Below, piece by piece: positions 1 through 64,000 of a stretch of DNA of 64,000 nucleotides. The translations under genes and the position numbers were made by a program. Source of the DNA: Natrarchaeobius oligotrophus (lineage in GTDB: Archaea; Halobacteriota; Halobacteria; Halobacteriales; Natrialbaceae); NCBI RefSeq assembly GCF_003841465.1, contig NZ_REFZ01000006.1, forward strand, positions 124,001-188,000, given 5' to 3'. The notes under the pieces are model-generated. The model made no database searches, was not told where the DNA came from, and saw nothing but the letters and a program-made list of their open reading frames with translations. The first letter of the stretch is position 1, and every line of letters starts with the position of its first letter.

Positions 1-255
1 CTCGAGTCCTTCGCCGCGGAGTACGAGCTGGGATTCGATCTGCTCTCGGACGAGCTGGGGGAAGTCGCGACGCTCTACGACTCCTACGGCGAAAAGCAGC
101 TGTTCGGGAACACGTTCGACGGCGTCTTTCGAAACACGTACGTCGTCGGTCCCGACGGCAGAATCGAAGCCGTCTACGAGGGCGTCTCTCCCGAGGGTCA
201 CGCCGAGGAAGTGCTCGAGGGGATCGAGATCGAATCGCAGGAGGCGACGCCGTGA
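1..255 (+). CDS. Peroxiredoxin (Bcp/AhpC-TSA type), C-terminal part
   Basis: The left edge cuts this gene; 84 residues remain, read from base 1 to a TGA at 253-255. The visible part carries the end of a thioredoxin fold: a segment with SDELGEVATLYDSYG, then the FRNTYVVGPDGRI strand-turn-strand, then an EGHAEEVL helix. These are typical of thioredoxin-dependent peroxiredoxins, which reduce peroxides in the cytoplasm. The peroxidatic cysteine would lie in the missing N-terminal part, so the subfamily cannot be fixed. No gene follows on this strand; the next gene converges from the other strand 79 bases later. Confidence 0.75.
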   Translation, partial: LESFAAEYELGFDLLSDELGEVATLYDSYGEKQLFGNTFDGVFRNTYVVGPDGRIEAVYEGVSPEGHAEEVLEGIEIESQEATP

Positions 256-334
256 TCGAACTGCTCCCGTTCCGGCCGTTCCGAAGTCAGTCCGAAAGCT
301 CGTGACGCAGACGCGTTCGAGACGGCTCGCGTAC

Positions 335-838
335 TCAGTTTAACAGCTGGTAGAGACTGCTCGCCGCGACGACGAGCAACACGAGGACGGTCGAGAGAAC
401 GGGATCGAGATTCGCGATCACCGGAATCTGCAGTCCGGCCAGTGCGACGAGGAGGAGTCCGAGGACGCTGATCGCGAGGTGAATCGCGAGCACGCTCGAG
501 TAGTCGTCGTCGTGGCCGTCGATGTAGGTGAGTACGTCGGCGAAGTTCGGTCCCGGTTCGATCGTTTTCGCGTCGGAATCGTACTCGATGACCGCGTCCT
601 CCTCGAGTTGCGGGAGGTGCGTCTGCTGGAGGGAGACGTAAACGCTCTTGTAGAGGTTGTTCGGAACTGGCGTCGAGTCGGACTCGTTCGAGGCGATCTC
701 GGTCGCCACGTCGGAGACGTCGACCTGTCCGGACTCACGTGCGAGTAACTGGACGATCGCACGCCGTCTGTCGTTGCCGAGTATGTGAAACACTTCGCTT
801 TCAGCGAGCGAATCGGATCGGCTCGTCTGGACAGACAT
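335..838 (-). CDS. DUF7344-type winged-helix membrane protein
   Basis: This 167-residue protein has an N-terminal winged-helix-like region (about residues 12-95: EVFHILGNDRRRAIVQLLA, then a YVSLQQTHLPQLEEDAVIEYD segment) and two hydrophobic helices at about residues 118-135 and 145-163. That layout is the haloarchaeal DUF7344 family, whose function is unknown; a DNA-binding or protein-binding head tethered to the membrane is a reasonable inference. Two paralogues with the same layout lie at 4495-5031 and 27963-28562. The gene stands alone on the minus strand. Confidence 0.75.
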   Translation of the reverse strand: MSVQTSRSDSLAESEVFHILGNDRRRAIVQLLARESGQVDVSDVATEIASNESDSTPVPNNLYKSVYVSLQQTHLPQLEEDAVIEYDSDAKTIEPGPNFADVLTYIDGHDDDYSSVLAIHLAISVLGLLLVALAGLQIPVIANLDPVLSTVLVLLVVAASSLYQLLN

Positions 839-1010
839 TGATCAAGAGGAAATCCCGGGGCCGTTATCGACCGTTAGTCCACCATCAACCTTCATTAACG
901 TGTGTCGTTTCGTCGACCAGTGACTTTAAGCTGCGGTATTCGTTTCCCTCCACCTGGTGGGAAAAATAGCGACGCTGGTCGATGCGGCTGTCGCGGGAAA
1001 AACGAACGAT

Positions 1011-1211
1011 TCAGCTCGTTTCGTCGTGCGGGAGGTGACCGCCGGACTGCATCTCTCGGTAGGTCGTACAGCCGGGGCAGCCGTGAACGACGTCACCGTT
1101 ATCTCCGAAGACGCGGGCGAACTGCTGGGTGACGTGGGTGCCGCAGTTTCGACAGCGTGCGCCCGCCGTCGACGATTCCATGGGTCGCCAGTTTTGCTGT
1201 GTGGATCTCAT
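1011..1211 (-). CDS. Small zinc-finger protein, DUF7563-like
   Basis: This 66-residue protein has two CxxC knuckles, CRNC and CPGC, spaced for one zinc site, and the segment HVTQQFARVFGDNGDVVHGCPGC. Its ending is a short tail with REMQSGGHLP. The same segment recurs almost unchanged in the protein at 40587-40799 (QVTRQFSRVFGDNRDVVHAC), so the pair are clear paralogues of the haloarchaeal DUF7563 type. The role is unknown. The start is the first methionine of the frame; a second one at residue 11 is possible. Confidence 0.7.
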   Translation of the reverse strand: MRSTQQNWRPMESSTAGARCRNCGTHVTQQFARVFGDNGDVVHGCPGCTTYREMQSGGHLPHDETS

Positions 1212-1590
1212 GATTGGGATAGTGGGAAACGGTCTCGCTGGGAACGGTACGGTCGGTCGACGCCGGGAAGCGTCGTCCGCCGCCTGTCAAGCCCGGTGTA
1301 TCGGTCTGACCGTAGCCACGCCTCGTCGGGACAACCGACGGCCGCAGCGACGATCTCCGTCCGGGCATCACTACGACGGAGGGGGTCAGACGTGAATAAA
1401 GGACGCAGACCGTTCACTCGGTGGTCAGGGCTAGAGGCGTAGAAACACACTGTTTCCGCCGGTAGACCGGTGGTAGCGGTCGTATCCTCCCGTTTTCCGA
1501 AAACGAGGTGGAGACGACCTCAACGTGAGTTCAGATTACTTGCTCCGCATTCGCCTCCCAAACCCGCGGTTGAGCGACGATATCCACCCT

Positions 1591-1607
1591 CGAAATCGGA
1601 GATTTCG
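1591..1607. repeat. Inverted repeat CGAAATC-GGA-GATTTCG
   Basis: Seven-base arms are perfectly complementary around a 3-base spacer. It lies about 60 bases before the TATA box of the downstream regulator and 10 bases before a second palindrome, so an operator is plausible. Confidence 0.5.
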
Positions 1608-1617
1608 ACCCCGAAAT

Positions 1618-1629
1618 GCGAAATTTCGC
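1618..1629. repeat. Perfect palindrome GCGAAATTTCGC
   Basis: This 12-bp palindrome shares the GAAAT half-site with the neighbouring inverted repeat at 1591-1607. Together they look like a double binding site for a dimeric regulator, possibly the one encoded at 1821. Confidence 0.45.
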
Positions 1630-1666
1630 AGAAGAATGACTTGCCTTCGAAGTAGAAGGTCCATCG

Positions 1667-1676
1667 TTATAAAATA
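1667..1676 (+). promoter_or_regulatory. TATA box of the 1712/1821 transcript
   Basis: The sequence TTATAAAATA is a strong TATA-like box in otherwise GC-rich DNA. Archaeal spacing puts the transcript start near 1697-1702, which leaves about 120 nt before the regulator at 1821 but only about 12 nt before the small frame at 1712. Confidence 0.5.
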
Positions 1677-1711
1677 CCGTTCTCGCTTACAAGTTGAACC
1701 GCTAGAACGTG

Positions 1712-1831
1712 ATGAAGGACCACCCACAACGGCCCGGCGCTGACCCGCTTACCTCGTATGGTCGCCTCTCGGCGCAGAGAGTGAACCATTCTCCTCTGGC
1801 GGACCGGATCATCCACAATAATGTCAACTAA
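1712..1831 (+). CDS. Possible 39-residue leader ORF overlapping the regulator start
   Basis: An ATG at 1712 opens a 39-codon frame whose TAA (1829-1831) lies inside the first codons of the winged-helix gene that starts at 1821. The peptide begins MKDHPQRPGADPL and ends RIIHNNVN. It sits right after a strong TATA box, so it may be a real small protein or a leader that couples translation to the regulator. No family is recognised, and chance is a real alternative. Confidence 0.3.
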   Translation: MKDHPQRPGADPLTSYGRLSAQRVNHSPLADRIIHNNVN

Positions 1832-2153
1832 AGCGAGTAATACGCGATTGGAACAGACGGCTGACCCTGCAGCACAGCTCGACGTGCTTGGGGATACGTG
1901 TGCACGAACGATCCTCATCGCGACGAGTGACGGACCCAAGACGGCAAAGGAACTGACGGAGCGAACGGACAGCTCGTCGGCGACCGTCTACCGACGGATC
2001 AACAGCCTCCTCGAGAGCGATCTCCTGATAGAGTGCGTGCGCTTCGAGGAAGACGGGTCGCATACGACCGCCTACGAGGCGACGGTCGAACGACTCGACG
2101 TGCGGATCGATGCGAACGGAATCGACGTTTCGATCGCCCGTCCCGACGAGTGA
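1821..2153 (+). CDS. Winged helix-turn-helix transcriptional regulator (ArsR-like)
   Basis: This 110-residue protein is a single winged-helix domain: LDVLGDTCARTILIAT (helix 1), a TAKELTERTDSSSATVYRRI helix-turn-helix at about residues 40-62, and a wing with EDGSHTTAYEAT followed by a VERLDVRI strand. It fits the haloarchaeal ArsR/HTH_20 group of small cytoplasmic DNA-binding proteins. No sensor domain or metal-binding cysteine pair is visible. Two palindromes and a TATA box lie 150-230 bases upstream and may be autoregulatory. Confidence 0.75.
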   Translation: MSTKASNTRLEQTADPAAQLDVLGDTCARTILIATSDGPKTAKELTERTDSSSATVYRRINSLLESDLLIECVRFEEDGSHTTAYEATVERLDVRIDANGIDVSIARPDE

Positions 2154-2483
2154 GAGACGCTACCGACGAGCGAACCGAGGGGCAGCAACGCCCGCGAAGG
2201 AAGGCTTACCGCTTTCGGAAGGGTCACCTGCGATCAACTGGCGAGCGTCGCTGCAGATCGACCGTTCGTGAACCATCAACCGCGTTTCATGCGCCGGCGT
2301 TGGGACTGTCGTCTCCGGTACGCGGGGATCGAGCGGCCCGTGGAGTCGAACGTTCTCGAGCGAGCGTTTTTCACCGGAACGGTCAGTTTCGTAACTGAGA
2401 CAATACTTGAAAGAAGCTCTAACAAGCCTGTATGATACGGATAACAAATATCTACTCAGTGGAACGGTCACTGTGATTGAGCA
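2154..2483. other. Intergenic region before the PadR-like gene
   Basis: No gene is evident. The last 90 bases turn AT-rich and carry the ATAACAAA word at 2441-2448, the first member of the recurring series described under the promoter entries. Confidence 0.5.
2441..2448 (+). promoter_or_regulatory. ATAACAAA site 1, upstream of the PadR-like regulator
   Basis: An exact copy of ATAACAAA stands 35 nt before the ATG at 2484. This is the leftmost copy of the series. If the downstream regulator controls the series, this copy would be an autoregulatory site. Confidence 0.55.
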
Positions 2484-2759
2484 ATGCACGATCTGACTGG
2501 CTTCCAGCGAGATCTGTTGTACGTGATCGCAGGTGCGGATCGACCGTCGGGTCAAACGGTGAAAGACGAGGTGGAAAAGTACTACAGCTCCGAGATCAAC
2601 CACGGTCGTCTCTACCCGAACCTCGATACGCTCGTCAACAAGGAGCTGGTCGAGAAAGGCCAGCTAGACCGGCGAACGAATTACTACGCGATCACGGACG
2701 ACGGTCGACAGCGGATCGAAGAGCGACGCGAGTGGGAGGGACAGTACGTCGATTTTTAA
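2484..2759 (+). CDS. PadR family transcriptional regulator
   Basis: This 91-residue protein has the PadR winged-helix signature: LTGFQRDLLYVIAGAD, then GQTVKDEVEKYY, then HGRLYPNLDTLVNKELVEKG with the LYPNLDTL recognition helix, and a wing with RRTNYYAITDDGRQRI. It lacks the long C-terminal dimerisation domain of large PadR proteins, as is usual for small archaeal members. The gene is preceded by an ATAACAAA word and stands at the left end of the glycan locus, so local control is plausible but unproven. Confidence 0.85.
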   Translation: MHDLTGFQRDLLYVIAGADRPSGQTVKDEVEKYYSSEINHGRLYPNLDTLVNKELVEKGQLDRRTNYYAITDDGRQRIEERREWEGQYVDF

Positions 2760-3301
2760 CACGCTGAAGCCAGTCGTCGCGATCGGCGGAGCTACTGATT
2801 CGTTCGAGTCGTCGCGGTAGATTTGTGTGTGGCGATTCGTCCACGACCGAAGTCGTGGGTGTTCGGATCACTGTATACGGCTCGCGTTACCGCCGTCTCA
2901 CTCGAACGACGGCGACGACGTGAGCCGGGAACCGATACTCCCGGTCGTCGGTTCGGCGCGTTCGCCGCCAACCACCGGACGTTCGGATTCGCCGCGGGCC
3001 CGTTTCGTCCGACGAGTAGCTGCTCGCGAACGGACGGTTCTCGAGTACCCAATTCGGTCGAGCCGATAGTTCCTGGTGTGTTGCCGTCTGTGCGGTCGGA
3101 CAGTCGCGCCGTCGTCCCGCCGGCGACGAGCCACGACGTCCCCTCGCGGGGAATCGATCCGTGCGAGAGAACGGCGGTCCGGCCCGATCGAATAATTCGG
3201 GCATAACAAAGCGACCGACCGGGTAATACGAGAGCGACAATGGGATTCGAATCGTTCGTACGCGGTCGAATTGCTGGCCGACGAACCGGGGAACGGCGAC
3301 G
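2760..3301. other. Intergenic region before the DUF1616 gene
   Basis: No gene is supported: frames in this stretch are Arg/Ser/Pro rich and lack a recognisable domain. The only feature I can name is the ATAACAAA word at 3203-3210. Confidence 0.45.
3203..3210 (+). promoter_or_regulatory. ATAACAAA site 2, upstream of the DUF1616 gene
   Basis: An exact copy, followed by GCG, lies 91 nt before the ATG at 3302. The long gap means this transcript would have a leader if the word is a core promoter element. Confidence 0.55.
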
Positions 3302-4309
3302 ATGAGCTTTCGAGCGGAAACGCGAACCAGGTTGGAGTACGTCCTGTTGTATCCGGTCGATCTCGCAGTCGTCTCGCTCGCGACGGTGCTCGCGTATCTC
3401 GTCGTCACGTCGTTTCCCGACGGGAGCGTCGTCCGACTGGCGTTGACGGTCCCGCTCGCGCTGTTTCTCCCCGGCTACGCGTTGACGTCGGTGCTCTTTC
3501 CTGCGACGGTCCGTCGCGGGAAAGAGATCGCTTCGACCGATCGCGACCGGCGGATCGGTGGGATCGACGCCGCCGAGCGACTCGGGCTCTCGTTCGTGCT
3601 CTCGCTCGCGGTCGTCTCGCTCGTCGTCCTCGTGCTCTCGACGACCGACTGGGGGCTCGGAACGGACCAGACCGCGGCCGGTATCGGACTGCTTACCGTC
3701 GGGTTCGCTCAGCTGGGAGTCGTTCGCCGACTTCGACTCCCCGAGTCCGAACGGTTCTCCGTCTCGCCCGTCGCGGCCGCGGGCCGGTACCGACGGGAAC
3801 ACGGCACGCTCGTGACGGTCTCGTCTGCCGTGCTCGCCGTCGCGGTCGCGGCCGCCGTCGGCGCGTTACTCGTCGGCTTTTTCGCCCCGGCGTCCGCAGG
3901 CGGCTTTAGCGAGCTCGGACTCTACACGGAGGACGACGACGGCGACCTCGTCGCCGGCGAACTTCCCGACGAGGTGGTTCCCGGCGAATCGGTACCGATC
4001 ACGATTTCGGTCGAGAACCACGAGGGCGAGCCGGCGAACTACACTGCCGTCGTCCAGCAACAGGTCGTCGACGACGGCACGGTCGAGGAACGAACGCACC
4101 TCCAGGACGTCGAACTCGAGTCCGAAGACGGCGAAACGGCGGCCGTAGAACGGGACGTGACGCCGATCGCGTCGGACGGAGAGACCGTCCGCATCAGCGT
4201 CCTCCTCTATGCCGACGACGTCCCCACCTCTCCGACGAACGAGAACGCCGACGAGGACGTCTACTTCTGGGTGACGGTCACGGACGAGCCGGAGACCGAG
4301 GACGCCTGA
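3302..4309 (+). CDS. DUF1616 membrane protein
   Basis: This 335-residue protein has about five hydrophobic helices (near residues 16-37, 43-62, 93-115, 122-140 and 168-192) and then an outer domain (about 200-335). The outer part resembles a CARDB/Ig-like fold, with VPGESVPITISVENHEGEP and a final VYFWVTVTDEP. This is the DUF1616 family, common beside archaeal surface-glycan genes; its reaction is unknown. The outer domain is acidic, as expected for an exposed haloarchaeal domain. The gene is led by an ATAACAAA word and opens the glycan locus. Confidence 0.8.
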   Translation: MSFRAETRTRLEYVLLYPVDLAVVSLATVLAYLVVTSFPDGSVVRLALTVPLALFLPGYALTSVLFPATVRRGKEIASTDRDRRIGGIDAAERLGLSFVLSLAVVSLVVLVLSTTDWGLGTDQTAAGIGLLTVGFAQLGVVRRLRLPESERFSVSPVAAAGRYRREHGTLVTVSSAVLAVAVAAAVGALLVGFFAPASAGGFSELGLYTEDDDGDLVAGELPDEVVPGESVPITISVENHEGEPANYTAVVQQQVVDDGTVEERTHLQDVELESEDGETAAVERDVTPIASDGETVRISVLLYADDVPTSPTNENADEDVYFWVTVTDEPETEDA

Positions 4310-4494
4310 CGCGACGACGGATCGTCCGTCGCCGTTCGGTGTCGGAACTCCGATTCTCGTTTCGATCGTCACCGTGACGACGCGTATCCGGATCACGCCG
4401 ACGTCGTCTCGGTCAGCGGCGTCGACCGAGTGCGAATCGACGAGCCGGTGACTCGACGGTCCATCGAGCCGGAGGGACAGTGAGAACGTGGCTG

Positions 4495-5031
4495 TTATCG
4501 ACTCGCACGGCCGAGCGGGAACTCGAGGTCGGGCCGTCGCGAGACGTGCTGTACGAGCGAGAGCGCGAGAACGACGAGACAGAGGATGAGCGCCACGACT
4601 GCTGCGGCGTCGACCGTCGTCAGACCAGGAACGAGCCAGACGACGCCGAGGGCGATCACGCCGATCGTCGTCACCGCCACGTACAGCCGGTGCCAGGGGC
4701 GCTCGCTCCCAAGGTTCCGATCGAGGTACGGTTCGAACACCTCCTCGCTGGGCAGGAGTTCGATCGTGTGCGCCTCGGGGTCCCAGTCGACGATGCCGTG
4801 GTCCTCGAGCATCGGCAAGTGCGTCTGGTACAGCGAGATGTACACCCGTCGACGCTGAGTTCGAGTCACCTCGTCCGGCGGCGTGTCGTTCTCCCAGGCG
4901 GCGACCTGCTCGACCAGCGGCGCGAGGTCGCAGGAGCCACCTCGCCGTTTCAGGTACTGGACCGTCCGTCGCCTCCGAGCGTTGCTGAACACGTCGAACA
5001 GCTCAGCCTGGGTGAACTCGTGTTCAACCAT
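4495..5031 (-). CDS. DUF7344-type winged-helix membrane protein
   Basis: The 178 residues show the DUF7344 layout: ELFDVFSNARRRRTVQYLKRRGG, then VAAWENDTPPDEVTRTQRRR and VYISLYQTHLPMLEDHGIVDWD, then two membrane helices at about 118-137 and 142-160. It is closest by eye to the protein at 27963-28562, with which it shares the AAWENDT segment. It points away from the downstream glycan operon and has no ATAACAAA word, so it seems separately controlled. Confidence 0.8.
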   Translation of the reverse strand: MVEHEFTQAELFDVFSNARRRRTVQYLKRRGGSCDLAPLVEQVAAWENDTPPDEVTRTQRRRVYISLYQTHLPMLEDHGIVDWDPEAHTIELLPSEEVFEPYLDRNLGSERPWHRLYVAVTTIGVIALGVVWLVPGLTTVDAAAVVALILCLVVLALSLVQHVSRRPDLEFPLGRASR

Positions 5032-5456
5032 GGGTGCCCTCGCGTTCCCGTGTTGGGTTCCGATCGGATGTGTTCGGATACCTCACAGCACGGATTCCCA
5101 CACCCCGACCCTTTACTATCGCACGGCTACCCCAACGAAAGCGATTTGTACCGGTTAGCACTCGTGACTGACGTCTAATCCGACGTTTCCGCTGGGCTGA
5201 ACGACGCAAACCCTGAAATCGGACGGTACCGGGGCCAGGTGATCGGGGTGGGGTCACACCGTCACGGAGGCTGTAGTTCCCGGCTACGGACCCGTCAAGG
5301 CAGGGATAACAAAACCTCGTTACCGGCTGTATCAGGACGATTCCCTTCCGGGTATCGAGCAACGATGACACAGTACGACAACCGACGACGACTACGAGTT
5401 CGACCGCGGACGTCTCCGTTCCCGACTCGGTTCGGACGCGGTTACGGGGGTGTATC
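5032..5456. other. Divergent intergenic region before the five-gene glycan operon
   Basis: This gap separates the minus-strand DUF7344 gene from the plus-strand operon at 5457. It contains the ATAACAAA word at 5306-5313. I see no gene in it. Confidence 0.5.
5306..5313 (+). promoter_or_regulatory. ATAACAAA site 3, upstream of the sugar-nucleotide operon
   Basis: An exact copy lies 143 nt before the GTG at 5457, the longest gap in the series. The operon it precedes runs through five overlapping genes to 10812. Confidence 0.55.
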
Positions 5457-6038
5457 GTGATGGGAGAACTGGTCCACGGCGACGACTGTACCATCGACGA
5501 CGACGTGACGATCGGCTACGGCGAGTTCGACGAGCCGACTCGGATCGGGCGGAACGCAACCATCCGGTCGGGCTCGATCGTTTACGCCGACGTGACGATC
5601 GGCGATCGGTTCTCGACCGGTCACGACGTGCTGATCCGCGAATCGACCACGATCGGCGACGACGTGCTCGTCGGAACCAAGACGGTCGTCGACGGCAAGA
5701 CGACGATCGGATCGCGCGTCAGCCTCCAGACGAACGTCTACGTGCCGACCGAGACCACGATCGGCGACGACGTTTTCGTCGGTCCCGGTGCCGTCCTGAC
5801 GAACGACGAGTATCCCGTCAGGACCGACGACGGTCTCGAGGGGCCGACGATCCAGGACGGCGCGTCGATCGGTGCGAACGCGACGTTACTGCCCGGCGTC
5901 ACCGTGGGGGAGAACGCGTTCGTCGCGGCCGGCGCCGTCGTCGCGGACGACGTTCCGCCGAACCGCCTGGCACTCGGCGCGCCCGCGAGCCACGAGTCGC
6001 TTCCCGAACCGCTGGAGGGGACGAATCAGATCGCATGA
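5457..6038 (+). CDS. Left-handed beta-helix N-acetyltransferase (WbpD-like)
   Basis: This 193-residue protein is built of hexapeptide repeats (IGRNAT, IGDDVLVG, IGSRVS, IGDDVFVGPGAV, IGANATLLPGVTVGENAFVAAGAVV), giving a left-handed beta-helix acyltransferase. The adjacent genes match WbpE, WbpB and WbpA, so the likely job is 3-N-acetylation of a UDP-3-amino-sugar uronate using acetyl-CoA. Length fits WbpD (about 190 residues). The start may be the GTG at 5457 or the ATG right after it at 5460. Its TGA overlaps the ATG of the aminotransferase (ATGA), which implies translational coupling. Confidence 0.8.
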   Translation: MMGELVHGDDCTIDDDVTIGYGEFDEPTRIGRNATIRSGSIVYADVTIGDRFSTGHDVLIRESTTIGDDVLVGTKTVVDGKTTIGSRVSLQTNVYVPTETTIGDDVFVGPGAVLTNDEYPVRTDDGLEGPTIQDGASIGANATLLPGVTVGENAFVAAGAVVADDVPPNRLALGAPASHESLPEPLEGTNQIA

Positions 6039-7270
6039 CCGATACGATCGACACCGAGACGGAAGCCGACGCCGAGACGAGAACCCCGACGGACGGCACG
6101 TCGACGGACGGCGGGACCGATGCCGTCGATTCGGACGAACGCGTCCAGCCGCGACGTGACGACGGCGGCGTCTCCATCGCCGATCCCGACGTGAGTACGT
6201 CCGCGCTGGGTCGGATCGAGTCGGTCCTCGAGAGCGGCGACCTCGCCGACGGCTCCGAAGTTCGGCGGTTCGAATCGGCGTTCGCGACGTACTGCGGGAC
6301 CGACCACGCGGTGGCGACCTCGAACGGCACGACCGCGTTACACGCCGCACTCGAGGCGTTCGGCGTCGAGGAGGGCGACGCGGTCGTCACGTCGTCGTTC
6401 TCGTTCGTCGCGAGCGCGAACGCGATCAGACTCGCCGGGGCGACGCCGGTGTTCGCCGACGTCGATCCCGACACGTACACGATCGATCCGGCCGACGTCG
6501 AGCGAATCCTCGCGAACCGAGACGACGTCGTCGGCCTCCTTCCGGTTCACCTCTACGGGCTCGCTGCCGACATGAACGCGCTGTGCGATCTCGCGGACGA
6601 CCGCGACCTGTTCGTCCTCGAGGACGCCTGTCAGGCCCACGGCGCGGAGATCGACGGCGATCGCGTCGGGGGCCTCGGCGACGCGGCGTGTTTCTCGTTC
6701 TATCCGACGAAGAACATGACGACCGGCGAGGGCGGAATCGTCACCACGGACCGCGACGACGTCGCCCGTCGGATCGCGAGCTACGTCAACCACGGCAGAG
6801 CGGAGACAGGGACCGGCGACTACGATCACGTCCGTCTCGGACACAACTACCGGATGACCAGTCTCGCCGCCGCGATCGGGCGCACGCAGCTCGAGCGTCT
6901 CCCCGAGTTCAACGCGAACCGTCGGGAGAACGCCGCGTACTACGACGAGCGGTTGCGCGATAGCCCGATCGAGACGCCCACCGTGCCGGACGGGTACCGA
7001 CACGTCTACCACCAGTACACGATCGAAACCGACGATCGAGCGGGGCTCGCGGAGGCGCTCGAGGCGCGGAACGTGGACGCGGCGGTCTACTACGATACGC
7101 CGATTCACAGACAGCCGGCCTACGAGACGGTCAGCACCGCAGCGGCGACGCTCCCCCGGACCGAGCGGGCGACAGAGCGCGTCCTCTCGCTGCCCGTTCA
7201 CCCGGGTCTCTCGGAACGCGACCTGGAGACGGTCGTCGACGCGGTTTTCGACGCACTCGATTCCCAATGA
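6035..7270 (+). CDS. DegT/DnrJ/EryC1 aminotransferase (WbpE-like)
   Basis: This 411-residue PLP enzyme has a TSNGTTALHAAL phosphate-binding segment, the aspartate of EDACQAHGA (about residue 198), and the Schiff-base lysine in SFYPTKNMTTGEGG (K226). Such enzymes transfer an amino group from glutamate to a keto-sugar nucleotide; in this operon the probable substrate is the 3-keto form of UDP-GlcNAcA. The first 45 residues are a Thr/Asp-rich extension not seen in the usual family, so translation could begin later, but the ATGA overlap with the upstream gene supports the ATG at 6035. It overlaps the next gene by 4 nt. Confidence 0.85.
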   Translation: MTDTIDTETEADAETRTPTDGTSTDGGTDAVDSDERVQPRRDDGGVSIADPDVSTSALGRIESVLESGDLADGSEVRRFESAFATYCGTDHAVATSNGTTALHAALEAFGVEEGDAVVTSSFSFVASANAIRLAGATPVFADVDPDTYTIDPADVERILANRDDVVGLLPVHLYGLAADMNALCDLADDRDLFVLEDACQAHGAEIDGDRVGGLGDAACFSFYPTKNMTTGEGGIVTTDRDDVARRIASYVNHGRAETGTGDYDHVRLGHNYRMTSLAAAIGRTQLERLPEFNANRRENAAYYDERLRDSPIETPTVPDGYRHVYHQYTIETDDRAGLAEALEARNVDAAVYYDTPIHRQPAYETVSTAAATLPRTERATERVLSLPVHPGLSERDLETVVDAVFDALDSQ

Positions 7271-8286
7271 GTACGGAACGATCACCTTTCGGATCACGAC
7301 CGGTGCGCGCCGGCGTCATCGGCGTCGGCGCGATGGGCGAAAATCACGCGCGAGTGTACAGCGAGCTTCGCGACGTCGACCTCGTCGGCGTCGCCGATCG
7401 GCAGACGGAGCTGGCAGAGCGCGTCGCGGACGAGTACGGAACGACGCGACTATCGATGGACGAGTTACTCGAGCGGTGTGACGCGGTGACGGTCGCCGTG
7501 CCGACCCACGCCCACTACGAGGTGGTCACGAGCTGTCTCGCGGCGGGCGTCCACGTGCTGGTCGAGAAGCCGATCGCCGAGACGATCGAGGAGGGCCGAA
7601 CGATGGCGAAGCGTGCCGACGATGCCGGACTCGTCCTGCAGGTCGGTCACATCGAGCGGTTCAACCCCGCGGTCCGGACCGTGCACGAACTGATCGACGA
7701 CCTGGACGTGATCAGCCTCGAGGCCGAGCGTCTCGGTCCGCCGACCGACCGATCGGCGCTGGGCAACGTCGTCTTCGACCTGATGGTCCACGACGTCGAC
7801 ATCGTCGGATCGGTGCTCGAGGAAGAGCCAGCGCCGATCACGGCGATGGGAGCCGACGACGGGCGGTACGCGACCGCGACGATGGGGTACGGCGACGTCG
7901 TCGCCACGCTGACCGCGAGTCGCGTGACCCAGAAGAAGGTTCGAAAGCTCACGGTCACCGCCCGCGAGTGTCTCCTCGAAGTCGACTACCTGGAGCAGTC
8001 GGTGTTGATCCACCGGGACTCGTACCCCGAGTACCTCGTCGACGACGGACAGCGTCGGTACCGACACGAGAGCGTCGTCGAACGGCCACGCGTCGACAAC
8101 GGCGAGCCGCTTCGTCACGAACTCGAGTCGTTCGTCGAGGCGGTTCGGACCGGTTCGACGCCAGAGGTGACTGCCGAAGACGGCATCGACGCGCTCGAGA
8201 CCGTCCAGCGGATCGACGCGATCGTCTCGGACGAAGCGCCGCCGCGAGAGCGCACCGGCGAGCGAGAGCGCGAGGTGGAAGCCTGA
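7267..8286 (+). CDS. Gfo/Idh/MocA oxidoreductase (WbpB-like)
   Basis: The 339 residues open with a Rossmann nucleotide motif (AGVIGVGAMGENHARVY) and carry the EKP motif (about residues 100-102) that defines Gfo/Idh/MocA enzymes, then a C-terminal beta-sheet domain with VFDLMVHDVDIV. In this operon the likely reaction is NAD-dependent oxidation at C3 of UDP-GlcNAcA, the step before transamination. The start codon overlaps the stop of the aminotransferase (ATGA), and its own TGA overlaps the ATG of the next gene. Assignment to the WbpB role rests on context, because the family has many substrates. Confidence 0.8.
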   Translation: MSTERSPFGSRPVRAGVIGVGAMGENHARVYSELRDVDLVGVADRQTELAERVADEYGTTRLSMDELLERCDAVTVAVPTHAHYEVVTSCLAAGVHVLVEKPIAETIEEGRTMAKRADDAGLVLQVGHIERFNPAVRTVHELIDDLDVISLEAERLGPPTDRSALGNVVFDLMVHDVDIVGSVLEEEPAPITAMGADDGRYATATMGYGDVVATLTASRVTQKKVRKLTVTARECLLEVDYLEQSVLIHRDSYPEYLVDDGQRRYRHESVVERPRVDNGEPLRHELESFVEAVRTGSTPEVTAEDGIDALETVQRIDAIVSDEAPPRERTGEREREVEA

Positions 8287-9746
8287 TGGACGGTTCTGTC
8301 GCTCTCTACGGCTCGAGTCGCGCCGAGGATCGACAGCGCGAGCTGCTGACGAGCGGGCGAGTTCCCGTCGCCGTCTACGGACTCGGGAAGATGGGGCTTC
8401 CGCTTGCGGCCGTCTACGCGGAGACGACGGGGAACGTGACCGGCGTCGACGTCGATCCCGAAGTCGTCGAGACGGTCGACGACGGCCACTGCCACGTCGT
8501 CGGAGAGCCGGGACTCGATGACCTCGTGGCCGACCAGGTCGCCGCCGGTCGACTCGAGGCGACGACGGACGGGCCCGCCGCCGCCGAACGCGCGCGGATC
8601 CACGTCGTCATCGTTCCGACGCTGCTCGACGATCGGCGCGATCCCGACCTCTCGACCGTCGAGGCCGTGACCGACGACGTCGCCGCCGGTCTCGACCCGG
8701 GGGATCTGGTGATCGCCGAATCCACGCTGCCGCCGGGAACCTGTCGCGACGTGCTCCGCCCGCACCTCGCGAGCGAGAGCGGACTCGGTCCCGACGAGTT
8801 CGGCGTCGCGTTCTGTCCGGAACGCACCTCCTCGGGGACGGCGCTGCGCGACGTTCGTGGACACTATCCCAAGGTCGTCGGCGGCGTCGACGACGAGAGC
8901 ACGCGCGCAGCCACCGTCGTCTACGACGCGCTCTCGAGCAACGACGTCCACCCCGTCTCCGACGCGACGACCGCCGAAGCGGTGAAGGTGTTCGAAGGTG
9001 TGTATCGCGACGTCAACATCGGCCTGGCGAACGAGCTCGCCCGGCTGGCGGACGAACTCGGCATCTCCGTCAGGGAGGCGATCGAGACGGCCAACGACCT
9101 GCCGATGTGTCAGCTCCACGATCCCGGCCCCGGCGTCGGCGGTCACTGCATCCCGTACTACCCGTACTTCCTGCTGTCGACGATGGACGAACCGATGCGG
9201 CTGACGCGGACGGCACGCGCCGTCAACGACGAGATGCCGGCGGTCGTCGTCGACCGGCTGGCGGACGCCCTCGCCGCCGTCGACGACGACGTTTCGGACG
9301 CGTCCGTGCTCGTTCTCGGGCTCACCTATCGGCCGGGCGTCGAGGAGACCAGGGCGTCTCCGGCGCTCGACGTCGTCGCTGAACTGTCGGAGCGGGGTGC
9401 GGACGTCGCCGGCGTGGACCCGCTCGTCGATCCCTCCGAGTACGGCGCTCGGCCGGTCGCGCTCGAGGAGATCGGCGAGGAATCGTTCGACGCCGCCGTG
9501 GTCGTGACCCCTCACGAGGAGTTCGACCGGATCGAGTGGGGCGCGCTCGAGTCGATGGTCGTCGTCGACGCGCGGGACGCGCTCGACCTCTCGGGGACGG
9601 ACCACCGCGTCTACACGCTCGCCGGGTCGACCGACGGTCGACCGCCGTCCGACGGCAGCGATGCCGACGGACTCGATCGGATATCGTCGACGCCGTCTCC
9701 CGACCCGGCCGGTGCCCGGCGCACCGACGGAGGTGACGATGTATAA
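8286..9746 (+). CDS. UDP-N-acetyl-hexosamine 6-dehydrogenase (WbpA/WecC-like)
   Basis: This 486-residue protein has the full UDP-glucose/GDP-mannose dehydrogenase plan: an N-terminal Rossmann fold with VYGLGKMGLPLAAVYA, a central domain with EAVKVFEGVYRDVNIGL (lysine near 234), and the catalytic cysteine in PGPGVGGHCIPYYP (C288), then the C-terminal UDP-binding domain. It oxidises C6 of a UDP-HexNAc to the uronate with two NAD+. The neighbours favour UDP-GlcNAc (WbpA), although UDP-ManNAc (WecC) cannot be excluded. The last 45 residues are a Ser/Asp/Pro-rich tail outside the family fold. It overlaps the next gene by 8 nt. Confidence 0.88.
   Translation: MDGSVALYGSSRAEDRQRELLTSGRVPVAVYGLGKMGLPLAAVYAETTGNVTGVDVDPEVVETVDDGHCHVVGEPGLDDLVADQVAAGRLEATTDGPAAAERARIHVVIVPTLLDDRRDPDLSTVEAVTDDVAAGLDPGDLVIAESTLPPGTCRDVLRPHLASESGLGPDEFGVAFCPERTSSGTALRDVRGHYPKVVGGVDDESTRAATVVYDALSSNDVHPVSDATTAEAVKVFEGVYRDVNIGLANELARLADELGISVREAIETANDLPMCQLHDPGPGVGGHCIPYYPYFLLSTMDEPMRLTRTARAVNDEMPAVVVDRLADALAAVDDDVSDASVLVLGLTYRPGVEETRASPALDVVAELSERGADVAGVDPLVDPSEYGARPVALEEIGEESFDAAVVVTPHEEFDRIEWGALESMVVVDARDALDLSGTDHRVYTLAGSTDGRPPSDGSDADGLDRISSTPSPDPAGARRTDGGDDV
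9729..9736 (+). promoter_or_regulatory. Strong Shine-Dalgarno GGAGGTGA before the GT2 gene
   Basis: This near-perfect ribosome binding site lies inside the 3' end of the dehydrogenase gene, 2 nt before the ATG at 9739. It decides that start over earlier in-frame codons and marks internal re-initiation within the operon. Confidence 0.6.
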
Positions 9747-10812
9747 GGGGCGGACCGTCGCCGTCGTCGTCACGGCCTACGACGAGGCGGCGTTCGTCGG
9801 ACAGGTGATCGAGACTGTGCCGGAGTTCGTCGATCGGATCTACGCCGTCGACGACGCCTCGCCCGACGACAGCTGGGACGTGATCCAGCAGACGGCCTCG
9901 CGGATCAACGCGGCCGTCGAGCCCGAGCGGGCGGTCGCGGACGGCGGCGACGGCCGGCGCGTGGTTCCGATCCGTCACGAGGAAAATCGAGGCTACGGCG
10001 CGGCCGTCAAGACCGGCTACGAGCGAGCCGCCGAGGACGGCATCGACGTCGTGGCGGTGATGAACGGCGACGGGCAGATGGATCCCGCCATTCTCGACCG
10101 GATCATCGACCCGGTCGTCTCGGGCGAAGCGGACTACGCCAAGGGGAACCGGCTGCTCCACCCCGACGACAGAGACGGCATGTCGGCGTTCCGGCTGCTC
10201 GGCAACGCGATGCTCACCGGCCTCTCGAAGTTCGCCTCGGGATACTGGACGATCGGCGACCCCCAGAACGGTTACACCGCTATCTCGCGCGAGACGATCG
10301 AGCAACTCGACCTCGAGTCGATCACCGACCAGTACGGCTTTCTCAACCACATCCTGACCCACCTCAACCTCAACGGCTGTCGCATCGCCGACGTCTCGAT
10401 GTCGGCGATCTACGGGGACGAAGAGAGCAGCATCAGGTACGTGCCGTTCGTCCGGTACGTCTCGTTGCTGTTGCTTCAGAGCTTCCTGTGGCGGCTCAAA
10501 CGCCGGTACGTCGTCGAGGGATTTCACCCCGCCGTCGTCTTCTACGGGACGGCCGCGTCCGGCCTCGCCGGCGGGGTCGTGGGGTTCGTCGGCGCGTTAG
10601 GGCGGACCGCCCGCGGCAAGGACGGCTTCTCGAGCGTCCTACTTTCGTTCGTCGCCGTCCTCCTCGGTCTCGTCGCGCTCGGGATCGCGATCTCGCTGGA
10701 CGCCGAGGAGAGCGAGTCGCTCGAGGTGACCTACTACGAGCGAAGCGACGAACGGGAGGAAGGCGAGCGACCGACCGAGCCGCCGATCCGGACGCGCCAG
10801 TCGATGGACTGA
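9739..10812 (+). CDS. Glycosyltransferase family 2, membrane-anchored
   Basis: The 357 residues start with a GT-A fold: VVVTAYDEAAFVGQVI, the YAVDDASPDDS nucleotide-binding aspartates (38-39) and a MNGDGQMDP metal-binding segment near residue 111. Two membrane helices follow at about 259-280 and 293-316. This resembles dolichyl-phosphate-sugar synthases and related GT2 enzymes acting at the inner face of the membrane. As last gene of the operon it probably transfers the sugar made by the four preceding enzymes to a lipid carrier; donor and acceptor are inferred. A strong ribosome site fixes the start. Confidence 0.85.
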   Translation: MYKGRTVAVVVTAYDEAAFVGQVIETVPEFVDRIYAVDDASPDDSWDVIQQTASRINAAVEPERAVADGGDGRRVVPIRHEENRGYGAAVKTGYERAAEDGIDVVAVMNGDGQMDPAILDRIIDPVVSGEADYAKGNRLLHPDDRDGMSAFRLLGNAMLTGLSKFASGYWTIGDPQNGYTAISRETIEQLDLESITDQYGFLNHILTHLNLNGCRIADVSMSAIYGDEESSIRYVPFVRYVSLLLLQSFLWRLKRRYVVEGFHPAVVFYGTAASGLAGGVVGFVGALGRTARGKDGFSSVLLSFVAVLLGLVALGIAISLDAEESESLEVTYYERSDEREEGERPTEPPIRTRQSMD

Positions 10813-10846
10813 TCCGATCGCGGACTCGCTCGCCCGTTCGTCGAGC

Positions 10847-10851
10847 TTTTT
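10847..10851 (+). terminator. T-run after the five-gene operon
   Basis: Five consecutive T bases (CTTTTTA) occur 35 bases after the operon's last stop, in the gap between convergent genes. Haloarchaeal terminators are often simple T-runs, so this is a plausible end point. Confidence 0.3.
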
Positions 10852-10930
10852 ACCGGCTCGAGCGGAGAATTCGCCTCGAGTGGGACCACGATTCTCCGAC
10901 GCGCGACCGTGCAGGTCGTGGAGGCGAACG

Positions 10931-12031
10931 CTACGTCGACGCCGACCGCGGCCGGAGCGCTCGCCGCGTCGATCGGTCGACGGCTTCGAGCGATCCCTTC
11001 GCCTCCGCCACGTCGACGAGCAGGTCGGTGAGATCGACGAGGTCCCCGACGTACTCGCGTCGCCGTCGCTGCCACCGGTCGTCGGCCGACTCGTCGGTCA
11101 AGAGTTCGATCGCGCGCTCGCGGACTGCCGCGTACTCGTCGAACTGCTCGGCGAGCCCCACGCGCTCGAGTTCGGCGAACTCGCCGTACTCGTGGTCGTC
11201 GGTGCCGCGAAAGCGAAGCGCGGGCGTCCCCAGCAGCGCTGCCTCGTTGATCATCGTCCCGGTGTCGGCGACCAGCAGCGCCGCCTCGGCCATCGCGTCG
11301 TGGATCAGCGCCGGGTGGAGGTCGTACGGCCGGGCCGGTAGCTCGGCGAGGTCCATCCCGCCGCCCTCGTCGGAGACGAACACCGTCGCGTGCCGGCTCA
11401 GCCGCTCGATGAGGTCTCGCCGCTGCCGTCGGCCGAAGCCCTCGAGTCCGGCGTCGTGGAGCGCGTCGAGGGCGTTGAAGCGAACCAGCGCGTACCGCTC
11501 GTCCGATCCGACGCCGAGGTAGTCGCGGACGGCCCGATCCGGTTCGAACACCGCAGGGTGGAGGTAGGCGCACTCCTTGAATCCGTCGAAGGTGTAGTGG
11601 TCGTCGCCCAGGTCGCGGCGGGTGACCGCCGGCGAGAGGATGCAGGTCGCAAACGGCCGCGAGACCGTGTGGTTGAAGTCGCCTGGCTCGTCGTCGAGAA
11701 CGAGCACGACCGGCGAGCGGGTGATCGTCCCCGCCAGCGCGGCGTACGGCCCCCGACCGAAGACGACGTCCGGCCGAAAGCGCGTCGCTTCGGCCGCGAT
11801 CCGGCCGGCCTGTCCGGCGAACTCGCGCGCGAGTCGCACCTTCGACGACGCGGCGGTGTCGTGTGCGCCGTAGCGCCGGTAGGGAAGCCCGAAGAACTCG
11901 AGTAAGTCGGTCGTACAGGCGTACTCGCGGGTCAGGACGAGGACCTCGTGGCCCGCCTCCTCGAGTCTCGATACGGCGTGGCGATACAGATGGACGTGCG
12001 CGGGCGTGTTGGCGAAGACCAGAATCCGCAT
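10931..12031 (-). CDS. DUF354 protein, GT-B-like glycan enzyme
   Basis: This 366-residue protein begins MRILVFANTPAHVHLYRHAV and keeps the DUF354 pattern: RFRPDVVFGRGPYAALAG, VLVLDDEPGDFN, ALVRFNALDALHDAGLEGF and a C-terminal LLVADTGTMINEAALLGTPALRF. The fold resembles GT-B enzymes such as UDP-GlcNAc 2-epimerase; DUF354 genes are common in archaeal surface-glycan loci but the reaction is not established. Because no separate WbpI-type epimerase is visible here, a 2-epimerase-like role is one possibility. A one-mismatch ATAACAAA word lies 26 nt upstream of its start. Confidence 0.75.
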   Translation of the reverse strand: MRILVFANTPAHVHLYRHAVSRLEEAGHEVLVLTREYACTTDLLEFFGLPYRRYGAHDTAASSKVRLAREFAGQAGRIAAEATRFRPDVVFGRGPYAALAGTITRSPVVLVLDDEPGDFNHTVSRPFATCILSPAVTRRDLGDDHYTFDGFKECAYLHPAVFEPDRAVRDYLGVGSDERYALVRFNALDALHDAGLEGFGRRQRRDLIERLSRHATVFVSDEGGGMDLAELPARPYDLHPALIHDAMAEAALLVADTGTMINEAALLGTPALRFRGTDDHEYGEFAELERVGLAEQFDEYAAVRERAIELLTDESADDRWQRRRREYVGDLVDLTDLLVDVAEAKGSLEAVDRSTRRALRPRSAST

Positions 12032-12057
12032 CGAGTCGACGTTGTCGACGAGCGCGC

Positions 12058-12065
12058 TTTGTAAT
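12058..12065 (-). promoter_or_regulatory. ATTACAAA site (one mismatch), upstream of the DUF354 gene
   Basis: On the minus strand the word reads ATTACAAAGC, one base from the consensus, and lies 26 nt before the ATG at 12031. That spacing equals that of the exact copy before 16264, which supports counting it in the series. Confidence 0.4.
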
Positions 12066-12166
12066 CGTACACGTACACGCGAACGAGGGGACGGGGCCGA
12101 AACGACCGGCGTGAACCGTCGCTCGACGAACGACGCGTCACCGTGACGCGTCGGAAAAAGCGAGGA

Positions 12167-12174
12167 ATAACAAA
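12167..12174 (+). promoter_or_regulatory. ATAACAAA site, upstream of the GT4 gene
   Basis: An exact copy lies 33 nt before the ATG at 12208. Together with the minus-strand site at 12058-12065 it forms a divergent promoter pair within about 110 bp. Confidence 0.55.
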
Positions 12175-12207
12175 ATCTCGGCGGACGATTCGACCGGATA
12201 GACCGAG

Positions 12208-13125
12208 ATGCACGTCCTCACGCTGACGACGAACGCCGATGCGCCGTTCATGAACGAGCAGATGCGCGTGCTGGAGCGACGCGGCGTCTCCTTTTCGACG
12301 CTGTCGGTCTCGGGCGACGGACGTGCGGGACGCTCGCGGACGCCGGCGGACTACCTCCGATTTCTCCCGTCGGTGGTTCGCGAGTCGGCGAACGGCTACG
12401 ACCTGATCCACGCTCACTACGGACTGACCGCGCCGATGGCGCTCGCACAGCTTCGCAAGCCGGTCGTCCTCTCGCTGTGGGGGTCGGACGTCTTCGGTCC
12501 CGTCGAACCGCTCAGTCGCGCTTGCGTCCCCTTCTGCGACGAGGTGATCGTCATGTCCGACGAGATGCGCCGGTACCTGGGACGCGACTGCGTCGTCATC
12601 CCCGACGGCATCGACCTCGAGAAGTTCCGCCCCGAGCCCGGGGATCGGGCTCGCCAGGAGGTCGGCTGGGCCGACGACGAACACCACGTCCTCTTTCCCT
12701 ACACGCCCGAGCGAGAGGTGAAGAACTATCCGCGGGCCCGCCGCGTCGTCAACGCGGTCAACGGACTGATCGATCGCCCCGTTCGACTCCACACGGTGTA
12801 CGGCGTCGATCACGACCTCGTGCCGACGTACATGAACGCCGCGGACGCGCTGCTTTTGACCTCCGACAGCGAGGGATCGCCCAACTCGGTCAAGGAAGCG
12901 CTGGCCTGTAACCTGCCCGTCGTCTCGACCGACGTCGGCGACGTCGCGTCGCGCCTCGGGGGGGTCGAACCGTCCCGCGTCGCGACCAGCGACGAGGAGT
13001 TGATCGAGGGGCTCAGGGCGATCCTCGAGTCCGGCGAACGATCGAACGGCCGGGAGAACGCCAGGGAGATCAGCATCGACCGCTCGGCCGAGCGAATGCT
13101 CGAGGTCTACGAGCGGGTCGTTTGA
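12208..13125 (+). CDS. Glycosyltransferase family 4 (GT-B)
   Basis: The 305-residue protein shows GT4 features: an N-terminal LIHAHYGLTAPMALA segment and SLWGSDVFG, a mid-region VIPDGIDLEKF, and the C-terminal donor-binding segment SDSEGSPNSVKEALACNLPVV with the paired glutamates E222 and E230. Such enzymes transfer sugars from NDP-sugars at the cytoplasmic face of the membrane. It is about 50-70 residues shorter than typical GT4 enzymes, mainly in the N-terminal half, yet keeps the donor motif. It diverges from the DUF354 gene, and both carry the locus motif. Confidence 0.85.
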   Translation: MHVLTLTTNADAPFMNEQMRVLERRGVSFSTLSVSGDGRAGRSRTPADYLRFLPSVVRESANGYDLIHAHYGLTAPMALAQLRKPVVLSLWGSDVFGPVEPLSRACVPFCDEVIVMSDEMRRYLGRDCVVIPDGIDLEKFRPEPGDRARQEVGWADDEHHVLFPYTPEREVKNYPRARRVVNAVNGLIDRPVRLHTVYGVDHDLVPTYMNAADALLLTSDSEGSPNSVKEALACNLPVVSTDVGDVASRLGGVEPSRVATSDEELIEGLRAILESGERSNGRENAREISIDRSAERMLEVYERVV

Positions 13126-13247
13126 GACATCCGCTGAACCGATCTCCCGTCGGAGGATCGGTGATCGCTGGCGGAGGCCAGTACGCCGTCGATCGTCGAC
13201 TGGTGAGCGAAATCGAACCCCGGAGCGTTATTTCGCCCACGGATTCA

Positions 13248-13259
13248 GGCCAAAAAGCC
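13248..13259 (-). terminator. Possible terminator after the epimerase gene
   Basis: Immediately after the epimerase stop, the minus strand reads GGCTTTTTGGCC, a T-run between short complementary bases. It could end the three-gene minus-strand operon; the stem is weak. Confidence 0.3.
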
Positions 13260-13260
13260 G

Positions 13261-14232
13261 CTAACGATACTGCTCGCGGTACCACGCCATCGTCTCCGGT
13301 AGGTGCGACTCGAGTGGCTCGTACTCGTAGCCGAGTTGCTCGTGGGCCTTTCTCGAGGTGTAAAACAGTCGCTGGGTCGCCAGCCTCGCCATCTTCCGAT
13401 CGAAGGGGAACACCTGTCGGCCGGTCACGGTCCCGACCGCAGCGGCGACGGGTCCGGCGGCGCGGATCGCGGTCGACGGGACCGGAACGCGGGCCGGCGA
13501 TCCGTCCGCGTGGTCCGCGATTCGTGCGACAGCCCGATCGTAGGTGAGGTTCTCGCCGCCGAGGATGTAGTGCTCGCCGCGACCGCCGCCGTCGTAGGCC
13601 GCGAGCAGTCCGTCGACGACGTCCGAGACGCCGACGATGCTCAGTCCGCCGGGGAGGTACGCCGGCATGGTCGGCTCGAGGCCCATCGCCAGCAGTTGCG
13701 GCGTGAAGGAGTCGTCTCCGGGACCGAAGATCGAGGTCGGGTGGACGGTGACGGCGTCGCCGCCCGTCTCCGCGTAGCGGTCGACGAGCTCCTCGGCCGC
13801 CGCCTTCGAAGACTGGTAAGCGCCGATCGGCTCGGCCACGTCGGATTCGTCCGCGACCACGGCGGAGCCGTTCGTTCGTCGAGTTCCCGCGGTGCTGGTG
13901 AACACCACGCGCCCCGCGTCGCACGCACGGCAGGCCTCGAGGACGTTTTCGGTTCCGTCTCGGTTGACTCGCTCGACGGTGTCCGGGTCGGCGCTCCAGA
14001 GACCGACGCCGGCGAGGTGAAAGATCGCGTCGGCCCCGTCGACGAGCGGTTCCAGCGTCCGGCGGTCGAAGAGGTCGCCGACGTACCAGTCGATTCCGTC
14101 GAGACCGTCGCGATCCGACGAGGGACGGCTGAGTCCGCGGACGTCCCAGCCGTCCTCGCGGAGGCGTTCGCAGAGGTGCCTCCCGAGAAATCCCGTCGCT
14201 CCCGTCACCGCCGCCGTCTGGCCCGTCGTCAT
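13261..14232 (-). CDS. NAD-dependent epimerase/dehydratase (extended SDR)
   Basis: This 323-residue protein opens with the dinucleotide motif VTGATGFLGRHL, carries FHLAGVG and a Ser-Thr-Ala (VVFTSTAGT) segment, and has the catalytic pair in GAYQSSKAAAE (YxxxK). It is an extended short-chain dehydrogenase acting on an NDP-sugar or a related compound; members with this VFHLAGVG/LWS pattern include 4-epimerases and dihydroflavonol-reductase-like enzymes, so the substrate stays open. The ATG at 14232 overlaps the stop of the DUF362 gene (ATGA), which places it third in the operon led from 16264. Confidence 0.8.
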   Translation of the reverse strand: MTTGQTAAVTGATGFLGRHLCERLREDGWDVRGLSRPSSDRDGLDGIDWYVGDLFDRRTLEPLVDGADAIFHLAGVGLWSADPDTVERVNRDGTENVLEACRACDAGRVVFTSTAGTRRTNGSAVVADESDVAEPIGAYQSSKAAAEELVDRYAETGGDAVTVHPTSIFGPGDDSFTPQLLAMGLEPTMPAYLPGGLSIVGVSDVVDGLLAAYDGGGRGEHYILGGENLTYDRAVARIADHADGSPARVPVPSTAIRAAGPVAAAVGTVTGRQVFPFDRKMARLATQRLFYTSRKAHEQLGYEYEPLESHLPETMAWYREQYR

Positions 14233-15161
14233 CGTCCTCCCTCTAGCTGCGGCGGGACGGCGTCGCGACCGACGGCCGCGTAGAGGCGGTACGCCGCGGT
14301 GACGGCCGGGTGTGCGTCGCCGGTCGCCGGCAACCGTCCGCCGGAGAGACGATCTCGAATCGACTCGACGTCGACGGCACCGGAACCGATTCGTTCGATC
14401 TCGACCGGCGGTTCGGTTTCGAGCGTCGGTTTCAGGACGGGATCTTCGTCGATCGATCGGCCGAGCAGCGACGCCCCGACCGCGTCGACGGACGCCGCCG
14501 GTCCGGCGAAGACGGCGTTCGTCGCGTGCGGATCGTCGCCGTAGGCCGTCGTCGCGTCGAGCACCGCGAGCGCAGGCTCGATCGCGTCCGCCGCGGCGAT
14601 CGTCGCCTCGGGCGAGCCGTCCGACCGGTCGTCGAAGCGCGAGAGCGTCCGCGTTACACCCGCGAACTGCCCCGTCCGGGTTGGCCGAAGCGTCGGGACG
14701 ACGATCACCCGCTCGTCGAGCAGCCGCGTCGGGATGGACGTCGAGACCGACCGACCGCCGACGTCGCGAACGACGGTCGTCCGCGGTTCGTCCGCGGGAT
14801 CGAACAGCGCCGCGTCGAATCGATCGACCAGTTCGGGGTAACCCAGGAACGCGGCCGTTCGATCGACGTCGACGTGCTCGCTTCCGGCGACGGCGACGGA
14901 GAGATCGGTCCCGGTACGATCCGTCAGAAACCGGCAGATCGCACCGACTACGGCGGGATCGGTCACCACGCCCGTCGACGGGTGGAACGGGTAGTGTGCG
15001 TCCGGGACGATGGTGACGCCGTCGTCGTCGGCGACGATCGAGTCCGCGGTTGCCTCGAGGACGGCTTCGACCGGTCGGGCGAACGCGGCCGTGCGCTCGC
15101 GAACGTCCGGCGTCCAGCCGCCGGATTCGTCCGCGGCCGCAACGCACACACGTCGATCCAT
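14229..15161 (-). CDS. DUF362 domain protein
   Basis: The 310 residues match DUF362: VTIVPDAHYPFHPSTGVVTDPAVVGAI, a mid-region ERVIVVPTLRPTRTGQFAGVTRTL, and a late AVFAGPAASVDAVGASLLG. No ferredoxin-like cysteine cluster is present, unlike some DUF362 proteins. The family has no settled reaction. Its place between an oxidoreductase and an epimerase, with stop/start overlaps on both sides, argues for a role in the same sugar pathway. The ATG at 15161 shares bases with the TAA of the upstream gene. Confidence 0.75.
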   Translation of the reverse strand: MDRRVCVAAADESGGWTPDVRERTAAFARPVEAVLEATADSIVADDDGVTIVPDAHYPFHPSTGVVTDPAVVGAICRFLTDRTGTDLSVAVAGSEHVDVDRTAAFLGYPELVDRFDAALFDPADEPRTTVVRDVGGRSVSTSIPTRLLDERVIVVPTLRPTRTGQFAGVTRTLSRFDDRSDGSPEATIAAADAIEPALAVLDATTAYGDDPHATNAVFAGPAASVDAVGASLLGRSIDEDPVLKPTLETEPPVEIERIGSGAVDVESIRDRLSGGRLPATGDAHPAVTAAYRLYAAVGRDAVPPQLEGGR

Positions 15162-16264
15162 TACAGCGTCACCTCCGACGACTCGAGTTCCTCGTCGTCG
15201 GTTCGAGTGGCACGCTCGTACGCCTCCTCGGTCAGCTCGAGCGTTCGTCGGCCGTCCTCGCCGTCGACCGGCGGCGACGATCCCGCTCGGACGCTCTCCA
15301 GAAAGTCGGCAAGGGCGTCGTAGTGCGCCCGGAGATAGAACGTCGGACCGAAGACGTCGGGTTCGTCGCCGGTCGCGCGGGTCGCGACGTTCGTGAGAGC
15401 CGATTTGGCCGCGCTCGCGTAGAAGTTCTCCGGCAGGTGGTCCTCGTTGCTGATCGTTCCCGCGATCCCCTCGAGTCGCAACTGCGTGTTGACCTCCGGC
15501 AGTTCCTCCCACTGGTAAGAGCCGCAGTGTAGCGAGATGATCGTCTCGGTCTCCGGTGCGCGAAGAAGGACGGTCGCCGCGTCCTCGACCGGGAGATCGA
15601 GCGTGCCGTCGATCGCCGCGCACTCTACCTCGAGATCGCCGAACAGCCACCTGAGAACGTCGAAACAGTGAATGCCGAGTTCGAGCAGCGATCCGCCGCC
15701 GGCCGCGTCAGGGTCGAGCGCCCACTCCGGCGGCGCGTCCCGGGCCGGAGGTCGACCCAGCGGCCCGTCGTTCAGGCGCGTGATCGAGGCGTAGGGGACG
15801 TGGCCGACGGTTCCGTCGTCGTAGTCCGTCTTCACGCCTTTCATATCGGGCTGGTAGCGCAGCGTGTGATCGACGCCGACGGCAATCCCGGCCGCGTCTG
15901 CGGCCTCGAGCAGCCGGTCCGCCTCAGCCGTCGAACGCGCCAGCGGCTTCTCAACGAAGACGTCGACGTCGTTCGCTGCGGCGACTTCGACCGCGTCGGC
16001 GTGAAGAAAGGGTGGGAGCGCGACGACCGCCGCATCCAGCTCTTCGGACTCGAGAAGCGTCGCGTAGTCCTCGTACGTCCGCGAGACCCCGGCCCGCTCC
16101 GCCCGGTTTCGGTTCTCCGGGGCGGCGTCCGCCACAGCGAGAACGTCGACGTTCGCCATCGCGAGCGCCGACTTCAGATGGACCATGCCGATGTTTCCAA
16201 TCCCGAGAACGCCGATGTCGAGCGTCCCCGAATCGGAGTCTCGGCCGAGAAGTGTCGTATTCAT
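15161..16264 (-). CDS. Gfo/Idh/MocA oxidoreductase, second copy
   Basis: This 367-residue enzyme has a Rossmann motif (IGVLGIGNIGMVHLKSAL), the EKP motif in VDVFVEKPLARST, and the C-terminal substrate domain with GGSLLELGIHCFDVLRWLFGD, where the GIHxxD pattern supplies the usual catalytic residues. It probably oxidises or reduces an NDP-sugar or inositol-like ring. It is only distantly similar to the 7267-8286 copy, so a second sugar pathway is likely. It leads a three-gene operon and is preceded by an exact ATAACAAA word. Confidence 0.82.
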   Translation of the reverse strand: MNTTLLGRDSDSGTLDIGVLGIGNIGMVHLKSALAMANVDVLAVADAAPENRNRAERAGVSRTYEDYATLLESEELDAAVVALPPFLHADAVEVAAANDVDVFVEKPLARSTAEADRLLEAADAAGIAVGVDHTLRYQPDMKGVKTDYDDGTVGHVPYASITRLNDGPLGRPPARDAPPEWALDPDAAGGGSLLELGIHCFDVLRWLFGDLEVECAAIDGTLDLPVEDAATVLLRAPETETIISLHCGSYQWEELPEVNTQLRLEGIAGTISNEDHLPENFYASAAKSALTNVATRATGDEPDVFGPTFYLRAHYDALADFLESVRAGSSPPVDGEDGRRTLELTEEAYERATRTDDEELESSEVTL

Positions 16265-16581
16265 CCGTGCGAGTGGGGGTCCTCGGCGGGCTTTGTTATC
16301 ATCGTCGTACAGTCGACCGGCCGAAACGGCCGTCGTCTCCGCGGTCGATTCCCGCTGTGTACCGATCGACGACGCGGTGAACGTTCTCGTTCGACGACCC
16401 GATCACCGACGCTACCGTGGGTAACTGCGCGATACAGAACGAGTCCCGTCCGTCTCGTTTTTCCCGGCCGCGAAACCGTTCGACGAGGCGAACGGTTCGA
16501 ACCGTCGTCGAACGCACTGTCGGACCGAGCGCCGACTGCTCATCGATCACGCCGCCGATCTATCCGCTCGCGGTGCGTCGA
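16265..16581. other. Intergenic region upstream of the second Gfo/Idh gene
   Basis: The gap lies between two minus-strand genes. It carries the ATAACAAA word at 16292-16299; the rest shows no gene or repeat that I can support. Confidence 0.5.
16292..16299 (-). promoter_or_regulatory. ATAACAAA site, upstream of the Gfo/Idh-DUF362-epimerase operon
   Basis: The minus strand reads ATAACAAAGC, with 27 nt to the ATG at 16264. This is the spacing expected for a TATA-type element in a leaderless haloarchaeal gene. Confidence 0.6.
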
Positions 16582-17520
16582 TCACGCCGTGACCGTTCCG
16601 CCGTCGACGCTTCCGCGAGCACGGAGGCGACGCGCGACGTCGGCCATCGTCTCCACCGTGAGATCGGTTTCGGCGCGCCGGCGATCGACGTACTCGAGGA
16701 TCGCACGCATCCGCTCGTCGTCTCGCTCGTGGGTCAGGTTGTTCGGGTGGAGCCAGAGATGACACACTCCGTCGTTTCGGATCGCCTCGTCGATCCCCGT
16801 CCGCGCCTGAGCGACCATGGGATCTCGCCAGACTGCTTCCGCGACCGTTCTCGCCGGTCCCTCGAAGCCGAACAGGAACAGCGACGCCGGGACGTTCACC
16901 AGGCCGTACTCGTCGACCGTCGGCTCGACCAGCAGCGATCGATTTCGGACGGTCGAATCGACGATCCCCCGAACGCCGTCTCCGGTGGGCGATCGCCCAC
17001 GGTAGGCGCTGATGCCGTACTCGGCGAGGACGTCGCGGTGTCCGACGTCGTTTCGCGGGTAGACGAACGACTCGACGGTCTGACCCCAGTCGGCGGCGAT
17101 CTCTGCGCTTCGCTCGAGTTCGGCGGCCGCGAGTTCGCGGTCGGTCTCGGGCCGTCCGAAGAGGACGTGCGAAAACGAGTGACTGGCGAACTCGTGGTCG
17201 ACGTCGGCCTCGAGGAGGTCGGCGACGAGGTCGCGTCCGAATCGCAGATCCTCGCGGTCGCGCCACTCTGTTCTCTCGCGTTCGAACCAGCCCTCGGGGG
17301 CCGGGTGATCGGCGTGGACGCCGTCACAGGAGTCGAGCATGAGGTGGCCGACGACCGCCCACGTCGCGGGGACGTCGTACTCGTCGAGCAACTCGAGCAG
17401 CGCGGGCCAGCCACGTCGGCCGGCTTCGACCCGCTCGCTCGGGAGCGTCTCGAAGTCGTGAAATCCCCAGCCGAGCTCGGCGTCGATCGAGAGCACGACG
17501 CTACCCACGTCGTCCACCAC
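16582..17520 (-). CDS. Polysaccharide deacetylase (NodB-type)
   Basis: This 312-residue protein has the carbohydrate-esterase 4 plan: SIDAELGWGFHD near the N-terminus (catalytic and metal-binding aspartate), the metal pair in FASHSFSHVLF (HSFSH), ESFVYPRNDVGH, and a late HLWLHPNNL with the last catalytic histidine. It would remove acetyl groups from N-acetyl-hexosamine units. No signal peptide is visible, so action in the cytoplasm on a precursor is more likely than on the finished polymer. An exact ATAACAAA word precedes it. Confidence 0.85.
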   Translation of the reverse strand: MVDDVGSVVLSIDAELGWGFHDFETLPSERVEAGRRGWPALLELLDEYDVPATWAVVGHLMLDSCDGVHADHPAPEGWFERERTEWRDREDLRFGRDLVADLLEADVDHEFASHSFSHVLFGRPETDRELAAAELERSAEIAADWGQTVESFVYPRNDVGHRDVLAEYGISAYRGRSPTGDGVRGIVDSTVRNRSLLVEPTVDEYGLVNVPASLFLFGFEGPARTVAEAVWRDPMVAQARTGIDEAIRNDGVCHLWLHPNNLTHERDDERMRAILEYVDRRRAETDLTVETMADVARRLRARGSVDGGTVTA

Positions 17521-17558
17521 GCGCTCCGGTCATACCCCGGGAAATTCGACGGGACGGT

Positions 17559-17566
17559 TTTGTTAT
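17559..17566 (-). promoter_or_regulatory. ATAACAAA site, upstream of the deacetylase gene
   Basis: The exact word on the minus strand lies 38 nt before the ATG at 17520. The divergent region 17521-17805 also holds the plus-strand copy at 17752. Confidence 0.55.
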
Positions 17567-17751
17567 TGGTTCCTTTTGTGCGAACGAAGCCGGACGTCAG
17601 CCGGGATACCCGTCGGCGAGCCGATCGCGACGGCCCCCTCGAACGGAGACTCGGCGGTAATCGTCTCGAACGGACGAACGTCCGACGGACGCGAACGGAA
17701 AGCGGATCGAACAGCGCGTCTTCCCCGTCGGGGACGGTCTGAACACTCCCT

Positions 17752-17759
17752 ATAACAAA
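17752..17759 (+). promoter_or_regulatory. ATAACAAA site, upstream of the first AP-superfamily gene
   Basis: The exact word, followed by GCG, stands 46 nt before the ATG at 17806. Confidence 0.55.
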
Positions 17760-17805
17760 GCGCACGTCGAGCTATCTCCACGACAGCAGGCTTCTCAGTA
17801 CAATC

Positions 17806-19395
17806 ATGAGCGGACTTACTACTTCGTCCGAGCGAGCGTTCGTGCTCGGACTCGACGGCGTGCCGTGGAGGCTCATCGAACAGTGGAGCGACGAGGGCGA
17901 GCTGCCCAACTTCGCACGAATGCGCGAGGACGGTGCCTCGGGACCGCTCGTGAGCACCAGCCCGCCCACGACGCCGCTGGCGTGGCCCTCGATCGCGACC
18001 GGCGTCTGGCCCGATAAGCACGGAATTTACGGATTTCAGAACCTCTCTCGGGAGTACTCCCACGAGATGTACACGAGCCGCGATTTCAAACAGCCGACGC
18101 TCTGGGAGTTGCTCTCGCCCGCTCACGTCGGGAACGTTCCGATGACGTATCCGGTGCGCGAAATCGACGGAACGATGGTCGCGGGGATGATGACGCCCTC
18201 GACGGAGCGGGAGTTTACACACCCCGCGGATCTCGGCGACGACATCGACGCGCGGATTCCGGACTACCGGATCAGCCTGGATTATCCCAAGTACGCAAAC
18301 AGACTCGACGACTTCGAGGAAGCCGTCGGCGGTATGCTCGAGAACCGACGCGAGTTGATGCGTCTGCAGATGGACCGTGCGGGTGACGACTGGGAGCTGT
18401 TCTTTTTCGTCTACACCGCACCCGATCGGTTTCAGCACCTGATCTGGGACGACGATCGCCTTCTCGAGCACTACCGAAAACTCGACGACCTGCTGGGGGA
18501 GGTCCTGGCGTACACCGATCGCCACGACAGCGACCTCTACGTCGTCTCCGACCACGGCTTCGGGCCGATCCACCAGCTCGTCTTCGTCAACCACGTTCTC
18601 GAGCGTGAGGGGTACCTCTTCAGGCGCGAAGATCAGGGAACGAGGGGGGCGCTCGCGAGTCTCGGTATCTCGCGCGACCGCATCACGAACGCTCTCGAAC
18701 GGGTCGGCATCTCCGAAGAGATGCTCATCTCGACGTTACCCCGGGGGCTCGTCGACTCGGTCGCAGAACAGATCCCGGGCGATCACGCGCTCTACGACGT
18801 CGACTTCGATCGGACCGTCGCGTTCGTCCACGACGCCGGCAACTGCTACGTCAACGACACCGACCGCTTCGAAAACGGGGTCGTCTCCCCGATGGACGTC
18901 CCGGACGTGAAAGCGGAACTCGTGTCCGTCTTCGAGTCCGTCACCGACGAGAACGGTCGATCGGTGCTCTCGGTCGAGGACGGAGACGAACTGTTCCCGA
19001 CGGACGACGAGTCGCCGGATCTGATCGTCAACGGCGTCGACGGTTACGAGTCTCGCACCGCGATCACGGACCGGGTGTTCGGCGACACGGGGACGTACGC
19101 CGCGAGCCATCGATCGCAGGGGATCGTCCTCTGTCACGGCCCTTCGATCGATCCAGGTGCGACGCTTCGGGGGGCACGGGTGGTCGACGTCGCGCCGACG
19201 CTGTTGCACGGAATCGGCCAGCCCGTTCCCGACAACGTCGACGGCCGAGTGCTGTTCGACGCGTTCCGCTCGGACGCGACGCCGTCGCGAACGAAAGTCG
19301 AGCGAACGAGCGTCTCCCGACGCGAGCGCGACGACGTCGACGACGACTTCACCGACGTCGAGAATCGCCTGAAGGGGCTCGGGTACATGGAGTAA
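17806..19395 (+). CDS. Alkaline phosphatase superfamily protein (type I phosphodiesterase-like)
   Basis: This 529-residue protein has the metal-binding aspartate of VLGLDGVP (D17), a Thr nucleophile segment TTPLAWPSIATG (residues 55-67), WPDKHGIYGF, and the YVVSDHGFGP metal site near residue 249. That is the type I phosphodiesterase/nucleotide pyrophosphatase branch. No membrane segment or signal peptide is seen. Relatives are common in archaeal glycan loci, where they may hydrolyse or transfer phospho-groups on sugars or lipids; the substrate is not known. A paralogue of similar length is at 37185-38810. Confidence 0.82.
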   Translation: MSGLTTSSERAFVLGLDGVPWRLIEQWSDEGELPNFARMREDGASGPLVSTSPPTTPLAWPSIATGVWPDKHGIYGFQNLSREYSHEMYTSRDFKQPTLWELLSPAHVGNVPMTYPVREIDGTMVAGMMTPSTEREFTHPADLGDDIDARIPDYRISLDYPKYANRLDDFEEAVGGMLENRRELMRLQMDRAGDDWELFFFVYTAPDRFQHLIWDDDRLLEHYRKLDDLLGEVLAYTDRHDSDLYVVSDHGFGPIHQLVFVNHVLEREGYLFRREDQGTRGALASLGISRDRITNALERVGISEEMLISTLPRGLVDSVAEQIPGDHALYDVDFDRTVAFVHDAGNCYVNDTDRFENGVVSPMDVPDVKAELVSVFESVTDENGRSVLSVEDGDELFPTDDESPDLIVNGVDGYESRTAITDRVFGDTGTYAASHRSQGIVLCHGPSIDPGATLRGARVVDVAPTLLHGIGQPVPDNVDGRVLFDAFRSDATPSRTKVERTSVSRRERDDVDDDFTDVENRLKGLGYME

Positions 19396-19471
19396 CGGCG
19401 CGATCTCGCAGGGAGTCGTGGCGCGATTTCGCAAGCAAGAGCGTTACCGGCGTCCTCGGCGAACGGCGAAC

Positions 19472-19846
19472 ATGGTCGACGAAGACCTCGAGCTCGAGCG
19501 CGACCTCGGTAGCGCGACGATCGTCTACGAGGATCCGGACGACGGAACGGTGAGGAAGTCGGTGCCGAACGAACACGTCGCGTACTTCCAGGATCACTGG
19601 ATCGTCAAAACGGACGAAGACGAGCAAGGTAACGACATCGTTCGTCGGATTCCCGCAAAGCGCGTCCACTACGTCGAGCGCTCGGTCGAGCAGTTCGAAG
19701 AGGAAGTACAGACGCTCGTGGATCAGGTACAGTCGTTCGCGTCCGAACTGCGGACGAAGATTCCGGTGGGCGGCGATCGAAGCGAGCGCGACGAGGACGT
19801 CCATCCGATCGAGATCGGACTGGACGAGGACGACGAACGCGAGTAG
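19472..19846 (+). CDS. Conserved-looking haloarchaeal hypothetical protein
   Basis: The ATG at 19472 opens a 124-residue acidic protein beginning MVDEDLELERDLGSATIVYED, with a VAYFQDHWIVKTDE strand region, then a helical stretch VERSVEQFEEEVQTLVDQVQS that could form a coiled coil, and an acidic tail. An in-frame methionine 18 codons earlier is less likely because that segment is Arg rich. I do not recognise the family. It follows the phosphodiesterase gene by 76 nt on the same strand and may share its transcript. Confidence 0.6.
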   Translation: MVDEDLELERDLGSATIVYEDPDDGTVRKSVPNEHVAYFQDHWIVKTDEDEQGNDIVRRIPAKRVHYVERSVEQFEEEVQTLVDQVQSFASELRTKIPVGGDRSERDEDVHPIEIGLDEDDERE

Positions 19847-19912
19847 CCGAGAACGCGGATGGAGACGGAACCGTCGGGTGTCCACGGAGGCGACGGCCGG
19901 CCGACGATCCGA

Positions 19913-21238
19913 TTACCGAACGGAGCGAATCCGATCGAGACCCATTTTCACCGCCTTCACCGTCGGATACGCTCCGTTGTACACTCGAGTCGGCGTGTTT
20001 CTCGCGCCCGCGCGCAAAATACGGTGAGACAGCGGCGGTCGTGCGTCCGCGACGAGTTCGTCGAGGTCGACCGCCACGAGCCACTCGAAAAACGCCCGCT
20101 CTCGCTCCGACGACGGTTCGGTTTCGCGGACGCGGTCTCTGATGTCGGCCCACATGTGGCGTTCGTCCTGACCGAGCACCCACTCGCCGCCCTCGAGCGC
20201 GGACCGGATCTCGTCGTAATCGCGATCGACGAACGCGTACCCGTGTCTCGACGGCTCGAGTCCGGACAGACGCAGTCCGACTGCCGTCCGATAGCACTTC
20301 TCGCACTCGCCGCAGTTGCCGTCCATCCGGACGTTACAGGTCTGGAGTTCGAGCGAGGGGGCGTCGGATTCGACGTAGTCGGCGATCGCATCGAGGCGTT
20401 CCTGACGGGTGAGTTCGTAGGCATCGTGATGACACCGCGTTCCGCTCCAGCGGACGTTGTCGTCGATGTCCGGCCGAGAGCCCCACTCGAGGTCGATCCC
20501 GTCCCAGTGGGTCGCGGCGACGTAGAGGTCGCCGATCCCTCGAGCGTACGCCATCGGCGCACAGAGTCCAAGCAATCCGAGCCCGTGACCGACGGAGCTG
20601 TACCACGCGCCGTCGACGTGGCGTTTGTAGTGGGCGAGCAACATCGGATGGTCGAGCGCCGACAGAACGTTCGATTCGACGAAGGCCGTCTCGAGTCCTC
20701 GCTCGTCGGCGAACGACTCGACGCGGTTTCGGAGGTCGTCCCACTTCCGGTCGTCCGCCCGGTCGGGCGTGATCGTCCAACCACGGATGCTCACGAGCGC
20801 CGGCTCCTCGTCGCGGTGGCGGACGTACGAACACGTCGAATCGACGCCGCCGGTAAAGAGGAGGGCGCTTTCACTCTCCGCACCGTCGATCGATTCCGCG
20901 GCCGGCTTCGGTTCGATCGTTCGACGGGCGTAGAGCGTTCCGCCCTCGAGGAAGTCGTACATCCCGAGCAGCGACGCCTTTACGTCCTCGAGCGCGCGGG
21001 CGAACGACGCGTCCACCTCGTCGACGTAGACGTCGGCTCCGTTCGCCCACGCGACCGGGCAGACGTTCGCGAGGACGGGAATCGCGAGAATTCCCTCGGG
21101 AACGTCCTCGATCGACCGGTCGTAGCTGGTGACGAACGTCTCCCCCGAAAAAAACCGGGCGACGTCCGCCGACGGACGAATTTCGCACTCGAGCGTGTTC
21201 TCCCGCACCGTGATCCGATCGATGACGATTGTTGACAT
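19913..21238 (-). CDS. QueC-like PP-loop ATP-pyrophosphatase
   Basis: This 441-residue protein has a PP-loop, LLFTGGVDSTCSY (residues 127-137), and a zinc-type cysteine set C301-x7-C309-x2-C312-x2-C315 (NCGECEKC), which resembles the zinc site of QueC. QueC is about 230 residues; here some 125 extra residues precede the PP-loop and about 125 follow the cysteines. PP-loop enzymes activate a carboxyl or carbonyl group as an adenylate before adding nitrogen or sulfur. Its place in a glycan locus suggests amidation or amine addition to a sugar or peptide, but that is inference. The start is the methionine of MSTIVIDRITV. Confidence 0.7.
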   Translation of the reverse strand: MSTIVIDRITVRENTLECEIRPSADVARFFSGETFVTSYDRSIEDVPEGILAIPVLANVCPVAWANGADVYVDEVDASFARALEDVKASLLGMYDFLEGGTLYARRTIEPKPAAESIDGAESESALLFTGGVDSTCSYVRHRDEEPALVSIRGWTITPDRADDRKWDDLRNRVESFADERGLETAFVESNVLSALDHPMLLAHYKRHVDGAWYSSVGHGLGLLGLCAPMAYARGIGDLYVAATHWDGIDLEWGSRPDIDDNVRWSGTRCHHDAYELTRQERLDAIADYVESDAPSLELQTCNVRMDGNCGECEKCYRTAVGLRLSGLEPSRHGYAFVDRDYDEIRSALEGGEWVLGQDERHMWADIRDRVRETEPSSERERAFFEWLVAVDLDELVADARPPLSHRILRAGARNTPTRVYNGAYPTVKAVKMGLDRIRSVR

Positions 21239-21647
21239 GGTCGTGAAAACGGCGGTGGCCGTCGACTCGAGTATTCCGGACGCGCACAAAAATCGGCGCA
21301 ACCGTTGATCGGACGGAGAACGCGAAAGCCGTCCGTACCAGCCAGCCGAACGGAACGATCGATCGCCCAGGCCGAAACGGCCTCTCGAGTACTCCGGACG
21401 GCCGGCGCTGTACGGCCGTCTTACCCGACGTGAGTCTCGAGGTTGTCGTTCGACGTTCGTCGATTCGCCGGTTCGACCTCGTCCGAGGATCGCGGCGCAG
21501 ATACCGTCACCGAACCATAATTACGCAACCGACTTCGAAGATAACATCGGGGAGAATAAGTTCTCAATAACAAACGTCGGCTTCGGTGAAGCGTTCGCAA
21601 GTCATGCGTATCGAACCGCGACCGACCGATTCTCGCGACGGAGTACC
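21239..21647. other. Divergent intergenic region between PP-loop and membrane protein genes
   Basis: No gene is visible. The right end is AT-rich and holds the ATAACAAA word at 21567-21574 and a related GATAACATC at 21539-21547. Confidence 0.5.
21567..21574 (+). promoter_or_regulatory. ATAACAAA site, upstream of the polytopic membrane protein gene
   Basis: The exact word lies 73 nt before the ATG at 21648. Confidence 0.55.
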
Positions 21648-23438
21648 ATGAAACGTGCGACTGTGAACGGCGCGCTCGCCGTCGGGTTTTTCGCGCTCGC
21701 GATCGGCGTGCTGTTCGCCCGAGCGAATCCGGCGACGGCCTACGAGGCGTCGGTGTACGCGGCAACGCCCGGCGGAGTGTGGGTGGCGTTCGCGCTGGCG
21801 CTTTCGCTCGCGGTCGCGACGACGCTCGGCTGTCGCGGTCGCTTCCAGACGCTCGGAATGGCGCTGGGTGCGTTGACGGTCACGTCGATCGTCAGCCTAC
21901 CCGTGCTCAGAAACTACCGCTTTTCGGGGATGGGCGACGCGTTGACGCACCTCGGATGGACGCGAGACATCGTTGGCGGCGAGTTACTCCCGCACGAGTT
22001 GATCTATCCGGGCGTCCACTCGCTCGGAATCGCCCTTCACTTCCTCGGCGGAATCCCCCTCGAGCGTGCGTTGCTCGTGACCGTCGTCGTTCTGTTCCTT
22101 CCGTTTCTGATCTTCGTTCCGCTGATCGTCAGGGACGTAACCGGTACCCCCGCGGCCGTCGGCTTCGCGGCGATCGTCTCCTGGATGGTGCTGCCGGTCA
22201 ACAACGTCGCGACGCACATGGGCATTCACTCCAACTCGAACGCGCTGTTTCTGGTCCCCGTCGTCGTCTTCGCGTTCGTCGCGTACCTCGGGCGGCGATC
22301 GACGATCGAACGCCTCCCGTTCGGCCTCTCGCCGTTCAGCGTCCTCATTTATCTCACCGCGATCGTCCTCCTGGTCGTTCATCCCCAGCAGATGATCAAC
22401 GTCGTCGTTCTCGCGGGAGCGATCGCCGGCGTACAGCTTCTCGCCCACCGGCGGCTTGACGACCATCCGGTGCTCGAGCAGCCGACGATGTACGCACAGA
22501 CGGTCGTGCTCGGAAGTATGTTCACGGTCTGGACGATGGCCAACGAGCGGTTCAGGACCGCGTTCGTCAACATGATCGAAGGGGTCTTCATCGAGGACGT
22601 GGGCGCGGGAGCCGAGGTCGACCAGCGCGGAGCGTCGCTGGCGGAGATCGGCGGTAGCCTCGCGGAGCTATTCGTCGTGATGTTTCTCGACGCGGCGATA
22701 ATCGGCATCGTTGCCGGTCTCTTCGTTCTCGCGGTCTGGCTCGGACGGACGAGTCTGGATCGAGAAGCCGCGTCGTTCGTCACGTACTTCGGAATCGGGC
22801 TGATTCCGCTCGGCGTCATCTTCCTCGTCTACTTCGTCGGAACGCCGACGATGGCGTTTCGCCAGGTCGGGTTCATCTACGTGCTCCTGACGATTCTGGC
22901 CGGGATCGCGCTCGCGCACCTGTTCGGCGGCCTCTCGGGCGTGATCACGAGGCCTGGGGCAACCACGGTTGCCGCGGTTTTCGTCGGTGCGTTGCTCGTC
23001 CTCGGACTGGCGACCGTCTACGCTTCGCCGCTGATCTACAGCCCCGGCCAGCACGTGACCGACCAGAAGTTCAGCGGTTACGAGTCTGGATTCGAACACG
23101 GCGTCGACGACCGACCCCACGCCGGCCTCGGCTACGATCCGTACCGGTACGATCACGGACTCCACGGGCTCGAGGGTGAGGAGACTCTGAGCGGTGCCAC
23201 GGTCGCGACTGGCGAGGTCGATCCGGAGGCGTTCGAAGCGGGGAACTACAGCGGTGCATATCACGGAATTGATTACTACCTCGTCGTCACCGAGTACGAC
23301 GTGACGAGGGAGGTGGACGTCTATCAGGAGCTTCACTACAGCGAGGAGTCGCTCGCGGGACTCCAGGGAGAGCCGACAGCCGACAAGGTGATCTCCAACG
23401 ACGAGTTCGAGATGTACGCAATCGCTAGCGACGAGTGA
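21648..23438 (+). CDS. Polytopic membrane protein, GT-C glycosyltransferase-like
   Basis: The 596 residues contain about 11-12 membrane helices up to roughly residue 465, then an outer C-terminal domain of about 130 residues rich in Tyr, Asp and Glu. The loop after the third helix has FSGMGDALTHLGWTRDI (D97, H101), followed by GELLPHELIYPGVHS. An acidic residue in the first long outer loop is typical of GT-C enzymes that use lipid-linked sugars. The family is not one I can name. The locus and the ATAACAAA word favour polymer assembly or export on the outer face; a flippase- or polymerase-like role is also possible. Confidence 0.65.
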   Translation: MKRATVNGALAVGFFALAIGVLFARANPATAYEASVYAATPGGVWVAFALALSLAVATTLGCRGRFQTLGMALGALTVTSIVSLPVLRNYRFSGMGDALTHLGWTRDIVGGELLPHELIYPGVHSLGIALHFLGGIPLERALLVTVVVLFLPFLIFVPLIVRDVTGTPAAVGFAAIVSWMVLPVNNVATHMGIHSNSNALFLVPVVVFAFVAYLGRRSTIERLPFGLSPFSVLIYLTAIVLLVVHPQQMINVVVLAGAIAGVQLLAHRRLDDHPVLEQPTMYAQTVVLGSMFTVWTMANERFRTAFVNMIEGVFIEDVGAGAEVDQRGASLAEIGGSLAELFVVMFLDAAIIGIVAGLFVLAVWLGRTSLDREAASFVTYFGIGLIPLGVIFLVYFVGTPTMAFRQVGFIYVLLTILAGIALAHLFGGLSGVITRPGATTVAAVFVGALLVLGLATVYASPLIYSPGQHVTDQKFSGYESGFEHGVDDRPHAGLGYDPYRYDHGLHGLEGEETLSGATVATGEVDPEAFEAGNYSGAYHGIDYYLVVTEYDVTREVDVYQELHYSEESLAGLQGEPTADKVISNDEFEMYAIASDE

Positions 23439-23465
23439 GTCGTGCCTTCAGGCTACACAGCCCCC

Positions 23466-24192
23466 ATGACAAAGAGCGAGATCGTATTCGAGCGTGATAC
23501 GACAGTGCCCGCCCTCGACGACGTGCGCGTGCTGGATCTGACGGGGGTCCTCGGTGGTCCCGACACTATCGCGACCGAGCGGCGTCGGCCGCTCCGACGC
23601 GAGCCGAGAACGACTCAAAGGGTACTACCGCGACCGAGAGCCGGCGCTGTTTTTCAACGTTCCGAACGAGGCGACGCGGTCGGGCAGCCACAAACGCGGC
23701 TGGCGGATCGTCCAGGAGGTGGCGACGTTCTACCGGGTGCAACGACCCGACGCGCTGATCGACGGGGACGGTTGGTCGTCGACGCTGTCGCGATCCGCGC
23801 GTCCGTTCGCACGCGCGTACCTTCAGTGCGCGAGAACGACTCGGAAGGCGAGCCGCCGCCGTCACCGTCGATCGGTTCGACGGGATTCCGACCGAGCGGT
23901 TCGTTTCGCTCGTGAATCGCGCGGTTCCGGGAACGATCCTCGAGCGAATCGTCGACGATCACCGCGACGCCGACCTCCTCGCCGCGAGCGGTCGGCTCGT
24001 TCCGTCGAAATTCCTCCGGCAGTTCGGCTTCCTCTCGGACGAGTTGGCTCCGATCGCGCGCATCACCACTCGGACGACGCAGGTCACGTACCCCCTCGCC
24101 GACGACGGGGCCACGAGTGGACCGTCGGCGGACTCGCCGTAACCGATCCGTCGATCTGGTCGATCACGTTCGCCGAGCAGGATAGCTGGTAG
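23466..24192 (+). pseudogene. Frameshifted remnant of an unknown gene
   Basis: Protein-like stretches continue through three frames. The frame from the ATG at 23466 reads MTKSEIVFERDTTVPALDDV; near 23580 sense moves to a second frame (LKGYYRDREPALFFNVPNEA, then KRGWRIVQEVATFYRVQRPD); near 23830 to the third (RFDGIPTERFVSLVNRAVPG, then LVPSKFLRQFGFLSDELAPI); and near 24110 back to the second (EWTVGGLAVTDPSIWSITFA), ending at 24192. This would be an intact gene of about 240 residues with three indels. The family is not recognised. Sequencing errors could produce the same picture, though three in one gene is many. Confidence 0.6.
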
Positions 24193-24392
24193 CGTTCGAC
24201 GGCCGGCTTTCGACCCTCGAACCGCGTTTCGAACCCGGTAATCGAATTTTTCTCCCGAAATACTCCCTTGCGACGATCGTTTTCGGGACGGTATTCGTTC
24301 GTATCTTCGGACACGATCGATCATAGGTTCTGATTGCTTCGAAAGTGATTTGAAGTATTTCAGTAAATTCAACTCATAGGGCCAAGGAAAAG

Positions 24393-24398
24393 TTTATG
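24393..24398 (+). promoter_or_regulatory. BRE/TATA promoter of the first beta-helix gene
   Basis: GGAAAAGTTTATG, a good haloarchaeal BRE plus TATA (TTTATG at 24393-24398), lies about 27 nt before the ATG at 24425, so the transcript should be leaderless or nearly so. It is preceded by CATAGGG, a combination repeated before the paralogue at 25957. Confidence 0.6.
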
Positions 24399-24424
24399 AG
24401 TGTAAGCTCTTGTTACCCAGGTGT

Positions 24425-25369
24425 ATGGCGCAGAATCCCCGTACGTCCGAGACGGACACATCTCCGACTACAGGTCGTAATTCCGGATTAAGCCGACGAA
24501 ACTACGTTCGCTCGCTCGCCGCGGTGGCGACCGCCGCGACGTCGCTCGGTGCGGCCGGTACCGTCGCGGCCGCGGACGACTACGAGGTAATCGAAGCGCA
24601 GAACCAGACGATCACCGTCGAGTCCGGCGAGACCTGGGAGAACAAGCTGATCGACATGACCACGGGTCAGGACGTCGTCGTCACGGCCCACGGCAGCGAC
24701 TGGACGATCCGCAACGTCGGCTTCGAGGGTGAGAACACCTCCGGTGCCGGCTCCGCGACGTTCGGCATCTCCGACGCCGGCGGCTCGAGTACGGTCGAGA
24801 ACGTCTACCTCGGCGACGGCTCCGACAGCCGAAACGGCAGTTCGTCGGGTCACGGTCAGACTGCGTTCTGGGTTGACCCCGATCACGCGGGTCACGTCGA
24901 CTTCCGGAACGTCAACGTTCAGGGCTTCGCGGACAACGCGATCTACGCGTCGGCGCCCGGAAACGCGGGTGGGGGGACCATCCACGTCGATCGGTGTTTC
25001 GCCGCGAACTGTTACGTTTCTCACTTCCGGCTCGCCACCGAGGGGAGCAAGGTGACCAACTCCTGTGTCTACGTCGACGAGGACGACTACGACGGACGCG
25101 GAATCTGGGCCTGGGCACCGGGCACCGTCGAAGTCGAGAACTGCCAGCTCGAGATGAACGGTCGAAACGTCGCGATCGACGCCGGCGCGAACGGACAAGC
25201 GACCACGGTCGTCGTCCGCGACACCGACTACGACGACGCAGCCGGCATCGGCGAACACGACGGATCGTCCGTCCAGCTCGAGGACGACGTCGGAACCGAC
25301 CCCGAGGCCTACGTTCCGAGCGGAGTTCCGACCTCGGCCGAGGAAGCCGCCGCCGGCTCCGATACCTAG
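24425..25369 (+). CDS. Tat-exported right-handed beta-helix protein
   Basis: This 314-residue protein begins with a Tat signal (SRRNYVRSLAAVATAATSLG; R24-R25) cleaved near AAA-DD. The mature part is a right-handed parallel beta-helix of short turns: WTIRNVGFEG, STVENVYLGDGS, HVDFRNVNVQGF, TIHVDRCF, KVTNSCVY, TVEVENCQLEMNG. It ends with VPSGVPTSAEEAAAGSDT, a linker also found in the paralogue at 25957-27753. Such folds serve as polysaccharide lyases, epimerases or adhesins; no catalytic residues can be assigned. The chosen ATG fits the TATA spacing. Confidence 0.8.
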   Translation: MAQNPRTSETDTSPTTGRNSGLSRRNYVRSLAAVATAATSLGAAGTVAAADDYEVIEAQNQTITVESGETWENKLIDMTTGQDVVVTAHGSDWTIRNVGFEGENTSGAGSATFGISDAGGSSTVENVYLGDGSDSRNGSSSGHGQTAFWVDPDHAGHVDFRNVNVQGFADNAIYASAPGNAGGGTIHVDRCFAANCYVSHFRLATEGSKVTNSCVYVDEDDYDGRGIWAWAPGTVEVENCQLEMNGRNVAIDAGANGQATTVVVRDTDYDDAAGIGEHDGSSVQLEDDVGTDPEAYVPSGVPTSAEEAAAGSDT

Positions 25370-25743
25370 CGACTCGAGGCCCCCCGAAACCGAACCGACT
25401 CCGCCACGTTCCCCGCTGGCGCGTTCCCCTCCGGACCCCCCGACGCACCGTCCTCCCCCGTTGACGCATCGCGGCTCCGTTCTCTCGCAACCTCGTCCTC
25501 CGTTCTCGCTGGTGTCTCGCTCGATTCGTTTTCCACCGCGTTTTCGTTCGAATTCCCGAGACGCTCGGCCCGTTCGCCGAACCGCGCGGTTCGGGTCACA
25601 CGGCTTGCTCTACCGTCACGACTGCTGGCCGCCCGCGGTTGTGTGGCGCTGACGAACGGTGATTGCATCGGTCACCAACTCGAGCCGGCTCGGATTCCGC
25701 CACGATTCGATCACAGTCTATCGGTGGCGACCGTCACGACCGC

Positions 25744-25770
25744 CGGCCGGTAATTCGGTATTACCGGCCG
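25744..25770. repeat. Operator-like palindrome A (GGTAATTCGGTATTACC core)
   Basis: Eleven-base arms CGGCCGGTAAT and ATTACCGGCCG are perfectly complementary around a 5-base spacer. The 17-bp core recurs with two changes 41 bp downstream. Confidence 0.65.
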
Positions 25771-25789
25771 ATGTCGACCTCGCACTGAC

Positions 25790-25806
25790 GGTAATACGGT
25801 ATTACT
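25790..25806. repeat. Operator-like palindrome B (GGTAATACGGTATTACT)
   Basis: The sequence differs from the core of palindrome A at two of 17 positions and keeps the complementary GTAATA/TATTAC halves. The centres are 41 bp apart, about four helical turns, so two dimers could bind on one DNA face. Confidence 0.65.
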
Positions 25807-25861
25807 CGCCCGACGCAAGTCGAATCGTCGTCTTTCTTTCGATGAAAAACACCGTTGACTT

Positions 25862-25879
25862 CCTGAACGTTCGTTCAGG
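25862..25879. repeat. Palindrome CCTGAACG-TT-CGTTCAGG
   Basis: Eight-base arms are perfectly complementary around 2 bases. It lies about 45 bp before the TATA box of the 25957 gene and is unrelated in sequence to palindromes A and B, so a second regulator is possible. Confidence 0.6.
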
Positions 25880-25923
25880 TAATAGCTACAATATGTTAAT
25901 TTTATACTTTTCATAGGGGAAAG

Positions 25924-25929
25924 TTTATA
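25924..25929 (+). promoter_or_regulatory. BRE/TATA promoter of the second beta-helix gene
   Basis: GGGGAAAGTTTATAC places TTTATA at 25924-25929, 27 nt before the ATG at 25957. As at 24393, CATAGGG precedes it, so the two paralogues share promoter architecture. Confidence 0.6.
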
Positions 25930-25956
25930 CGGGTAGTATCGGATTACTCGCATTGC

Positions 25957-27753
25957 ATGGCACGCGAACCTTCGGTACTGGACGAAGCGCGTTCCGTCGA
26001 CGATGACGAGGACGCACCGGAAGACGACGGTGAGACTGGTAATTCCGGGTTACTGGGGCGACGTTCGTACATGACGCTCGCCGGCGTGACGACGGCGGCC
26101 GCCACGCTCTCGAGCGTGACGAGCGCCGGCGGGGACGACTACGAGGAGATCACCGCCCGCGGCCAGGTCATCAGGATCGGGCGGGGCGAGACCTACGAGA
26201 ACAAGCTGTTCGATCTCACCAACGGCAACAGCGTTCTGTTGCTCGTCGAGGGGGGTAACTCCGTGATCCGGAACGTCGGATTCAGGGGGCTCCACCGCGG
26301 CGACGGCTTCATGATCTCCATCAGCGCAGCAAGCGGCGACGTCCTGATCGAGAACGTTTACCTCGGCGACGGATCGACCAAAGAGGGCGAGAGCTTCGTC
26401 CACGGACCCGGCGCGGTGTTCTACCACCGGAACGCCTCCTGCGACGTCACGTTTCGGTACTGCAACGTCCAGGGATGGCCGAACAACGGTTTCTACTGCT
26501 CGAACACGGCCAGCGGCGGCTCCGTCCGCTTCGAGCACTGTTACGGCAAGAACAACGGGGTGAGTACCTACCGGGTCGCTGGCGGCCGAGACGCCATCGT
26601 CGACTGCGTGGCGTACAATGACGACACCGACTACGGCCCGGGCTGGGGCGGCTACGTCGAGGACGCCGGTCGGCCGGTGTGGGTCTGGCCCGGTAACACG
26701 GTTCGGATCGACGACTCGAACGTCGCGAGCGGGTCGTACCCCTACGCGATGGTGCTGCGCGGGAACGCGACGGCCCGGATGACCGGCGGAGCCATTCGAG
26801 GAACCGTCCAGGGAGGCGGTCTCAACCGTTCGAACGTCTCGAGCGATCCGGACCTCTCCGTTCCGGAGGGCGTCCCGACCTCGCCCGAGGAAGCCGCGGC
26901 CGGCTCGAAGGGTACTACGGCCGACACGGACGCGCCGACGGACGCCGAGGACGACGACGGTCCGCTCGAACACCTGATCCTGTTCGACGGCGATCCAGCC
27001 GGCGTGACCCGCTACGAGTTCGAAGTTAGCGGTTCGGTCGAGAAGTCGACGGACGAGGGCGCGTCGATCGACGACGAGGACGTGATCGACGGCGAGTTCG
27101 TCCACGGCGTGGTCGCCGACTGGAAGGACGCGTTCCGGTTCAGCGGTGACCTCGAGCAGTTGACGGTCGACGGCCCGGCGACCGTGTTCGTCGACGGTGA
27201 GGTCGTCGATCCGACCGACTACGGGGTCGACCGGCCACACGTCCTGGAGGTGACGAGCCGCGACGGTCCGGCGAGTTTCGAAGTTACGGTCGACGGCGAG
27301 ATCGAACTCGAGTCCGACGAGAATCCGGCGGACGAGACGACGGCGGTTTCCGGAACGACCGTCCAACGTTCGATCACGGACGGAAGTGAGACGTTCAGGT
27401 TTTCGGGTGCGCTGACCGACGTGACCGTTATCGACGGAGAAGCCGAGATCAGCCTCGACGGTGAACCGATCGATCCGGACGACTACGGCGACCACGAACT
27501 GTTGCCCCACGCGCTCGTCATCGACGGAACCGACGCCGACGGACCGAGCACGTACTCGTTCGAGACGAGCGGAGCCGTCGTGACGTCCACGTACGACGAC
27601 GCGTCGGTCGACGACGCCGTGATCGAAGACGGCGTCGTCCGCGGCGTCGTCGACGACGAACGTACCGCCTACTGGTTCGACGGCGAGATCGAATCGTTCA
27701 GACTGTTCGGACGTGCATCCGTCGACGTTCAGTACAACGCTCGCGAACAGTAG
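25957..27753 (+). CDS. Tat-exported beta-helix protein with three C-terminal modules
   Basis: This 598-residue protein has a Tat signal (GRRSYMTLAGVTTAAATLSS; R35-R36) and then a beta-helix closely related to the 24425-25369 protein: shared ENKLFDLTNG, IRNVGF, ENVYLGDGS, CNVQGWPNNGFY and the VPEGVPTSPEEAAAGS linker. After an acidic spacer (about 318-332) come three related modules of 80-95 residues, each built on an FxFSG- or YWFDG-type core, a VDG-like turn and, between modules, DPxDYG followed by a HxLxxxDG-like start. The modules look like beta-sandwich repeats for binding or spacing at the cell surface. No enzyme site is assigned. Confidence 0.8.
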   Translation: MAREPSVLDEARSVDDDEDAPEDDGETGNSGLLGRRSYMTLAGVTTAAATLSSVTSAGGDDYEEITARGQVIRIGRGETYENKLFDLTNGNSVLLLVEGGNSVIRNVGFRGLHRGDGFMISISAASGDVLIENVYLGDGSTKEGESFVHGPGAVFYHRNASCDVTFRYCNVQGWPNNGFYCSNTASGGSVRFEHCYGKNNGVSTYRVAGGRDAIVDCVAYNDDTDYGPGWGGYVEDAGRPVWVWPGNTVRIDDSNVASGSYPYAMVLRGNATARMTGGAIRGTVQGGGLNRSNVSSDPDLSVPEGVPTSPEEAAAGSKGTTADTDAPTDAEDDDGPLEHLILFDGDPAGVTRYEFEVSGSVEKSTDEGASIDDEDVIDGEFVHGVVADWKDAFRFSGDLEQLTVDGPATVFVDGEVVDPTDYGVDRPHVLEVTSRDGPASFEVTVDGEIELESDENPADETTAVSGTTVQRSITDGSETFRFSGALTDVTVIDGEAEISLDGEPIDPDDYGDHELLPHALVIDGTDADGPSTYSFETSGAVVTSTYDDASVDDAVIEDGVVRGVVDDERTAYWFDGEIESFRLFGRASVDVQYNAREQ

Positions 27754-27962
27754 CGGCGATCGTCTCGAGAGAAGATGGCTCCCGCGCCGAGAACAGCAAG
27801 CTGGCACGCGAACTGTTCCGGTACTGGATGACGGTCGCCGGGAGCCAACCGCCACTACGGACGGGGTGGATAAAAGTCCTTCTCGTATTGAAGAACCCGA
27901 TTCGTATTTGTCCGAAACGGATAAACAGTACGACGAAACGCCTCAGAAAGATACTGCGTCAG

Positions 27963-28562
27963 TTACTCGATCCGCGAGAGCTTTCCGTTGACGGAGCGTT
28001 CTTGCTGTCGATTGATCACGGCGTGGGCGATCGAGAGCGCGAAGAACGCGACGACGACGACGCCAGCGATGGCGAGCGTCGGTACGGCAGAGATCGGTGG
28101 AACGCTCAGAAATGCGGCGGCAATGAGTGCGACGCCGACGACGCTCACCGCACCGTACCAGCGGTCCCAGCGATCCTGCTGATGCGAGTCGGTATCGAGA
28201 TACATCATCAACAGATCGGCGTTGTCGGAGAGGGTGATCAAACCGCGGTCCTGATCGTACTCGACGATGCCCGCGTCGTCCATCTTCGGCAGGTGGGTCT
28301 GATAAAGTGCGACGTACACCCGTTTACGTTGATCGGAACTGAGAGCGTTGACCTCGGTATCGTTTTCCCATGCGGCGATCTGTTCGGCGAGCTCTCCCAG
28401 GGTTACTGTTTCTTCGGCCTCGAGCAAGTACGCGAGCACTTCTCTGCGGCGACGGTTCTTCAGGAGTTCGAAAATCACGTCCTTCGAGAGCCCCTCGTCG
28501 TCCGCAGAGTCGGAAACCGAAGAGGCGATTTCGTCGGGAAGTGAAGTATCGATCGAGGACAT
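27963..28562 (-). CDS. DUF7344-type winged-helix membrane protein
   Basis: The 199-residue protein is the third DUF7344 paralogue in the window. It has a longer acidic N-terminus, FELLKNRRRREVLAYLLEAEE, LAEQIAAWENDTEVNALSSD, VYVALYQTHLPKMDDAGIVEYD, and two membrane helices at about 142-160 and 163-185. It converges on the beta-helix gene with 209 bases between. Function is unknown; a membrane-tethered regulator is the usual guess. Confidence 0.8.
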   Translation of the reverse strand: MSSIDTSLPDEIASSVSDSADDEGLSKDVIFELLKNRRRREVLAYLLEAEETVTLGELAEQIAAWENDTEVNALSSDQRKRVYVALYQTHLPKMDDAGIVEYDQDRGLITLSDNADLLMMYLDTDSHQQDRWDRWYGAVSVVGVALIAAAFLSVPPISAVPTLAIAGVVVVAFFALSIAHAVINRQQERSVNGKLSRIE

Positions 28563-29307
28563 TATTTCGTCCCTCCAGCTGGCGGTCGCATACTGGTGCC
28601 GAATTCCCCTTCGACACGAACGAACGGCTCGCTCCCGGGATTTCGGGCAGCCAGGGACCGATGTACTCTCGAACGGCGGTTCGCAGTCACGATTGACACA
28701 CCACCTTGTACACCAACAGTGACTCTCTTAAACACGGTCACGTTTTGCACCGGCTGCAAAGGAGGTACGGATCGACTTCGAGCCGGCGACGAACGGGAGC
28801 CGGTGCGAGTCCGATGCCACCGCCAGCCGCCGCTCGCGCTGGCCGGTCGGTATCGGTCGATTGTTCGGCAATATCGACGGCGTACGGACCGACGGATGGC
28901 AGCCGTTCGTTCTCCGTTCGCGGAACACGTCGCCAACACGGGACTGGTAAGACATTCGACTCCAGCGACATAAATTCGAGCGTCGGTTTGCCAGCGAAAG
29001 AGAGATTTACGCGATGAACCCTCGATTTACGGGTCGTTCGTCGCGAAACGATAGTTGCGTTTGATGTGTAACGTTCACGTCGTACACGGTGGGTCGAAGC
29101 GATCGAACGCGCATCGCTTTGCCCGGACACGACCGATGGGACACGGTCTCGACACGATCGGTGACCGCCTCGAGCAGGCGGGTGGGACGTTTCGTGTCAC
29201 CTTTCTCGTCTCCCTCTTTGGGTGACGGCGATTGGCTGCGTAAGTCACAGTTTCCTCCGAAACCATGTGAACACCTTACAGTGCCGGCACGGCTTCGTCC
29301 CGTACTG
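28563..29307. other. Intergenic region before the TFB gene
   Basis: This 745-base stretch holds no frame I can support; all are Arg/Ser rich. It is long for this window and might contain an untranslated leader or a small RNA for the TFB gene, but no specific signal was found. Confidence 0.35.
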
Positions 29308-30261
29308 ATGACGCAGTCCATCACCGATACTACCAGACGCGAAACCCAGCAAACGGACGCCGAGCGCTGTCCCGACTGCGAAACCGAGACGATCGTTCAC
29401 GATCCCGATCGTGGGGAACGAGTCTGCAAAGAGTGTGGACTCGTCCTCACCGAGGACCCCATCGATTACGGCCCCGAATGGCGTGCGTTCAACGCCCAGG
29501 AACACGACGAACTCTCGCGCGTGGGCGCACCCCTCACACAATCGATGCACGACAGGGGACTGACGACGACGATCGACTGGCGAAACAGGGATGCGAACGG
29601 CCACTCGATGTCGGCCGAAAAGCACGGCCAGATCCACCGACTGCGCGTCTGGCAGGAACGGATCCGGACGAAAAACGCCGGCGAACGAAATCTCAAGTAC
29701 GCGCTCTCCGAGATCGATCGAATGGTCAGCGCGCTCGGCGTTCCCAAACCGGTGAAAGAAACTGCAAGCGTCATTTACCGCCGTGCGCTCGAGCAGGATC
29801 TCATCAGGGGGCGCTCGATCGAGGGCGTCGCCACCAGCGCGCTCTACACCGCCTGCCGCAAAGAGGACATTCCGCGGAGTCTCGAGGAAGTGACGGCCGT
29901 CTCCCGGGTCGACCAGCGCGAGATCGGCCGAACGTACCGGTACATCGCGGACGAACTCGACATCAATCTGGAGCCGACGAATCCCCGCCAGTTCGTCCCG
30001 CGGTTCTGTTCCGAACTCGACGTGGACAAAGACGTCGAGACGAAAGCGATCGAGATCATCGATCGGACGACCGAACAGGGGCTTCACTCGGGGAAATCGC
30101 CCACGGGATTCGCCGCGGCGGCGATCTACGCCGCCGGCTTGCTCTGTGACGAGACGATTCCACAGCGCGCAGTCGCCGACACCGCACAGACGACCGTCGT
30201 CACGGTCAGAAACAGATACCGGGAGCAACTCGACGCGATCGATCAGGCGCCGGCTACATGA
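29308..30261 (+). CDS. tfb: Transcription initiation factor IIB (TFB)
   Basis: This 317-residue protein has the N-terminal zinc ribbon (C21-x2-C24-x15-C40-x2-C43), a B-finger region with DYGPEWRAFN, and two cyclin-like repeats: the first with ASVIYRRALEQDLIRGRSIEG and ALYTACRKEDIPRSLEE, the second with IEIIDRTTEQGLHSGKSPTG and AAIYAAGLLCDETIPQR. It recruits RNA polymerase to TBP-bound promoters. Haloarchaea keep several TFBs with different promoter choice, so this one could be general or special. The ATG at 29308 is chosen because the upstream extension lacks TFB-like sequence. Confidence 0.92.
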   Translation: MTQSITDTTRRETQQTDAERCPDCETETIVHDPDRGERVCKECGLVLTEDPIDYGPEWRAFNAQEHDELSRVGAPLTQSMHDRGLTTTIDWRNRDANGHSMSAEKHGQIHRLRVWQERIRTKNAGERNLKYALSEIDRMVSALGVPKPVKETASVIYRRALEQDLIRGRSIEGVATSALYTACRKEDIPRSLEEVTAVSRVDQREIGRTYRYIADELDINLEPTNPRQFVPRFCSELDVDKDVETKAIEIIDRTTEQGLHSGKSPTGFAAAAIYAAGLLCDETIPQRAVADTAQTTVVTVRNRYREQLDAIDQAPAT

Positions 30262-30430
30262 TCGACCGCTCGTCTCCGCCGTACACTTCCTCGTCGACGA
30301 GCGCGTGAAGGTTCGCGTACGGGACGAACGCGATGAACTCGTCGTCGCCGTCGTACAGTTCGAGCCCTTTCTCGGTGCGGTCGTATCGCTCGCAGACGAT
30401 CTGACCCTCCGGGAGGATCGCACGGAACAT
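30254..30430 (-). CDS. Small conserved-looking protein of 58 residues
   Basis: The frame from the ATG at 30430 reads MFRAILPEGQIVCERYDRTE, then KGLELYDGDDEFIAFVPYAN and an acidic tail ending SIM. The compact strand-rich pattern and acidic composition look like a real haloarchaeal protein. I do not recognise the family. It converges on tfb and overlaps its last 8 bases; the transducer gene upstream on the same strand ends 76 bases before it. An earlier methionine at 30457 would add nine residues. Confidence 0.6.
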   Translation of the reverse strand: MFRAILPEGQIVCERYDRTEKGLELYDGDDEFIAFVPYANLHALVDEEVYGGDERSIM

Positions 30431-30506
30431 ACCAGTACGTACGCCGTCGACCGGCATATAGTGTCGGGCTCGAGTCGGGGCCGCGAGCGGGGGTCGTTCG
30501 CAGCGG

Positions 30507-32234
30507 TTACCGTCGAACCGTAAACGACTCGAGCTGATCGTGGAGCGCGGTCGCTTTCTCCGCGAGCGATCGCGACGAGTTCGACACCTCCGAGATCGTT
30601 GCGGTCTGTTCCTCGACGGCGGCTGCGACGCTGCTGGTCTCCCGAAGCGTCCGCTCGCTGCGTTCGGTCGCCTCGTCGACCATCGCGACGACCTGCTGGC
30701 TCGAGCGCGCTTGCTCGTCCGTCGCCTCGTCGATCGACTGAACGCCCTCGTTCGCTTCGTCGACGCGGTCGGCAATCTCCTCGAGGCTCGCCAGGCTCGC
30801 CTCGATCGTCTCGACGCCGTCCGTCACGTCGCGTTGCATCGACCGGATCTCTTCGACGGCGTCCCCGGCGGACGTCTGTACGCTCCCCATCAGTTTCTCG
30901 ACCTCGGTAGTCGCGTCGGCGGTCTCCGTCGAGAGCGTTTTGATCTCGTTGGCGACGACGGCGAAGCGCTTTCCGTCGCCGGTAGCACGGGCCGCCTCGA
31001 TCGAGGCGTTGACCGCGAGCAGGTTCGTCTCCTCGGCTATCTCGTCGATCAGTTCGACCACTTCGGTGACCGCGTCCAGTTCTTCGGCGAGGCGTTCGAT
31101 TCGGTCGACGATCCGCGCCGAGCGGCGTTCGATGCGGTCGAGTTCGTCGAGCGCCTCGTCGGCGCTGTCGCGGCCCGATCTCGCACGGTCTGCGGCCTCG
31201 GCCGAGACGTCGGCGACGCCGTCGGCCGTCGACGCGATCTCCTCGATCGTCGCCGACAGATCGCTCATCTCTCCCAGCACCTCCTCGAAACGGGTGTTCT
31301 GCTCGTCTGTCGCGACCGAAATCTCGTCGGCGGATCGGCTGACCTCCTCGCTCGCTTGCTCGATCTCCGCCACGCTCGCCGACACCTCTCGGCCGACCGC
31401 TTCGACGTCGCTCGCGACGGTCTGAACCGTCCGCACCGTGGTTTCGACGTCGTCGAGCATCGCGTTCAGTCCCGTCGCGATCGCGTCCATCGCCTCGTGG
31501 TCGCTCTCGATCGACACGCGGTGGGTGAAATCGCCGTCCGCGCACCGGTCGAGCACCGTCCGTATCCGTTCTGCGTCCGCCTCGAGCGCCTCGTTGCGCC
31601 GTTCTACGTCCTCGCGCTGGCGAGCGATCCGCCGGCGGCTCTCCTCGAGTTCGTCGATCCGGTTCCGAAGCCCCGCCCGCATTCCCTCGAGCGAATCGCC
31701 GAACTCCCCCGGGACGGGCTCTGCGAGCACCTCGTCGTCGAACGACTCGCGGGCGAGCGCGTCGGCCTGCGCTGCGACGGTCGCCAGAACCCCGTGCATC
31801 TCGACGAACGACCGCTGAAGGTCGCCGATTTCGTCCGGTTGAGTCGATTTCGTCGGCCGGTTCTCGAGTCGGCCGCTCGCGACGTCGTCGGCGATCTGCC
31901 GCACGTCACGTAACGGTACGACGAGATCGCGTCTGGCGATTAAGAGCGTATTCGTAAACGCGAGCACCGCGAGAACGAAGACGACCGCGGTAAGTGCGAT
32001 CTGTGTCCCGGGAAAGACCGCGATCGCCTCCCGCGGCCCCATAAACGCGATCGGCAACGCGAACACCGCGAGCGTGGACAGAAACTGGAGCACCACCGCC
32101 GCCAGTATCTTTCGCTCGACGCTCGCTGCGATTCCGAGGCGATCCATCGCGGTCCACAGGCCGGACTCGTAGCGCTCGCGCAGGGTGCGCATCGGACCGT
32201 CCAGGCCGTCCACTTCGGAGGATACGGTCGACAT
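30507..32234 (-). CDS. Methyl-accepting transducer (MCP) without an outer sensor domain
   Basis: This 575-residue protein has two membrane helices (about 42-64 and 77-99) separated by only a dozen residues, a HAMP domain (about 100-155), a second HAMP-like helical stretch (about 205-260) and a long signalling coiled coil with the conserved tip EIAEETNLLAVNASIEAARA and GKRFAVVANEIKTLS. It would signal to CheA/CheW. Because almost nothing projects outside, the stimulus is probably sensed at the membrane or in the cytoplasm, or through a partner protein. It is alone, with no che genes nearby. Confidence 0.88.
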   Translation of the reverse strand: MSTVSSEVDGLDGPMRTLRERYESGLWTAMDRLGIAASVERKILAAVVLQFLSTLAVFALPIAFMGPREAIAVFPGTQIALTAVVFVLAVLAFTNTLLIARRDLVVPLRDVRQIADDVASGRLENRPTKSTQPDEIGDLQRSFVEMHGVLATVAAQADALARESFDDEVLAEPVPGEFGDSLEGMRAGLRNRIDELEESRRRIARQREDVERRNEALEADAERIRTVLDRCADGDFTHRVSIESDHEAMDAIATGLNAMLDDVETTVRTVQTVASDVEAVGREVSASVAEIEQASEEVSRSADEISVATDEQNTRFEEVLGEMSDLSATIEEIASTADGVADVSAEAADRARSGRDSADEALDELDRIERRSARIVDRIERLAEELDAVTEVVELIDEIAEETNLLAVNASIEAARATGDGKRFAVVANEIKTLSTETADATTEVEKLMGSVQTSAGDAVEEIRSMQRDVTDGVETIEASLASLEEIADRVDEANEGVQSIDEATDEQARSSQQVVAMVDEATERSERTLRETSSVAAAVEEQTATISEVSNSSRSLAEKATALHDQLESFTVRR

Positions 32235-32431
32235 ACCGGAAGCGATAGCCGGACGCCTACTTAACTCCGGTTCTGATTACCAGTTCGTTACAGTTCGACG
32301 ATAATTCAGTCACGCTCGGCGCGAATCGATCCGTACGAGCCGGCGTGGTCGGCCGAGGATCGTCCGACAGAGCGCGATCGGTCCCCGCCCGAGCGAAATC
32401 GGTTTACTTCCCTCGACGCTACGACCCGACA

Positions 32432-34366
32432 GTGACCGACGAACGCGAGCCGAACACCGACGCCGAAGAGTTCGCCGCCGCCGATAGTGACGACGGGAGC
32501 GAAGTGGACGACGAATCCCGGACCGTCGCCGAACGGAACGCCGAGCGACGAGACGACGACCGGAGGGTGACGCTCGCGGAGTTTCACGACGCGTGCCAGC
32601 GGGAGGGGCGACCGGTCCTCACCGCCGGCGCGGTCGCGCGTACGCTCGAGCGACCCCACGAGTCCGTCAGCCGCGACCTCGACGCCCTCGCGGATCGGGG
32701 CGAACTCGAGCGTCTCTCGGTGTCGACGGATCCGGTCGTCTGGTATCCGAGCGAACTCGAGGATCTGACCGATCGCGAGCGGGTCGTGGTCTTTCCAAAA
32801 CGGCGTGAGATCGTCGTCGACCGACCGGATCAGTTTACGCGCGCGCAACTGTCGCAGTTCGCGCATCTGGCCGACGCCAACGGCGAACGGGGATACCGGT
32901 ACGTCGTCCGTCCCGAAGACGTCTGGCAGGCCCCACACGAGTCGTTCGACGCGCTGGCGCGGACGATGCGCCAGGCGCTCGGAGAGCGCTCGGAGTCCCT
33001 CGAGGAGTGGGTTCACAGCCAGTGGGATCGTGCCCACCAGTTCCGACTGACGACCCACGAGGACGGATACACCGTCCTCGAGGCGAAGAGTCCGGAGGTG
33101 ATGGGAAACGTCGCGCGTCAGAAGCTGGACGAAGACCACGTTCACGCGCCGATCTCCGAGACCGAAGACTGGGTCCGGGAGGGATCGGAGGCGGCGATCA
33201 AGCGGCTGCTCTACGAAGCCGGTTACCCCGTCCAGGATCACCGAGACCTCGACGCCGGCGAGGCGCTACCGATCGACCTCCGGGTTTCCCTGCGCGACTA
33301 CCAGCGGACCTGGGTCGACCGCTTCGCGGAGGCCGGCGAGGGGGTCTTCGTCGGTCCGCCCGGCAGCGGCAAGACCGTCGCCGCGATGGGCGCGATGGCC
33401 CACGTCGAAGGGGAGACGCTCGTTCTCGTCCCCAGTCGCGACCTCGCCCGCCAGTGGGCGGACGCCGTCGCGGAGTACACCAGCCTCGAGCCGGGACAGA
33501 TCGGCCAGTATCACGGCGGCCGAAAGGAGGTCAGGCCGGTGACGATCGCGACCTACCAGATCGCCGGGATGGACCGTCACCGGTCGCTGTTCGACGACCG
33601 CGAGTGGGGGTTGGTGATCTTCGACGAGTGCCAGCACGTCCCCTCGGACGTCTACCGGCGGAGCACGCACCTGCAATCGCGCCATCGGCTCGGCCTGTCG
33701 GCCTCGCCGATCCGGGAGGACGACCGCCAGACCGAGATCTTCACGCTCGTCGGCCCGCCGATCGGCACCGACTGGCAGGCGCTGTTCGACGCCGGCTTCG
33801 TCGCCGAACCGGAACTCGAGATCAGGTACGTGCCGTGGGGCGACGACGAGCAGCGAAACGCCTACGTCTCCGCGGAGGGTCGCGAGAAGTACCGGATCGC
33901 CGCGCAGAATCGGGGGAAGCTCGAGGAGGTGCGGTACCTGCTGTCGTCACATCCCGACTCGAAGGCGCTCGTCTTCGTGGATTACCTCGAACAGGGCCGA
34001 GAAATCGCCGACGCGCTCGGGGTCCCCTTCCTCAGCGGCGAGACGCCACACCACGAGCGCCGGCGGCTCCTCGAGGAGTTCAGACGCGACGAACGCGACC
34101 TGCTGGTCGTCTCGCGGGTCGGCGACGAGGGCATCGACCTCCCGACCGCCGATCTCGCGGTCGTCGCCTCGGGACTCGGCGGATCGCGCCGCCAGGGAAC
34201 CCAGCGAGCGGGCCGAACGATGCGGCCGGCCGGCGGCGCGCTCGTCTACGTGCTCGCGACGCGGGGTTCCCGCGAGGAGGACTTCGCGCGCCGACAGCTC
34301 CAGCACCTCGGCCGAAAGGGGATGACGGTGCGCGAGCGGACGCTCGAGCCCGCCGAAGGAGAGTGA
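32432..34366 (+). CDS. XPB-like DEAD/DEAH helicase
   Basis: The 644 residues include an N-terminal winged-helix and damage-recognition-like region (about 45-270), then a superfamily 2 helicase: GPPGSGKT (near 308), DECQH (398-402), LSASPIRED, DEGIDLP and QRAGRTMRP. The DECQH box and layout match archaeal homologues of XPB, which unwind DNA in repair or transcription. The GTG at 32432 is chosen: a TTTACT box lies about 24 nt upstream and the longer frame start is Arg/Ser rich. No Bax1-type nuclease partner is adjacent. Confidence 0.85.
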   Translation: MTDEREPNTDAEEFAAADSDDGSEVDDESRTVAERNAERRDDDRRVTLAEFHDACQREGRPVLTAGAVARTLERPHESVSRDLDALADRGELERLSVSTDPVVWYPSELEDLTDRERVVVFPKRREIVVDRPDQFTRAQLSQFAHLADANGERGYRYVVRPEDVWQAPHESFDALARTMRQALGERSESLEEWVHSQWDRAHQFRLTTHEDGYTVLEAKSPEVMGNVARQKLDEDHVHAPISETEDWVREGSEAAIKRLLYEAGYPVQDHRDLDAGEALPIDLRVSLRDYQRTWVDRFAEAGEGVFVGPPGSGKTVAAMGAMAHVEGETLVLVPSRDLARQWADAVAEYTSLEPGQIGQYHGGRKEVRPVTIATYQIAGMDRHRSLFDDREWGLVIFDECQHVPSDVYRRSTHLQSRHRLGLSASPIREDDRQTEIFTLVGPPIGTDWQALFDAGFVAEPELEIRYVPWGDDEQRNAYVSAEGREKYRIAAQNRGKLEEVRYLLSSHPDSKALVFVDYLEQGREIADALGVPFLSGETPHHERRRLLEEFRRDERDLLVVSRVGDEGIDLPTADLAVVASGLGGSRRQGTQRAGRTMRPAGGALVYVLATRGSREEDFARRQLQHLGRKGMTVRERTLEPAEGE

Positions 34367-34396
34367 GTCGATCGGTCACGGAGTCGAACGTCCGCC

Positions 34397-34714
34397 CTAC
34401 GCCACCGGCGGCGCGTCCGGTTCGACGGTCTCGACGTCGGTTACGGCTTCGACGCCGACGCCGGCCTCGAGTCGACGTCTCGCGAGCGCGTCGTCGGCAC
34501 CCGCGTCCTCGCGCTCGAGCGTGAGCAGGACCTCGAGCTCGACGGTGGTGTCGTTCAGTCCGGGAGCGACGCGTCGGACGGCGACGACGGTCACGGCGCT
34601 GACGGCGTCGACTCGTTCGACGATTCGAACGGCGCCCTCGGTCAGGTCGCCGGTCGCGCCCAGGGGGACGCGAACGGCGAGCGTCGCGACGACGCGGAGG
34701 TCTGGATCGTTCAT
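34397..34714 (-). CDS. Hypothetical small acidic protein
   Basis: The ATG at 34714 gives 105 residues, beginning MNDPDLRVVATLAVRVPLGA and continuing with two repeated-looking strand regions (VERVDAVSAVTVVAVRRVAP, then TTVELEVLLTLERED). The alternating hydrophobic pattern suggests a beta-rich or ferredoxin-like fold. No family is recognised. It converges on the XPB-like gene with 30 bases between. Confidence 0.55.
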   Translation of the reverse strand: MNDPDLRVVATLAVRVPLGATGDLTEGAVRIVERVDAVSAVTVVAVRRVAPGLNDTTVELEVLLTLEREDAGADDALARRRLEAGVGVEAVTDVETVEPDAPPVA

Positions 34715-35265
34715 AACCACCCCCATCGAGAGTCGAACTCGACGCTCGAACCCGCCGACGTCGGACGATTTCGAGGGCTGCGACGGTCGACGAGTCCGCG
34801 TGTTGGCCGGTACACCACGGGGGTGCGCGGTCGTCGCTGGCCGGACGGCGTCGACGTTCAGAAACGGGATCGAATCGTCGGGTCCCGAAAACGAAACGCG
34901 GAACCGTCCGGCCGGAGGCGACTTACGCGGCGCGGACGGATCCGATCTCGACCGACTTCGGATCCGCGCTCGAACGCGGATACCGGCCACGACCAGCGGA
35001 TCCGATTCCGGACCCACCGCGCGGACGCCAGAAACCGCCCGCTTCGAGGTGAGGGGCGGACGCGAGGTGGGCACGCGGGGTGGTCGTGATCATCGGTCGA
35101 GGAACCTACGTCAACGACGGATCGCAATTGACATAACCGTTTCCCAGGTGTGCGCACAACTACCACGACGGTAGTTCGCCCCGAGTCATCGCACCCCTCG
35201 TTCGCACCGACCGATGGATTCGATCGGGGCCAATCTTCAAGGTATCTGCTTCGAACTCTTGTAGC
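34715..35265. other. Divergent intergenic region before the HerA-like gene
   Basis: I see no gene. An inverted repeat at 35158-35176 is the only feature of note, in the AT-richer right end. Confidence 0.4.
35158..35176. repeat. Inverted repeat AACTACC-ACGAC-GGTAGTT
   Basis: Seven-base perfect arms around a 5-base spacer lie about 90 bases before the short upstream frame and 125 bases before the HerA-like gene. An operator for that gene is possible. Confidence 0.4.
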
Positions 35266-35304
35266 ATGAACGAAGTGGCCCCACTCGAGGTGAGGTCGCG
35301 GTGA
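35266..35304 (+). CDS. Possible 12-codon upstream ORF before the HerA-like gene
   Basis: ATG at 35266 opens MNEVAPLEVRSR and stops with TGA at 35302-35304, overlapping the GTG start at 35301 (GTGA). The ribosome site of the main gene lies inside it. It could couple or tune translation; chance is possible for so short a frame. Confidence 0.3.
   Translation: MNEVAPLEVRSR
35287..35293 (+). promoter_or_regulatory. Ribosome binding site GAGGTGA before the GTG start
   Basis: GAGGTGA lies 7 nt before the GTG at 35301 and supports that start for the ATPase. Confidence 0.5.
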
Positions 35305-37025
35305 GCGACCAGCGAGAAGTTCTCGTCGGCGAGCGAGACGACGGAACGGACCTCTCTCTGCCCGTCGTCGAGTTGTTGACCGGACGCGGGTTCGTCACCG
35401 GCAAGTCGGGATCCGGCAAGTCCAACACCGCCTCGGTCATCGCCGAGGAGTTGCTCGAGGCCGGCTTTCCCCTGCTCATCGTCGACACCGACGGCGAGTA
35501 CTACGGACTGAAAGAGGAGTACGAGATGCTTCACGCGGGCGCCGACGAGGAGTGCGACATCCAGATCGGCCCGGAGCACGCCGAACAGATGGCGACGCTC
35601 GCACTCGAGGAGAACGTTCCGGTGATCCTGGACGTCTCGGGCTACCTCGACGAGGAGGTGGCGAACGAACTCATCCGCGAAATCGCGCGACAGCTGTTCG
35701 TCAAGGAAAAAAAGCTCAAGAAGCCGTTCCTGCTCGTCGTCGAGGAGGTTCACGAGTACATTCCCGAAGGCGGTGGCGTCGGCGAAACCGGCAAGCTGTT
35801 GATAAAGATCGGCAAGCGCGGGCGGAAACACGGGCTCGGCATCCTCGGCATCAGCCAGCGCCCTGCAGACGTCAAGAAGGACTTCATCACGCAGGCGAAC
35901 TGGCTCGTCTGGCACCGGCTCACCTGGGAGAACGACACGAACGTCGTCGGCCGGATCATCGACACCGAGTACGCCGAGCTCGTCTCCGATCTGAACGACG
36001 GACAGGCGTTCGTCCAGACCGACTGGACGGAAGCCGACGTTCGCAAGGTCCAGTTCCGCCGCAAGCGGACGTTCGACGCCGGCGCGACGCCCGGTCTCGA
36101 CGACTTCGAACGACCGGAGCTCAAGTCCGTATCGGACGCGCTCGTCGGCGATCTCGAGGAGATCTCCGAACGAAAGGAACGCAAACAGGACCGGATTCAC
36201 GAGCTCGAAAACGAACTCGAGAAGAAAGAGAAACGGATCGAAACCCTGGAGGACGAACTCGAGTCGGCCCGCGACGTCTCGAGCGCTGCCAAGCAGATGG
36301 CCGACGCGCTCAGTAACCCCAGTACCGTCCAGTCCCAGCTTCCGGGTGCCGACGAGGAGCTCCGACGGCTCCACGAGGAGGTTGTCGAACTCGAGGCAGA
36401 ACGCGACGAACTGGCCGACGAACTCGCGGAGCGAGAGGAGCGAATCGAGACGCTCGAGGCGGACCTCGAGTCCCGGTCCCAGGACGTCACCCGTTTTCGC
36501 ACGGAGACGGAACGTCTTCGCCGCCGAATCTCCGAGCTCGAAAGCGAACTGCATGCGGCCGAGGAGACGGACGGTGCGGACGAGTCGACCGACGGGGACG
36601 AACCCACGCGAGCGGACGACGCTGCGGGCGACGGTTCGATCGTTCACGGCGACGGCGAGGGGTACGAGTTCGGGTACGCGAGCGTCGACGAGCCGAACGA
36701 ACGAACGGAGGTGGTCGTCGCGAACGATCGAGAGGAGTACGTCGACTACCTCGAGACGGCCGGCATCGTCGGCCGGGTCGATCGAGCCAGCGAGCGCTCG
36801 CAGTGTTCGCTCGAGACGGCGGCCCACGCGCTGGTCGTCCTCGCCCGGGAGGGGCCGATGACGGTCGATGCGCTCGCGGCGCGCGTGGATCGCTCGACGG
36901 TCGCGGTCCAGAGCCTGCTCTCGGAGCTGCGAAGCGAATCCGTCCTCGATCGAAGCGACCGACGGCGATACGGACTCACGGACGACGTTCGGTCAAAACT
37001 CGCGCTGGTGACGACGGCCGACTGA
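35301..37025 (+). CDS. HerA/DUF87-type ATPase fused to coiled coil and winged helix
   Basis: This 574-residue protein has a Walker A (GKSGSGKSNTASVI, near 34-47), a DTDGEYYGL motif, Walker B in LLVVEEVHEYIPEGG, and GILGISQRPADVKKDFI with the sensor region, the mark of the HerA/DUF87 hexameric ATPases. From about 280 to 440 it is a long coiled coil of Glu/Arg heptads, then an acidic linker and a C-terminal winged-helix domain (about 500-570: TVDALAARVDRSTVAVQSLL). HerA proteins usually pump DNA or ssDNA in end resection; no NurA is nearby. The fusion suggests a DNA-tethered machine. Confidence 0.85.
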   Translation: MSDQREVLVGERDDGTDLSLPVVELLTGRGFVTGKSGSGKSNTASVIAEELLEAGFPLLIVDTDGEYYGLKEEYEMLHAGADEECDIQIGPEHAEQMATLALEENVPVILDVSGYLDEEVANELIREIARQLFVKEKKLKKPFLLVVEEVHEYIPEGGGVGETGKLLIKIGKRGRKHGLGILGISQRPADVKKDFITQANWLVWHRLTWENDTNVVGRIIDTEYAELVSDLNDGQAFVQTDWTEADVRKVQFRRKRTFDAGATPGLDDFERPELKSVSDALVGDLEEISERKERKQDRIHELENELEKKEKRIETLEDELESARDVSSAAKQMADALSNPSTVQSQLPGADEELRRLHEEVVELEAERDELADELAEREERIETLEADLESRSQDVTRFRTETERLRRRISELESELHAAEETDGADESTDGDEPTRADDAAGDGSIVHGDGEGYEFGYASVDEPNERTEVVVANDREEYVDYLETAGIVGRVDRASERSQCSLETAAHALVVLAREGPMTVDALAARVDRSTVAVQSLLSELRSESVLDRSDRRRYGLTDDVRSKLALVTTAD

Positions 37026-37151
37026 CCGCGGTCGGTACGGGAGCCGACGGATGGGCAACCGCGGCTTACAGCCACGGACGGCGATCGGCGGCACTCGAGC
37101 CGGGATCCCGGTCGAACCTGAAGCGGCGGCTTACAGCCCCCAAGTAGTCGC

Positions 37152-37159
37152 ATAACAAA
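37152..37159 (+). promoter_or_regulatory. ATAACAAA site, upstream of the second AP-superfamily gene
   Basis: The exact word, followed by GCG, lies 10 nt before the ATG at 37170 and 25 nt before the ATG at 37185. Only the second fits the spacing seen at the other close sites, so the word helps to decide the start. Confidence 0.55.
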
Positions 37160-37184
37160 GCGGAGACGAATGAACCGGTCGATT

Positions 37185-38810
37185 ATGGAAGAAACGACCG
37201 ACGAAACCGATCTCCGTCTGCTCGTCGTCGGGATCGACGCCGGCTACCGACCGGTGCTCGAGCCGCTGTTCGAGTCGGGTGCGACGCCCACGCTGGAGCG
37301 GCTGTTCGAAAGCGGCGTCAGCGGGCCGCTCGAGTCCCAGATCCCGCCCTGGACGGCGAGCGCCTGGCCCTCGATCTACACCGGGAAAAACCCGGGCAAA
37401 CACGGTGTCTACGATTTCCTCTCGTTCGACGGCTACGACTGGAACGTCGTGAACTCGACCCACGTTCGAGAGCGATCCGTCTGGGAGTTGTTGAGCGAAC
37501 ACGGCATCTCGAGCGTCGTCGTCAACGTCCCCGTCACCCACCCCGCTCGAGCGTTCGACGGCGCGCTGATTCCGGGGATGACCGCACCGGAAGATCCGGA
37601 CTGTCACCCGGACGGAATCCTGGCCGACGTGAAACGAACCTGCGGTGACTACCACGTTTACCCCCAGAGCACGGACGCGCCTGATCGTTCGATCCAGGGC
37701 TACGAACGAACGATCGAGCGCCGCGCAGCGGCGTTTCGGTACCTCTGTCGGCGAACGGATCCGGAGTTCGGCTTCCTGCAGTTTCAACTGACAGACAGCG
37801 TCTTCCACGAGCGTCCGGGAGACGAGCAAGCGATCGAGGCCGTCTACCGTGCGGTCGACCGGGAGCTCGACGAGACGCTCGAGGCCGCCGAACCGGACAA
37901 CGTGCTCGTCGTCAGCGACCACGGCATTGGCCCCGTATCGGGGCCGGAGTTCAGGATCAACGAGTACCTGCGGGACACCGGCCGACTGACGGCCAAAAGC
38001 GGCGGCCGAGGGATGCCGGACTGGTCGCGTAGCTGGGAGAACGATCTCCTCGAGGGGAAAGACGCCGGCGACCACGGGACGGGGCCGCTCGAAAAAGCGA
38101 TGAACGCGGCGGCGACGGTCGGACTCACGACACAGCGCGTGGCGAGCGTGCTCGATCGCGTCGGACTCACGGAACCGATCGGGCGGCGAATCCCCAACGA
38201 CGCGATCCGGGCCGCGAGCGAGCAGGTCGACTTTCCCAACTCGCGAGTGTACATGCGATCGAAGAGCGAACTCGGCGTTCGGATCAACCTCGAGGGGCGC
38301 GAGCCCGAGGGAACGGTTCCACAATCCGAGTACGACGACGTTCGCGAGGCGGTCATCGACGAATTGTCGGCCGTCCGCACGCCCGACGGCGAGCCGGTGT
38401 TCGACGCCGTCGAGCCGCGGGAGACGTACTTCGAGGGGCCGTGTATCGACGACGCGCCGGACGTCGTGACCGTTCCCGCGGCGTTCGACACCGCGGTCGT
38501 GGCCGATCTCGGGAGCGAGCGCTTCGGCGAGCCGATGGAGCCCTGGAACCACAAGCGCACGGGCGTCGTGGCCGCGGCGGGGCCGGCGTTCGACGAGGGG
38601 GCCTCGATCGAGGACGCAACGATATTCGACGTCGCGCCGACGATCTGTTCGCTGTTCGACGTCCCGGTCGACGCCGGATTCGACGGCGACACGCTGCCGA
38701 TCGTCGACCACAGCGACGAGATCGAGTATCCGGCGTACGAGCCGGCACCGATCACCGCGACGGACGATCGAGCCGTCGAAGACCGACTCTCCGATCTCGG
38801 GTATCTATGA
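37185..38810 (+). CDS. Alkaline phosphatase superfamily protein, second copy
   Basis: This 541-residue protein is a paralogue of the one at 17806-19395: VVGIDAGYRPVLEPLF (metal aspartate), the Thr segment PPWTASAWPSIYTGKNPGKH, and VVSDHGIGPVSGPE near residue 245. It lacks any signal or membrane segment. An earlier ATG at 37170 would add five residues; the 37185 start is preferred from promoter spacing. Its TGA overlaps the ATG of the FemAB-like gene (ATGA), which ties the two activities together. The substrate is unknown; a phospho-group on a glycan or lipid is likely. Confidence 0.82.
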   Translation: MEETTDETDLRLLVVGIDAGYRPVLEPLFESGATPTLERLFESGVSGPLESQIPPWTASAWPSIYTGKNPGKHGVYDFLSFDGYDWNVVNSTHVRERSVWELLSEHGISSVVVNVPVTHPARAFDGALIPGMTAPEDPDCHPDGILADVKRTCGDYHVYPQSTDAPDRSIQGYERTIERRAAAFRYLCRRTDPEFGFLQFQLTDSVFHERPGDEQAIEAVYRAVDRELDETLEAAEPDNVLVVSDHGIGPVSGPEFRINEYLRDTGRLTAKSGGRGMPDWSRSWENDLLEGKDAGDHGTGPLEKAMNAAATVGLTTQRVASVLDRVGLTEPIGRRIPNDAIRAASEQVDFPNSRVYMRSKSELGVRINLEGREPEGTVPQSEYDDVREAVIDELSAVRTPDGEPVFDAVEPRETYFEGPCIDDAPDVVTVPAAFDTAVVADLGSERFGEPMEPWNHKRTGVVAAAGPAFDEGASIEDATIFDVAPTICSLFDVPVDAGFDGDTLPIVDHSDEIEYPAYEPAPITATDDRAVEDRLSDLGYL

Positions 38811-39817
38811 GCGTCGATATCACCGTGTTCAACCCGCGGACCGAAGCCGACGAGTGGAACCGCTACGTCGAGCGATCGCCCGGGACGAACCCGTTCTTTC
38901 GCGCGGAGGCGCTCCGACTGCAGGCGGACGAGACCGGAACGAGACCCCATCTGTTGGCGGGTTTCAAGGGACAGGAAGCGGTCGGGATCTTTCCGGTGTT
39001 CGAACTCCGGAAGGGGCCGATCACTGGCGCGTTCTCCCCCGCCCCGCGATCGTGGTCCTGTTACCTCGGCCCGTCGCTGTTGAACGTCGACAAGCTCAAA
39101 CAGCGAAAGGCGGACAGACGAACCAAACGATTTCTCGAGGGCTGTCTCGAGTGGATCGACGACGAACTCTCCCCGCAGTACAGCAAGTTCGTCGCCGCCG
39201 AGTTCGACGACGTCCGTCCGTTCGTCTGGAACGGGTACGACGTGACGCCGGGATACACGTACGTCATCGACCTCGAGGGAGACGAAGACGAGTTGCTGGG
39301 ACGGTTCAGCGGTGACGCACGGAGCAACGTCCGGAACGCCGACGAGGCCGACTACGTCGTCGAAGAGGGCGACGTCGACGACGTCGAGCGGATCGTCGAA
39401 CAGGTCTCGAATCGTTACGAGAACCAGGGGCGGACGTTTCACCTGAGCTCGGAGTTCGCCCGGTCGGCCTACGATCGGTTACCCGACGGCGCGATTCGAC
39501 CGTACGTCTGCCGGACCGACGGGGAGTTCCTCGGCGGCATTCTCGTCGTCGAGTCCGACTCGACGCGCTACCGGTGGCAAGGTGGCGTCAAACCCGACAC
39601 CGAGGTCGACCTCCCGATCAACGATCTGCTCGACTGGCACGTGATGCGCGACGGGCTCCGGGAGGGTCGCGAGCGCTACGATCTCGTCGGCGCGGGGGTT
39701 CCGAGCATCAATCGGTACAAAGCGAAGTTCAACCCGCGACTCGAGACCCACTACGAGATCACCGCCGGCTCGTTCGGGCTGGACCTGGTTGTCGATCGGT
39801 ATCGGAAACTGCGGTGA
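38807..39817 (+). CDS. FemAB-like GNAT-fold transferase
   Basis: The 336-residue protein has the double GNAT-like plan of FemAB/FemX: an N-terminal FFRAEALRLQADETG with GIFPVFELRKGP, a GRFSGDARSNVRNADEADYV segment, then the second half with FHLSSEFARSAYDRLPD, YRWQGGVKPDTEVDLPINDL and NRYKAKFNPRLETHYEI. In bacteria such enzymes add amino acids from aminoacyl-tRNA to peptidoglycan stems; archaea lack peptidoglycan, so here an aminoacyl or acyl group may be put on a glycan. The start overlaps the phosphodiesterase stop, so they are co-translated. Confidence 0.82.
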   Translation: MSVDITVFNPRTEADEWNRYVERSPGTNPFFRAEALRLQADETGTRPHLLAGFKGQEAVGIFPVFELRKGPITGAFSPAPRSWSCYLGPSLLNVDKLKQRKADRRTKRFLEGCLEWIDDELSPQYSKFVAAEFDDVRPFVWNGYDVTPGYTYVIDLEGDEDELLGRFSGDARSNVRNADEADYVVEEGDVDDVERIVEQVSNRYENQGRTFHLSSEFARSAYDRLPDGAIRPYVCRTDGEFLGGILVVESDSTRYRWQGGVKPDTEVDLPINDLLDWHVMRDGLREGRERYDLVGAGVPSINRYKAKFNPRLETHYEITAGSFGLDLVVDRYRKLR

Positions 39818-39860
39818 TCGATCGGGTCGAAACCGTTCCGAACCGTTTTCGCGGCCGGTC

Positions 39861-40124
39861 TCACTCGTCGATCCAGTATTTCGACTTTCTGGCGTCCTCG
39901 AGCGAGACGCGACTGGCGACGAGATCGTGTTCGTCGAGCTTGCCCAGGGCGTACCGGACGGTCCGTGAACAGAGTCGCGACTCGCTCGCGATCTCCTCTT
40001 GGGTCATCGATCCCTCGTACTCGAGGACCTTGTAGACGAGCTTCGCGCTCGGCGAGAGCTCGGAGATCGAGACGTGACGGTCCGCTTCCTCGTCGATATC
40101 GTGATCCTGATCGGTTGCACTCAT
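39861..40124 (-). CDS. Winged-helix transcriptional regulator
   Basis: This 87-residue protein has a MarR/TrmB-like winged helix: SPSAKLVYKVLEYEGSMTQE, then EIASESRLCSRTVRYALGKL and a short wing ending KYWIDE. The acidic N-terminus is typical of haloarchaea. The start is the ATG at 40124, with a TATATAC box about 37 nt upstream on the minus strand. It converges on the FemAB-like gene and could act on the locus, but nothing in sequence links it to a target. Confidence 0.75.
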   Translation of the reverse strand: MSATDQDHDIDEEADRHVSISELSPSAKLVYKVLEYEGSMTQEEIASESRLCSRTVRYALGKLDEHDLVASRVSLEDARKSKYWIDE

Positions 40125-40586
40125 ACGGAATCTTCGTACTCCCTCGTCCGCTCGTGTTCGTATATACCGTTCCGAACGTTCAGAAATATAGGGGGGTGCT
40201 AACGAAGGCGGGAGTTCGCCGGCCACGAGAGACGCGGACCTCGCTTCGGACGGCCGTCCCGAGGGAGCGACCGCCTGGCGAGCCTGAGCGGGACAGCAAC
40301 GGTCGTACCGACGCGAGAACTCACGGCCGCCGCCGACTCGGGAGCGCGACGTCGCGGTTCGTCCAGCAGTTCGACGTTTTCGCGCCTCCAGCGGGCCGTT
40401 CGGCTCCGCACGCCCCAGCGGCCGGTTCGATTCGGCCGCCAGTTCGACCGCCCGTCGCTGGCTGTGCTCGTCGCCGACGTGCAGTTCGGAAACGGGGTCC
40501 CGTTCGGTGCCGGGGGCTTGTCGAAGCGAACGGGAGAGTCGAAGAACGGGTTCGTTCGATCCGGATCGGCGACGACTGCCGAGGTT
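40125..40586. other. Intergenic region between regulator and zinc-finger gene
   Basis: Apart from the minus-strand TATA box near 40161-40167, I see nothing I can support in these 462 bases. Confidence 0.4.
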
Positions 40587-40799
40587 CTACCGGGCTTCCT
40601 CGGGGATGAAATCGGACGTTTTCATTTCGCGGTACGTCGCACAGTCGGGACAGGCGTGGACGACGTCTCGATTGTCACCGAACACGCGCGAAAACTGGCG
40701 AGTTACCTGGTTTCCGCAGTTGACACATCGGGGGCTGCTCGTCTGGTGGCCGGACGTCATGGGCGTCCACTTGGCGTCGGTTGGTTCCGTCGACATCAA
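40587..40799 (-). CDS. Small zinc-finger protein, DUF7563-like
   Basis: The 70 residues contain CVNC and CPDC knuckles around QVTRQFSRVFGDNRDVVHAC and a tail with REMKTSDFIPEE. It is a close paralogue of the protein at 1011-1211. Start may be either of two adjacent methionines. Function is unknown; such tiny zinc proteins are abundant in haloarchaea. Confidence 0.75.
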   Translation of the reverse strand: MMSTEPTDAKWTPMTSGHQTSSPRCVNCGNQVTRQFSRVFGDNRDVVHACPDCATYREMKTSDFIPEEAR

Positions 40800-41198
40800 C
40801 AGGCCGTAGCCACAGAACGGTATTTACTATAGACTGCATAACTCGTTTCGAATCGGTTAGTCGCTGATTTCAGGCGAAATACGTAAAGATCGGTGACCGT
40901 TCGGTTCTCGTGGTCGTCACCGTCTCTCGAGCGCGAAATTCAATATTTCTGTCCGGAAATGGGTCGTTTTTTCGGGGAAACGCAGACGGATCGAGGCCGA
41001 ACTTCGATCCCGAGCGCAGGGGACAACGGGAGCGAGGATCGGCGGCCGTCGGTAGCCGTCGAAACGGGAACGGCCGACCCGACAACGGATCCGCGTTGCG
41101 AATCGATCGGCGTTCGTCGGCGGCGGCGGTGACGGCGATCCGCACGCGAGTGCAGTAGTTGCGGTATATTTATCCGGCGAATCGGAATACACAAAGTC
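40800..41198. other. Intergenic region before the GlmU-like gene
   Basis: No gene is visible. The right end holds TATATTTAT at 41165-41173, a strong TATA box about 26 nt before the ATG at 41199. Confidence 0.5.
41165..41173 (+). promoter_or_regulatory. TATA box of the GlmU-like gene
   Basis: TATATTTAT ends 25 nt before the ATG at 41199, giving a leaderless transcript. It is an ordinary TATA box, unlike the ATAACAAA promoters of the glycan locus. Confidence 0.6.
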
Positions 41199-42380
41199 AT
41201 GAAAGCAGTCGTTCTCACGGCAGGTGAGGGGACGAGAATCAGGCCGCTGTCCGCGGCGGTACCGAAACCGATGTTACCGGTCGCGGATCGTCCGCTCGCC
41301 GCACACACCGTCGACGCCGCCATCGACGCCGGCGCCGACGAAATCGTCCTCGTCGTCGGCTACGAGAGCGAGACAGTCGAGGACTATTTCGGATCGACGT
41401 ACCGCGGCGTTCCGGTACGCTACGCGCTCCAGACCGAGCAGGCTGGAACTGCCCACGCGGTCGACACCGCACGCGACCACATCGAGGGCGAGTTCGCGGT
41501 CCTGAACGGGGACAACCTCTACGAGCCAGGCGCTATCGAGCGGCTGTTCGAAGCCTGTCCCGCCGTCTGTGCGGTCGAAGTCGACCAGCCCCAGCACTAC
41601 GGGGTCATCAGCACCGCCGATGGGACCGTCACCGACATCGTCGAGAAACCGGACGATCCGCCGACGAACCTCGCGAACGCCGGCGCGTACGCGTTTCCGG
41701 CCGACGCGAAAGCCTGGCTCGAGGTGCCGGCAAGCGAGCGCGGCGAACACGAGATCACGGACGTGCTCGCGCGCGTGATCGACGAGTTCGCGGTCACGCC
41801 CGTCACCACCGAGCGCTGGATGGACGTCGGCCGCCCCTGGGAGTTGCTCGAGGCCAACGAGTGGAAACTCGGAACGCTCGAGCGGCGACTCGACGGCGAG
41901 GTGAGCGACGACGCACGCCTCGAGGGATCCGTCGTGGTCGAGGAGGGAGCAACGGTGAAATCGGGCGTGGTGATCGAGGGACCGGCGCTCGTTCGGTCGG
42001 GGGCGACCGTCGGTCCGAACGCCTACGTTCGTGGCGCGACGCTGGTCGACGAAGGAGCGAAGATCGGTCACGCCGTCGAGGTGAAAAACAGCGTCCTCTC
42101 GTCAGGTGCAACGGTGGGTCACCTCTCGTACGTCGGAGACAGCGTGCTCGGTCGAAACGTCAACTTCGGGGCCGGGACGACCGTCGCCAACCTGCGCCAC
42201 GACGACGGCGACGTTCGATTCACCGTCAAAGGCGAACGCGTCTCGACCGGTCGGCGCAAGTTCGGCGTCGTCGCCGGCGACGGCGTCAAAACCGGTATCA
42301 ACACCAGTCTCTCTCCGGGCCTGAAACTCGACGCCGGCGCAACGACCGCTCCCGGCGAGGTCGTCGATCGAGACCGCTAA
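41199..42380 (+). CDS. GlmU-like bifunctional sugar-1-phosphate nucleotidyltransferase/acetyltransferase
   Basis: This 393-residue protein has an N-terminal pyrophosphorylase domain (VVLTAGEGTRIRPLSAAVPK with GEGTR and KPMLPV, then FAVLNGDNLYE) and, from about residue 225, a left-handed beta-helix with VVVEEGATVKSGVVIEG and late NFGAGTTVANLRHDD. Archaeal GlmU-like enzymes acetylate GlcN-1-P and make UDP-GlcNAc. That product is the substrate of the dehydrogenase at 8286, and GlmS, which makes GlcN-6-P, is the next gene (convergent). dTDP-glucose synthases share the first domain, so activity is inferred from the fused helix. Confidence 0.82.
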   Translation: MKAVVLTAGEGTRIRPLSAAVPKPMLPVADRPLAAHTVDAAIDAGADEIVLVVGYESETVEDYFGSTYRGVPVRYALQTEQAGTAHAVDTARDHIEGEFAVLNGDNLYEPGAIERLFEACPAVCAVEVDQPQHYGVISTADGTVTDIVEKPDDPPTNLANAGAYAFPADAKAWLEVPASERGEHEITDVLARVIDEFAVTPVTTERWMDVGRPWELLEANEWKLGTLERRLDGEVSDDARLEGSVVVEEGATVKSGVVIEGPALVRSGATVGPNAYVRGATLVDEGAKIGHAVEVKNSVLSSGATVGHLSYVGDSVLGRNVNFGAGTTVANLRHDDGDVRFTVKGERVSTGRRKFGVVAGDGVKTGINTSLSPGLKLDAGATTAPGEVVDRDR

Positions 42381-42813
42381 TCGAACCGTCGACTCGCCTC
42401 GTACAGCGCCGAAACCGATCGCTCGTTTCGCGTTCCGTCCGTCTACCGGCCCAATTTTGGGCGATCCCGTAGCTATCAGGTGTGGGATTTATGTGCGACT
42501 GACGGGCTAGTCGAACTGGAGGGTGTCGATCGGTATCACACTACTACTCGATCACCGCATTCCTCCACTGCCGATTCCGACGTATTCGAGTGCGTGTCAC
42601 ACCTGACGGGTCGACCGGACGCCGGGCTACGGGGGTGGCCCCACCGTCCCGCGACTCCGACGACTCGCACTCGCATTCGCAACGCTTCGCAGCGGCGACG
42701 CGGTTCGTCGAGTCGTCTCGCATTCGAAGCGCGACGAGATCCGTCTCCGTCGGACGCGCCTCGAGCCGTCGACGGTTCCCGGCCCGCTCACCTCGAGACA
42801 TCGTACGGACCGT
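42381..42813. other. Convergent intergenic region between glmU-like and glmS
   Basis: I found no gene, tRNA or repeat here. It lies between two 3' ends, so terminators are expected, but no clear T-run was seen. Confidence 0.4.
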
Positions 42814-44628
42814 TCACTCGACGGTGACGCTCTTTGCGAGGTTGCGCGGCTTGTCGATCGGTCGATCCAGCAGCGACGCGGCGTGGTACGAGACGAGCTG
42901 GAGCTGGACGTTCGCGAACAGTCCGGCCAACGCCGGGTGGGTCTCGGGTATCTCGAGGTGGGCGTCCGCGACGTCGACAGCCCGGTGACCGTCGGGGCAG
43001 ACGGCGACGATCGGGGCGCCGCGGGTCTGTGCTTCCTCGGCGTTTTTCAACGTCTTCTCGTCCTCTCGACCGGTAAAGACCGCGAAGACGGGCGTCTCCG
43101 GCGTGACGAGCGCGAGCGGTCCGTGTTTGAGTTCGCCGGAGGCGAACCCTTCGGCGTGTCCGTACGTGATCTCTTTGAACTTCAGCGCCCCCTCGAGGGC
43201 GACGGAGAAACCGAGCCCTCGCCCGATGAAGAAGTACGACTGACTGCCGTCGTAGCGTCGGGCGATCGCCTCAGCGTCGGACCACGAGAGCAAGGCGTCG
43301 AGTCGATCGGGCATCCGTCGCAGCTCCGAGAGCAAGGCGTCGAGATCCGCGGCCGGCTCGCCGCGTGCGTCGTCGGTGATTCGCTGTGCGAGCAACAGCA
43401 ACATGACCACCTGCGAGGAGAACGTCTTGGTCGCGGCGACGCCGATCTCCGGACCCGCACGGATGAACAGCGCGTCGTCCGCCGTTCGTGCAGCCGTCGA
43501 TCCCACGACGTTCGTGACGGTGAGCGTCCGCGCACCGTCCGCGTTCGCCCGACGAAGCGCGTTCAGCGTGTCGGCCGTCTCCCCGCTCTGGGTGACCGCG
43601 ATCACGAGCGTCCCGTCGTCGATCGGGGGCGACGACGCGCTGTACTCGTTGGCGAGCAGCGCCGTCGCCCGAACGCCCGCCCGGTTCAACGCGAGCGATC
43701 CGTACAGCGCGGCGTGATACGACGTGCCACAGGCGACGAGCTGGACGTTCTCGACGCCGTCGAACGTTCCGTTCCGGAAGTCCTCCAGTCGAATTGCCGG
43801 GGTTTCGGAATCGACCCGCCCCTCGATCGCCTGGGCGAGCGCGGTGGGCTGTTCGTGGATCTCCTTGAGCATGAAGTGGTCGTAGCCGCCTTTCCCGGCC
43901 TGCTCGGGGTCCCAGTCGATCGTCTCCGTCTCCCGGCTGACCGGGTTGCCGTCGACGTCGGTGAACTCGATCCCGTCTTCGTCGACGATCACGACGTCGC
44001 CGTCCTCGAGGAAGACGACGTCGTCAGTGTACTCCAGAAACGCGGGAACGTCGCTCGCGAGGAAGAACTCCTGATCCTCGATACCGACGACCAGCGGCGA
44101 TCCCTCCCGGGTGGCGTAGAGGACGTGTTCGCCGGAGAACATCGCCGTGACCGCGTAGCTTCCCTCGAGTTCGTCGATGGCGCGACGAAACGCCGCCTCG
44201 TTGTCGAGTCCGCCGTCCAGGTAGTGCTGGATGAGGTGCGGGATGACCTCGGTGTCCGTTTCGCTGGTGAAGACGTGACCGCGATCGCGCAGCCACGCTT
44301 TGAGTTCCGCGTAGTTTTCGATGATGCCGTTGTGGACGACGGCGACGTCTTCCGTGTCGTCGGTGTGCGGATGAGCGTTTTCGTCTGTCGGCGGGCCGTG
44401 GGTGCTCCAGCGCGTGTGACCGATGCCAACGTTGCCCTCGAGCGAGACGTTCTCGATCGACGCTTTGAGTTCGTCGACTTCGCCGGATCGTTTCTGGACG
44501 GCGATCCCGGAACCGTTCTGGACGGCGACGCCGGCCGAATCGTAGCCGCGGTACTCGAGGTTCTCGAGGCCGTTGATGAGCGTATCGACCGCGTTTCCGT
44601 CGCCGACGTGACCGATAATCCCGCACAT
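42814..44628 (-). CDS. glmS: Glutamine-fructose-6-phosphate aminotransferase (GlmS)
   Basis: The 604-residue protein has the full GlmS architecture: catalytic Cys2 in MCGIIGHVG, YRGYDSAGVAV, HTRWSTHGPPTDENAHPH, then two SIS sugar-isomerase domains (ACGTSYHAALYG, VIAVTQSGETADTL) and the conserved end DKPRNLAKSVTVE. It makes glucosamine-6-phosphate from fructose-6-phosphate and glutamine, the first step to UDP-GlcNAc. Length equals the usual 600-610. It converges on the GlmU-like gene; the mutase GlmM is not in the window. Confidence 0.95.
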   Translation of the reverse strand: MCGIIGHVGDGNAVDTLINGLENLEYRGYDSAGVAVQNGSGIAVQKRSGEVDELKASIENVSLEGNVGIGHTRWSTHGPPTDENAHPHTDDTEDVAVVHNGIIENYAELKAWLRDRGHVFTSETDTEVIPHLIQHYLDGGLDNEAAFRRAIDELEGSYAVTAMFSGEHVLYATREGSPLVVGIEDQEFFLASDVPAFLEYTDDVVFLEDGDVVIVDEDGIEFTDVDGNPVSRETETIDWDPEQAGKGGYDHFMLKEIHEQPTALAQAIEGRVDSETPAIRLEDFRNGTFDGVENVQLVACGTSYHAALYGSLALNRAGVRATALLANEYSASSPPIDDGTLVIAVTQSGETADTLNALRRANADGARTLTVTNVVGSTAARTADDALFIRAGPEIGVAATKTFSSQVVMLLLLAQRITDDARGEPAADLDALLSELRRMPDRLDALLSWSDAEAIARRYDGSQSYFFIGRGLGFSVALEGALKFKEITYGHAEGFASGELKHGPLALVTPETPVFAVFTGREDEKTLKNAEEAQTRGAPIVAVCPDGHRAVDVADAHLEIPETHPALAGLFANVQLQLVSYHAASLLDRPIDKPRNLAKSVTVE

Positions 44629-45396
44629 CAGCGCGTCACCCGTTCGGTTGGTCGGTGCGATCGTGCGCCGTCTCCCGTCGATTCGCCTGTCGGATGCGAC
44701 GCCGCCCGCCCGCGGCGTCCGTCGTTCGCTGCTGGTCGCCGGCCGAGCGTCGCGCCGCCATCGCTCTCGACCGTTCGGCGAGCGATCCGTTTGCTGGACA
44801 TGCTCGAATCACAGGCAGTCCGAATCCATTACTATAGACGGGCTACCGGATCGAGTAGTCGTGGTGTAACGCGTTCGTCGACCGTCCGTTCGATCGAATC
44901 GGTACGGGTACTTCCGCCCACCCGTGACCTGGTCCGGTCCACGATCGACCAGCTATCGTCGATCGATCTCCACGATTTGTTGTGATCCGTCGCTCGAGCG
45001 CCGGTACGGTAACCGAACGGTCAGGTGACGCTCGAGTACGGTTCGCCGAACGTCCGTAATGACCGCTGAAACGCGAGTAGGAATCGAGAACAGCCCGGTG
45101 TCCGCGGCGGCGGCCCCGACCGGTGTCGGTACGGAGACCGTGACGCCACGCGACCGAGCGCGGGTGTTCGCCGCCCCGTCGTGAACGCGCATCCACTTCT
45201 CGCCGTTCGACGATCACAAAATTCGCCACTCGTCCCCTCTTCACCTCCAAAACCGGTCATTTTATTACTTACCAACGCATTTTCACGTCACGATTACGCC
45301 ATTTCGAGGAGAAAGTCTACGAAAGCTGCATCGTTTGCCGGTACCGACGCGACGAGACGACGCCGGAACTGATCGATCCAGTTGCCTCCATCCCGT
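44629..45396. other. Long intergenic region before the antiporter gene
   Basis: These 768 bases lie between divergent genes. One weak minus-strand frame (44953-45192) is listed separately. A TTTATTACTT box at about 45260 could serve the antiporter with a leader of about 110 nt. Nothing else is supported. Confidence 0.4.
44953..45192 (-). CDS. Doubtful small hypothetical protein
   Basis: This 79-residue frame includes VTVSVPTPVGAAAADTGLFS and a strand-helix pattern RVSAVITDVRRTVLERHLTV that reads more like protein than other frames nearby. It is Arg rich rather than acidic, which argues against it. An AT-rich patch lies about 26 nt upstream. It may be spurious. Confidence 0.25.
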   Translation of the reverse strand: MRVHDGAANTRARSRGVTVSVPTPVGAAAADTGLFSIPTRVSAVITDVRRTVLERHLTVRLPYRRSSDGSQQIVEIDRR

Positions 45397-47457
45397 ATGA
45401 ACCCCGATTCGTTTCCGACGATTCTCGAGTTGCCGCTCGAAGAACCCGTGCTCGTGTTCACGATCGCGATGGCCGTCTTTCTGGTCGGACCGCTGCTCGT
45501 CAAGCGCTTCGGTCAGCCGGGTATCGTCGGGATCGTCGTCTTCGGGGCGCTCATCGGTCCGGGCGCGCTCAACGTCGTCGAGCACTCGGACGCGATCGAG
45601 TTGCTGGGAAGCGTCGGTCTGATCTACCTGCTGTTCACCGTCGGTCTCGAACTCGATCTTCGGGGGTTCAAAGAGGCACCCGAGAACGCGGCGCTGTTCG
45701 GACTGGTGAGCTTTTTCCTCCCCTTCACCGTGGGAACGTTCGCGACGCATACGGTACTCGGGCTCGACCTCTGGGCGGCGCTTCTGTTGTCGTCGGTGTT
45801 CGCCTCGCACACCTTGCTCGCGTACCCGATCGTCAACCGTCTCGGCGTCACGAAAAACCGCGCCGTCACCGCCGTCTTCGGCGGTATCCTCTTTACCGAC
45901 ACGCTCGCGCTGATCGTTCTCGCGATCGTCACCGGGGCGACCGAAGGCGAGCTATCCGTCTTTCTGTTCGCACAGGTCGGGTTCGCCCTGCTCGTCCTGT
46001 TCGCGAGCGTCTGGCTCGTGTTGCCCCGCGCCTCGCGGTGGTTCTTCCAGAGTTTCAGCGAGGAAAGTTACTTCGAGTTCCTGTTCGTGATGGTCGCGAT
46101 CTTCGCCGCAGCCAGTCTCGCCGAGGTGCTCGAGCTCGCGCCGATACTCGGCGCGTTCGTCGCCGGAATCGCGTTGAACCAGCTCGTTCCCGAGGGCGGA
46201 ACGCTGATGAACCGGATCGAATTCGTCGGGAACGCCTTTTTCATCCCCTTTTTCCTGTTGCACGTCGGCATGCTCGTCGACCTCGGCGTCATCTTCGACG
46301 GCCCGACGACCCTCCAGATCGCCGGGCTCATCATCGGCGTCATGATCGTCACGAAAGGTGGCGCCGCCTGGCTCGTCGCGAAGATCCAGGGCTATTCGGC
46401 CAGCGAACGAAACGTCATTTTCGGGCTTTCGACCGGACAGGCGGCCGCCGCGCTGGCGATCACGCTCGTCGGCTACGACGCCGGATTGTTCGGCTCCGCG
46501 GTGCTCAACGCCGTCGTCTTGATGTTGCTGGTGACCGCGCTCGTGAGCCCGTGGCTGACGGAGCGAGCCGCCACACAGCTCGCCCTCGAGCGCGACGTCG
46601 GAGACGGCGACGGCGACGGGAAGGATCCGAACATCCTGTTGCCGCTTTCCCACCACGCCGAACTCCAGGAGCGGTTGCTGGAACTCGCGTTCGTCATCAA
46701 AGGCGACAGCGGAACCGAGCCGGTCAACGTGATGACCGTCGTCCAGCCCGACCGCGGCGGCTCGACCGAAGCGCAGATCGCGGCCGTACAGTCGGATCTC
46801 GACGAGATCGCGGCGGCCGGCAGCGCGGCCGAGATTCCGATCCAGACGCAAACGCGAATCAACCACAACGTCGCCTCCGGCGTCGTCCAGGGTGCCGTCG
46901 AAGTCCAGGCGAACCAGATCATCATGGGCTGGGACGCCACCCGGAGTTTCCGTCACCGGATCTTCGGGAGCATCATCGACCAGGTACTCCGGCGAACCAC
47001 GCTCCCGGTTCTCGTCTCCCGCCTCGGGCACCCGATCAACACCACGCGACGGATCTTCGTCGTCGTCCCCATCGGAGCCGACCACCACGAGGGATTCTAC
47101 GAGGCCGTCCACCTCGTCAAACGACTCGCCTCCGGGCTCGGTGCCGAACTGAACGTCGTCGTCGTCGAAGGCTCGGCCCACCAGTTCGAGCAGCTGTTCG
47201 ACCTCGTCGAAGTCGACGTGCCGGCCGAGTTCGAGTCGATCGACGCCTGGAACGGTCTCCTCCCCTGGCTCGAGTCGGAAACCGACGATGACGACCTCAT
47301 CGTCGCCGTCTCGCCGCGTCGCGGCGACGTCGGCTGGCACACCGAACTCGAGGACCTCCCCGCGCGGCTCGCCGAACTACCGCCGGAGTCGTTCATCGCG
47401 ATCCATCCGCGCCAGGGTGAGCCGGAGTACGATCGGCAGTATCTCCGGTTGAAGTAG
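45397..47457 (+). CDS. CPA2-type cation:proton antiporter with UspA-like C-terminus
   Basis: The 686 residues contain about 12 membrane helices to residue 400: GIVGIVVFGALIGPGALNVV, LLFTVGLELDLRGFK and LAPILGAFVAGIALNQLVP are KefB/CPA2 features. A cytoplasmic region of about 280 residues follows with two UspA-like domains, the first near VQANQIIMGWDATRSFRHRI (nucleotide-binding loop). It would exchange K+ or Na+ for protons, with nucleotide control. The ATG at 45397 is chosen over one five codons earlier because its protein begins with the usual short polar N-terminus. Confidence 0.88.
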   Translation: MNPDSFPTILELPLEEPVLVFTIAMAVFLVGPLLVKRFGQPGIVGIVVFGALIGPGALNVVEHSDAIELLGSVGLIYLLFTVGLELDLRGFKEAPENAALFGLVSFFLPFTVGTFATHTVLGLDLWAALLLSSVFASHTLLAYPIVNRLGVTKNRAVTAVFGGILFTDTLALIVLAIVTGATEGELSVFLFAQVGFALLVLFASVWLVLPRASRWFFQSFSEESYFEFLFVMVAIFAAASLAEVLELAPILGAFVAGIALNQLVPEGGTLMNRIEFVGNAFFIPFFLLHVGMLVDLGVIFDGPTTLQIAGLIIGVMIVTKGGAAWLVAKIQGYSASERNVIFGLSTGQAAAALAITLVGYDAGLFGSAVLNAVVLMLLVTALVSPWLTERAATQLALERDVGDGDGDGKDPNILLPLSHHAELQERLLELAFVIKGDSGTEPVNVMTVVQPDRGGSTEAQIAAVQSDLDEIAAAGSAAEIPIQTQTRINHNVASGVVQGAVEVQANQIIMGWDATRSFRHRIFGSIIDQVLRRTTLPVLVSRLGHPINTTRRIFVVVPIGADHHEGFYEAVHLVKRLASGLGAELNVVVVEGSAHQFEQLFDLVEVDVPAEFESIDAWNGLLPWLESETDDDDLIVAVSPRRGDVGWHTELEDLPARLAELPPESFIAIHPRQGEPEYDRQYLRLK

Positions 47458-47593
47458 GCGCCAGCCCGGCGGCGTCGGGTGATCTCTCGTTCATCGTTCG
47501 ACGGGGCGTGTCGGACGAGGTACTCGCGTGGGAGTCGTACACGGGGACGGATCGAACCGCCACCCTTTTTCCACCCGTCGTTGCACTCGGCGT

Positions 47594-47767
47594 ATGGGTT
47601 TTGGTAGCTACGACGAGTCCGAACAGAATCAACAGCGGGCCGACGACGAAGACGTCGAAGCCGTCAACGTCCACGAGAACGACCACGACGGCCAGCTTTC
47701 GTTCGAATCCGAACTCTCCACCGACGAACTCGTCTCGCAACTGGATTCGATGAAAGACGACGAGTGA
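47594..47767 (+). CDS. DUF5786 family small acidic protein
   Basis: The ATG at 47594 gives 57 residues starting MGFGSYDESEQNQQRADDED and ending ELVSQLDSMKDDE. The MGFGSYDESEQ start is the mark of haloarchaeal DUF5786. It is very acidic and of unknown function. It follows the antiporter by 136 bases. Confidence 0.8.
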   Translation: MGFGSYDESEQNQQRADDEDVEAVNVHENDHDGQLSFESELSTDELVSQLDSMKDDE

Positions 47768-47771
47768 ACGG

Positions 47772-48575
47772 TTACGCCGAAGAGGTACCGGAGAGGGACG
47801 CGTCGCAGAGTTCGCCGATGGCGCGGCGGAGTCGCTGGGAAATTGCAGACTTCGAGACGCCGAGTCGGTCAGCGAGTTCGTCTTGAGAGATTCCGCGGGG
47901 GACGTCGAAGTACCCCTCCTCGTAGGCGACCGCGAGTAGCTCCTGTTGTTTCTCCGTGAGAGCGACGACGCCCTCGTCGTCGTCGTCGGAGACGCGCAAG
48001 TGGTCGACGGAGACGGACATGTCACACGAGCGGCAGGATTCGTTGAACGCGACGAGGGCGTCCCGGCTCGGGAACCGGAGCTGGACGAGCCAGCCGTCGC
48101 GAGAACTCGAGACGTCGAGCAGTCGGCCGCCGACGTCGGCCGTCCGTTCGGTGACCGTGATCGCGTGTTCGGCCAGCGTAACGCGGTAGACCCGCCTGTC
48201 GGGATAACGGTCGACGAGCACCGGATCGAGGACCGTCGAGTCGGTGACGAGCGCGGACTCGAACCCGTCGAACGAGGAGCCGTACGCGGTGACGAAGAGC
48301 ACGGTGCGGCCGGTTTCGAGCGTCGTCGCGTACTGCGGTTCGAGGGTGACGTCCGGGGCTCGACGGAGCGTCGGTCCCAGTACGAGATCAGGATGGTCGA
48401 TCCGAAGCTGCGCGACGATTCCACCCTCGGCTTCGGAGCGAAGCGTCGCTCGTTCGCCGTCGGCTTCCACCGGTTCGATGCTCACGCGAACATCACCCGA
48501 TTCCGTGAGAGTGTCTCGTAATAACTCGTTACTGGTGACGCGCTCATTGCAACGATGATTCGAGCGCTGGTACAT
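47772..48575 (-). CDS. HTH_10 (Bat-type) transcriptional regulator
   Basis: This 267-residue protein has an N-terminal sensory-like region of about 200 residues (LRIDHPDLVLGPTLRRAPDV, LLDVSSSRDGWLVQLRFPSR, a CRSC pair near 191) and a C-terminal HTH_10: LTEKQQELLAVAYEEGYFDV, then ISQDELADRLGVSKSAISQR. The family is named after the bacterio-opsin activator. Start MYQRSNHRC at 48575 is chosen; an upstream methionine would add 15 hydrophobic residues. It is convergent with DUF5786 and no target can be read from the sequence. Confidence 0.82.
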   Translation of the reverse strand: MYQRSNHRCNERVTSNELLRDTLTESGDVRVSIEPVEADGERATLRSEAEGGIVAQLRIDHPDLVLGPTLRRAPDVTLEPQYATTLETGRTVLFVTAYGSSFDGFESALVTDSTVLDPVLVDRYPDRRVYRVTLAEHAITVTERTADVGGRLLDVSSSRDGWLVQLRFPSRDALVAFNESCRSCDMSVSVDHLRVSDDDDEGVVALTEKQQELLAVAYEEGYFDVPRGISQDELADRLGVSKSAISQRLRRAIGELCDASLSGTSSA

Positions 48576-48775
48576 GATGGTAGACGCTATACAGCAAAAT
48601 GATACGACCAGTGACATCAATATCTATTCATCCGTCCGATTTCGTGAACGAATCGGCCTGAAGGAAATTCGGTGTTACCCGGCCGATCGAACCGACGTCC
48701 CGCCGGTAAGATCGTGCTAACCTGGCGCATTGACGCGGGAGGAACGGGAGTCGCGTCCGGTCGAACGGTCGCTCA

Positions 48776-51700
48776 TCACTCGTCGGTTCGTTCCTCGAAC
48801 AACAACTCGAGGAGTTTACGCTGTGCCGTTCGGATGTGCCGGCTGAACGTCGGCTGTGAGACGCCGAGAGACGTCGCCACCTCTTCGCCGGTCCGCTCGC
48901 GCGGCCACTCGAAGAAGCCGGCGTAGTACGCCGTCTCGAGCGTGCGACGCTGTTGGTCAGAGAGCCGGTCCGAAATTGTCGCATCGAACGCCCGCTCGGA
49001 CGGCATCGAGCGGTCGTGTTCGCGTCTGGCGACCAGTTCGGTTCCCGGATAGACGCGTTCGAGCGCGTCGACGAACGATCGTACCTCGGCCGTTTCCGGG
49101 AGATCGAACACGAGCCTGGTCCGATCGTCGACCGGAACGATCGAACGAATCGTCCCGCCGTGTTCCGCGATCGTCTCCGCGACGGTCGACTCCTCGAGAA
49201 CCAGTTCGATCGCCGACTCCGTCGTCGCGTTTCCGACGCGTTCGACCGCTTCGACGTCCGCGAGCGAGTCGATCTCCCCCTCGCCCGCGTCCTCGCCGCT
49301 CGCAACCGTACAGTAAACCGTCGATCCACCGCTCGAGCGAGGGACGATCGCCCGAACGTCGAGTCGCGAACCGAGGCGGTGTGCGATGGTCGAAAGCGGT
49401 TCGTCGTCGCTGCGGAGGACGACCTCGAGTTCGACGACGCTGTCGGCCAACAGCGCGCGCTTGCGTTCGATCGCACCGATGGCGTGTCCCGCGACCGTCG
49501 CGAGATGCTCACAGACGCGCCGAATCCGTTCGTCGAACGTCGACGGATCGTCGGCGTAGGCGGTGAGAAGCCCGTACCGAAACGTTTCGTGTTCGATCGG
49601 AACGCTCAACCCGGAGCGAAAGCCGCGGTCGTCGAGCCGACCGATCCACGCGGAGTCGTCGTCCGCGTTCGCTCGTCCCCGCTCGAACGCGTCGACGACG
49701 AGGGTTCGGGTCGCGGCCGAGCGACCGGTCGGTTCGGCCGCGTCCGGATCGACCCGAAACGGAGCCGACTCGAGGACGTCCCCGTCGCGGCCGATCCGAA
49801 CGTTCGGCGCCACCGTCTCGGTGGCGTCGTCGACGCGTCCGACCCAGGCGAGGTCGATCGTTCCCGCCGTCGTCACCGGGTCGAGTCCGACGATCGCCTC
49901 GCACAATCGGCGTTCGACGTCCTCTCGACTTCCGGCGGCGAGAATCGCTCGTTCGCCCGCTCGAACCCGATCGAACGCGTCGATCGCGTCCTCGAGTCGA
50001 GTGCGCAGTCGCCGCTCTTCCCGGGCGCGCGTTCGCTGCTCGAGTCGATCGAGAGCCGTCGACGCAGCGTCGGCGAGCGCCTCGATCGGTCGAGGGTCGA
50101 TCGATTCGAACGCGAGCGGATCGGTGCTGGTTGCGACGACGACGTTTCGCGCCGAGACGGGAACGGCGAGAACGCGTTCGGCCCTGATCCCGGACCGGGA
50201 GAGGAACGTGTCGGCGGTCGCTCGTTCGTACGTCGTCGGTCCGTCGGCCCCCAGCGCGTCGGCGATCGACGTCCCCTCGAGCGATACCGGTCGCGGATCG
50301 ATCCCCGTACTCTGATCGCGGGTCGTCACCGTCGCGGGCCTGAGCGTCCCGTCGTCGACGAGGAACCAGCCCGCGAACTCGCCGCCGGCGCAGGATCGAA
50401 CCGCCTCAACGACCGACCGACGAATCTCGGTCGACGTCTCGGCACTCGCGAGTGTCGTCACCGCTCGAGAGACGAGCGAAAGCGACGCCGCGCCAGAGCG
50501 CCACCTGTCACGAACGACGCACACCGTTCGCTCGTCGTTCGGCAACGGCGCGACGAACACGTCCACGGAGCGGCCGCTGTCGAGTTCGCCTCGGACCGGA
50601 TCCATCCACCTGACGACCGGCGAACGCGCGCGCTCTCGAACCGTCTCCGCGAGCGCGTCGTCGAACACCGCGTCGATCTCTCGACCCAACAGCGCGTCCT
50701 CGCCCGTGAGTTCGAGCAGCGAGGCGTTCGCCAGCCGAATCGTCCCGTCCTCGAGGACCGCGACGCCGTCTTCGAGGGCGTCGACGGTCGACTCCAACAG
50801 CTCGAGCCGTTCGCGAAGCCGCCTCGATTCGGCGACGCCGTACGGAGACCGCGCGTCCCGAGTGGTGCGCTCTCTGGCGTGGACCGTGAGGCCGTCGTCG
50901 TCGGGCTCGGCGGTCACCGCGAGTCGACCGTCCGCGGTCGGGTCCGTGATCTCGAACTCCACGACCGAATCGGTCGTCGCCGCCTCCTGAAGTCGCTCGT
51001 GGAACGGGTCCCTGATCGACTCGGGAAGGACGTCCCAGACGATCGTTCCCGGCCTCGCGCGTTCGGAGAGGAGTCGCCGTGCGGATTCGTTCGCGTATCG
51101 AAGCTCCCAGTCGGATCCGAGCGTGAAAAACGGGTCCCGAAGCCGTCCGATCGCGGTTTCGACGTCCTCATCGACCGCCGACGCGGCTTCGGAAGCGGTC
51201 ACCACGAGCCCCTCGACGATCGGGTCGTCGAGGCGGTTGACGGCGGTGAGTTCGACGAGTTGCCAGATCCCGTCCGAGTCGCCCAGCCGGAGCGTGATCG
51301 TTTCCCTCGAGCCGATCGGATCGCCAGCCGTCACCGAGAGTACGTCGCGTGCGAGCGCGCGATCGTCGGGGTGGACGAGGTCCAACAGCGTCGTTCGCTC
51401 GAGTTCGTCGGCCGTGTATCCGAGTCGCGTTTCGACGGCCGGACTAGCGTAGTCGACCGTTCCGCGGTCGTCGACGATCCAGACGAGCACGTCCGCGCTG
51501 TCGAGGATCGCGCGGTGTCGATCCGACGAGCGGTCGTCGGCCAGCCGGTACCGATGTGCGACGTTCTCGACGCGGGCAGCCATCACCGACGGATCGTCGC
51601 CCGGATCGACCGCGTCCGTCGCGCCCGCCTCGAGCGCGCGATTCGCCGCCTCCCCGTCCGTGATCGCGACGATCGGCACGGCTCCGGCTCGCGCCGCGAG

Positions 51701-51928
51701 CGACTCGAGCGCCGGATCGACCGCCGCGGGATCGAACTCACAGACGACGCAGTGGACGGTCTCGCGCTCGAGACGATCGAGGGCGGCCGCCAGTTCCCGC
51801 TCGCGCCACGTAGACGCGACGTCGACGGACGACTCGAGGGCCGCCATCGCGGCGTCGGTCGACGGCGAGTCGCCGACGACGAGAACGTTCAACACGCCGC
51901 CGACGACGGCCGTCTCGCCGTCGCTCAC
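48776..51928 (-). CDS. Large receiver-like/PAS/GAF sensor with HTH_10 output
   Basis: The 1050-residue protein is a one-component sensor: a degenerate receiver-like domain (about 13-125, NVLVVGDSPSTDAAMAAL), a PAS domain (about 137-250, WIVDDRGTVDYASPAVETRL), two more PAS-like domains (about 263-345 and 365-440), then GAF-type domains (about 480-620 and 660-820), a Bat-type region and the C-terminal HTH_10 (about 985-1040: FEWPRERTGEEVATSLGVSQ). No kinase domain is present, so the output is DNA binding. It is far larger than the two HTH_10 proteins at 47772 and 60176. The ligands are unknown. Confidence 0.85.
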   Translation of the reverse strand: MSDGETAVVGGVLNVLVVGDSPSTDAAMAALESSVDVASTWRERELAAALDRLERETVHCVVCEFDPAAVDPALESLAARAGAVPIVAITDGEAANRALEAGATDAVDPGDDPSVMAARVENVAHRYRLADDRSSDRHRAILDSADVLVWIVDDRGTVDYASPAVETRLGYTADELERTTLLDLVHPDDRALARDVLSVTAGDPIGSRETITLRLGDSDGIWQLVELTAVNRLDDPIVEGLVVTASEAASAVDEDVETAIGRLRDPFFTLGSDWELRYANESARRLLSERARPGTIVWDVLPESIRDPFHERLQEAATTDSVVEFEITDPTADGRLAVTAEPDDDGLTVHARERTTRDARSPYGVAESRRLRERLELLESTVDALEDGVAVLEDGTIRLANASLLELTGEDALLGREIDAVFDDALAETVRERARSPVVRWMDPVRGELDSGRSVDVFVAPLPNDERTVCVVRDRWRSGAASLSLVSRAVTTLASAETSTEIRRSVVEAVRSCAGGEFAGWFLVDDGTLRPATVTTRDQSTGIDPRPVSLEGTSIADALGADGPTTYERATADTFLSRSGIRAERVLAVPVSARNVVVATSTDPLAFESIDPRPIEALADAASTALDRLEQRTRAREERRLRTRLEDAIDAFDRVRAGERAILAAGSREDVERRLCEAIVGLDPVTTAGTIDLAWVGRVDDATETVAPNVRIGRDGDVLESAPFRVDPDAAEPTGRSAATRTLVVDAFERGRANADDDSAWIGRLDDRGFRSGLSVPIEHETFRYGLLTAYADDPSTFDERIRRVCEHLATVAGHAIGAIERKRALLADSVVELEVVLRSDDEPLSTIAHRLGSRLDVRAIVPRSSGGSTVYCTVASGEDAGEGEIDSLADVEAVERVGNATTESAIELVLEESTVAETIAEHGGTIRSIVPVDDRTRLVFDLPETAEVRSFVDALERVYPGTELVARREHDRSMPSERAFDATISDRLSDQQRRTLETAYYAGFFEWPRERTGEEVATSLGVSQPTFSRHIRTAQRKLLELLFEERTDE

Positions 51929-51941
51929 CGATCGAACACCC

Positions 51942-52160
51942 CCGATGGCGACGGACGGACGGGAACCTCCGGACGGGCGACCACGAGCCGTCGTTTTCGT
52001 ACCGAACGGAAAATTATCAGTGGCATACCTGCGAACAACACCGGATTACGAGCGGTTGCCGGTCCGAATCCGGGAGGACGTCGGTGATCGCGACCTGGGA
52101 AGAGTCGAGTGCGGTCGGCGGATGGTCGCCCGACTCGGTTCGACGCTCGAGTTCCGTTAG
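51942..52160 (+). CDS. Doubtful small hypothetical protein
   Basis: This 72-residue frame begins MATDGREPPDGRPRAVVFVP and includes LSVAYLRTTPDYERLPVRIR. It sits divergent from the large sensor and overlaps the 3' end of the universal stress protein by 4 bases. Its hydrophobic pattern is protein-like but its codon use is only moderately GC-rich, so it may be chance. Confidence 0.3.
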   Translation, partial: PMATDGREPPDGRPRAVVFVPNGKLSVAYLRTTPDYERLPVRIREDVGDRDLGRVECGRRMVARLGSTLEFR

Positions 52161-52579
52161 TCCCCTTCCCGGACGGTAACGACCGGAACCGAGGCGTTTC
52201 GAACGACCTCCTCGGCGACGCTGCCGACGATCAGCTGATCGAGCCCGCTCCGACCGACGGTTCCGACGACGATCAGATCGCTTCCGTGCTCGGCCGCCGC
52301 CTCGAGGATCTCGTCCTGGGGAACGCCGGAGCGAATCTCGGTCGTCACCGCGAGTCCGTCCGCGGTGGCGGCTCGCTCCGCGGTTTCGACCGCCTCGCGC
52401 GCCTCCTCCTCGTGATCCGTCCGAAGCTCGTCGCGCTTTTCGGAACTGTGCGGCCCCTCCTCGGAGACCGAGACGACGCGCAATCTCGCGTCGAGGCGAT
52501 CGGCGAGCGCGATGGCGTGATTCGTCGCGCGTCGAGCGCCGTCACTGCCGTCGGTCGCGAGCAAAAGCTCTTGATACAT
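52157..52579 (-). CDS. Universal stress protein (UspA family)
   Basis: The 140-residue protein has the UspA fold: YQELLLATDGSDGARRATNH at the N-terminus and the ATP-binding GTVGRSGLDQLIVGSVAEEV loop (GxxGxxGxxxxxxGS pattern) near the C-terminus. ATP-binding Usp proteins act in stress responses in the cytoplasm. It starts with ATG at 52579 and is transcribed alone. Confidence 0.9.
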   Translation of the reverse strand: MYQELLLATDGSDGARRATNHAIALADRLDARLRVVSVSEEGPHSSEKRDELRTDHEEEAREAVETAERAATADGLAVTTEIRSGVPQDEILEAAAEHGSDLIVVGTVGRSGLDQLIVGSVAEEVVRNASVPVVTVREGD

Positions 52580-52726
52580 CGCTCTGGTGATCGTTCGGCG
52601 GACGGGCGGATACGTACTCGACCTGCTCGTGCCGGCGATACTTTTCGACGAGCCGTTCCGGAGGACGACGGCGCACGTCTGCGCGACGAGATGTTCCCGA
52701 GGGGCGGACGGGCCGACGACGAGACG

Positions 52727-52858
52727 TCAGAAGAACACCGACCACGTGTTGCCACAGTGTCGACACTCGAACGTCCGTTTGAGGCCGGATTCAGTCACGG
52801 TACGGTCGACGTTCTCGCCTGCGACTTCGAGACACTCCGGACAGCGAACTCGACTCAC
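52727..52858 (-). CDS. Tiny zinc-ribbon protein of 43 residues
   Basis: From a GTG at 52858 the protein reads SRVRCPECLEVAGENVDRTV and then LKRTFECRHCGNTWSVFF, with two CxxC knuckles (CPEC, CRHC) that would bind one zinc ion. The reverse-strand TTTATT box about 24 nt before the start fits a leaderless transcript. Similar zinc-ribbon mini-proteins are frequent in haloarchaea and mostly uncharacterised. Confidence 0.65.
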   Translation of the reverse strand: MSRVRCPECLEVAGENVDRTVTESGLKRTFECRHCGNTWSVFF

Positions 52859-52971
52859 GGCCGCACTTGGGACTCGAGCAGAATAAACCGGTAACCAAAG
52901 CAGTTTGGTTGCGTACCGATCGCGGGGAATCGGGACGGACGGCGGACCGGCACCCGCCGGCAGGGTTCTCG

Positions 52972-53646
52972 TCAGATCACGTCGAGGATCACGACTGCGA
53001 GATAGAGCTGGCCGATTCCCGCGGCGATCATGATCGCGCCGGCGAGGCGCTCGAGCCGCTGGCCGTAGGCGGCGAGCGTACCCGAACTCGCGACCAGCCC
53101 CATTCCGGTCGCGACCGTGAGCGAGACCATCAGCACGACGACGCTGCCGACGTAGGTGCCGATGATCAACCCGGCCGCGGCGGGCGGTCGAGAGAGCGCG
53201 CTGGCGAGGACCGACGCGAAAAGCGGCGCGACGCAGCCGGCGGCCGCGAGCGCGTATCCGACGCCGAAGACGGCGAACCCCAGCACTCCGGAGCGGCGTT
53301 TCGGCAGCGCGATCGAGAGCGACGGGGCGCGGTCGAAGACGACCAGCAGCCCGAAGACGACGAGGATCGCACCCACGATGGGCTCGAACAGCACGACGTT
53401 TGAGAGCGTCGCGTGCCCGATCCAGAACGCGCCGCCGAGCAGGACGAGGAACGTCACGAGAACGCCGACGCCCGCGATCAGTCCGCGACCCAACGCGCCG
53501 AAGATCGACGACTCGTCGGGGTTCGTCTGACTCACGTAGAAGCCGACGTACCCGGGCAGCAACGGGTAGGCACACGGCGAAAAGAACGTCGCGATACCGG
53601 CCGTCAGCGCGAACGCGAGCGTCGGCAGGAGCGCCGCGTCGATCAT
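52972..53646 (-). CDS. ccdA: Cytochrome c biogenesis protein CcdA
   Basis: This 224-residue protein has six membrane helices and the paired cysteines of CcdA: FFSPCAYPLLPGYVGF (C25) and ALAAAGCVAPLFASVL (C138). It moves electrons from cytoplasmic thioredoxin across the membrane to outer thiol proteins. Its ATG overlaps the TlpA stop by 4 nt, and TlpA lies 3 nt after the Sco1-like gene, so the three form one minus-strand operon that would feed electrons to a thiol reductase and a copper-centre chaperone. Confidence 0.9.
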   Translation of the reverse strand: MIDAALLPTLAFALTAGIATFFSPCAYPLLPGYVGFYVSQTNPDESSIFGALGRGLIAGVGVLVTFLVLLGGAFWIGHATLSNVVLFEPIVGAILVVFGLLVVFDRAPSLSIALPKRRSGVLGFAVFGVGYALAAAGCVAPLFASVLASALSRPPAAAGLIIGTYVGSVVVLMVSLTVATGMGLVASSGTLAAYGQRLERLAGAIMIAAGIGQLYLAVVILDVI

Positions 53647-54206
53647 CCGTCTTCAGCCTCGAGCGCTTGCTCGATTCCGGCGACGAGTTCGTCGGCGCTC
53701 TTGCGTCCGTCGTCGGACCACTGGACGCGCCCGGCGGCGTCGATCGAGACGGCCGTCGGATAGCCCCCTGCCAGGTACCGTTCGGTCAGTTCTGCCGTCG
53801 GATCGAGACCGAGCGTCCAGTCGCCGCCGTGGGTGTCCCACCAGTCGACGAGTTCGTCCTCGGTGATCGAGCCGGTTTCCCCGACCGACTCGTTCGTGAC
53901 GGAGATGAACAGCACCTCGTCGCCAATCCGGTCGTTCGCCTCGGCGAGTTCGGGCATCTGTTCGACGCAGGGCGGACACCAGGTGCCGAAGATGTCGACG
54001 AACGTCGCCCGGTCCGGCGCGGGAACGAGCACTTCGCCGGCCTCGCTACCCGGCGCGTCGATCGTCTCGATCTCGAGAGGATCGGGCACGTCGTTGCCCT
54101 CACCGGTCAGCTCTTCGACGGAGGGAACGCCGTAGACGGCGAGTGCGCCGCCACCGGCCACTACTCCCGCGCTCGCGAGTCCGGCGATGACCTCTCGTCG
54201 GTGCAT
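53643..54206 (-). CDS. TlpA/ResA-like thiol-disulfide oxidoreductase, Tat-exported
   Basis: The 187 residues start with a Tat-type signal (MHRREVIAGLASAGVVAGGG) and carry the thioredoxin site FVDIFGTWCPPCVEQMPELA (C77, C80) and the cis-proline loop AGGYPTAVSID. It works outside the membrane, reducing cysteines in apocytochrome c or copper-binding proteins, and is re-reduced by the CcdA encoded next to it. It is the middle gene of the Sco1-TlpA-CcdA operon. Confidence 0.9.
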   Translation of the reverse strand: MHRREVIAGLASAGVVAGGGALAVYGVPSVEELTGEGNDVPDPLEIETIDAPGSEAGEVLVPAPDRATFVDIFGTWCPPCVEQMPELAEANDRIGDEVLFISVTNESVGETGSITEDELVDWWDTHGGDWTLGLDPTAELTERYLAGGYPTAVSIDAAGRVQWSDDGRKSADELVAGIEQALEAEDG

Positions 54207-54209
54207 GGG

Positions 54210-54959
54210 CTAGTGTTGTGCGACCGTTCGTGCGTCCTCGACGATCGTTTCGATACTCACTTCCTCGCGCTGTTCGACCGCGTTCGGGTAGGCTCGCTCG
54301 ACGATTCCTTCGTCGTTGACCAGCACGATAAGGTTGTAGTGGTTGAACGTGTACTCGCCGTGGTCGTGGTCGTCGTGATCGTCGTCGTGGTCGCCGTGGT
54401 CGTCGTCGAAGTCGTGCTCGTCGGGATCGTCGATCCGCTGAATCGGCATTCCGAACGTCTCGTCGAGCAGTTTCTCGCCCTCCTCGTACGTCTCCGGTCG
54501 GAGGAAGTGCCAGTTGTCGGCCTCGTAGTCGACGCCGCGTTCGGCGCCGTACTGTTCGAGCACGTCCGGCGTGTCCCGCTCCGGATCGAACGTCATCGCG
54601 AGCAACGCGACGTCGTCCTCGTACCCGCGTTCGGCGGCGTCCTCCTGGACGCGCCGAAGTCGCAAGAGAAGGGCGGGACAGGCCCCGTCGGGACAGGCCG
54701 TGAAGATGTACGTCATCAGGAAGGCCCGTTCGCCGACGAAGTCCTCGAGCGAAACGGTCTCGTCGGAGAGAGGGTCCGGCAGCGAAAACGACGGAAACTC
54801 GTCGCCGTGGACCGGATGGATCGGTTCCCCCCTCTCTTCCGACGGCGGTCCGAGCACGGTCCGGCTGTCGTCGCCAGCGAACCCGACCGTGTCGAGACAG
54901 CCGGCGATGCCCGCGACCCCCGTCATCCCGAGTGAGCCGAGATACGTCCGTCGGTCCAT
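54210..54959 (-). CDS. Sco1/SenC-like copper chaperone, lipoprotein
   Basis: This 249-residue protein has an RR signal with lipobox (MDRRTYLGSLGMTGVAGIAG then Cys21), so it is probably a Tat-exported lipoprotein. Its Sco fold has TYIFTACPDGACPALLLRLR, with cysteines at 89 and 94: one residue more between them than the usual CxxxC. Before the conserved histidine region (YTFNHYNLIVLV) is an Asp/His-rich insertion. Sco proteins deliver copper to the CuA centre of cytochrome oxidase. The ATG at 54959 is chosen because it starts the RR signal. Confidence 0.88.
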   Translation of the reverse strand: MDRRTYLGSLGMTGVAGIAGCLDTVGFAGDDSRTVLGPPSEERGEPIHPVHGDEFPSFSLPDPLSDETVSLEDFVGERAFLMTYIFTACPDGACPALLLRLRRVQEDAAERGYEDDVALLAMTFDPERDTPDVLEQYGAERGVDYEADNWHFLRPETYEEGEKLLDETFGMPIQRIDDPDEHDFDDDHGDHDDDHDDHDHGEYTFNHYNLIVLVNDEGIVERAYPNAVEQREEVSIETIVEDARTVAQH

Positions 54960-55196
54960 ACTCGAACCGAGGGATGGATCGGTCAAAGGTTCGTTGGTTC
55001 GCGTTTCGAAGGGACGGTTCGCTCGACGGGCTGGAGACGACGGCAAACGCGTGAAAGCCGCGACCGTTTGGATCGGAAACGTCACCGTACGACCGAGAAA
55101 CGAATCGAATACGAGATGCGACTCGAAGTACGGCTGGTATAACTATCGGCGTGAATCGACTACTTCGCGGACGTGTCCAAAACGAACCGTGCCGCC

Positions 55197-55349
55197 ATGC
55201 ACATCGGGTGCCCGGCGTGTGAGACAGTCGTGAACGCCTCCATCCCGCCAGGTCCCGGAATCGTCGACGGCGACGACGACAATCGCCTCCAGGGGACGGA
55301 AGCGTCGTGTGTGAACTGCGGCCACGAACTCGAACTCTACTACTACTGA
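55197..55349 (+). CDS. Tiny zinc-ribbon protein of 50 residues
   Basis: This short frame reads MHIGCPACETVVNASIPPGP, then an acidic linker and EASCVNCGHELELYYY. Two CxxC knuckles (CPAC and CVNC) form a four-cysteine zinc site. The pattern strongly suggests a real haloarchaeal mini-protein, although no function can be named. A TATAACTA box lies about 52 nt upstream. Confidence 0.65.
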   Translation: MHIGCPACETVVNASIPPGPGIVDGDDDNRLQGTEASCVNCGHELELYYY

Positions 55350-55608
55350 CGTCGGCTCGCCAGGGCTCACCTCGACGATCGAACGGGTTGGAAATCGGAG
55401 CGTACACCCGAACCAGGGGACCGTCCCCGAACGGGGATCCGAGCGATTCGATCGGACGATCGATTCGGACAACCGATACTGTCGTCGAGACGAACATTCT
55501 CCGCATCCGAACGGTCCGTCTGGCCCGAACGGTATCGGGTGAGTATTAGACCGCCATGCGGATGCAGGCCACGAATCAACCCGTGGCGGCGCTGTGTTGT
55601 TTCAGCGA

Positions 55609-57294
55609 ATGCGATTTACCGACGAGCGTTTGTCGTTGACGCATCCGTATAGCAGACACCTACGAGGCCATGGGCGCGAGGACGCGACCGAGGAGGAACC
55701 GGACGGACCGACGTGCCCCGGTCCCCTGATCGTCGTCTCGAACCGACAGCCGTACCGTCACGAGTACGCAGACGATACTCCGGCTGTGGCCGATTCGGCG
55801 ACCGGCGGAGCCGAAATGGAGACGCTCGAGGCCGACGACGATGCCGTCACGGTCGACGAACCGACCGGCGGACTGACCGCCGGTCTCGATCCCGTCCTCC
55901 GGCACGCAAACGGGACGTGGATCGCCTGGGGCGACGGCGACGCGGATTTCGCGGTCGCGGACGGCGACAACTGCGTTTCCGTACCGCCGTCGCACGAATC
56001 GTACACGCTCCGGCGGATCGACCTCTCCGACGAGGCCGTCGACTCGTACTACTACGGCTTCAGCAACCAGGTTCTCTGGCCGATCTGTCACGGGTTTCCC
56101 GATCTGGTCTCCGATCGGGACGACTACGTCGAGTGGTATCGGACGGTCAACGATCGGTTCGCGGCGGCCGTCGAAACGCACGCGAGCGCCGACTCGGTCG
56201 TCTGGCTCCAGGATTACCACTTGGGCCTCGCTCCCCGAACGATCCGCGACGCCGTCCCCGACACCGTGACGGTCGCTCAGTTCTGGCACATCCCGTGGCC
56301 GTCGCCCGAGGTCCTCGCGGAGTGTCCCGTCGCGGAAGAGCTGCTCGAGGGCCTGCTCGGCAACGATCTCCTCGGGTTCCACGTCGACTCGTACGTGGAT
56401 ACCTTCCTGGCGAGTATAAACCGGCTGCTCCCGTCAGCTGCCGTCGACCCGAACCGCAACATCGTTCGATACGACGGCTGGGAGACCCGGGTCGTCGCGA
56501 CGCCGATGGGGATCGACGCCGAGACGTACGACCGGAACGCCCGGACCGCGGACGACGATCGACTATCGTCGCTGTTCGACGCGCTCGGCGTGTCGGACGG
56601 GAACGCGATCGGCCTCGGCGTCGACCGTCTCGATTACACGAAGGGGATCCCGGAGCGCCTGGCCGCAGTCGAGCGCTTTTTCGAGCGAAACCCCGCCTGG
56701 CGCGGCGAGTTCACCTTCGTCCAGAAGGCGACGCCGTCACGCACGGAAATCCCGACGTACCAGCGCTACGGCGACCACGTTCGACGCGAGGTCGAACGGA
56801 TCAACGATCGGTTCGCGACGGACGACTGGCGGCCCATCGCGTACACGGAATCGTACCTCGAGGCCGAGACCCTCAGCGCGCTGTATCGCCGGGCGGACGT
56901 GATGGTGGTGAGTCCCCTCGTCGACGGGATGAACCTGGTCGCACAGGAGTACGTCGCCTCGAGCGTCGATCGCGACGGAACGTTGCTGTTGAGCGACCGG
57001 GTGGGCGCACACGAACGGCTCGGTTCGCACGCGCTCTCTATCGACCCAGCCGACACCGAAGGCGTCGCCACGCGGATCGAGGAGGCGGTATCGATGCCCC
57101 GCCAGGAGCGACGGCGACGGATGGACGAGCTTCGCAGTCGAGTCTTCGAAAACGACATCGAGTCGTGGATGTCGACCCAGTTCGACTGGATCCAACGGGT
57201 TCGCGACGTGACGGACGTCGACGCGAACGGAACCGACGACTCGTCGAACTCCGGAACGGATCACGACGTTCACGGCCACACGCCGTCGCTTTAA
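55609..57294 (+). CDS. otsA: Trehalose-6-phosphate synthase (OtsA, GT20)
   Basis: This 561-residue GT20 enzyme has PLIVVSNRQPYRHE near the start of the fold, the GGLTAGLDPVL loop, SVVWLQDYHLGLAP, VAQFWHIPWPSPEV, LGVDRLDYTKGIPERL and the late VSPLVDGMNLVAQEYVAS donor-site segment. It makes trehalose-6-phosphate from UDP-glucose and glucose-6-phosphate for osmotic protection. About 35 residues precede the usual start of the fold; the ATG at 55609 is chosen, with a GTG five codons earlier as alternative. otsB follows after 4 nt. Confidence 0.92.
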   Translation: MRFTDERLSLTHPYSRHLRGHGREDATEEEPDGPTCPGPLIVVSNRQPYRHEYADDTPAVADSATGGAEMETLEADDDAVTVDEPTGGLTAGLDPVLRHANGTWIAWGDGDADFAVADGDNCVSVPPSHESYTLRRIDLSDEAVDSYYYGFSNQVLWPICHGFPDLVSDRDDYVEWYRTVNDRFAAAVETHASADSVVWLQDYHLGLAPRTIRDAVPDTVTVAQFWHIPWPSPEVLAECPVAEELLEGLLGNDLLGFHVDSYVDTFLASINRLLPSAAVDPNRNIVRYDGWETRVVATPMGIDAETYDRNARTADDDRLSSLFDALGVSDGNAIGLGVDRLDYTKGIPERLAAVERFFERNPAWRGEFTFVQKATPSRTEIPTYQRYGDHVRREVERINDRFATDDWRPIAYTESYLEAETLSALYRRADVMVVSPLVDGMNLVAQEYVASSVDRDGTLLLSDRVGAHERLGSHALSIDPADTEGVATRIEEAVSMPRQERRRRMDELRSRVFENDIESWMSTQFDWIQRVRDVTDVDANGTDDSSNSGTDHDVHGHTPSL

Positions 57295-57298
57295 GCCA

Positions 57299-58195
57299 AT
57301 GTCGGAAACCTCACCCCGACGGCTCGACGAGCACCTGCCGCGGATTCGCCGGGAGCTTTCGGGCGCGTCGCGGCTGCTCGTTTGCCTGGATTTCGACGGA
57401 ACGCTCGCGCCGATCGTCGAGGAGCCGACGGACGCCGCCGCGCTCGAGGCGAACGAACGCGGTCTCGAGACGCTCGCGAGCGAGCCGCAGGTCTCGACGG
57501 CCATCGTCAGCGGACGCGCCCTCTCCGACGTCCGAACGCGGGTCGGCGGGGCCGACGTGTACGCCGGCAACCACGGACTCGAACTCGAGCGCGACGGCTC
57601 GGTCGCGGTTCACCCGATCGCTCGAACGCGCGCCGCCCTGGTCGACGAGGTTTGCTCGGCGCTCGAGACCGTCCTCGAACCGATCCCCCGAACGCGCATC
57701 GAGAACAAACGGCTGACCGGAACGGTCCACACGCGGTCGGTTCCCGCGGCGCTTCGTCCCGTGGTCGGACGTCTCGCCGAGCGGATCGTCGACCGGATCG
57801 GCGGCGGCGACCTCGTGCTTTCGAGCGGGAAACGAGTCCTCGAGGTCGGGCCGGCGATTCCCTGGGGGAAGGGGAACGCGGTGGAACTGATCGCGTCCGA
57901 CCTGCCGGCGGAGACCGCGTCGGTCTACGTCGGCGACGACGTCACAGACGAATCGGCCTTCCAGGCGGTCGAACCGGCCGGCATCGGCGTCAGAGTCGGT
58001 GACTCTCGGCCGTCGGCGGCGTCCTATCGCGTTCGATCGCCCGAACACGTCGCCGAGTTCCTCGAGTGGCTCGATTCGGAGGTCCTCGACGCGATCGGCC
58101 GACCGATCGACCCCGGGTCGGATACACTGGTGACGACCGCCGCCGGATCGCCGGCCCCGATCGAACGGAGGTCGTCGAGTCAGGCGGACGATTAA
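57299..58195 (+). CDS. otsB: Trehalose-6-phosphate phosphatase (OtsB)
   Basis: The 298-residue HAD phosphatase has motif I LVCLDFDGTLAPIVEEP (nucleophile D31, D33), STAIVSGRALSDV (motif II), VLEVGPAIPWGKGNAVELI (motif III lysine) and YVGDDVTDESAF (motif IV). It removes phosphate from trehalose-6-phosphate made by the adjacent otsA, with which it forms an operon. Length fits the family. Confidence 0.92.
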   Translation: MSETSPRRLDEHLPRIRRELSGASRLLVCLDFDGTLAPIVEEPTDAAALEANERGLETLASEPQVSTAIVSGRALSDVRTRVGGADVYAGNHGLELERDGSVAVHPIARTRAALVDEVCSALETVLEPIPRTRIENKRLTGTVHTRSVPAALRPVVGRLAERIVDRIGGGDLVLSSGKRVLEVGPAIPWGKGNAVELIASDLPAETASVYVGDDVTDESAFQAVEPAGIGVRVGDSRPSAASYRVRSPEHVAEFLEWLDSEVLDAIGRPIDPGSDTLVTTAAGSPAPIERRSSSQADD

Positions 58196-58229
58196 TCAAC
58201 CCGGTCGACGTACCAAACTGGCTATAGTA

Positions 58230-58310
58230 ATTTCCACGAGTGATTATTTTCGGCGGTTGGTTTCCCCAACAGCGGGGACCGAGTCGAAAGTATTAGTTAC
58301 CAGTGGAAAT
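58230..58310. repeat. Split inverted repeat ATTTCCAC ... GTGGAAAT
   Basis: Eight-base perfect arms at 58230-58237 and 58303-58310 flank 65 bases. The right arm abuts the AATATA promoter box of the regulator starting at 58338, so it may be an operator with a distant half or a DNA loop. Confidence 0.35.
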
Positions 58311-58337
58311 ATAGAGTACGTACGAGAGTGAACGATA

Positions 58338-58694
58338 GTGAAGTTACGTCAACCAACTGATTTCTTGATCCTCGAGGCGTTAGAGGACAAAGGACGAAAC
58401 GTTGCAACCAATCTGGCGGCCCACACGGGAAAGAGCCGAAAGAACATCAACACGCGGCTACCGGTGCTCGAGGATTACGGACTCGTCGAGAAAATCGGTC
58501 CCGCAGAGCGGTCCGGACTGTACGAGATCACGTCGCTCGGAAAGGCTGCACTCGTCTACCGCGACCAGTACGACGAGGTCGACGACTTCGAGTCGCTCAT
58601 CGAGGGACCACGCGCCACCGACGCGAACGAAAGCCCCGAGGCGCAGATGAGTTTCGTCCGCGGCGAGGAAGACGAGGAATCCGACGACGAGTAG
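58338..58694 (+). CDS. Small winged-helix regulator
   Basis: This 118-residue protein starts with GTG (MKLRQPTDFLILEALEDKGR) and is a winged helix: VATNLAAHTGKSRKNINTRL, LEDYGLVEKIGPAERSGLYE and LGKAALVYRDQYDE, then an acidic tail. It matches the haloarchaeal PhiH1-repressor/ArsR-like group, although I name no exact family. A TATA-like AATATA box lies about 25 nt before the GTG, supporting a leaderless start. It follows otsB by about 140 bases. Confidence 0.75.
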   Translation: MKLRQPTDFLILEALEDKGRNVATNLAAHTGKSRKNINTRLPVLEDYGLVEKIGPAERSGLYEITSLGKAALVYRDQYDEVDDFESLIEGPRATDANESPEAQMSFVRGEEDEESDDE

Positions 58695-58772
58695 ACGACG
58701 GACGATCCCCGCACGAACCGCACCGCTCGGCGACGGACCGGCACGTCACCACCGCGAAATCGAAGGCGGCCG

Positions 58773-59573
58773 TCACCACTCGAAACCGCTTTCCTCGTCC
58801 CCGCGTCGAAGCCGGAGTCCGCCGCTGTAACTCGAAAGCTCGCGTCGGGCACAGTTGGAGAACGCGAGGCTGAGCTTTCGCTCGCGCCCCGACGTGTCTG
58901 GATAGCTCGTTCCACAGCGCGAGCGGTCGACCTCGTAGTCCGGATCGAACGCGTACGTGCTAATCATCGGCGTCGCGACGACGGCGTCGCCGTACCGGAA
59001 CGCGACCCCGTGGTCGTGGTGTAGTCCCAGGGCGTGGCCGACTTCGTGAAGCAACACCTGCATCGTCCGGGTCGACGACGTCAGCGGAACGATCCGCCGT
59101 TTGACCGCCCCGTCGGGACCCGACCCGACCAGCTCGTCGAACGGCTCGAGCGAACCGAGATATCGCGCTCCGCCCACCGAGGCGACGTGTGGAAAACCGT
59201 AGCCGGTCGGCGCGTACTTCATCTGCCCGTCCGTAACGAGGAGATTCACGTCGGTCGCGGGGTCGAGGTCGGACGAGCCGATCGTCCCCGACGTCACCGC
59301 GAGCGGCCACTCCCCGCTCGTCGAGACGACGGCACCGTCTTCGGTCGAGACCGAAACGACGCCGCCAAAGGACGCGTCGACGGTCCAGAACTCGAAGTCG
59401 AGCAGCCGATTCACGTACTCGAGCACCCGCGTTTCGACCGCGTCGTACTCGGCGGCGCGGTCGGAGAGCCACACTCGTACCTCGATCGCCTCGACGGGAT
59501 CTCGCGTCGCGTACGCGAGCGTTCCGATCGAAGTGAGCGAGCCGATCGCCCCGAGAACGTACCGCCGGTTCAC
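58773..59573 (-). CDS. Metzincin/matrixin-type zinc metalloprotease
   Basis: The 266 residues begin with an RR segment (MNRRYVLGAIGSLTSIGTLA) compatible with a Tat signal, and carry the extended zinc-binding site HEVGHALGLHHDHG (H176, E177, H180, H186) followed by a Met-turn TPMIS (M203). That HExxHxxGxxH plus Met-turn pattern defines metzincins such as matrixins. It is probably an exported protease. The mature N-terminal region shows no clear cysteine-switch pro-peptide. Confidence 0.85.
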   Translation of the reverse strand: MNRRYVLGAIGSLTSIGTLAYATRDPVEAIEVRVWLSDRAAEYDAVETRVLEYVNRLLDFEFWTVDASFGGVVSVSTEDGAVVSTSGEWPLAVTSGTIGSSDLDPATDVNLLVTDGQMKYAPTGYGFPHVASVGGARYLGSLEPFDELVGSGPDGAVKRRIVPLTSSTRTMQVLLHEVGHALGLHHDHGVAFRYGDAVVATPMISTYAFDPDYEVDRSRCGTSYPDTSGRERKLSLAFSNCARRELSSYSGGLRLRRGDEESGFEW

Positions 59574-59714
59574 GCTCGGGAGTATCGCCCCCAGTTATCT
59601 CTAGGTCCCGGTTACTATGTTCGTACTTTATCACCGGCCGGATCGCGGTTCCGATCGACCGCGAATGTGACACCTCGTACGTCCGCGACGAGTCGGGGTG
59701 TCGAGACGCCGGGC

Positions 59715-60011
59715 TCACTCGCGTCGGCGACGTTCGCCGTCGGTCGTCGTCGACGCAGATCGGCGACGATCGACGACGCGCGCGACCGACCCCTCGATCC
59801 TGATCTCGACCCAGTCCGGCAACTCCTCGGGATCGATCGCCGCGAGCAACAGCAACCGTCGGTCGGCGGCCTCGACCAGGTAGCGTTCGGGTCGGCCCTG
59901 GTAGATGCACAGTCTCCAGCTTCCGCGTTCGAGATTTCGGTACAGTTGCCAGTGGGTGTAGTACCGGCCGTTCGATCCCTCGAACACCGCGTCGACGGCG
60001 TCCGCTACCAC
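59715..60011 (-). CDS. Hypothetical protein
   Basis: From a GTG at 60011 the 98-residue protein reads VADAVDAVFEGSNGRYYTHW, then a strand-rich YLVEAADRRLLLLAAIDPEE and an Arg-rich tail. It is probably a small soluble protein. The family is not recognised. It lies between the protease and the next PAS/GAF regulator on the same strand. Confidence 0.55.
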   Translation of the reverse strand: MVADAVDAVFEGSNGRYYTHWQLYRNLERGSWRLCIYQGRPERYLVEAADRRLLLLAAIDPEELPDWVEIRIEGSVARVVDRRRSASTTTDGERRRRE

Positions 60012-60175
60012 GGTCTCACCGCCCGTCCACGATCGCCATCCGCCGGTTCGTACATCGTCGTTCGAACGAAGCCGACGGTTCGTGTTCGACGTTCGGGTTC
60101 ACATACGCGACTATTATGATCTCCTGACGGTCACGCGTTCGTGAACGTTTTCGAGTCGGTGGTACTCGAGATCCT

Positions 60176-62179
60176 TCACTCGGTCGTCGCACCGCCGGAC
60201 TCGAAGAACTCCCCGAGGATCGTCTTGAGCCCCTTCCGGAGGTGCTGGTGCATCGTCGGCGGCGAGACGTCCATCGCCGCCGCGATCTCTTCGCCCGTGC
60301 TCTCGCGGGGCCAGTCGAAGAACCCGCCGTAGTACGCGAGTCGCAACGTCGAGAGCTGTCGTTCGGTGAGTTCGTCCAGAATTCGGTTTCGCCGTTCCGC
60401 CGCGGTTCGAACCTCGCGGTCGACTTCCCGGCGAGCGACGAGTTCCGTGTTCTCGTAGATGCCGGCCAGCGCGTCGGCGAGTTCCCGGATGTCCGCGTCC
60501 TGTGGCACCTCGATGCGACAGGTTCCGATGCCGTCTTCGACCGTCACGTCCCGGATCGTGACGCCGTAGTTCGTCAGCGTCCTGACGCCGGATTCACACA
60601 GACGCATCTCGATCGTGCAGCGTTCGATCCGGTCGTGTATCAGTCGACACTCCTCGACGGAGTCGTGTGCACGCGCCTCCTCCATCACCGTCTCGCCGTC
60701 GAGTCCCGCGACGGTCACGAACTGGTACGTTCGTCCTTCGACGGTGGTGCCGGCCCACTCGAGCGAGCAGGTACAGTCGTACTCCTCCGAGAGGTCGAAC
60801 GAGAACGTCTCGCCTCCGTCGATCCGAAACTCGAGTTCGACGATCGTGTCGGCGAACAGCAACTGGCGGTTCTTGACGGCCATGATCGTGAAGCCGATCG
60901 TCTCGCCCAGCAGTTCGAACCCGTCTTTCTCGCTGTCGCTGAACGCGTCGGGGCGGCTCGCGAGGACGCTCAAAACGCCGTAGGTCGCGTCGTCGTGGCA
61001 GATAGGAACGGCGATCGCCGCCCGCACGTCGTCCTCGCGGGCGGCCGCTTGCAGCGGGTCGGGCAAGGGCTGGCGCTCGAGTATGTGCGTCACCGTCTGG
61101 ACGGTTCCCGTTCTCGCGGCCCGCTGGAAGGGGCACTCGGCCGTGAACTCCTCGGTGCGCGCACGCTCGAGGTACGTCGTCGCGTCGCCGGCACCGGTTC
61201 GATAGGCCAGACTCCCGTTTCCGGCGCGCTCGGCGATCCAGGAACCACAGTACAGCTCCGAGTCGACCAGCTGGTTGCAGACCTCCCGTTCGATGGCGTT
61301 TCGCGCCGGCGCTTCGACCAGCGTCTCGATCACCTGTCTGACGACCGCGTTGATCCGATTCAGGGTCTCGAGTTGGGCCTGGCGCGAGCGTAGTTCGCGC
61401 TCGCGTTTCGCCCTGTCGGTGATATCACGGGCCAGCCAGACGACCGCGCGCTGGCCCTCGACGCGCTCTTCGAGGGGCACCACGCGGGCTTCGAACCGAC
61501 GCCACTCTCCGCTCGCCTCCAGATCGTACTCGATCGATCGCACCTCCTCGGTTCGAAGCGTCCGATCGATGCACTTCTGAAGCGACGCTGCGGTGTCGTC
61601 GGGAAAGCAATCCGAGAGCGTCAATCCGGGCAGTTCGTCGGAGCTGATCGTGTAGAGGTCTTCGGCTTCCGGCCGGACTTTCGCCTCGAAATACGTCCCG
61701 TCCTCCCCGATGATGAACGCTTCGTCGGGAAGCTCGTCCGCCAGGATGTGTCGGAACTCGTCGTCTCGGCCTCGAATTTCCGTTTCTCGCGACCGGATCG
61801 CTTCGGCGATGCGGTCCGCGGCTCCGTCGCGCTCGAGCGGAGCGTACTCACTCGCGTTCGCCCGAAACGCGGTCGTCGCGAGTTCCTCGCTTCCCCGTTG
61901 GGGCGCGACGACGATCGGCGTTCCGACGGCTCGGCTCCGAACGCGGTCGATCAGTTCGCGCAGGCGATCGGACCGGTCGATCGTCAGAACGAACCCGTCC
62001 GGACACCATCGATCGAACGCGTCCTCGAGATCATCTACCGGCATCGATCGTATCCGGTATCCGGTTCGTTCACCGAGACGCTCGGACAGAAGCTTGAGAC
62101 GGTCTTCTGCTCGAGAATCGGTTACGAGAACGATCAGCCCGTCTCGAGTCTCGTCGGTCGTGTGGGTAGTTCGATCCAT
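60176..62179 (-). CDS. Receiver-like/PAS/GAF regulator with HTH_10 output
   Basis: The 667-residue protein has a degenerate receiver-like N-terminus (GLIVLVTDSRAEDRLKLLSE, about 13-125), a PAS domain (about 140-270, DEAFIIGEDGTYFEAKVRPE), a GAF domain (about 285-440, AIAVPICHDDATYGVLSVLA), a Bat-type region and a C-terminal HTH_10 (about 600-650: DWPRESTGEEIAAAMDVSPP). It is a one-component regulator like the one at 48776, but shorter. Signal and targets are unknown. A TTT-rich gap follows upstream of its start. Confidence 0.85.
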   Translation of the reverse strand: MDRTTHTTDETRDGLIVLVTDSRAEDRLKLLSERLGERTGYRIRSMPVDDLEDAFDRWCPDGFVLTIDRSDRLRELIDRVRSRAVGTPIVVAPQRGSEELATTAFRANASEYAPLERDGAADRIAEAIRSRETEIRGRDDEFRHILADELPDEAFIIGEDGTYFEAKVRPEAEDLYTISSDELPGLTLSDCFPDDTAASLQKCIDRTLRTEEVRSIEYDLEASGEWRRFEARVVPLEERVEGQRAVVWLARDITDRAKRERELRSRQAQLETLNRINAVVRQVIETLVEAPARNAIEREVCNQLVDSELYCGSWIAERAGNGSLAYRTGAGDATTYLERARTEEFTAECPFQRAARTGTVQTVTHILERQPLPDPLQAAAREDDVRAAIAVPICHDDATYGVLSVLASRPDAFSDSEKDGFELLGETIGFTIMAVKNRQLLFADTIVELEFRIDGGETFSFDLSEEYDCTCSLEWAGTTVEGRTYQFVTVAGLDGETVMEEARAHDSVEECRLIHDRIERCTIEMRLCESGVRTLTNYGVTIRDVTVEDGIGTCRIEVPQDADIRELADALAGIYENTELVARREVDREVRTAAERRNRILDELTERQLSTLRLAYYGGFFDWPRESTGEEIAAAMDVSPPTMHQHLRKGLKTILGEFFESGGATTE

Positions 62180-62456
62180 GTCTCTCGGTGTGGCGTCCGA
62201 TGACTCTCACCGAATCCTCCGCCCCCTTTCTGTTCGAAAACAGCTCTCGGAATAAAAAACCCGCGCATACGAACTCGCGTCCGTCCGCGTTCGCTTTCGA
62301 ACTACCGTTTCCGGGACGAGGTCGCGTCTCCGACTGCCGCAACCTGCGAGATGGGACGAATTCACGTCGAATGGGTCGTACGGTCTGTCGGCCCGACGTG
62401 CCGGTGCAACCGTCCCCGTCCTGCGGTTGCACAGAAACCGACGACGATGGTCCGTC

Positions 62457-62708
62457 TCAGAGTTCGCCCTGTTCTTTGAGATCCTCGATGATGTCGTCGA
62501 CGAACGTCTCGACGTCGTCGTACGGGAAGTCTCCACCCGACGTCTTCGTGTTTAGCTCCATGGCGGTCATCGAAAACTCTCCGGACTCGAATTTCGTTCC
62601 CGGGCCGTTCGGAAGCGCCGGAACGAGGTCCATCGGACTCGAGATCGGATAGTCGGCACCTTCGAACGCGTCGATCATCTGGTCGCGGATTTCGTCTTCG
62701 TCTGTCAT
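62457..62708 (-). CDS. MTH865-like family protein
   Basis: The 83-residue protein begins MTDEDEIRDQMIDAFEGADY and includes YPISSPMDLVPALPNGPGTK and FVDDIIEDLKEQ, which matches the small archaeal MTH865 family of unknown function. The ATG at 62708 is preferred over an earlier methionine because a TATTATTTA box lies about 25 nt upstream. It stands alone. Confidence 0.75.
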   Translation of the reverse strand: MTDEDEIRDQMIDAFEGADYPISSPMDLVPALPNGPGTKFESGEFSMTAMELNTKTSGGDFPYDDVETFVDDIIEDLKEQGEL

Positions 62709-62858
62709 CGCGTTAGCCGTTTGCACACGATAAATAATAAATTTGCAGGTAGTTGCTTTTCGCCGTTCTTCGACCGTGGATCGTTCACGGCGGCGATATT
62801 CACCGGAAGAAGTGTTTCTTCGAAACTATAATTAGTGTGTAGCGTGGACTGTCAGGCC

Positions 62859-63248
62859 ATGGCGAAAGATACCGTCAGGTACCCAGACGAGGTCGTCGAG
62901 GAGATCGACGCGCTCGTCGACGACGGTATGTTCGAGAGTAAATCCGAGTTCTATCGCTTCTCCGCGGAGTACGTACTGAGCCTCATCAACCCCGAACACA
63001 ACGTGAAGACGTTCAACTTCGAGGAGATCAAATCAGAACTCGCCATCTCCGAGGCCGACCACGCCAGAGCCCTGGGAACCGACGGCGGAACCTTCTTCCT
63101 CGACGCCGTAATCACCGTTCGCAAACAGGGGCTCCGAGGAAACTACGAGGCCGCAGAGCGGTTCATCGACACCCACTACGACGCCTCCGACCAGGAGTGT
63201 ATCATTCTCGAGGAGCTGTTAGGAACCTACCGGAACGGCACGGAGTAG
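62859..63248 (+). CDS. Ribbon-helix-helix DNA-binding protein
   Basis: This 129-residue protein starts MAKDTVRYPDEVVEEIDALV with a ribbon strand, then FESKSEFYRFSAEYVLSLI as the two helices (residues 5-45). The C-terminal half (about 60-129) is a predicted sensor or oligomerisation part with FFLDAVITVRKQGLRGNYEA. It resembles the larger archaeal CopG-type regulators. Cell-division regulators CdrS/CdrL belong to this class, but no ftsZ gene is nearby, so I do not name it that. Confidence 0.75.
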   Translation: MAKDTVRYPDEVVEEIDALVDDGMFESKSEFYRFSAEYVLSLINPEHNVKTFNFEEIKSELAISEADHARALGTDGGTFFLDAVITVRKQGLRGNYEAAERFIDTHYDASDQECIILEELLGTYRNGTE

Positions 63249-63300
63249 CCGCCGGAGTGGCGATCCCGGTCGAGCACAAACCGCCCTGTCCCCGTCTCCG

Positions 63301-64000
63301 TCACCCGAACGGCGGCCCCAGCGCCTCGAGATCGACGTTCTCCCGAACGAGTCGCGCCGCGCGATCGTACGGCGTCGTCCCGGTCGCGTCGGTTCGATCC
63401 GTCGCCGCCTCGGCCTCGCCGCTGTCGACCAGGGCTCGATCCCGGCCGCGTTCGAGACCCGCGTGTGCCGCCACGGACTCGAGAAACGCCGTCCGGACCG
63501 CGTCGTCGTCGAACAGTCCGTGCAGGTAGGTTCCGAGCACCCGACCGCACGCGGCGCTCGAGTCCCCGAGCGGGCGTCGAACCGCGTCGTCGAGCGGTCG
63601 CGTCCGACCAGCGTGGATTTCGTACCCCGAGACGGTTCCCTCGACGCCCGGAAGCAGCGCCGTCGCCGTTCCGTCGACGGACACCGTCGTGCGCTCGAGC
63701 CGTTTCGTGGACTCGAAACGCGTCTCGACGGGAAGCAGCCCCAGCCCCTCGACGACGTCCGCCGTTCCGGTTCCCTCGAGCGACGCGTTCGTGATCCGCT
63801 CGCCCAGCAGTTGATAGCCGCCACAGAGGCCGACGACGGGGCCGGAAAACGACCACAGCGCGTCCGCGAACCCTGACGCTCGAAGGGCGAGCAGGTCGTC
63901 GACCGTGTTCTTCGTCCCCGGAACCACGACGGCGTGGGCGTTCGCGAGCGGATCGGCGCTCGACCTCGGGTCGGCATCCGCGCTCTCGTCCGTTCGACCG
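63301..64000 (-). CDS. Cobyric acid synthase CobQ/CbiP, C-terminal part
   Basis: The gene enters from the right edge; about 232 residues remain. They carry VVVPGTKNTVDDLLALRAS, the glutamine amidotransferase triad cysteine in VVGLCGGYQLLGERI, and the late GYEIHAGRTRP and GTYLHGLFDDDAVRTAF. This is the GATase1 domain of adenosylcobyric acid synthase, which amidates four carboxyl groups in cobalamin synthesis. The N-terminal BioD-like ATPase domain would lie beyond base 64000. The stop is at 63301 and no other cobalamin gene is visible in the window. Confidence 0.88.
   Translation of the reverse strand, partial: GRTDESADADPRSSADPLANAHAVVVPGTKNTVDDLLALRASGFADALWSFSGPVVGLCGGYQLLGERITNASLEGTGTADVVEGLGLLPVETRFESTKRLERTTVSVDGTATALLPGVEGTVSGYEIHAGRTRPLDDAVRRPLGDSSAACGRVLGTYLHGLFDDDAVRTAFLESVAAHAGLERGRDRALVDSGEAEAATDRTDATGTTPYDRAARLVRENVDLEALGPPFG

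Follow-up and report, generated by a model that had tools for sequence, protein, structure and literature searches.

In this study, we describe a 441-residue protein of Natrarchaeobius oligotrophus, encoded among glycan genes, as a member of a family that has so far escaped annotation. The stretch of DNA analyzed, hereafter the window, is 64,000 nucleotides long (Table 1). We propose that the protein is the first representative of an as yet unannotated family within the QueC PP-loop superfamily, with a three-part architecture like that of QatC, and that it would amidate a sugar carboxylate in surface-glycan biosynthesis. Taken as a whole, we consider this proposal about equally likely to be right or wrong; support is good for its fold, its family and its glycan context, and the substrate and the product are inferred.

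Table 1. Features of the window around the QueC-like gene; locus counts refer to the 46 haloarchaeal loci compared, with 10-kb flanks.
Feature	Position	Strand	Basis or occurrence
Hexapeptide acyltransferase-like ORF, DegT aminotransferase, UDP-GlcNAc 3-dehydrogenase-like, UDP-HexNAc 6-dehydrogenase	5457..9746	+	NCBIfam
GT2 (AglJ/DPM-synthase-like, +) and DUF354 protein (-)	9661..12031	mixed	
Glycan block: epimerase/dehydratase, DUF362, Gfo/Idh dehydrogenase, polysaccharide deacetylase	13261..17520	-	29-33/46 loci
Alkaline-phosphatase-superfamily (AP) phosphodiesterase	17806..19395	+	PF01663, 2.7e-41; AP-type in 43/46 loci
Small hypothetical protein, 142 aa	19418..19846	+	17/46 loci; no Pfam match
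QueC/QatC-like PP-loop protein, 441 aa	19913..21238	-	ORF from ATG at 21238
Predicted zinc site C301-x7-C309-x2-C312-x2-C315	20294..20338	-	computed from ATG at 21238
PP-loop FTGGVDS, residues 128-134	20837..20857	-	computed from ATG at 21238
Membrane protein, 596 aa, DUF6541-related, GT-C-like fold, divergently transcribed	21648..23438	+	46/46 loci
Predicted secreted protein, twin-arginine-like leader, beta-helix-like by eye	24410..25369	+	43/46 loci
Second predicted secreted protein, twin-arginine-like leader, beta-helix-like by eye	25957..27753	+	43/46 loci

Distribution and annotation of the family

Full-length orthologues sharing 62-81% identity are present in 112 of the 125 Natrialbaceae genomes, and a more distant set is found in other haloarchaea, in other archaea of the phylum and in bacteria, including Priestia, Pseudobutyrivibrio, Azospirillum and cyanobacteria. 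Most of the annotated relatives that we examined lie in glycan loci. The gene thus represents a real, well-defined and unannotated family. Because the minus-strand frame is kept at this level of identity and in this many genomes, the overlapping ORF at 19859-21235 on the plus strand is best read as a high-GC shadow of it. Single-sequence searches of Pfam, NCBIfam and PADLOC returned no match to the protein at E values up to 10, and a PHROGs search gave nothing significant. Since the family falls outside the PF06508 model, which does not detect the protein, the published PF06508 network survey is expected to have missed it. Neither was an asparagine synthetase domain (PF00733) with a glutaminase domain matched in the protein, and a PF00733 match (E 0.043) appeared in one distant relative only. 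Phage records gave no match to the QueC-like protein; distant relatives lie on seven IMG/VR contigs.

Two relatives stand in tandem on a Priestia plasmid (L079:13063-15667, plus strand), where they adjoin a pyruvyl transferase gene. In another haloarchaeal family, genomes carry two divergent paralogues of 43-46% identity at separate places (L176 and L177 in G357), one of them near a polysaccharide deacetylase gene and a FemAB-like gene.

Motifs, fold and placement in the QueC superfamily

The protein is laid out as an N-terminal domain (residues 1 to about 110), a PP-loop core with the four-cysteine site (about 120-330) and a helical C-terminal extension. About 120 residues precede the PP-loop and about 125 follow the zinc motif, which makes it about twice as long as QueC, with extensions at both ends as the earlier note had described. 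In an alignment of 30 sequences, in which the PP-loop takes the forms FTGGVDS or FSGGxD, the invariant positions are F128, G131 and D133 of the loop, W212, P256, H271, R278, R317 and the four cysteines (C301, C309, C312 and C315), while W252-G-S, H218-G, N308, E313-K314 and T318 are nearly invariant. The intact FTGGVDS loop and the C-x7-C-x2-C-x2-C pattern, both recognized in that note, persist down to about 20% identity, with a shorter first cysteine spacing in one relative (L107); retention throughout the alignment indicates that these motifs are not due to chance.

Profile and fold comparisons place the protein in the QueC superfamily. Among PDB chains, sequence profiles ranked QatC first (E 0.015 and 0.028) and QueC next (0.42), matches that are only suggestive. 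In profile-profile comparisons (hhalign), QatC reached 96.8% (E 2e-10, residues 60-331) and archaeal QueC 96.2% (E 2e-9), but the control, argininosuccinate synthase, another PP-loop protein, only 5.6%. With an AlphaFold2 model built from 30 sequences (pLDDT 87, pTM 0.85), the best PDB match in Foldseek was QatC (9y01/9y02, 445 columns, E about 1e-6 (1.2e-6), probability 1.00); since the whole-model TM is about 0.39, the sharing of extensions with QatC rests on the E-value and the alignment span rather than on a tight superposition. Over the core the model resembles QueC (3bl5/2pg3, probability 1.00, TM 0.64-0.72 normalized to QueC; 0.65-0.72 for 3bl5), and weaker fold matches were to the sulfurtransferase TtuA. 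In a tree of the core region, mid-point rooted and spanning large divergence, the family forms one group at 100/99 support, separate from QueC and QatC. These comparisons make membership in the QueC superfamily well supported, with QatC as the apparent nearest full-length solved relative and QueC after it. The protein is nevertheless neither of the two: it lacks the essential QueC motifs, a separate queC-queE-queD operon is present elsewhere in the genome, and the neighborhood showed no recognizable qat or CBASS partner.

That the protein is a second preQ0 synthase, a true QueC, is extremely improbable. It has in common with QueC the core fold, an SGGxDS-type loop and a C-x7/8-CxxCxxC site, but differs in its length, in the absence of preQ0 genes nearby and in its motifs. 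In the profile alignment to archaeal QueC, none of YxQxHxxE, VPxRN and YPDC, as defined in PMC13329287, is found in the 441-residue protein, which has RGWT where QueC has YGQR.., SVGHG in place of VPFRN and WGS-R-P-D in place of YPDC. E. coli QueC cannot do without Y35, R99 and Y131, three residues of these motifs (PMC13329287). Since the motifs are replaced, the Tyr/Asp pair with which QueC and Cap9 recognize deazaguanine (PMC13279940) is missing in this alignment, as it is in QatC. In the genome, PF06508 detects argininosuccinate synthase and a genuine queC on another contig, where the adjacent ORFs are read as queE and queD. Around the QueC-like gene no queuosine or archaeosine genes were recognized, in agreement with the earlier note, and neither queD nor queE was found nearby in the 46 loci compared; homologues beside preQ0 genes, a pattern raised there as counter-evidence, were not seen in the loci examined; against the other such pattern, a structure lacking the QueC zinc site, stands the resemblance of the model to QueC over the core.

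More probable than a true QueC, but still quite unlikely, is a QatC- or Cap9-like ligase that would attach a small acid to a partner protein, possibly a surface protein, at its N-terminus, by deazaguanylation or a similar reaction. QatC of the qatABCD anti-phage system (PDB 9y01, 9y02, 9zee and 9vlk) is the top match by profile and fold, and has a PP-loop core, a four-cysteine site, a similar length, and N-terminal alpha/beta and C-terminal helical extensions that those of our protein may resemble. However, the two share only about 15% identity, QatC has a C-x~19 spacing (C-x19-CGxCxxRR) versus C-x7 here, its D-x4-R-x7-W-x-R and TK motifs are not retained, and the family forms a separate clade in glycan loci with no qat genes. 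The QatC link, mentioned in passing in the earlier note, therefore stands as the closest match, but without qat partners: no qatA, qatB or qatD and no CBASS gene or CD-NTase partner was recognized in the 46 loci or by PADLOC on the protein and its neighbors, ten of which gave only two marginal matches (E 0.004-0.009), and that note had likewise seen none adjacent. Among the window ORFs read, no neighbor starts with the MGTS/MGGS substrate motif of PMC13279940, the Tyr/Asp pair of QueC and Cap9 is lacking, and the bacterial relatives sit with glycosyltransferases. Cap9 of type IV CBASS is likewise a carboxylate-amine ligase of the QueC superfamily, but it is minimal (about 185 residues), keeps the QueC signature and has a CD-NTase partner.

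DUF6395 (PF19932) is another possible relative. Several members of the family gave weak profile matches to it, the best at 7e-5 and under the Pfam cut-off, and profile comparison gave 16-42%. The one DUF6395-labelled protein read, from a Priestia glycan plasmid (L174:19183-20499, minus strand), is of similar length and carries the PP-loop YSGGVDS together with a Cys-rich motif. DUF6395 may thus represent a further family of QueC-like PP-loop proteins in glycan loci. Literature searches on DUF6395 and DUF6541 found nothing.

A membrane partner and the glycan neighborhood

Orthologues of the QueC-like protein and of the divergently transcribed membrane protein occur in the identical 112 of 125 Natrialbaceae genomes and both are absent from the same 13, a count in which one genome with only a 46% QueC-like paralogue (G008) and two with only weak membrane paralogues (G003 and G004) are called as absences. 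Several of the 13 are draft genomes or belong to a single genus, and for this reason only a few losses, perhaps four, would be independent. In 109 genomes the two genes are adjacent, and both are kept where they lie apart, by 0.6 Mb in G079 and by 1.08 Mb in G084. DUF6541 is matched by 5 of 18 orthologues of the membrane protein (best 1.5e-10). From its model, which is weak (pLDDT 63), Foldseek placed the GT-C glycosyltransferases AftA, OST, DPY19, PglB and AglB on top (probability 0.95-1.00, E 1.5e-3 to 0.09), and we interpret it as a GT-C-like transferase, which would use a lipid-linked sugar on the outer face of the membrane.

Glycan genes surround the QueC-like gene in the 46 haloarchaeal loci, which bears out the glycan locus of the earlier note. 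Within the glycan block, the polysaccharide deacetylase recurs in 33 of the 46 loci, the Gfo/Idh dehydrogenase in 30, and DUF362 and the epimerase in 29 each. The two related proteins predicted to be secreted have no Pfam match. The gene set at the left of the window, in which the acyltransferase was read from its ORF and the NCBIfam matches lie under equivalog cut-offs, with only the TIGR03026 nucleotide sugar dehydrogenase clearing its own, could make UDP-2,3-diacetamido-uronate; it lies 10-14 kb from the QueC-like gene, beyond the 10-kb flanks compared. ATP-grasp, FemAB or GNAT genes are present in some other loci.

Short ORFs at 23442-24192 (plus strand) resemble remnants of a CoA-transferase gene and a GNAT gene, and the sequence from 23442 onward starts, by eye, like CaiB/BaiF proteins; intact mct and GNAT genes occupy the matching place in Halostagnicola and Natrononativus (L077 and L171).

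Outside the haloarchaea, polysaccharide loci hold relatives in Priestia, Pseudobutyrivibrio, Gloeothece, Gemmobacter and Nostoc, and the Azospirillum relative adjoins a polysaccharide pyruvyl transferase gene with few other glycan genes there. Genes of the pyruvyl-transferase family stand near the relative in five bacterial lineages (Priestia, Pseudobutyrivibrio, Azospirillum, Gloeothece and Gemmobacter) and in an archaeon (G471), and uronate-type dehydrogenases are encoded both in the window and in the Priestia locus. A sugar enzyme that installs a carboxylate is thus found near the QueC-like gene in most lineages, but not within 12 kb in the Nostoc locus; the link to pyruvyl transferase is suggestive, with the caveat that such genes are common in polysaccharide loci generally. 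As a universal partner, pyruvyl transferase was rejected, since despite its presence in six lineages it was undetected in the haloarchaeal and IMG/VR loci scanned.

Proposed activity and its alternatives

By analogy, the protein most likely works like the WbpG-type N-sugar amidotransferases (cluster 5 of PMC13329287; MMP1081 of Methanococcus), which are also superfamily PP-loop enzymes modifying surface-glycan sugars. WbpG works on O-antigen sugars (PMC13329287), and one sugar of an archaeal glycan depends on the WbpG homologue MMP1081 for an acetamidino group (PMC2952790). The likeness does not extend to the cysteine pattern of WbpG (CxxC-x6-CxC), which is absent here, or to glutaminase partner genes, none of which was recognized near the QueC-like gene. 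Of the families that the earlier note named for a profile search, QueC was matched in the profile-profile comparison (96.2%), and searches with the single sequence gave no WbpG or N-sugar amidotransferase match in NCBIfam to E=10 and none to PF00733.

QueC converts a carboxylate to an amide and then to a nitrile with ATP and ammonia (PMC13329287), and Cap9 joins QueC's acid to a protein amine (PMC13279940). These precedents and the nearby acid-sugar genes lead us to propose ATP-dependent amidation of a sugar-bound carboxylate. Acidic or pyruvyl-bearing sugars are plausible substrates because the gene set of the window could make UDP-2,3-diacetamido-uronate and pyruvyl-transferase genes lie nearby elsewhere. 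Given the PP-loop, the four-cysteine motif, the homology to QueC and QatC, the glycan context and the genome-level tie to the GT-C-like protein, all of which are observed, we infer the following order of steps. The PP-loop would bind ATP, and the sugar-borne carboxylate, a uronic acid in haloarchaea and possibly a uronate or pyruvyl ketal carboxylate in bacteria, would be adenylated with release of PPi. Ammonia or another amine would then attack the acyl-adenylate, yielding the amide and AMP, and the acidic sugar thus amidated, as such or linked to a lipid, may be used by the GT-C-like transferase to build or decorate the surface glycan. Of the sugar- or peptide-amidating enzyme suggested earlier, amidation of a sugar is the best surviving reading by context and superfamily chemistry, and the peptide part found no specific support.

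Two other readings are each unlikely. The somewhat stronger one is that a carboxylate, ketone or thiocarboxylate is activated on another target, such as a lipid or a cofactor or in sulfur transfer, and that the glycan neighborhood is incidental. PP-loop enzymes take many substrates and TtuA is among the weaker fold matches, but the matches to QueC and QatC are far stronger, and the family is repeatedly found among glycan genes in bacteria and archaea that are unrelated. Slightly less probable, though still a viable alternative, is that an amino acid instead of ammonia is ligated to the glycan carboxylate, like the threonine ligase of the methanococcal archaellin glycan. A uronate-threonine amide does exist in archaeal glycans, and a 2010 review still had no enzyme to name for the joining of threonine to the uronic acid in Methanococcus (PMC2952790). 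ATP-grasp and FemAB/GNAT genes lie in the locus in several genomes, yet ATP-grasp and FemAB are not constant partners, and no amino-acid-binding feature was identified in the protein.

Amidation of poly-gamma-glutamate, an idea suggested by the walls of Natronococcus, was rejected, with CapC found in 26 of the 125 family genomes and absent from that of N. oligotrophus. We know of no amidated uronic acid in Natrialbaceae.

The wider reading of our proposed sugar amidation is more doubtful than the proposal itself: in archaea and bacteria alike, the carboxylates of surface glycans may be joined to ammonia or another amine by a widespread, unnamed QueC/QatC-like family, whose zinc-site PP-loop enzyme would act with no glutaminase. 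Protein modification in phage defense has recently been demonstrated or suggested for relatives of QueC, and the QueC scaffold is now seen in surface-glycan pathways of archaea and bacteria as well. This suggests that QatC-type extensions are not unique to defense; if true, the long QatC architecture would not be confined to anti-phage systems, and QatC and the present family would both descend from an older ligase that was already extended. Amidation of carboxylates alters charge, which is relevant to cells living in saturated brine, and the protein is a concrete candidate for those amidation or amide-ligation steps of archaeal glycans to which no enzyme has been assigned.

Further along the window, a second alkaline-phosphatase-superfamily gene is followed by a FemAB/GNAT-type acyltransferase gene (37170-39817, plus strand), and a pair of this type also lies near the QueC-like gene in genomes without the glycan block at 13261-17520. 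Two ORFs at 55594-58195 (plus strand) are read as a trehalose-phosphate synthase/phosphatase pair (otsA/otsB-like).
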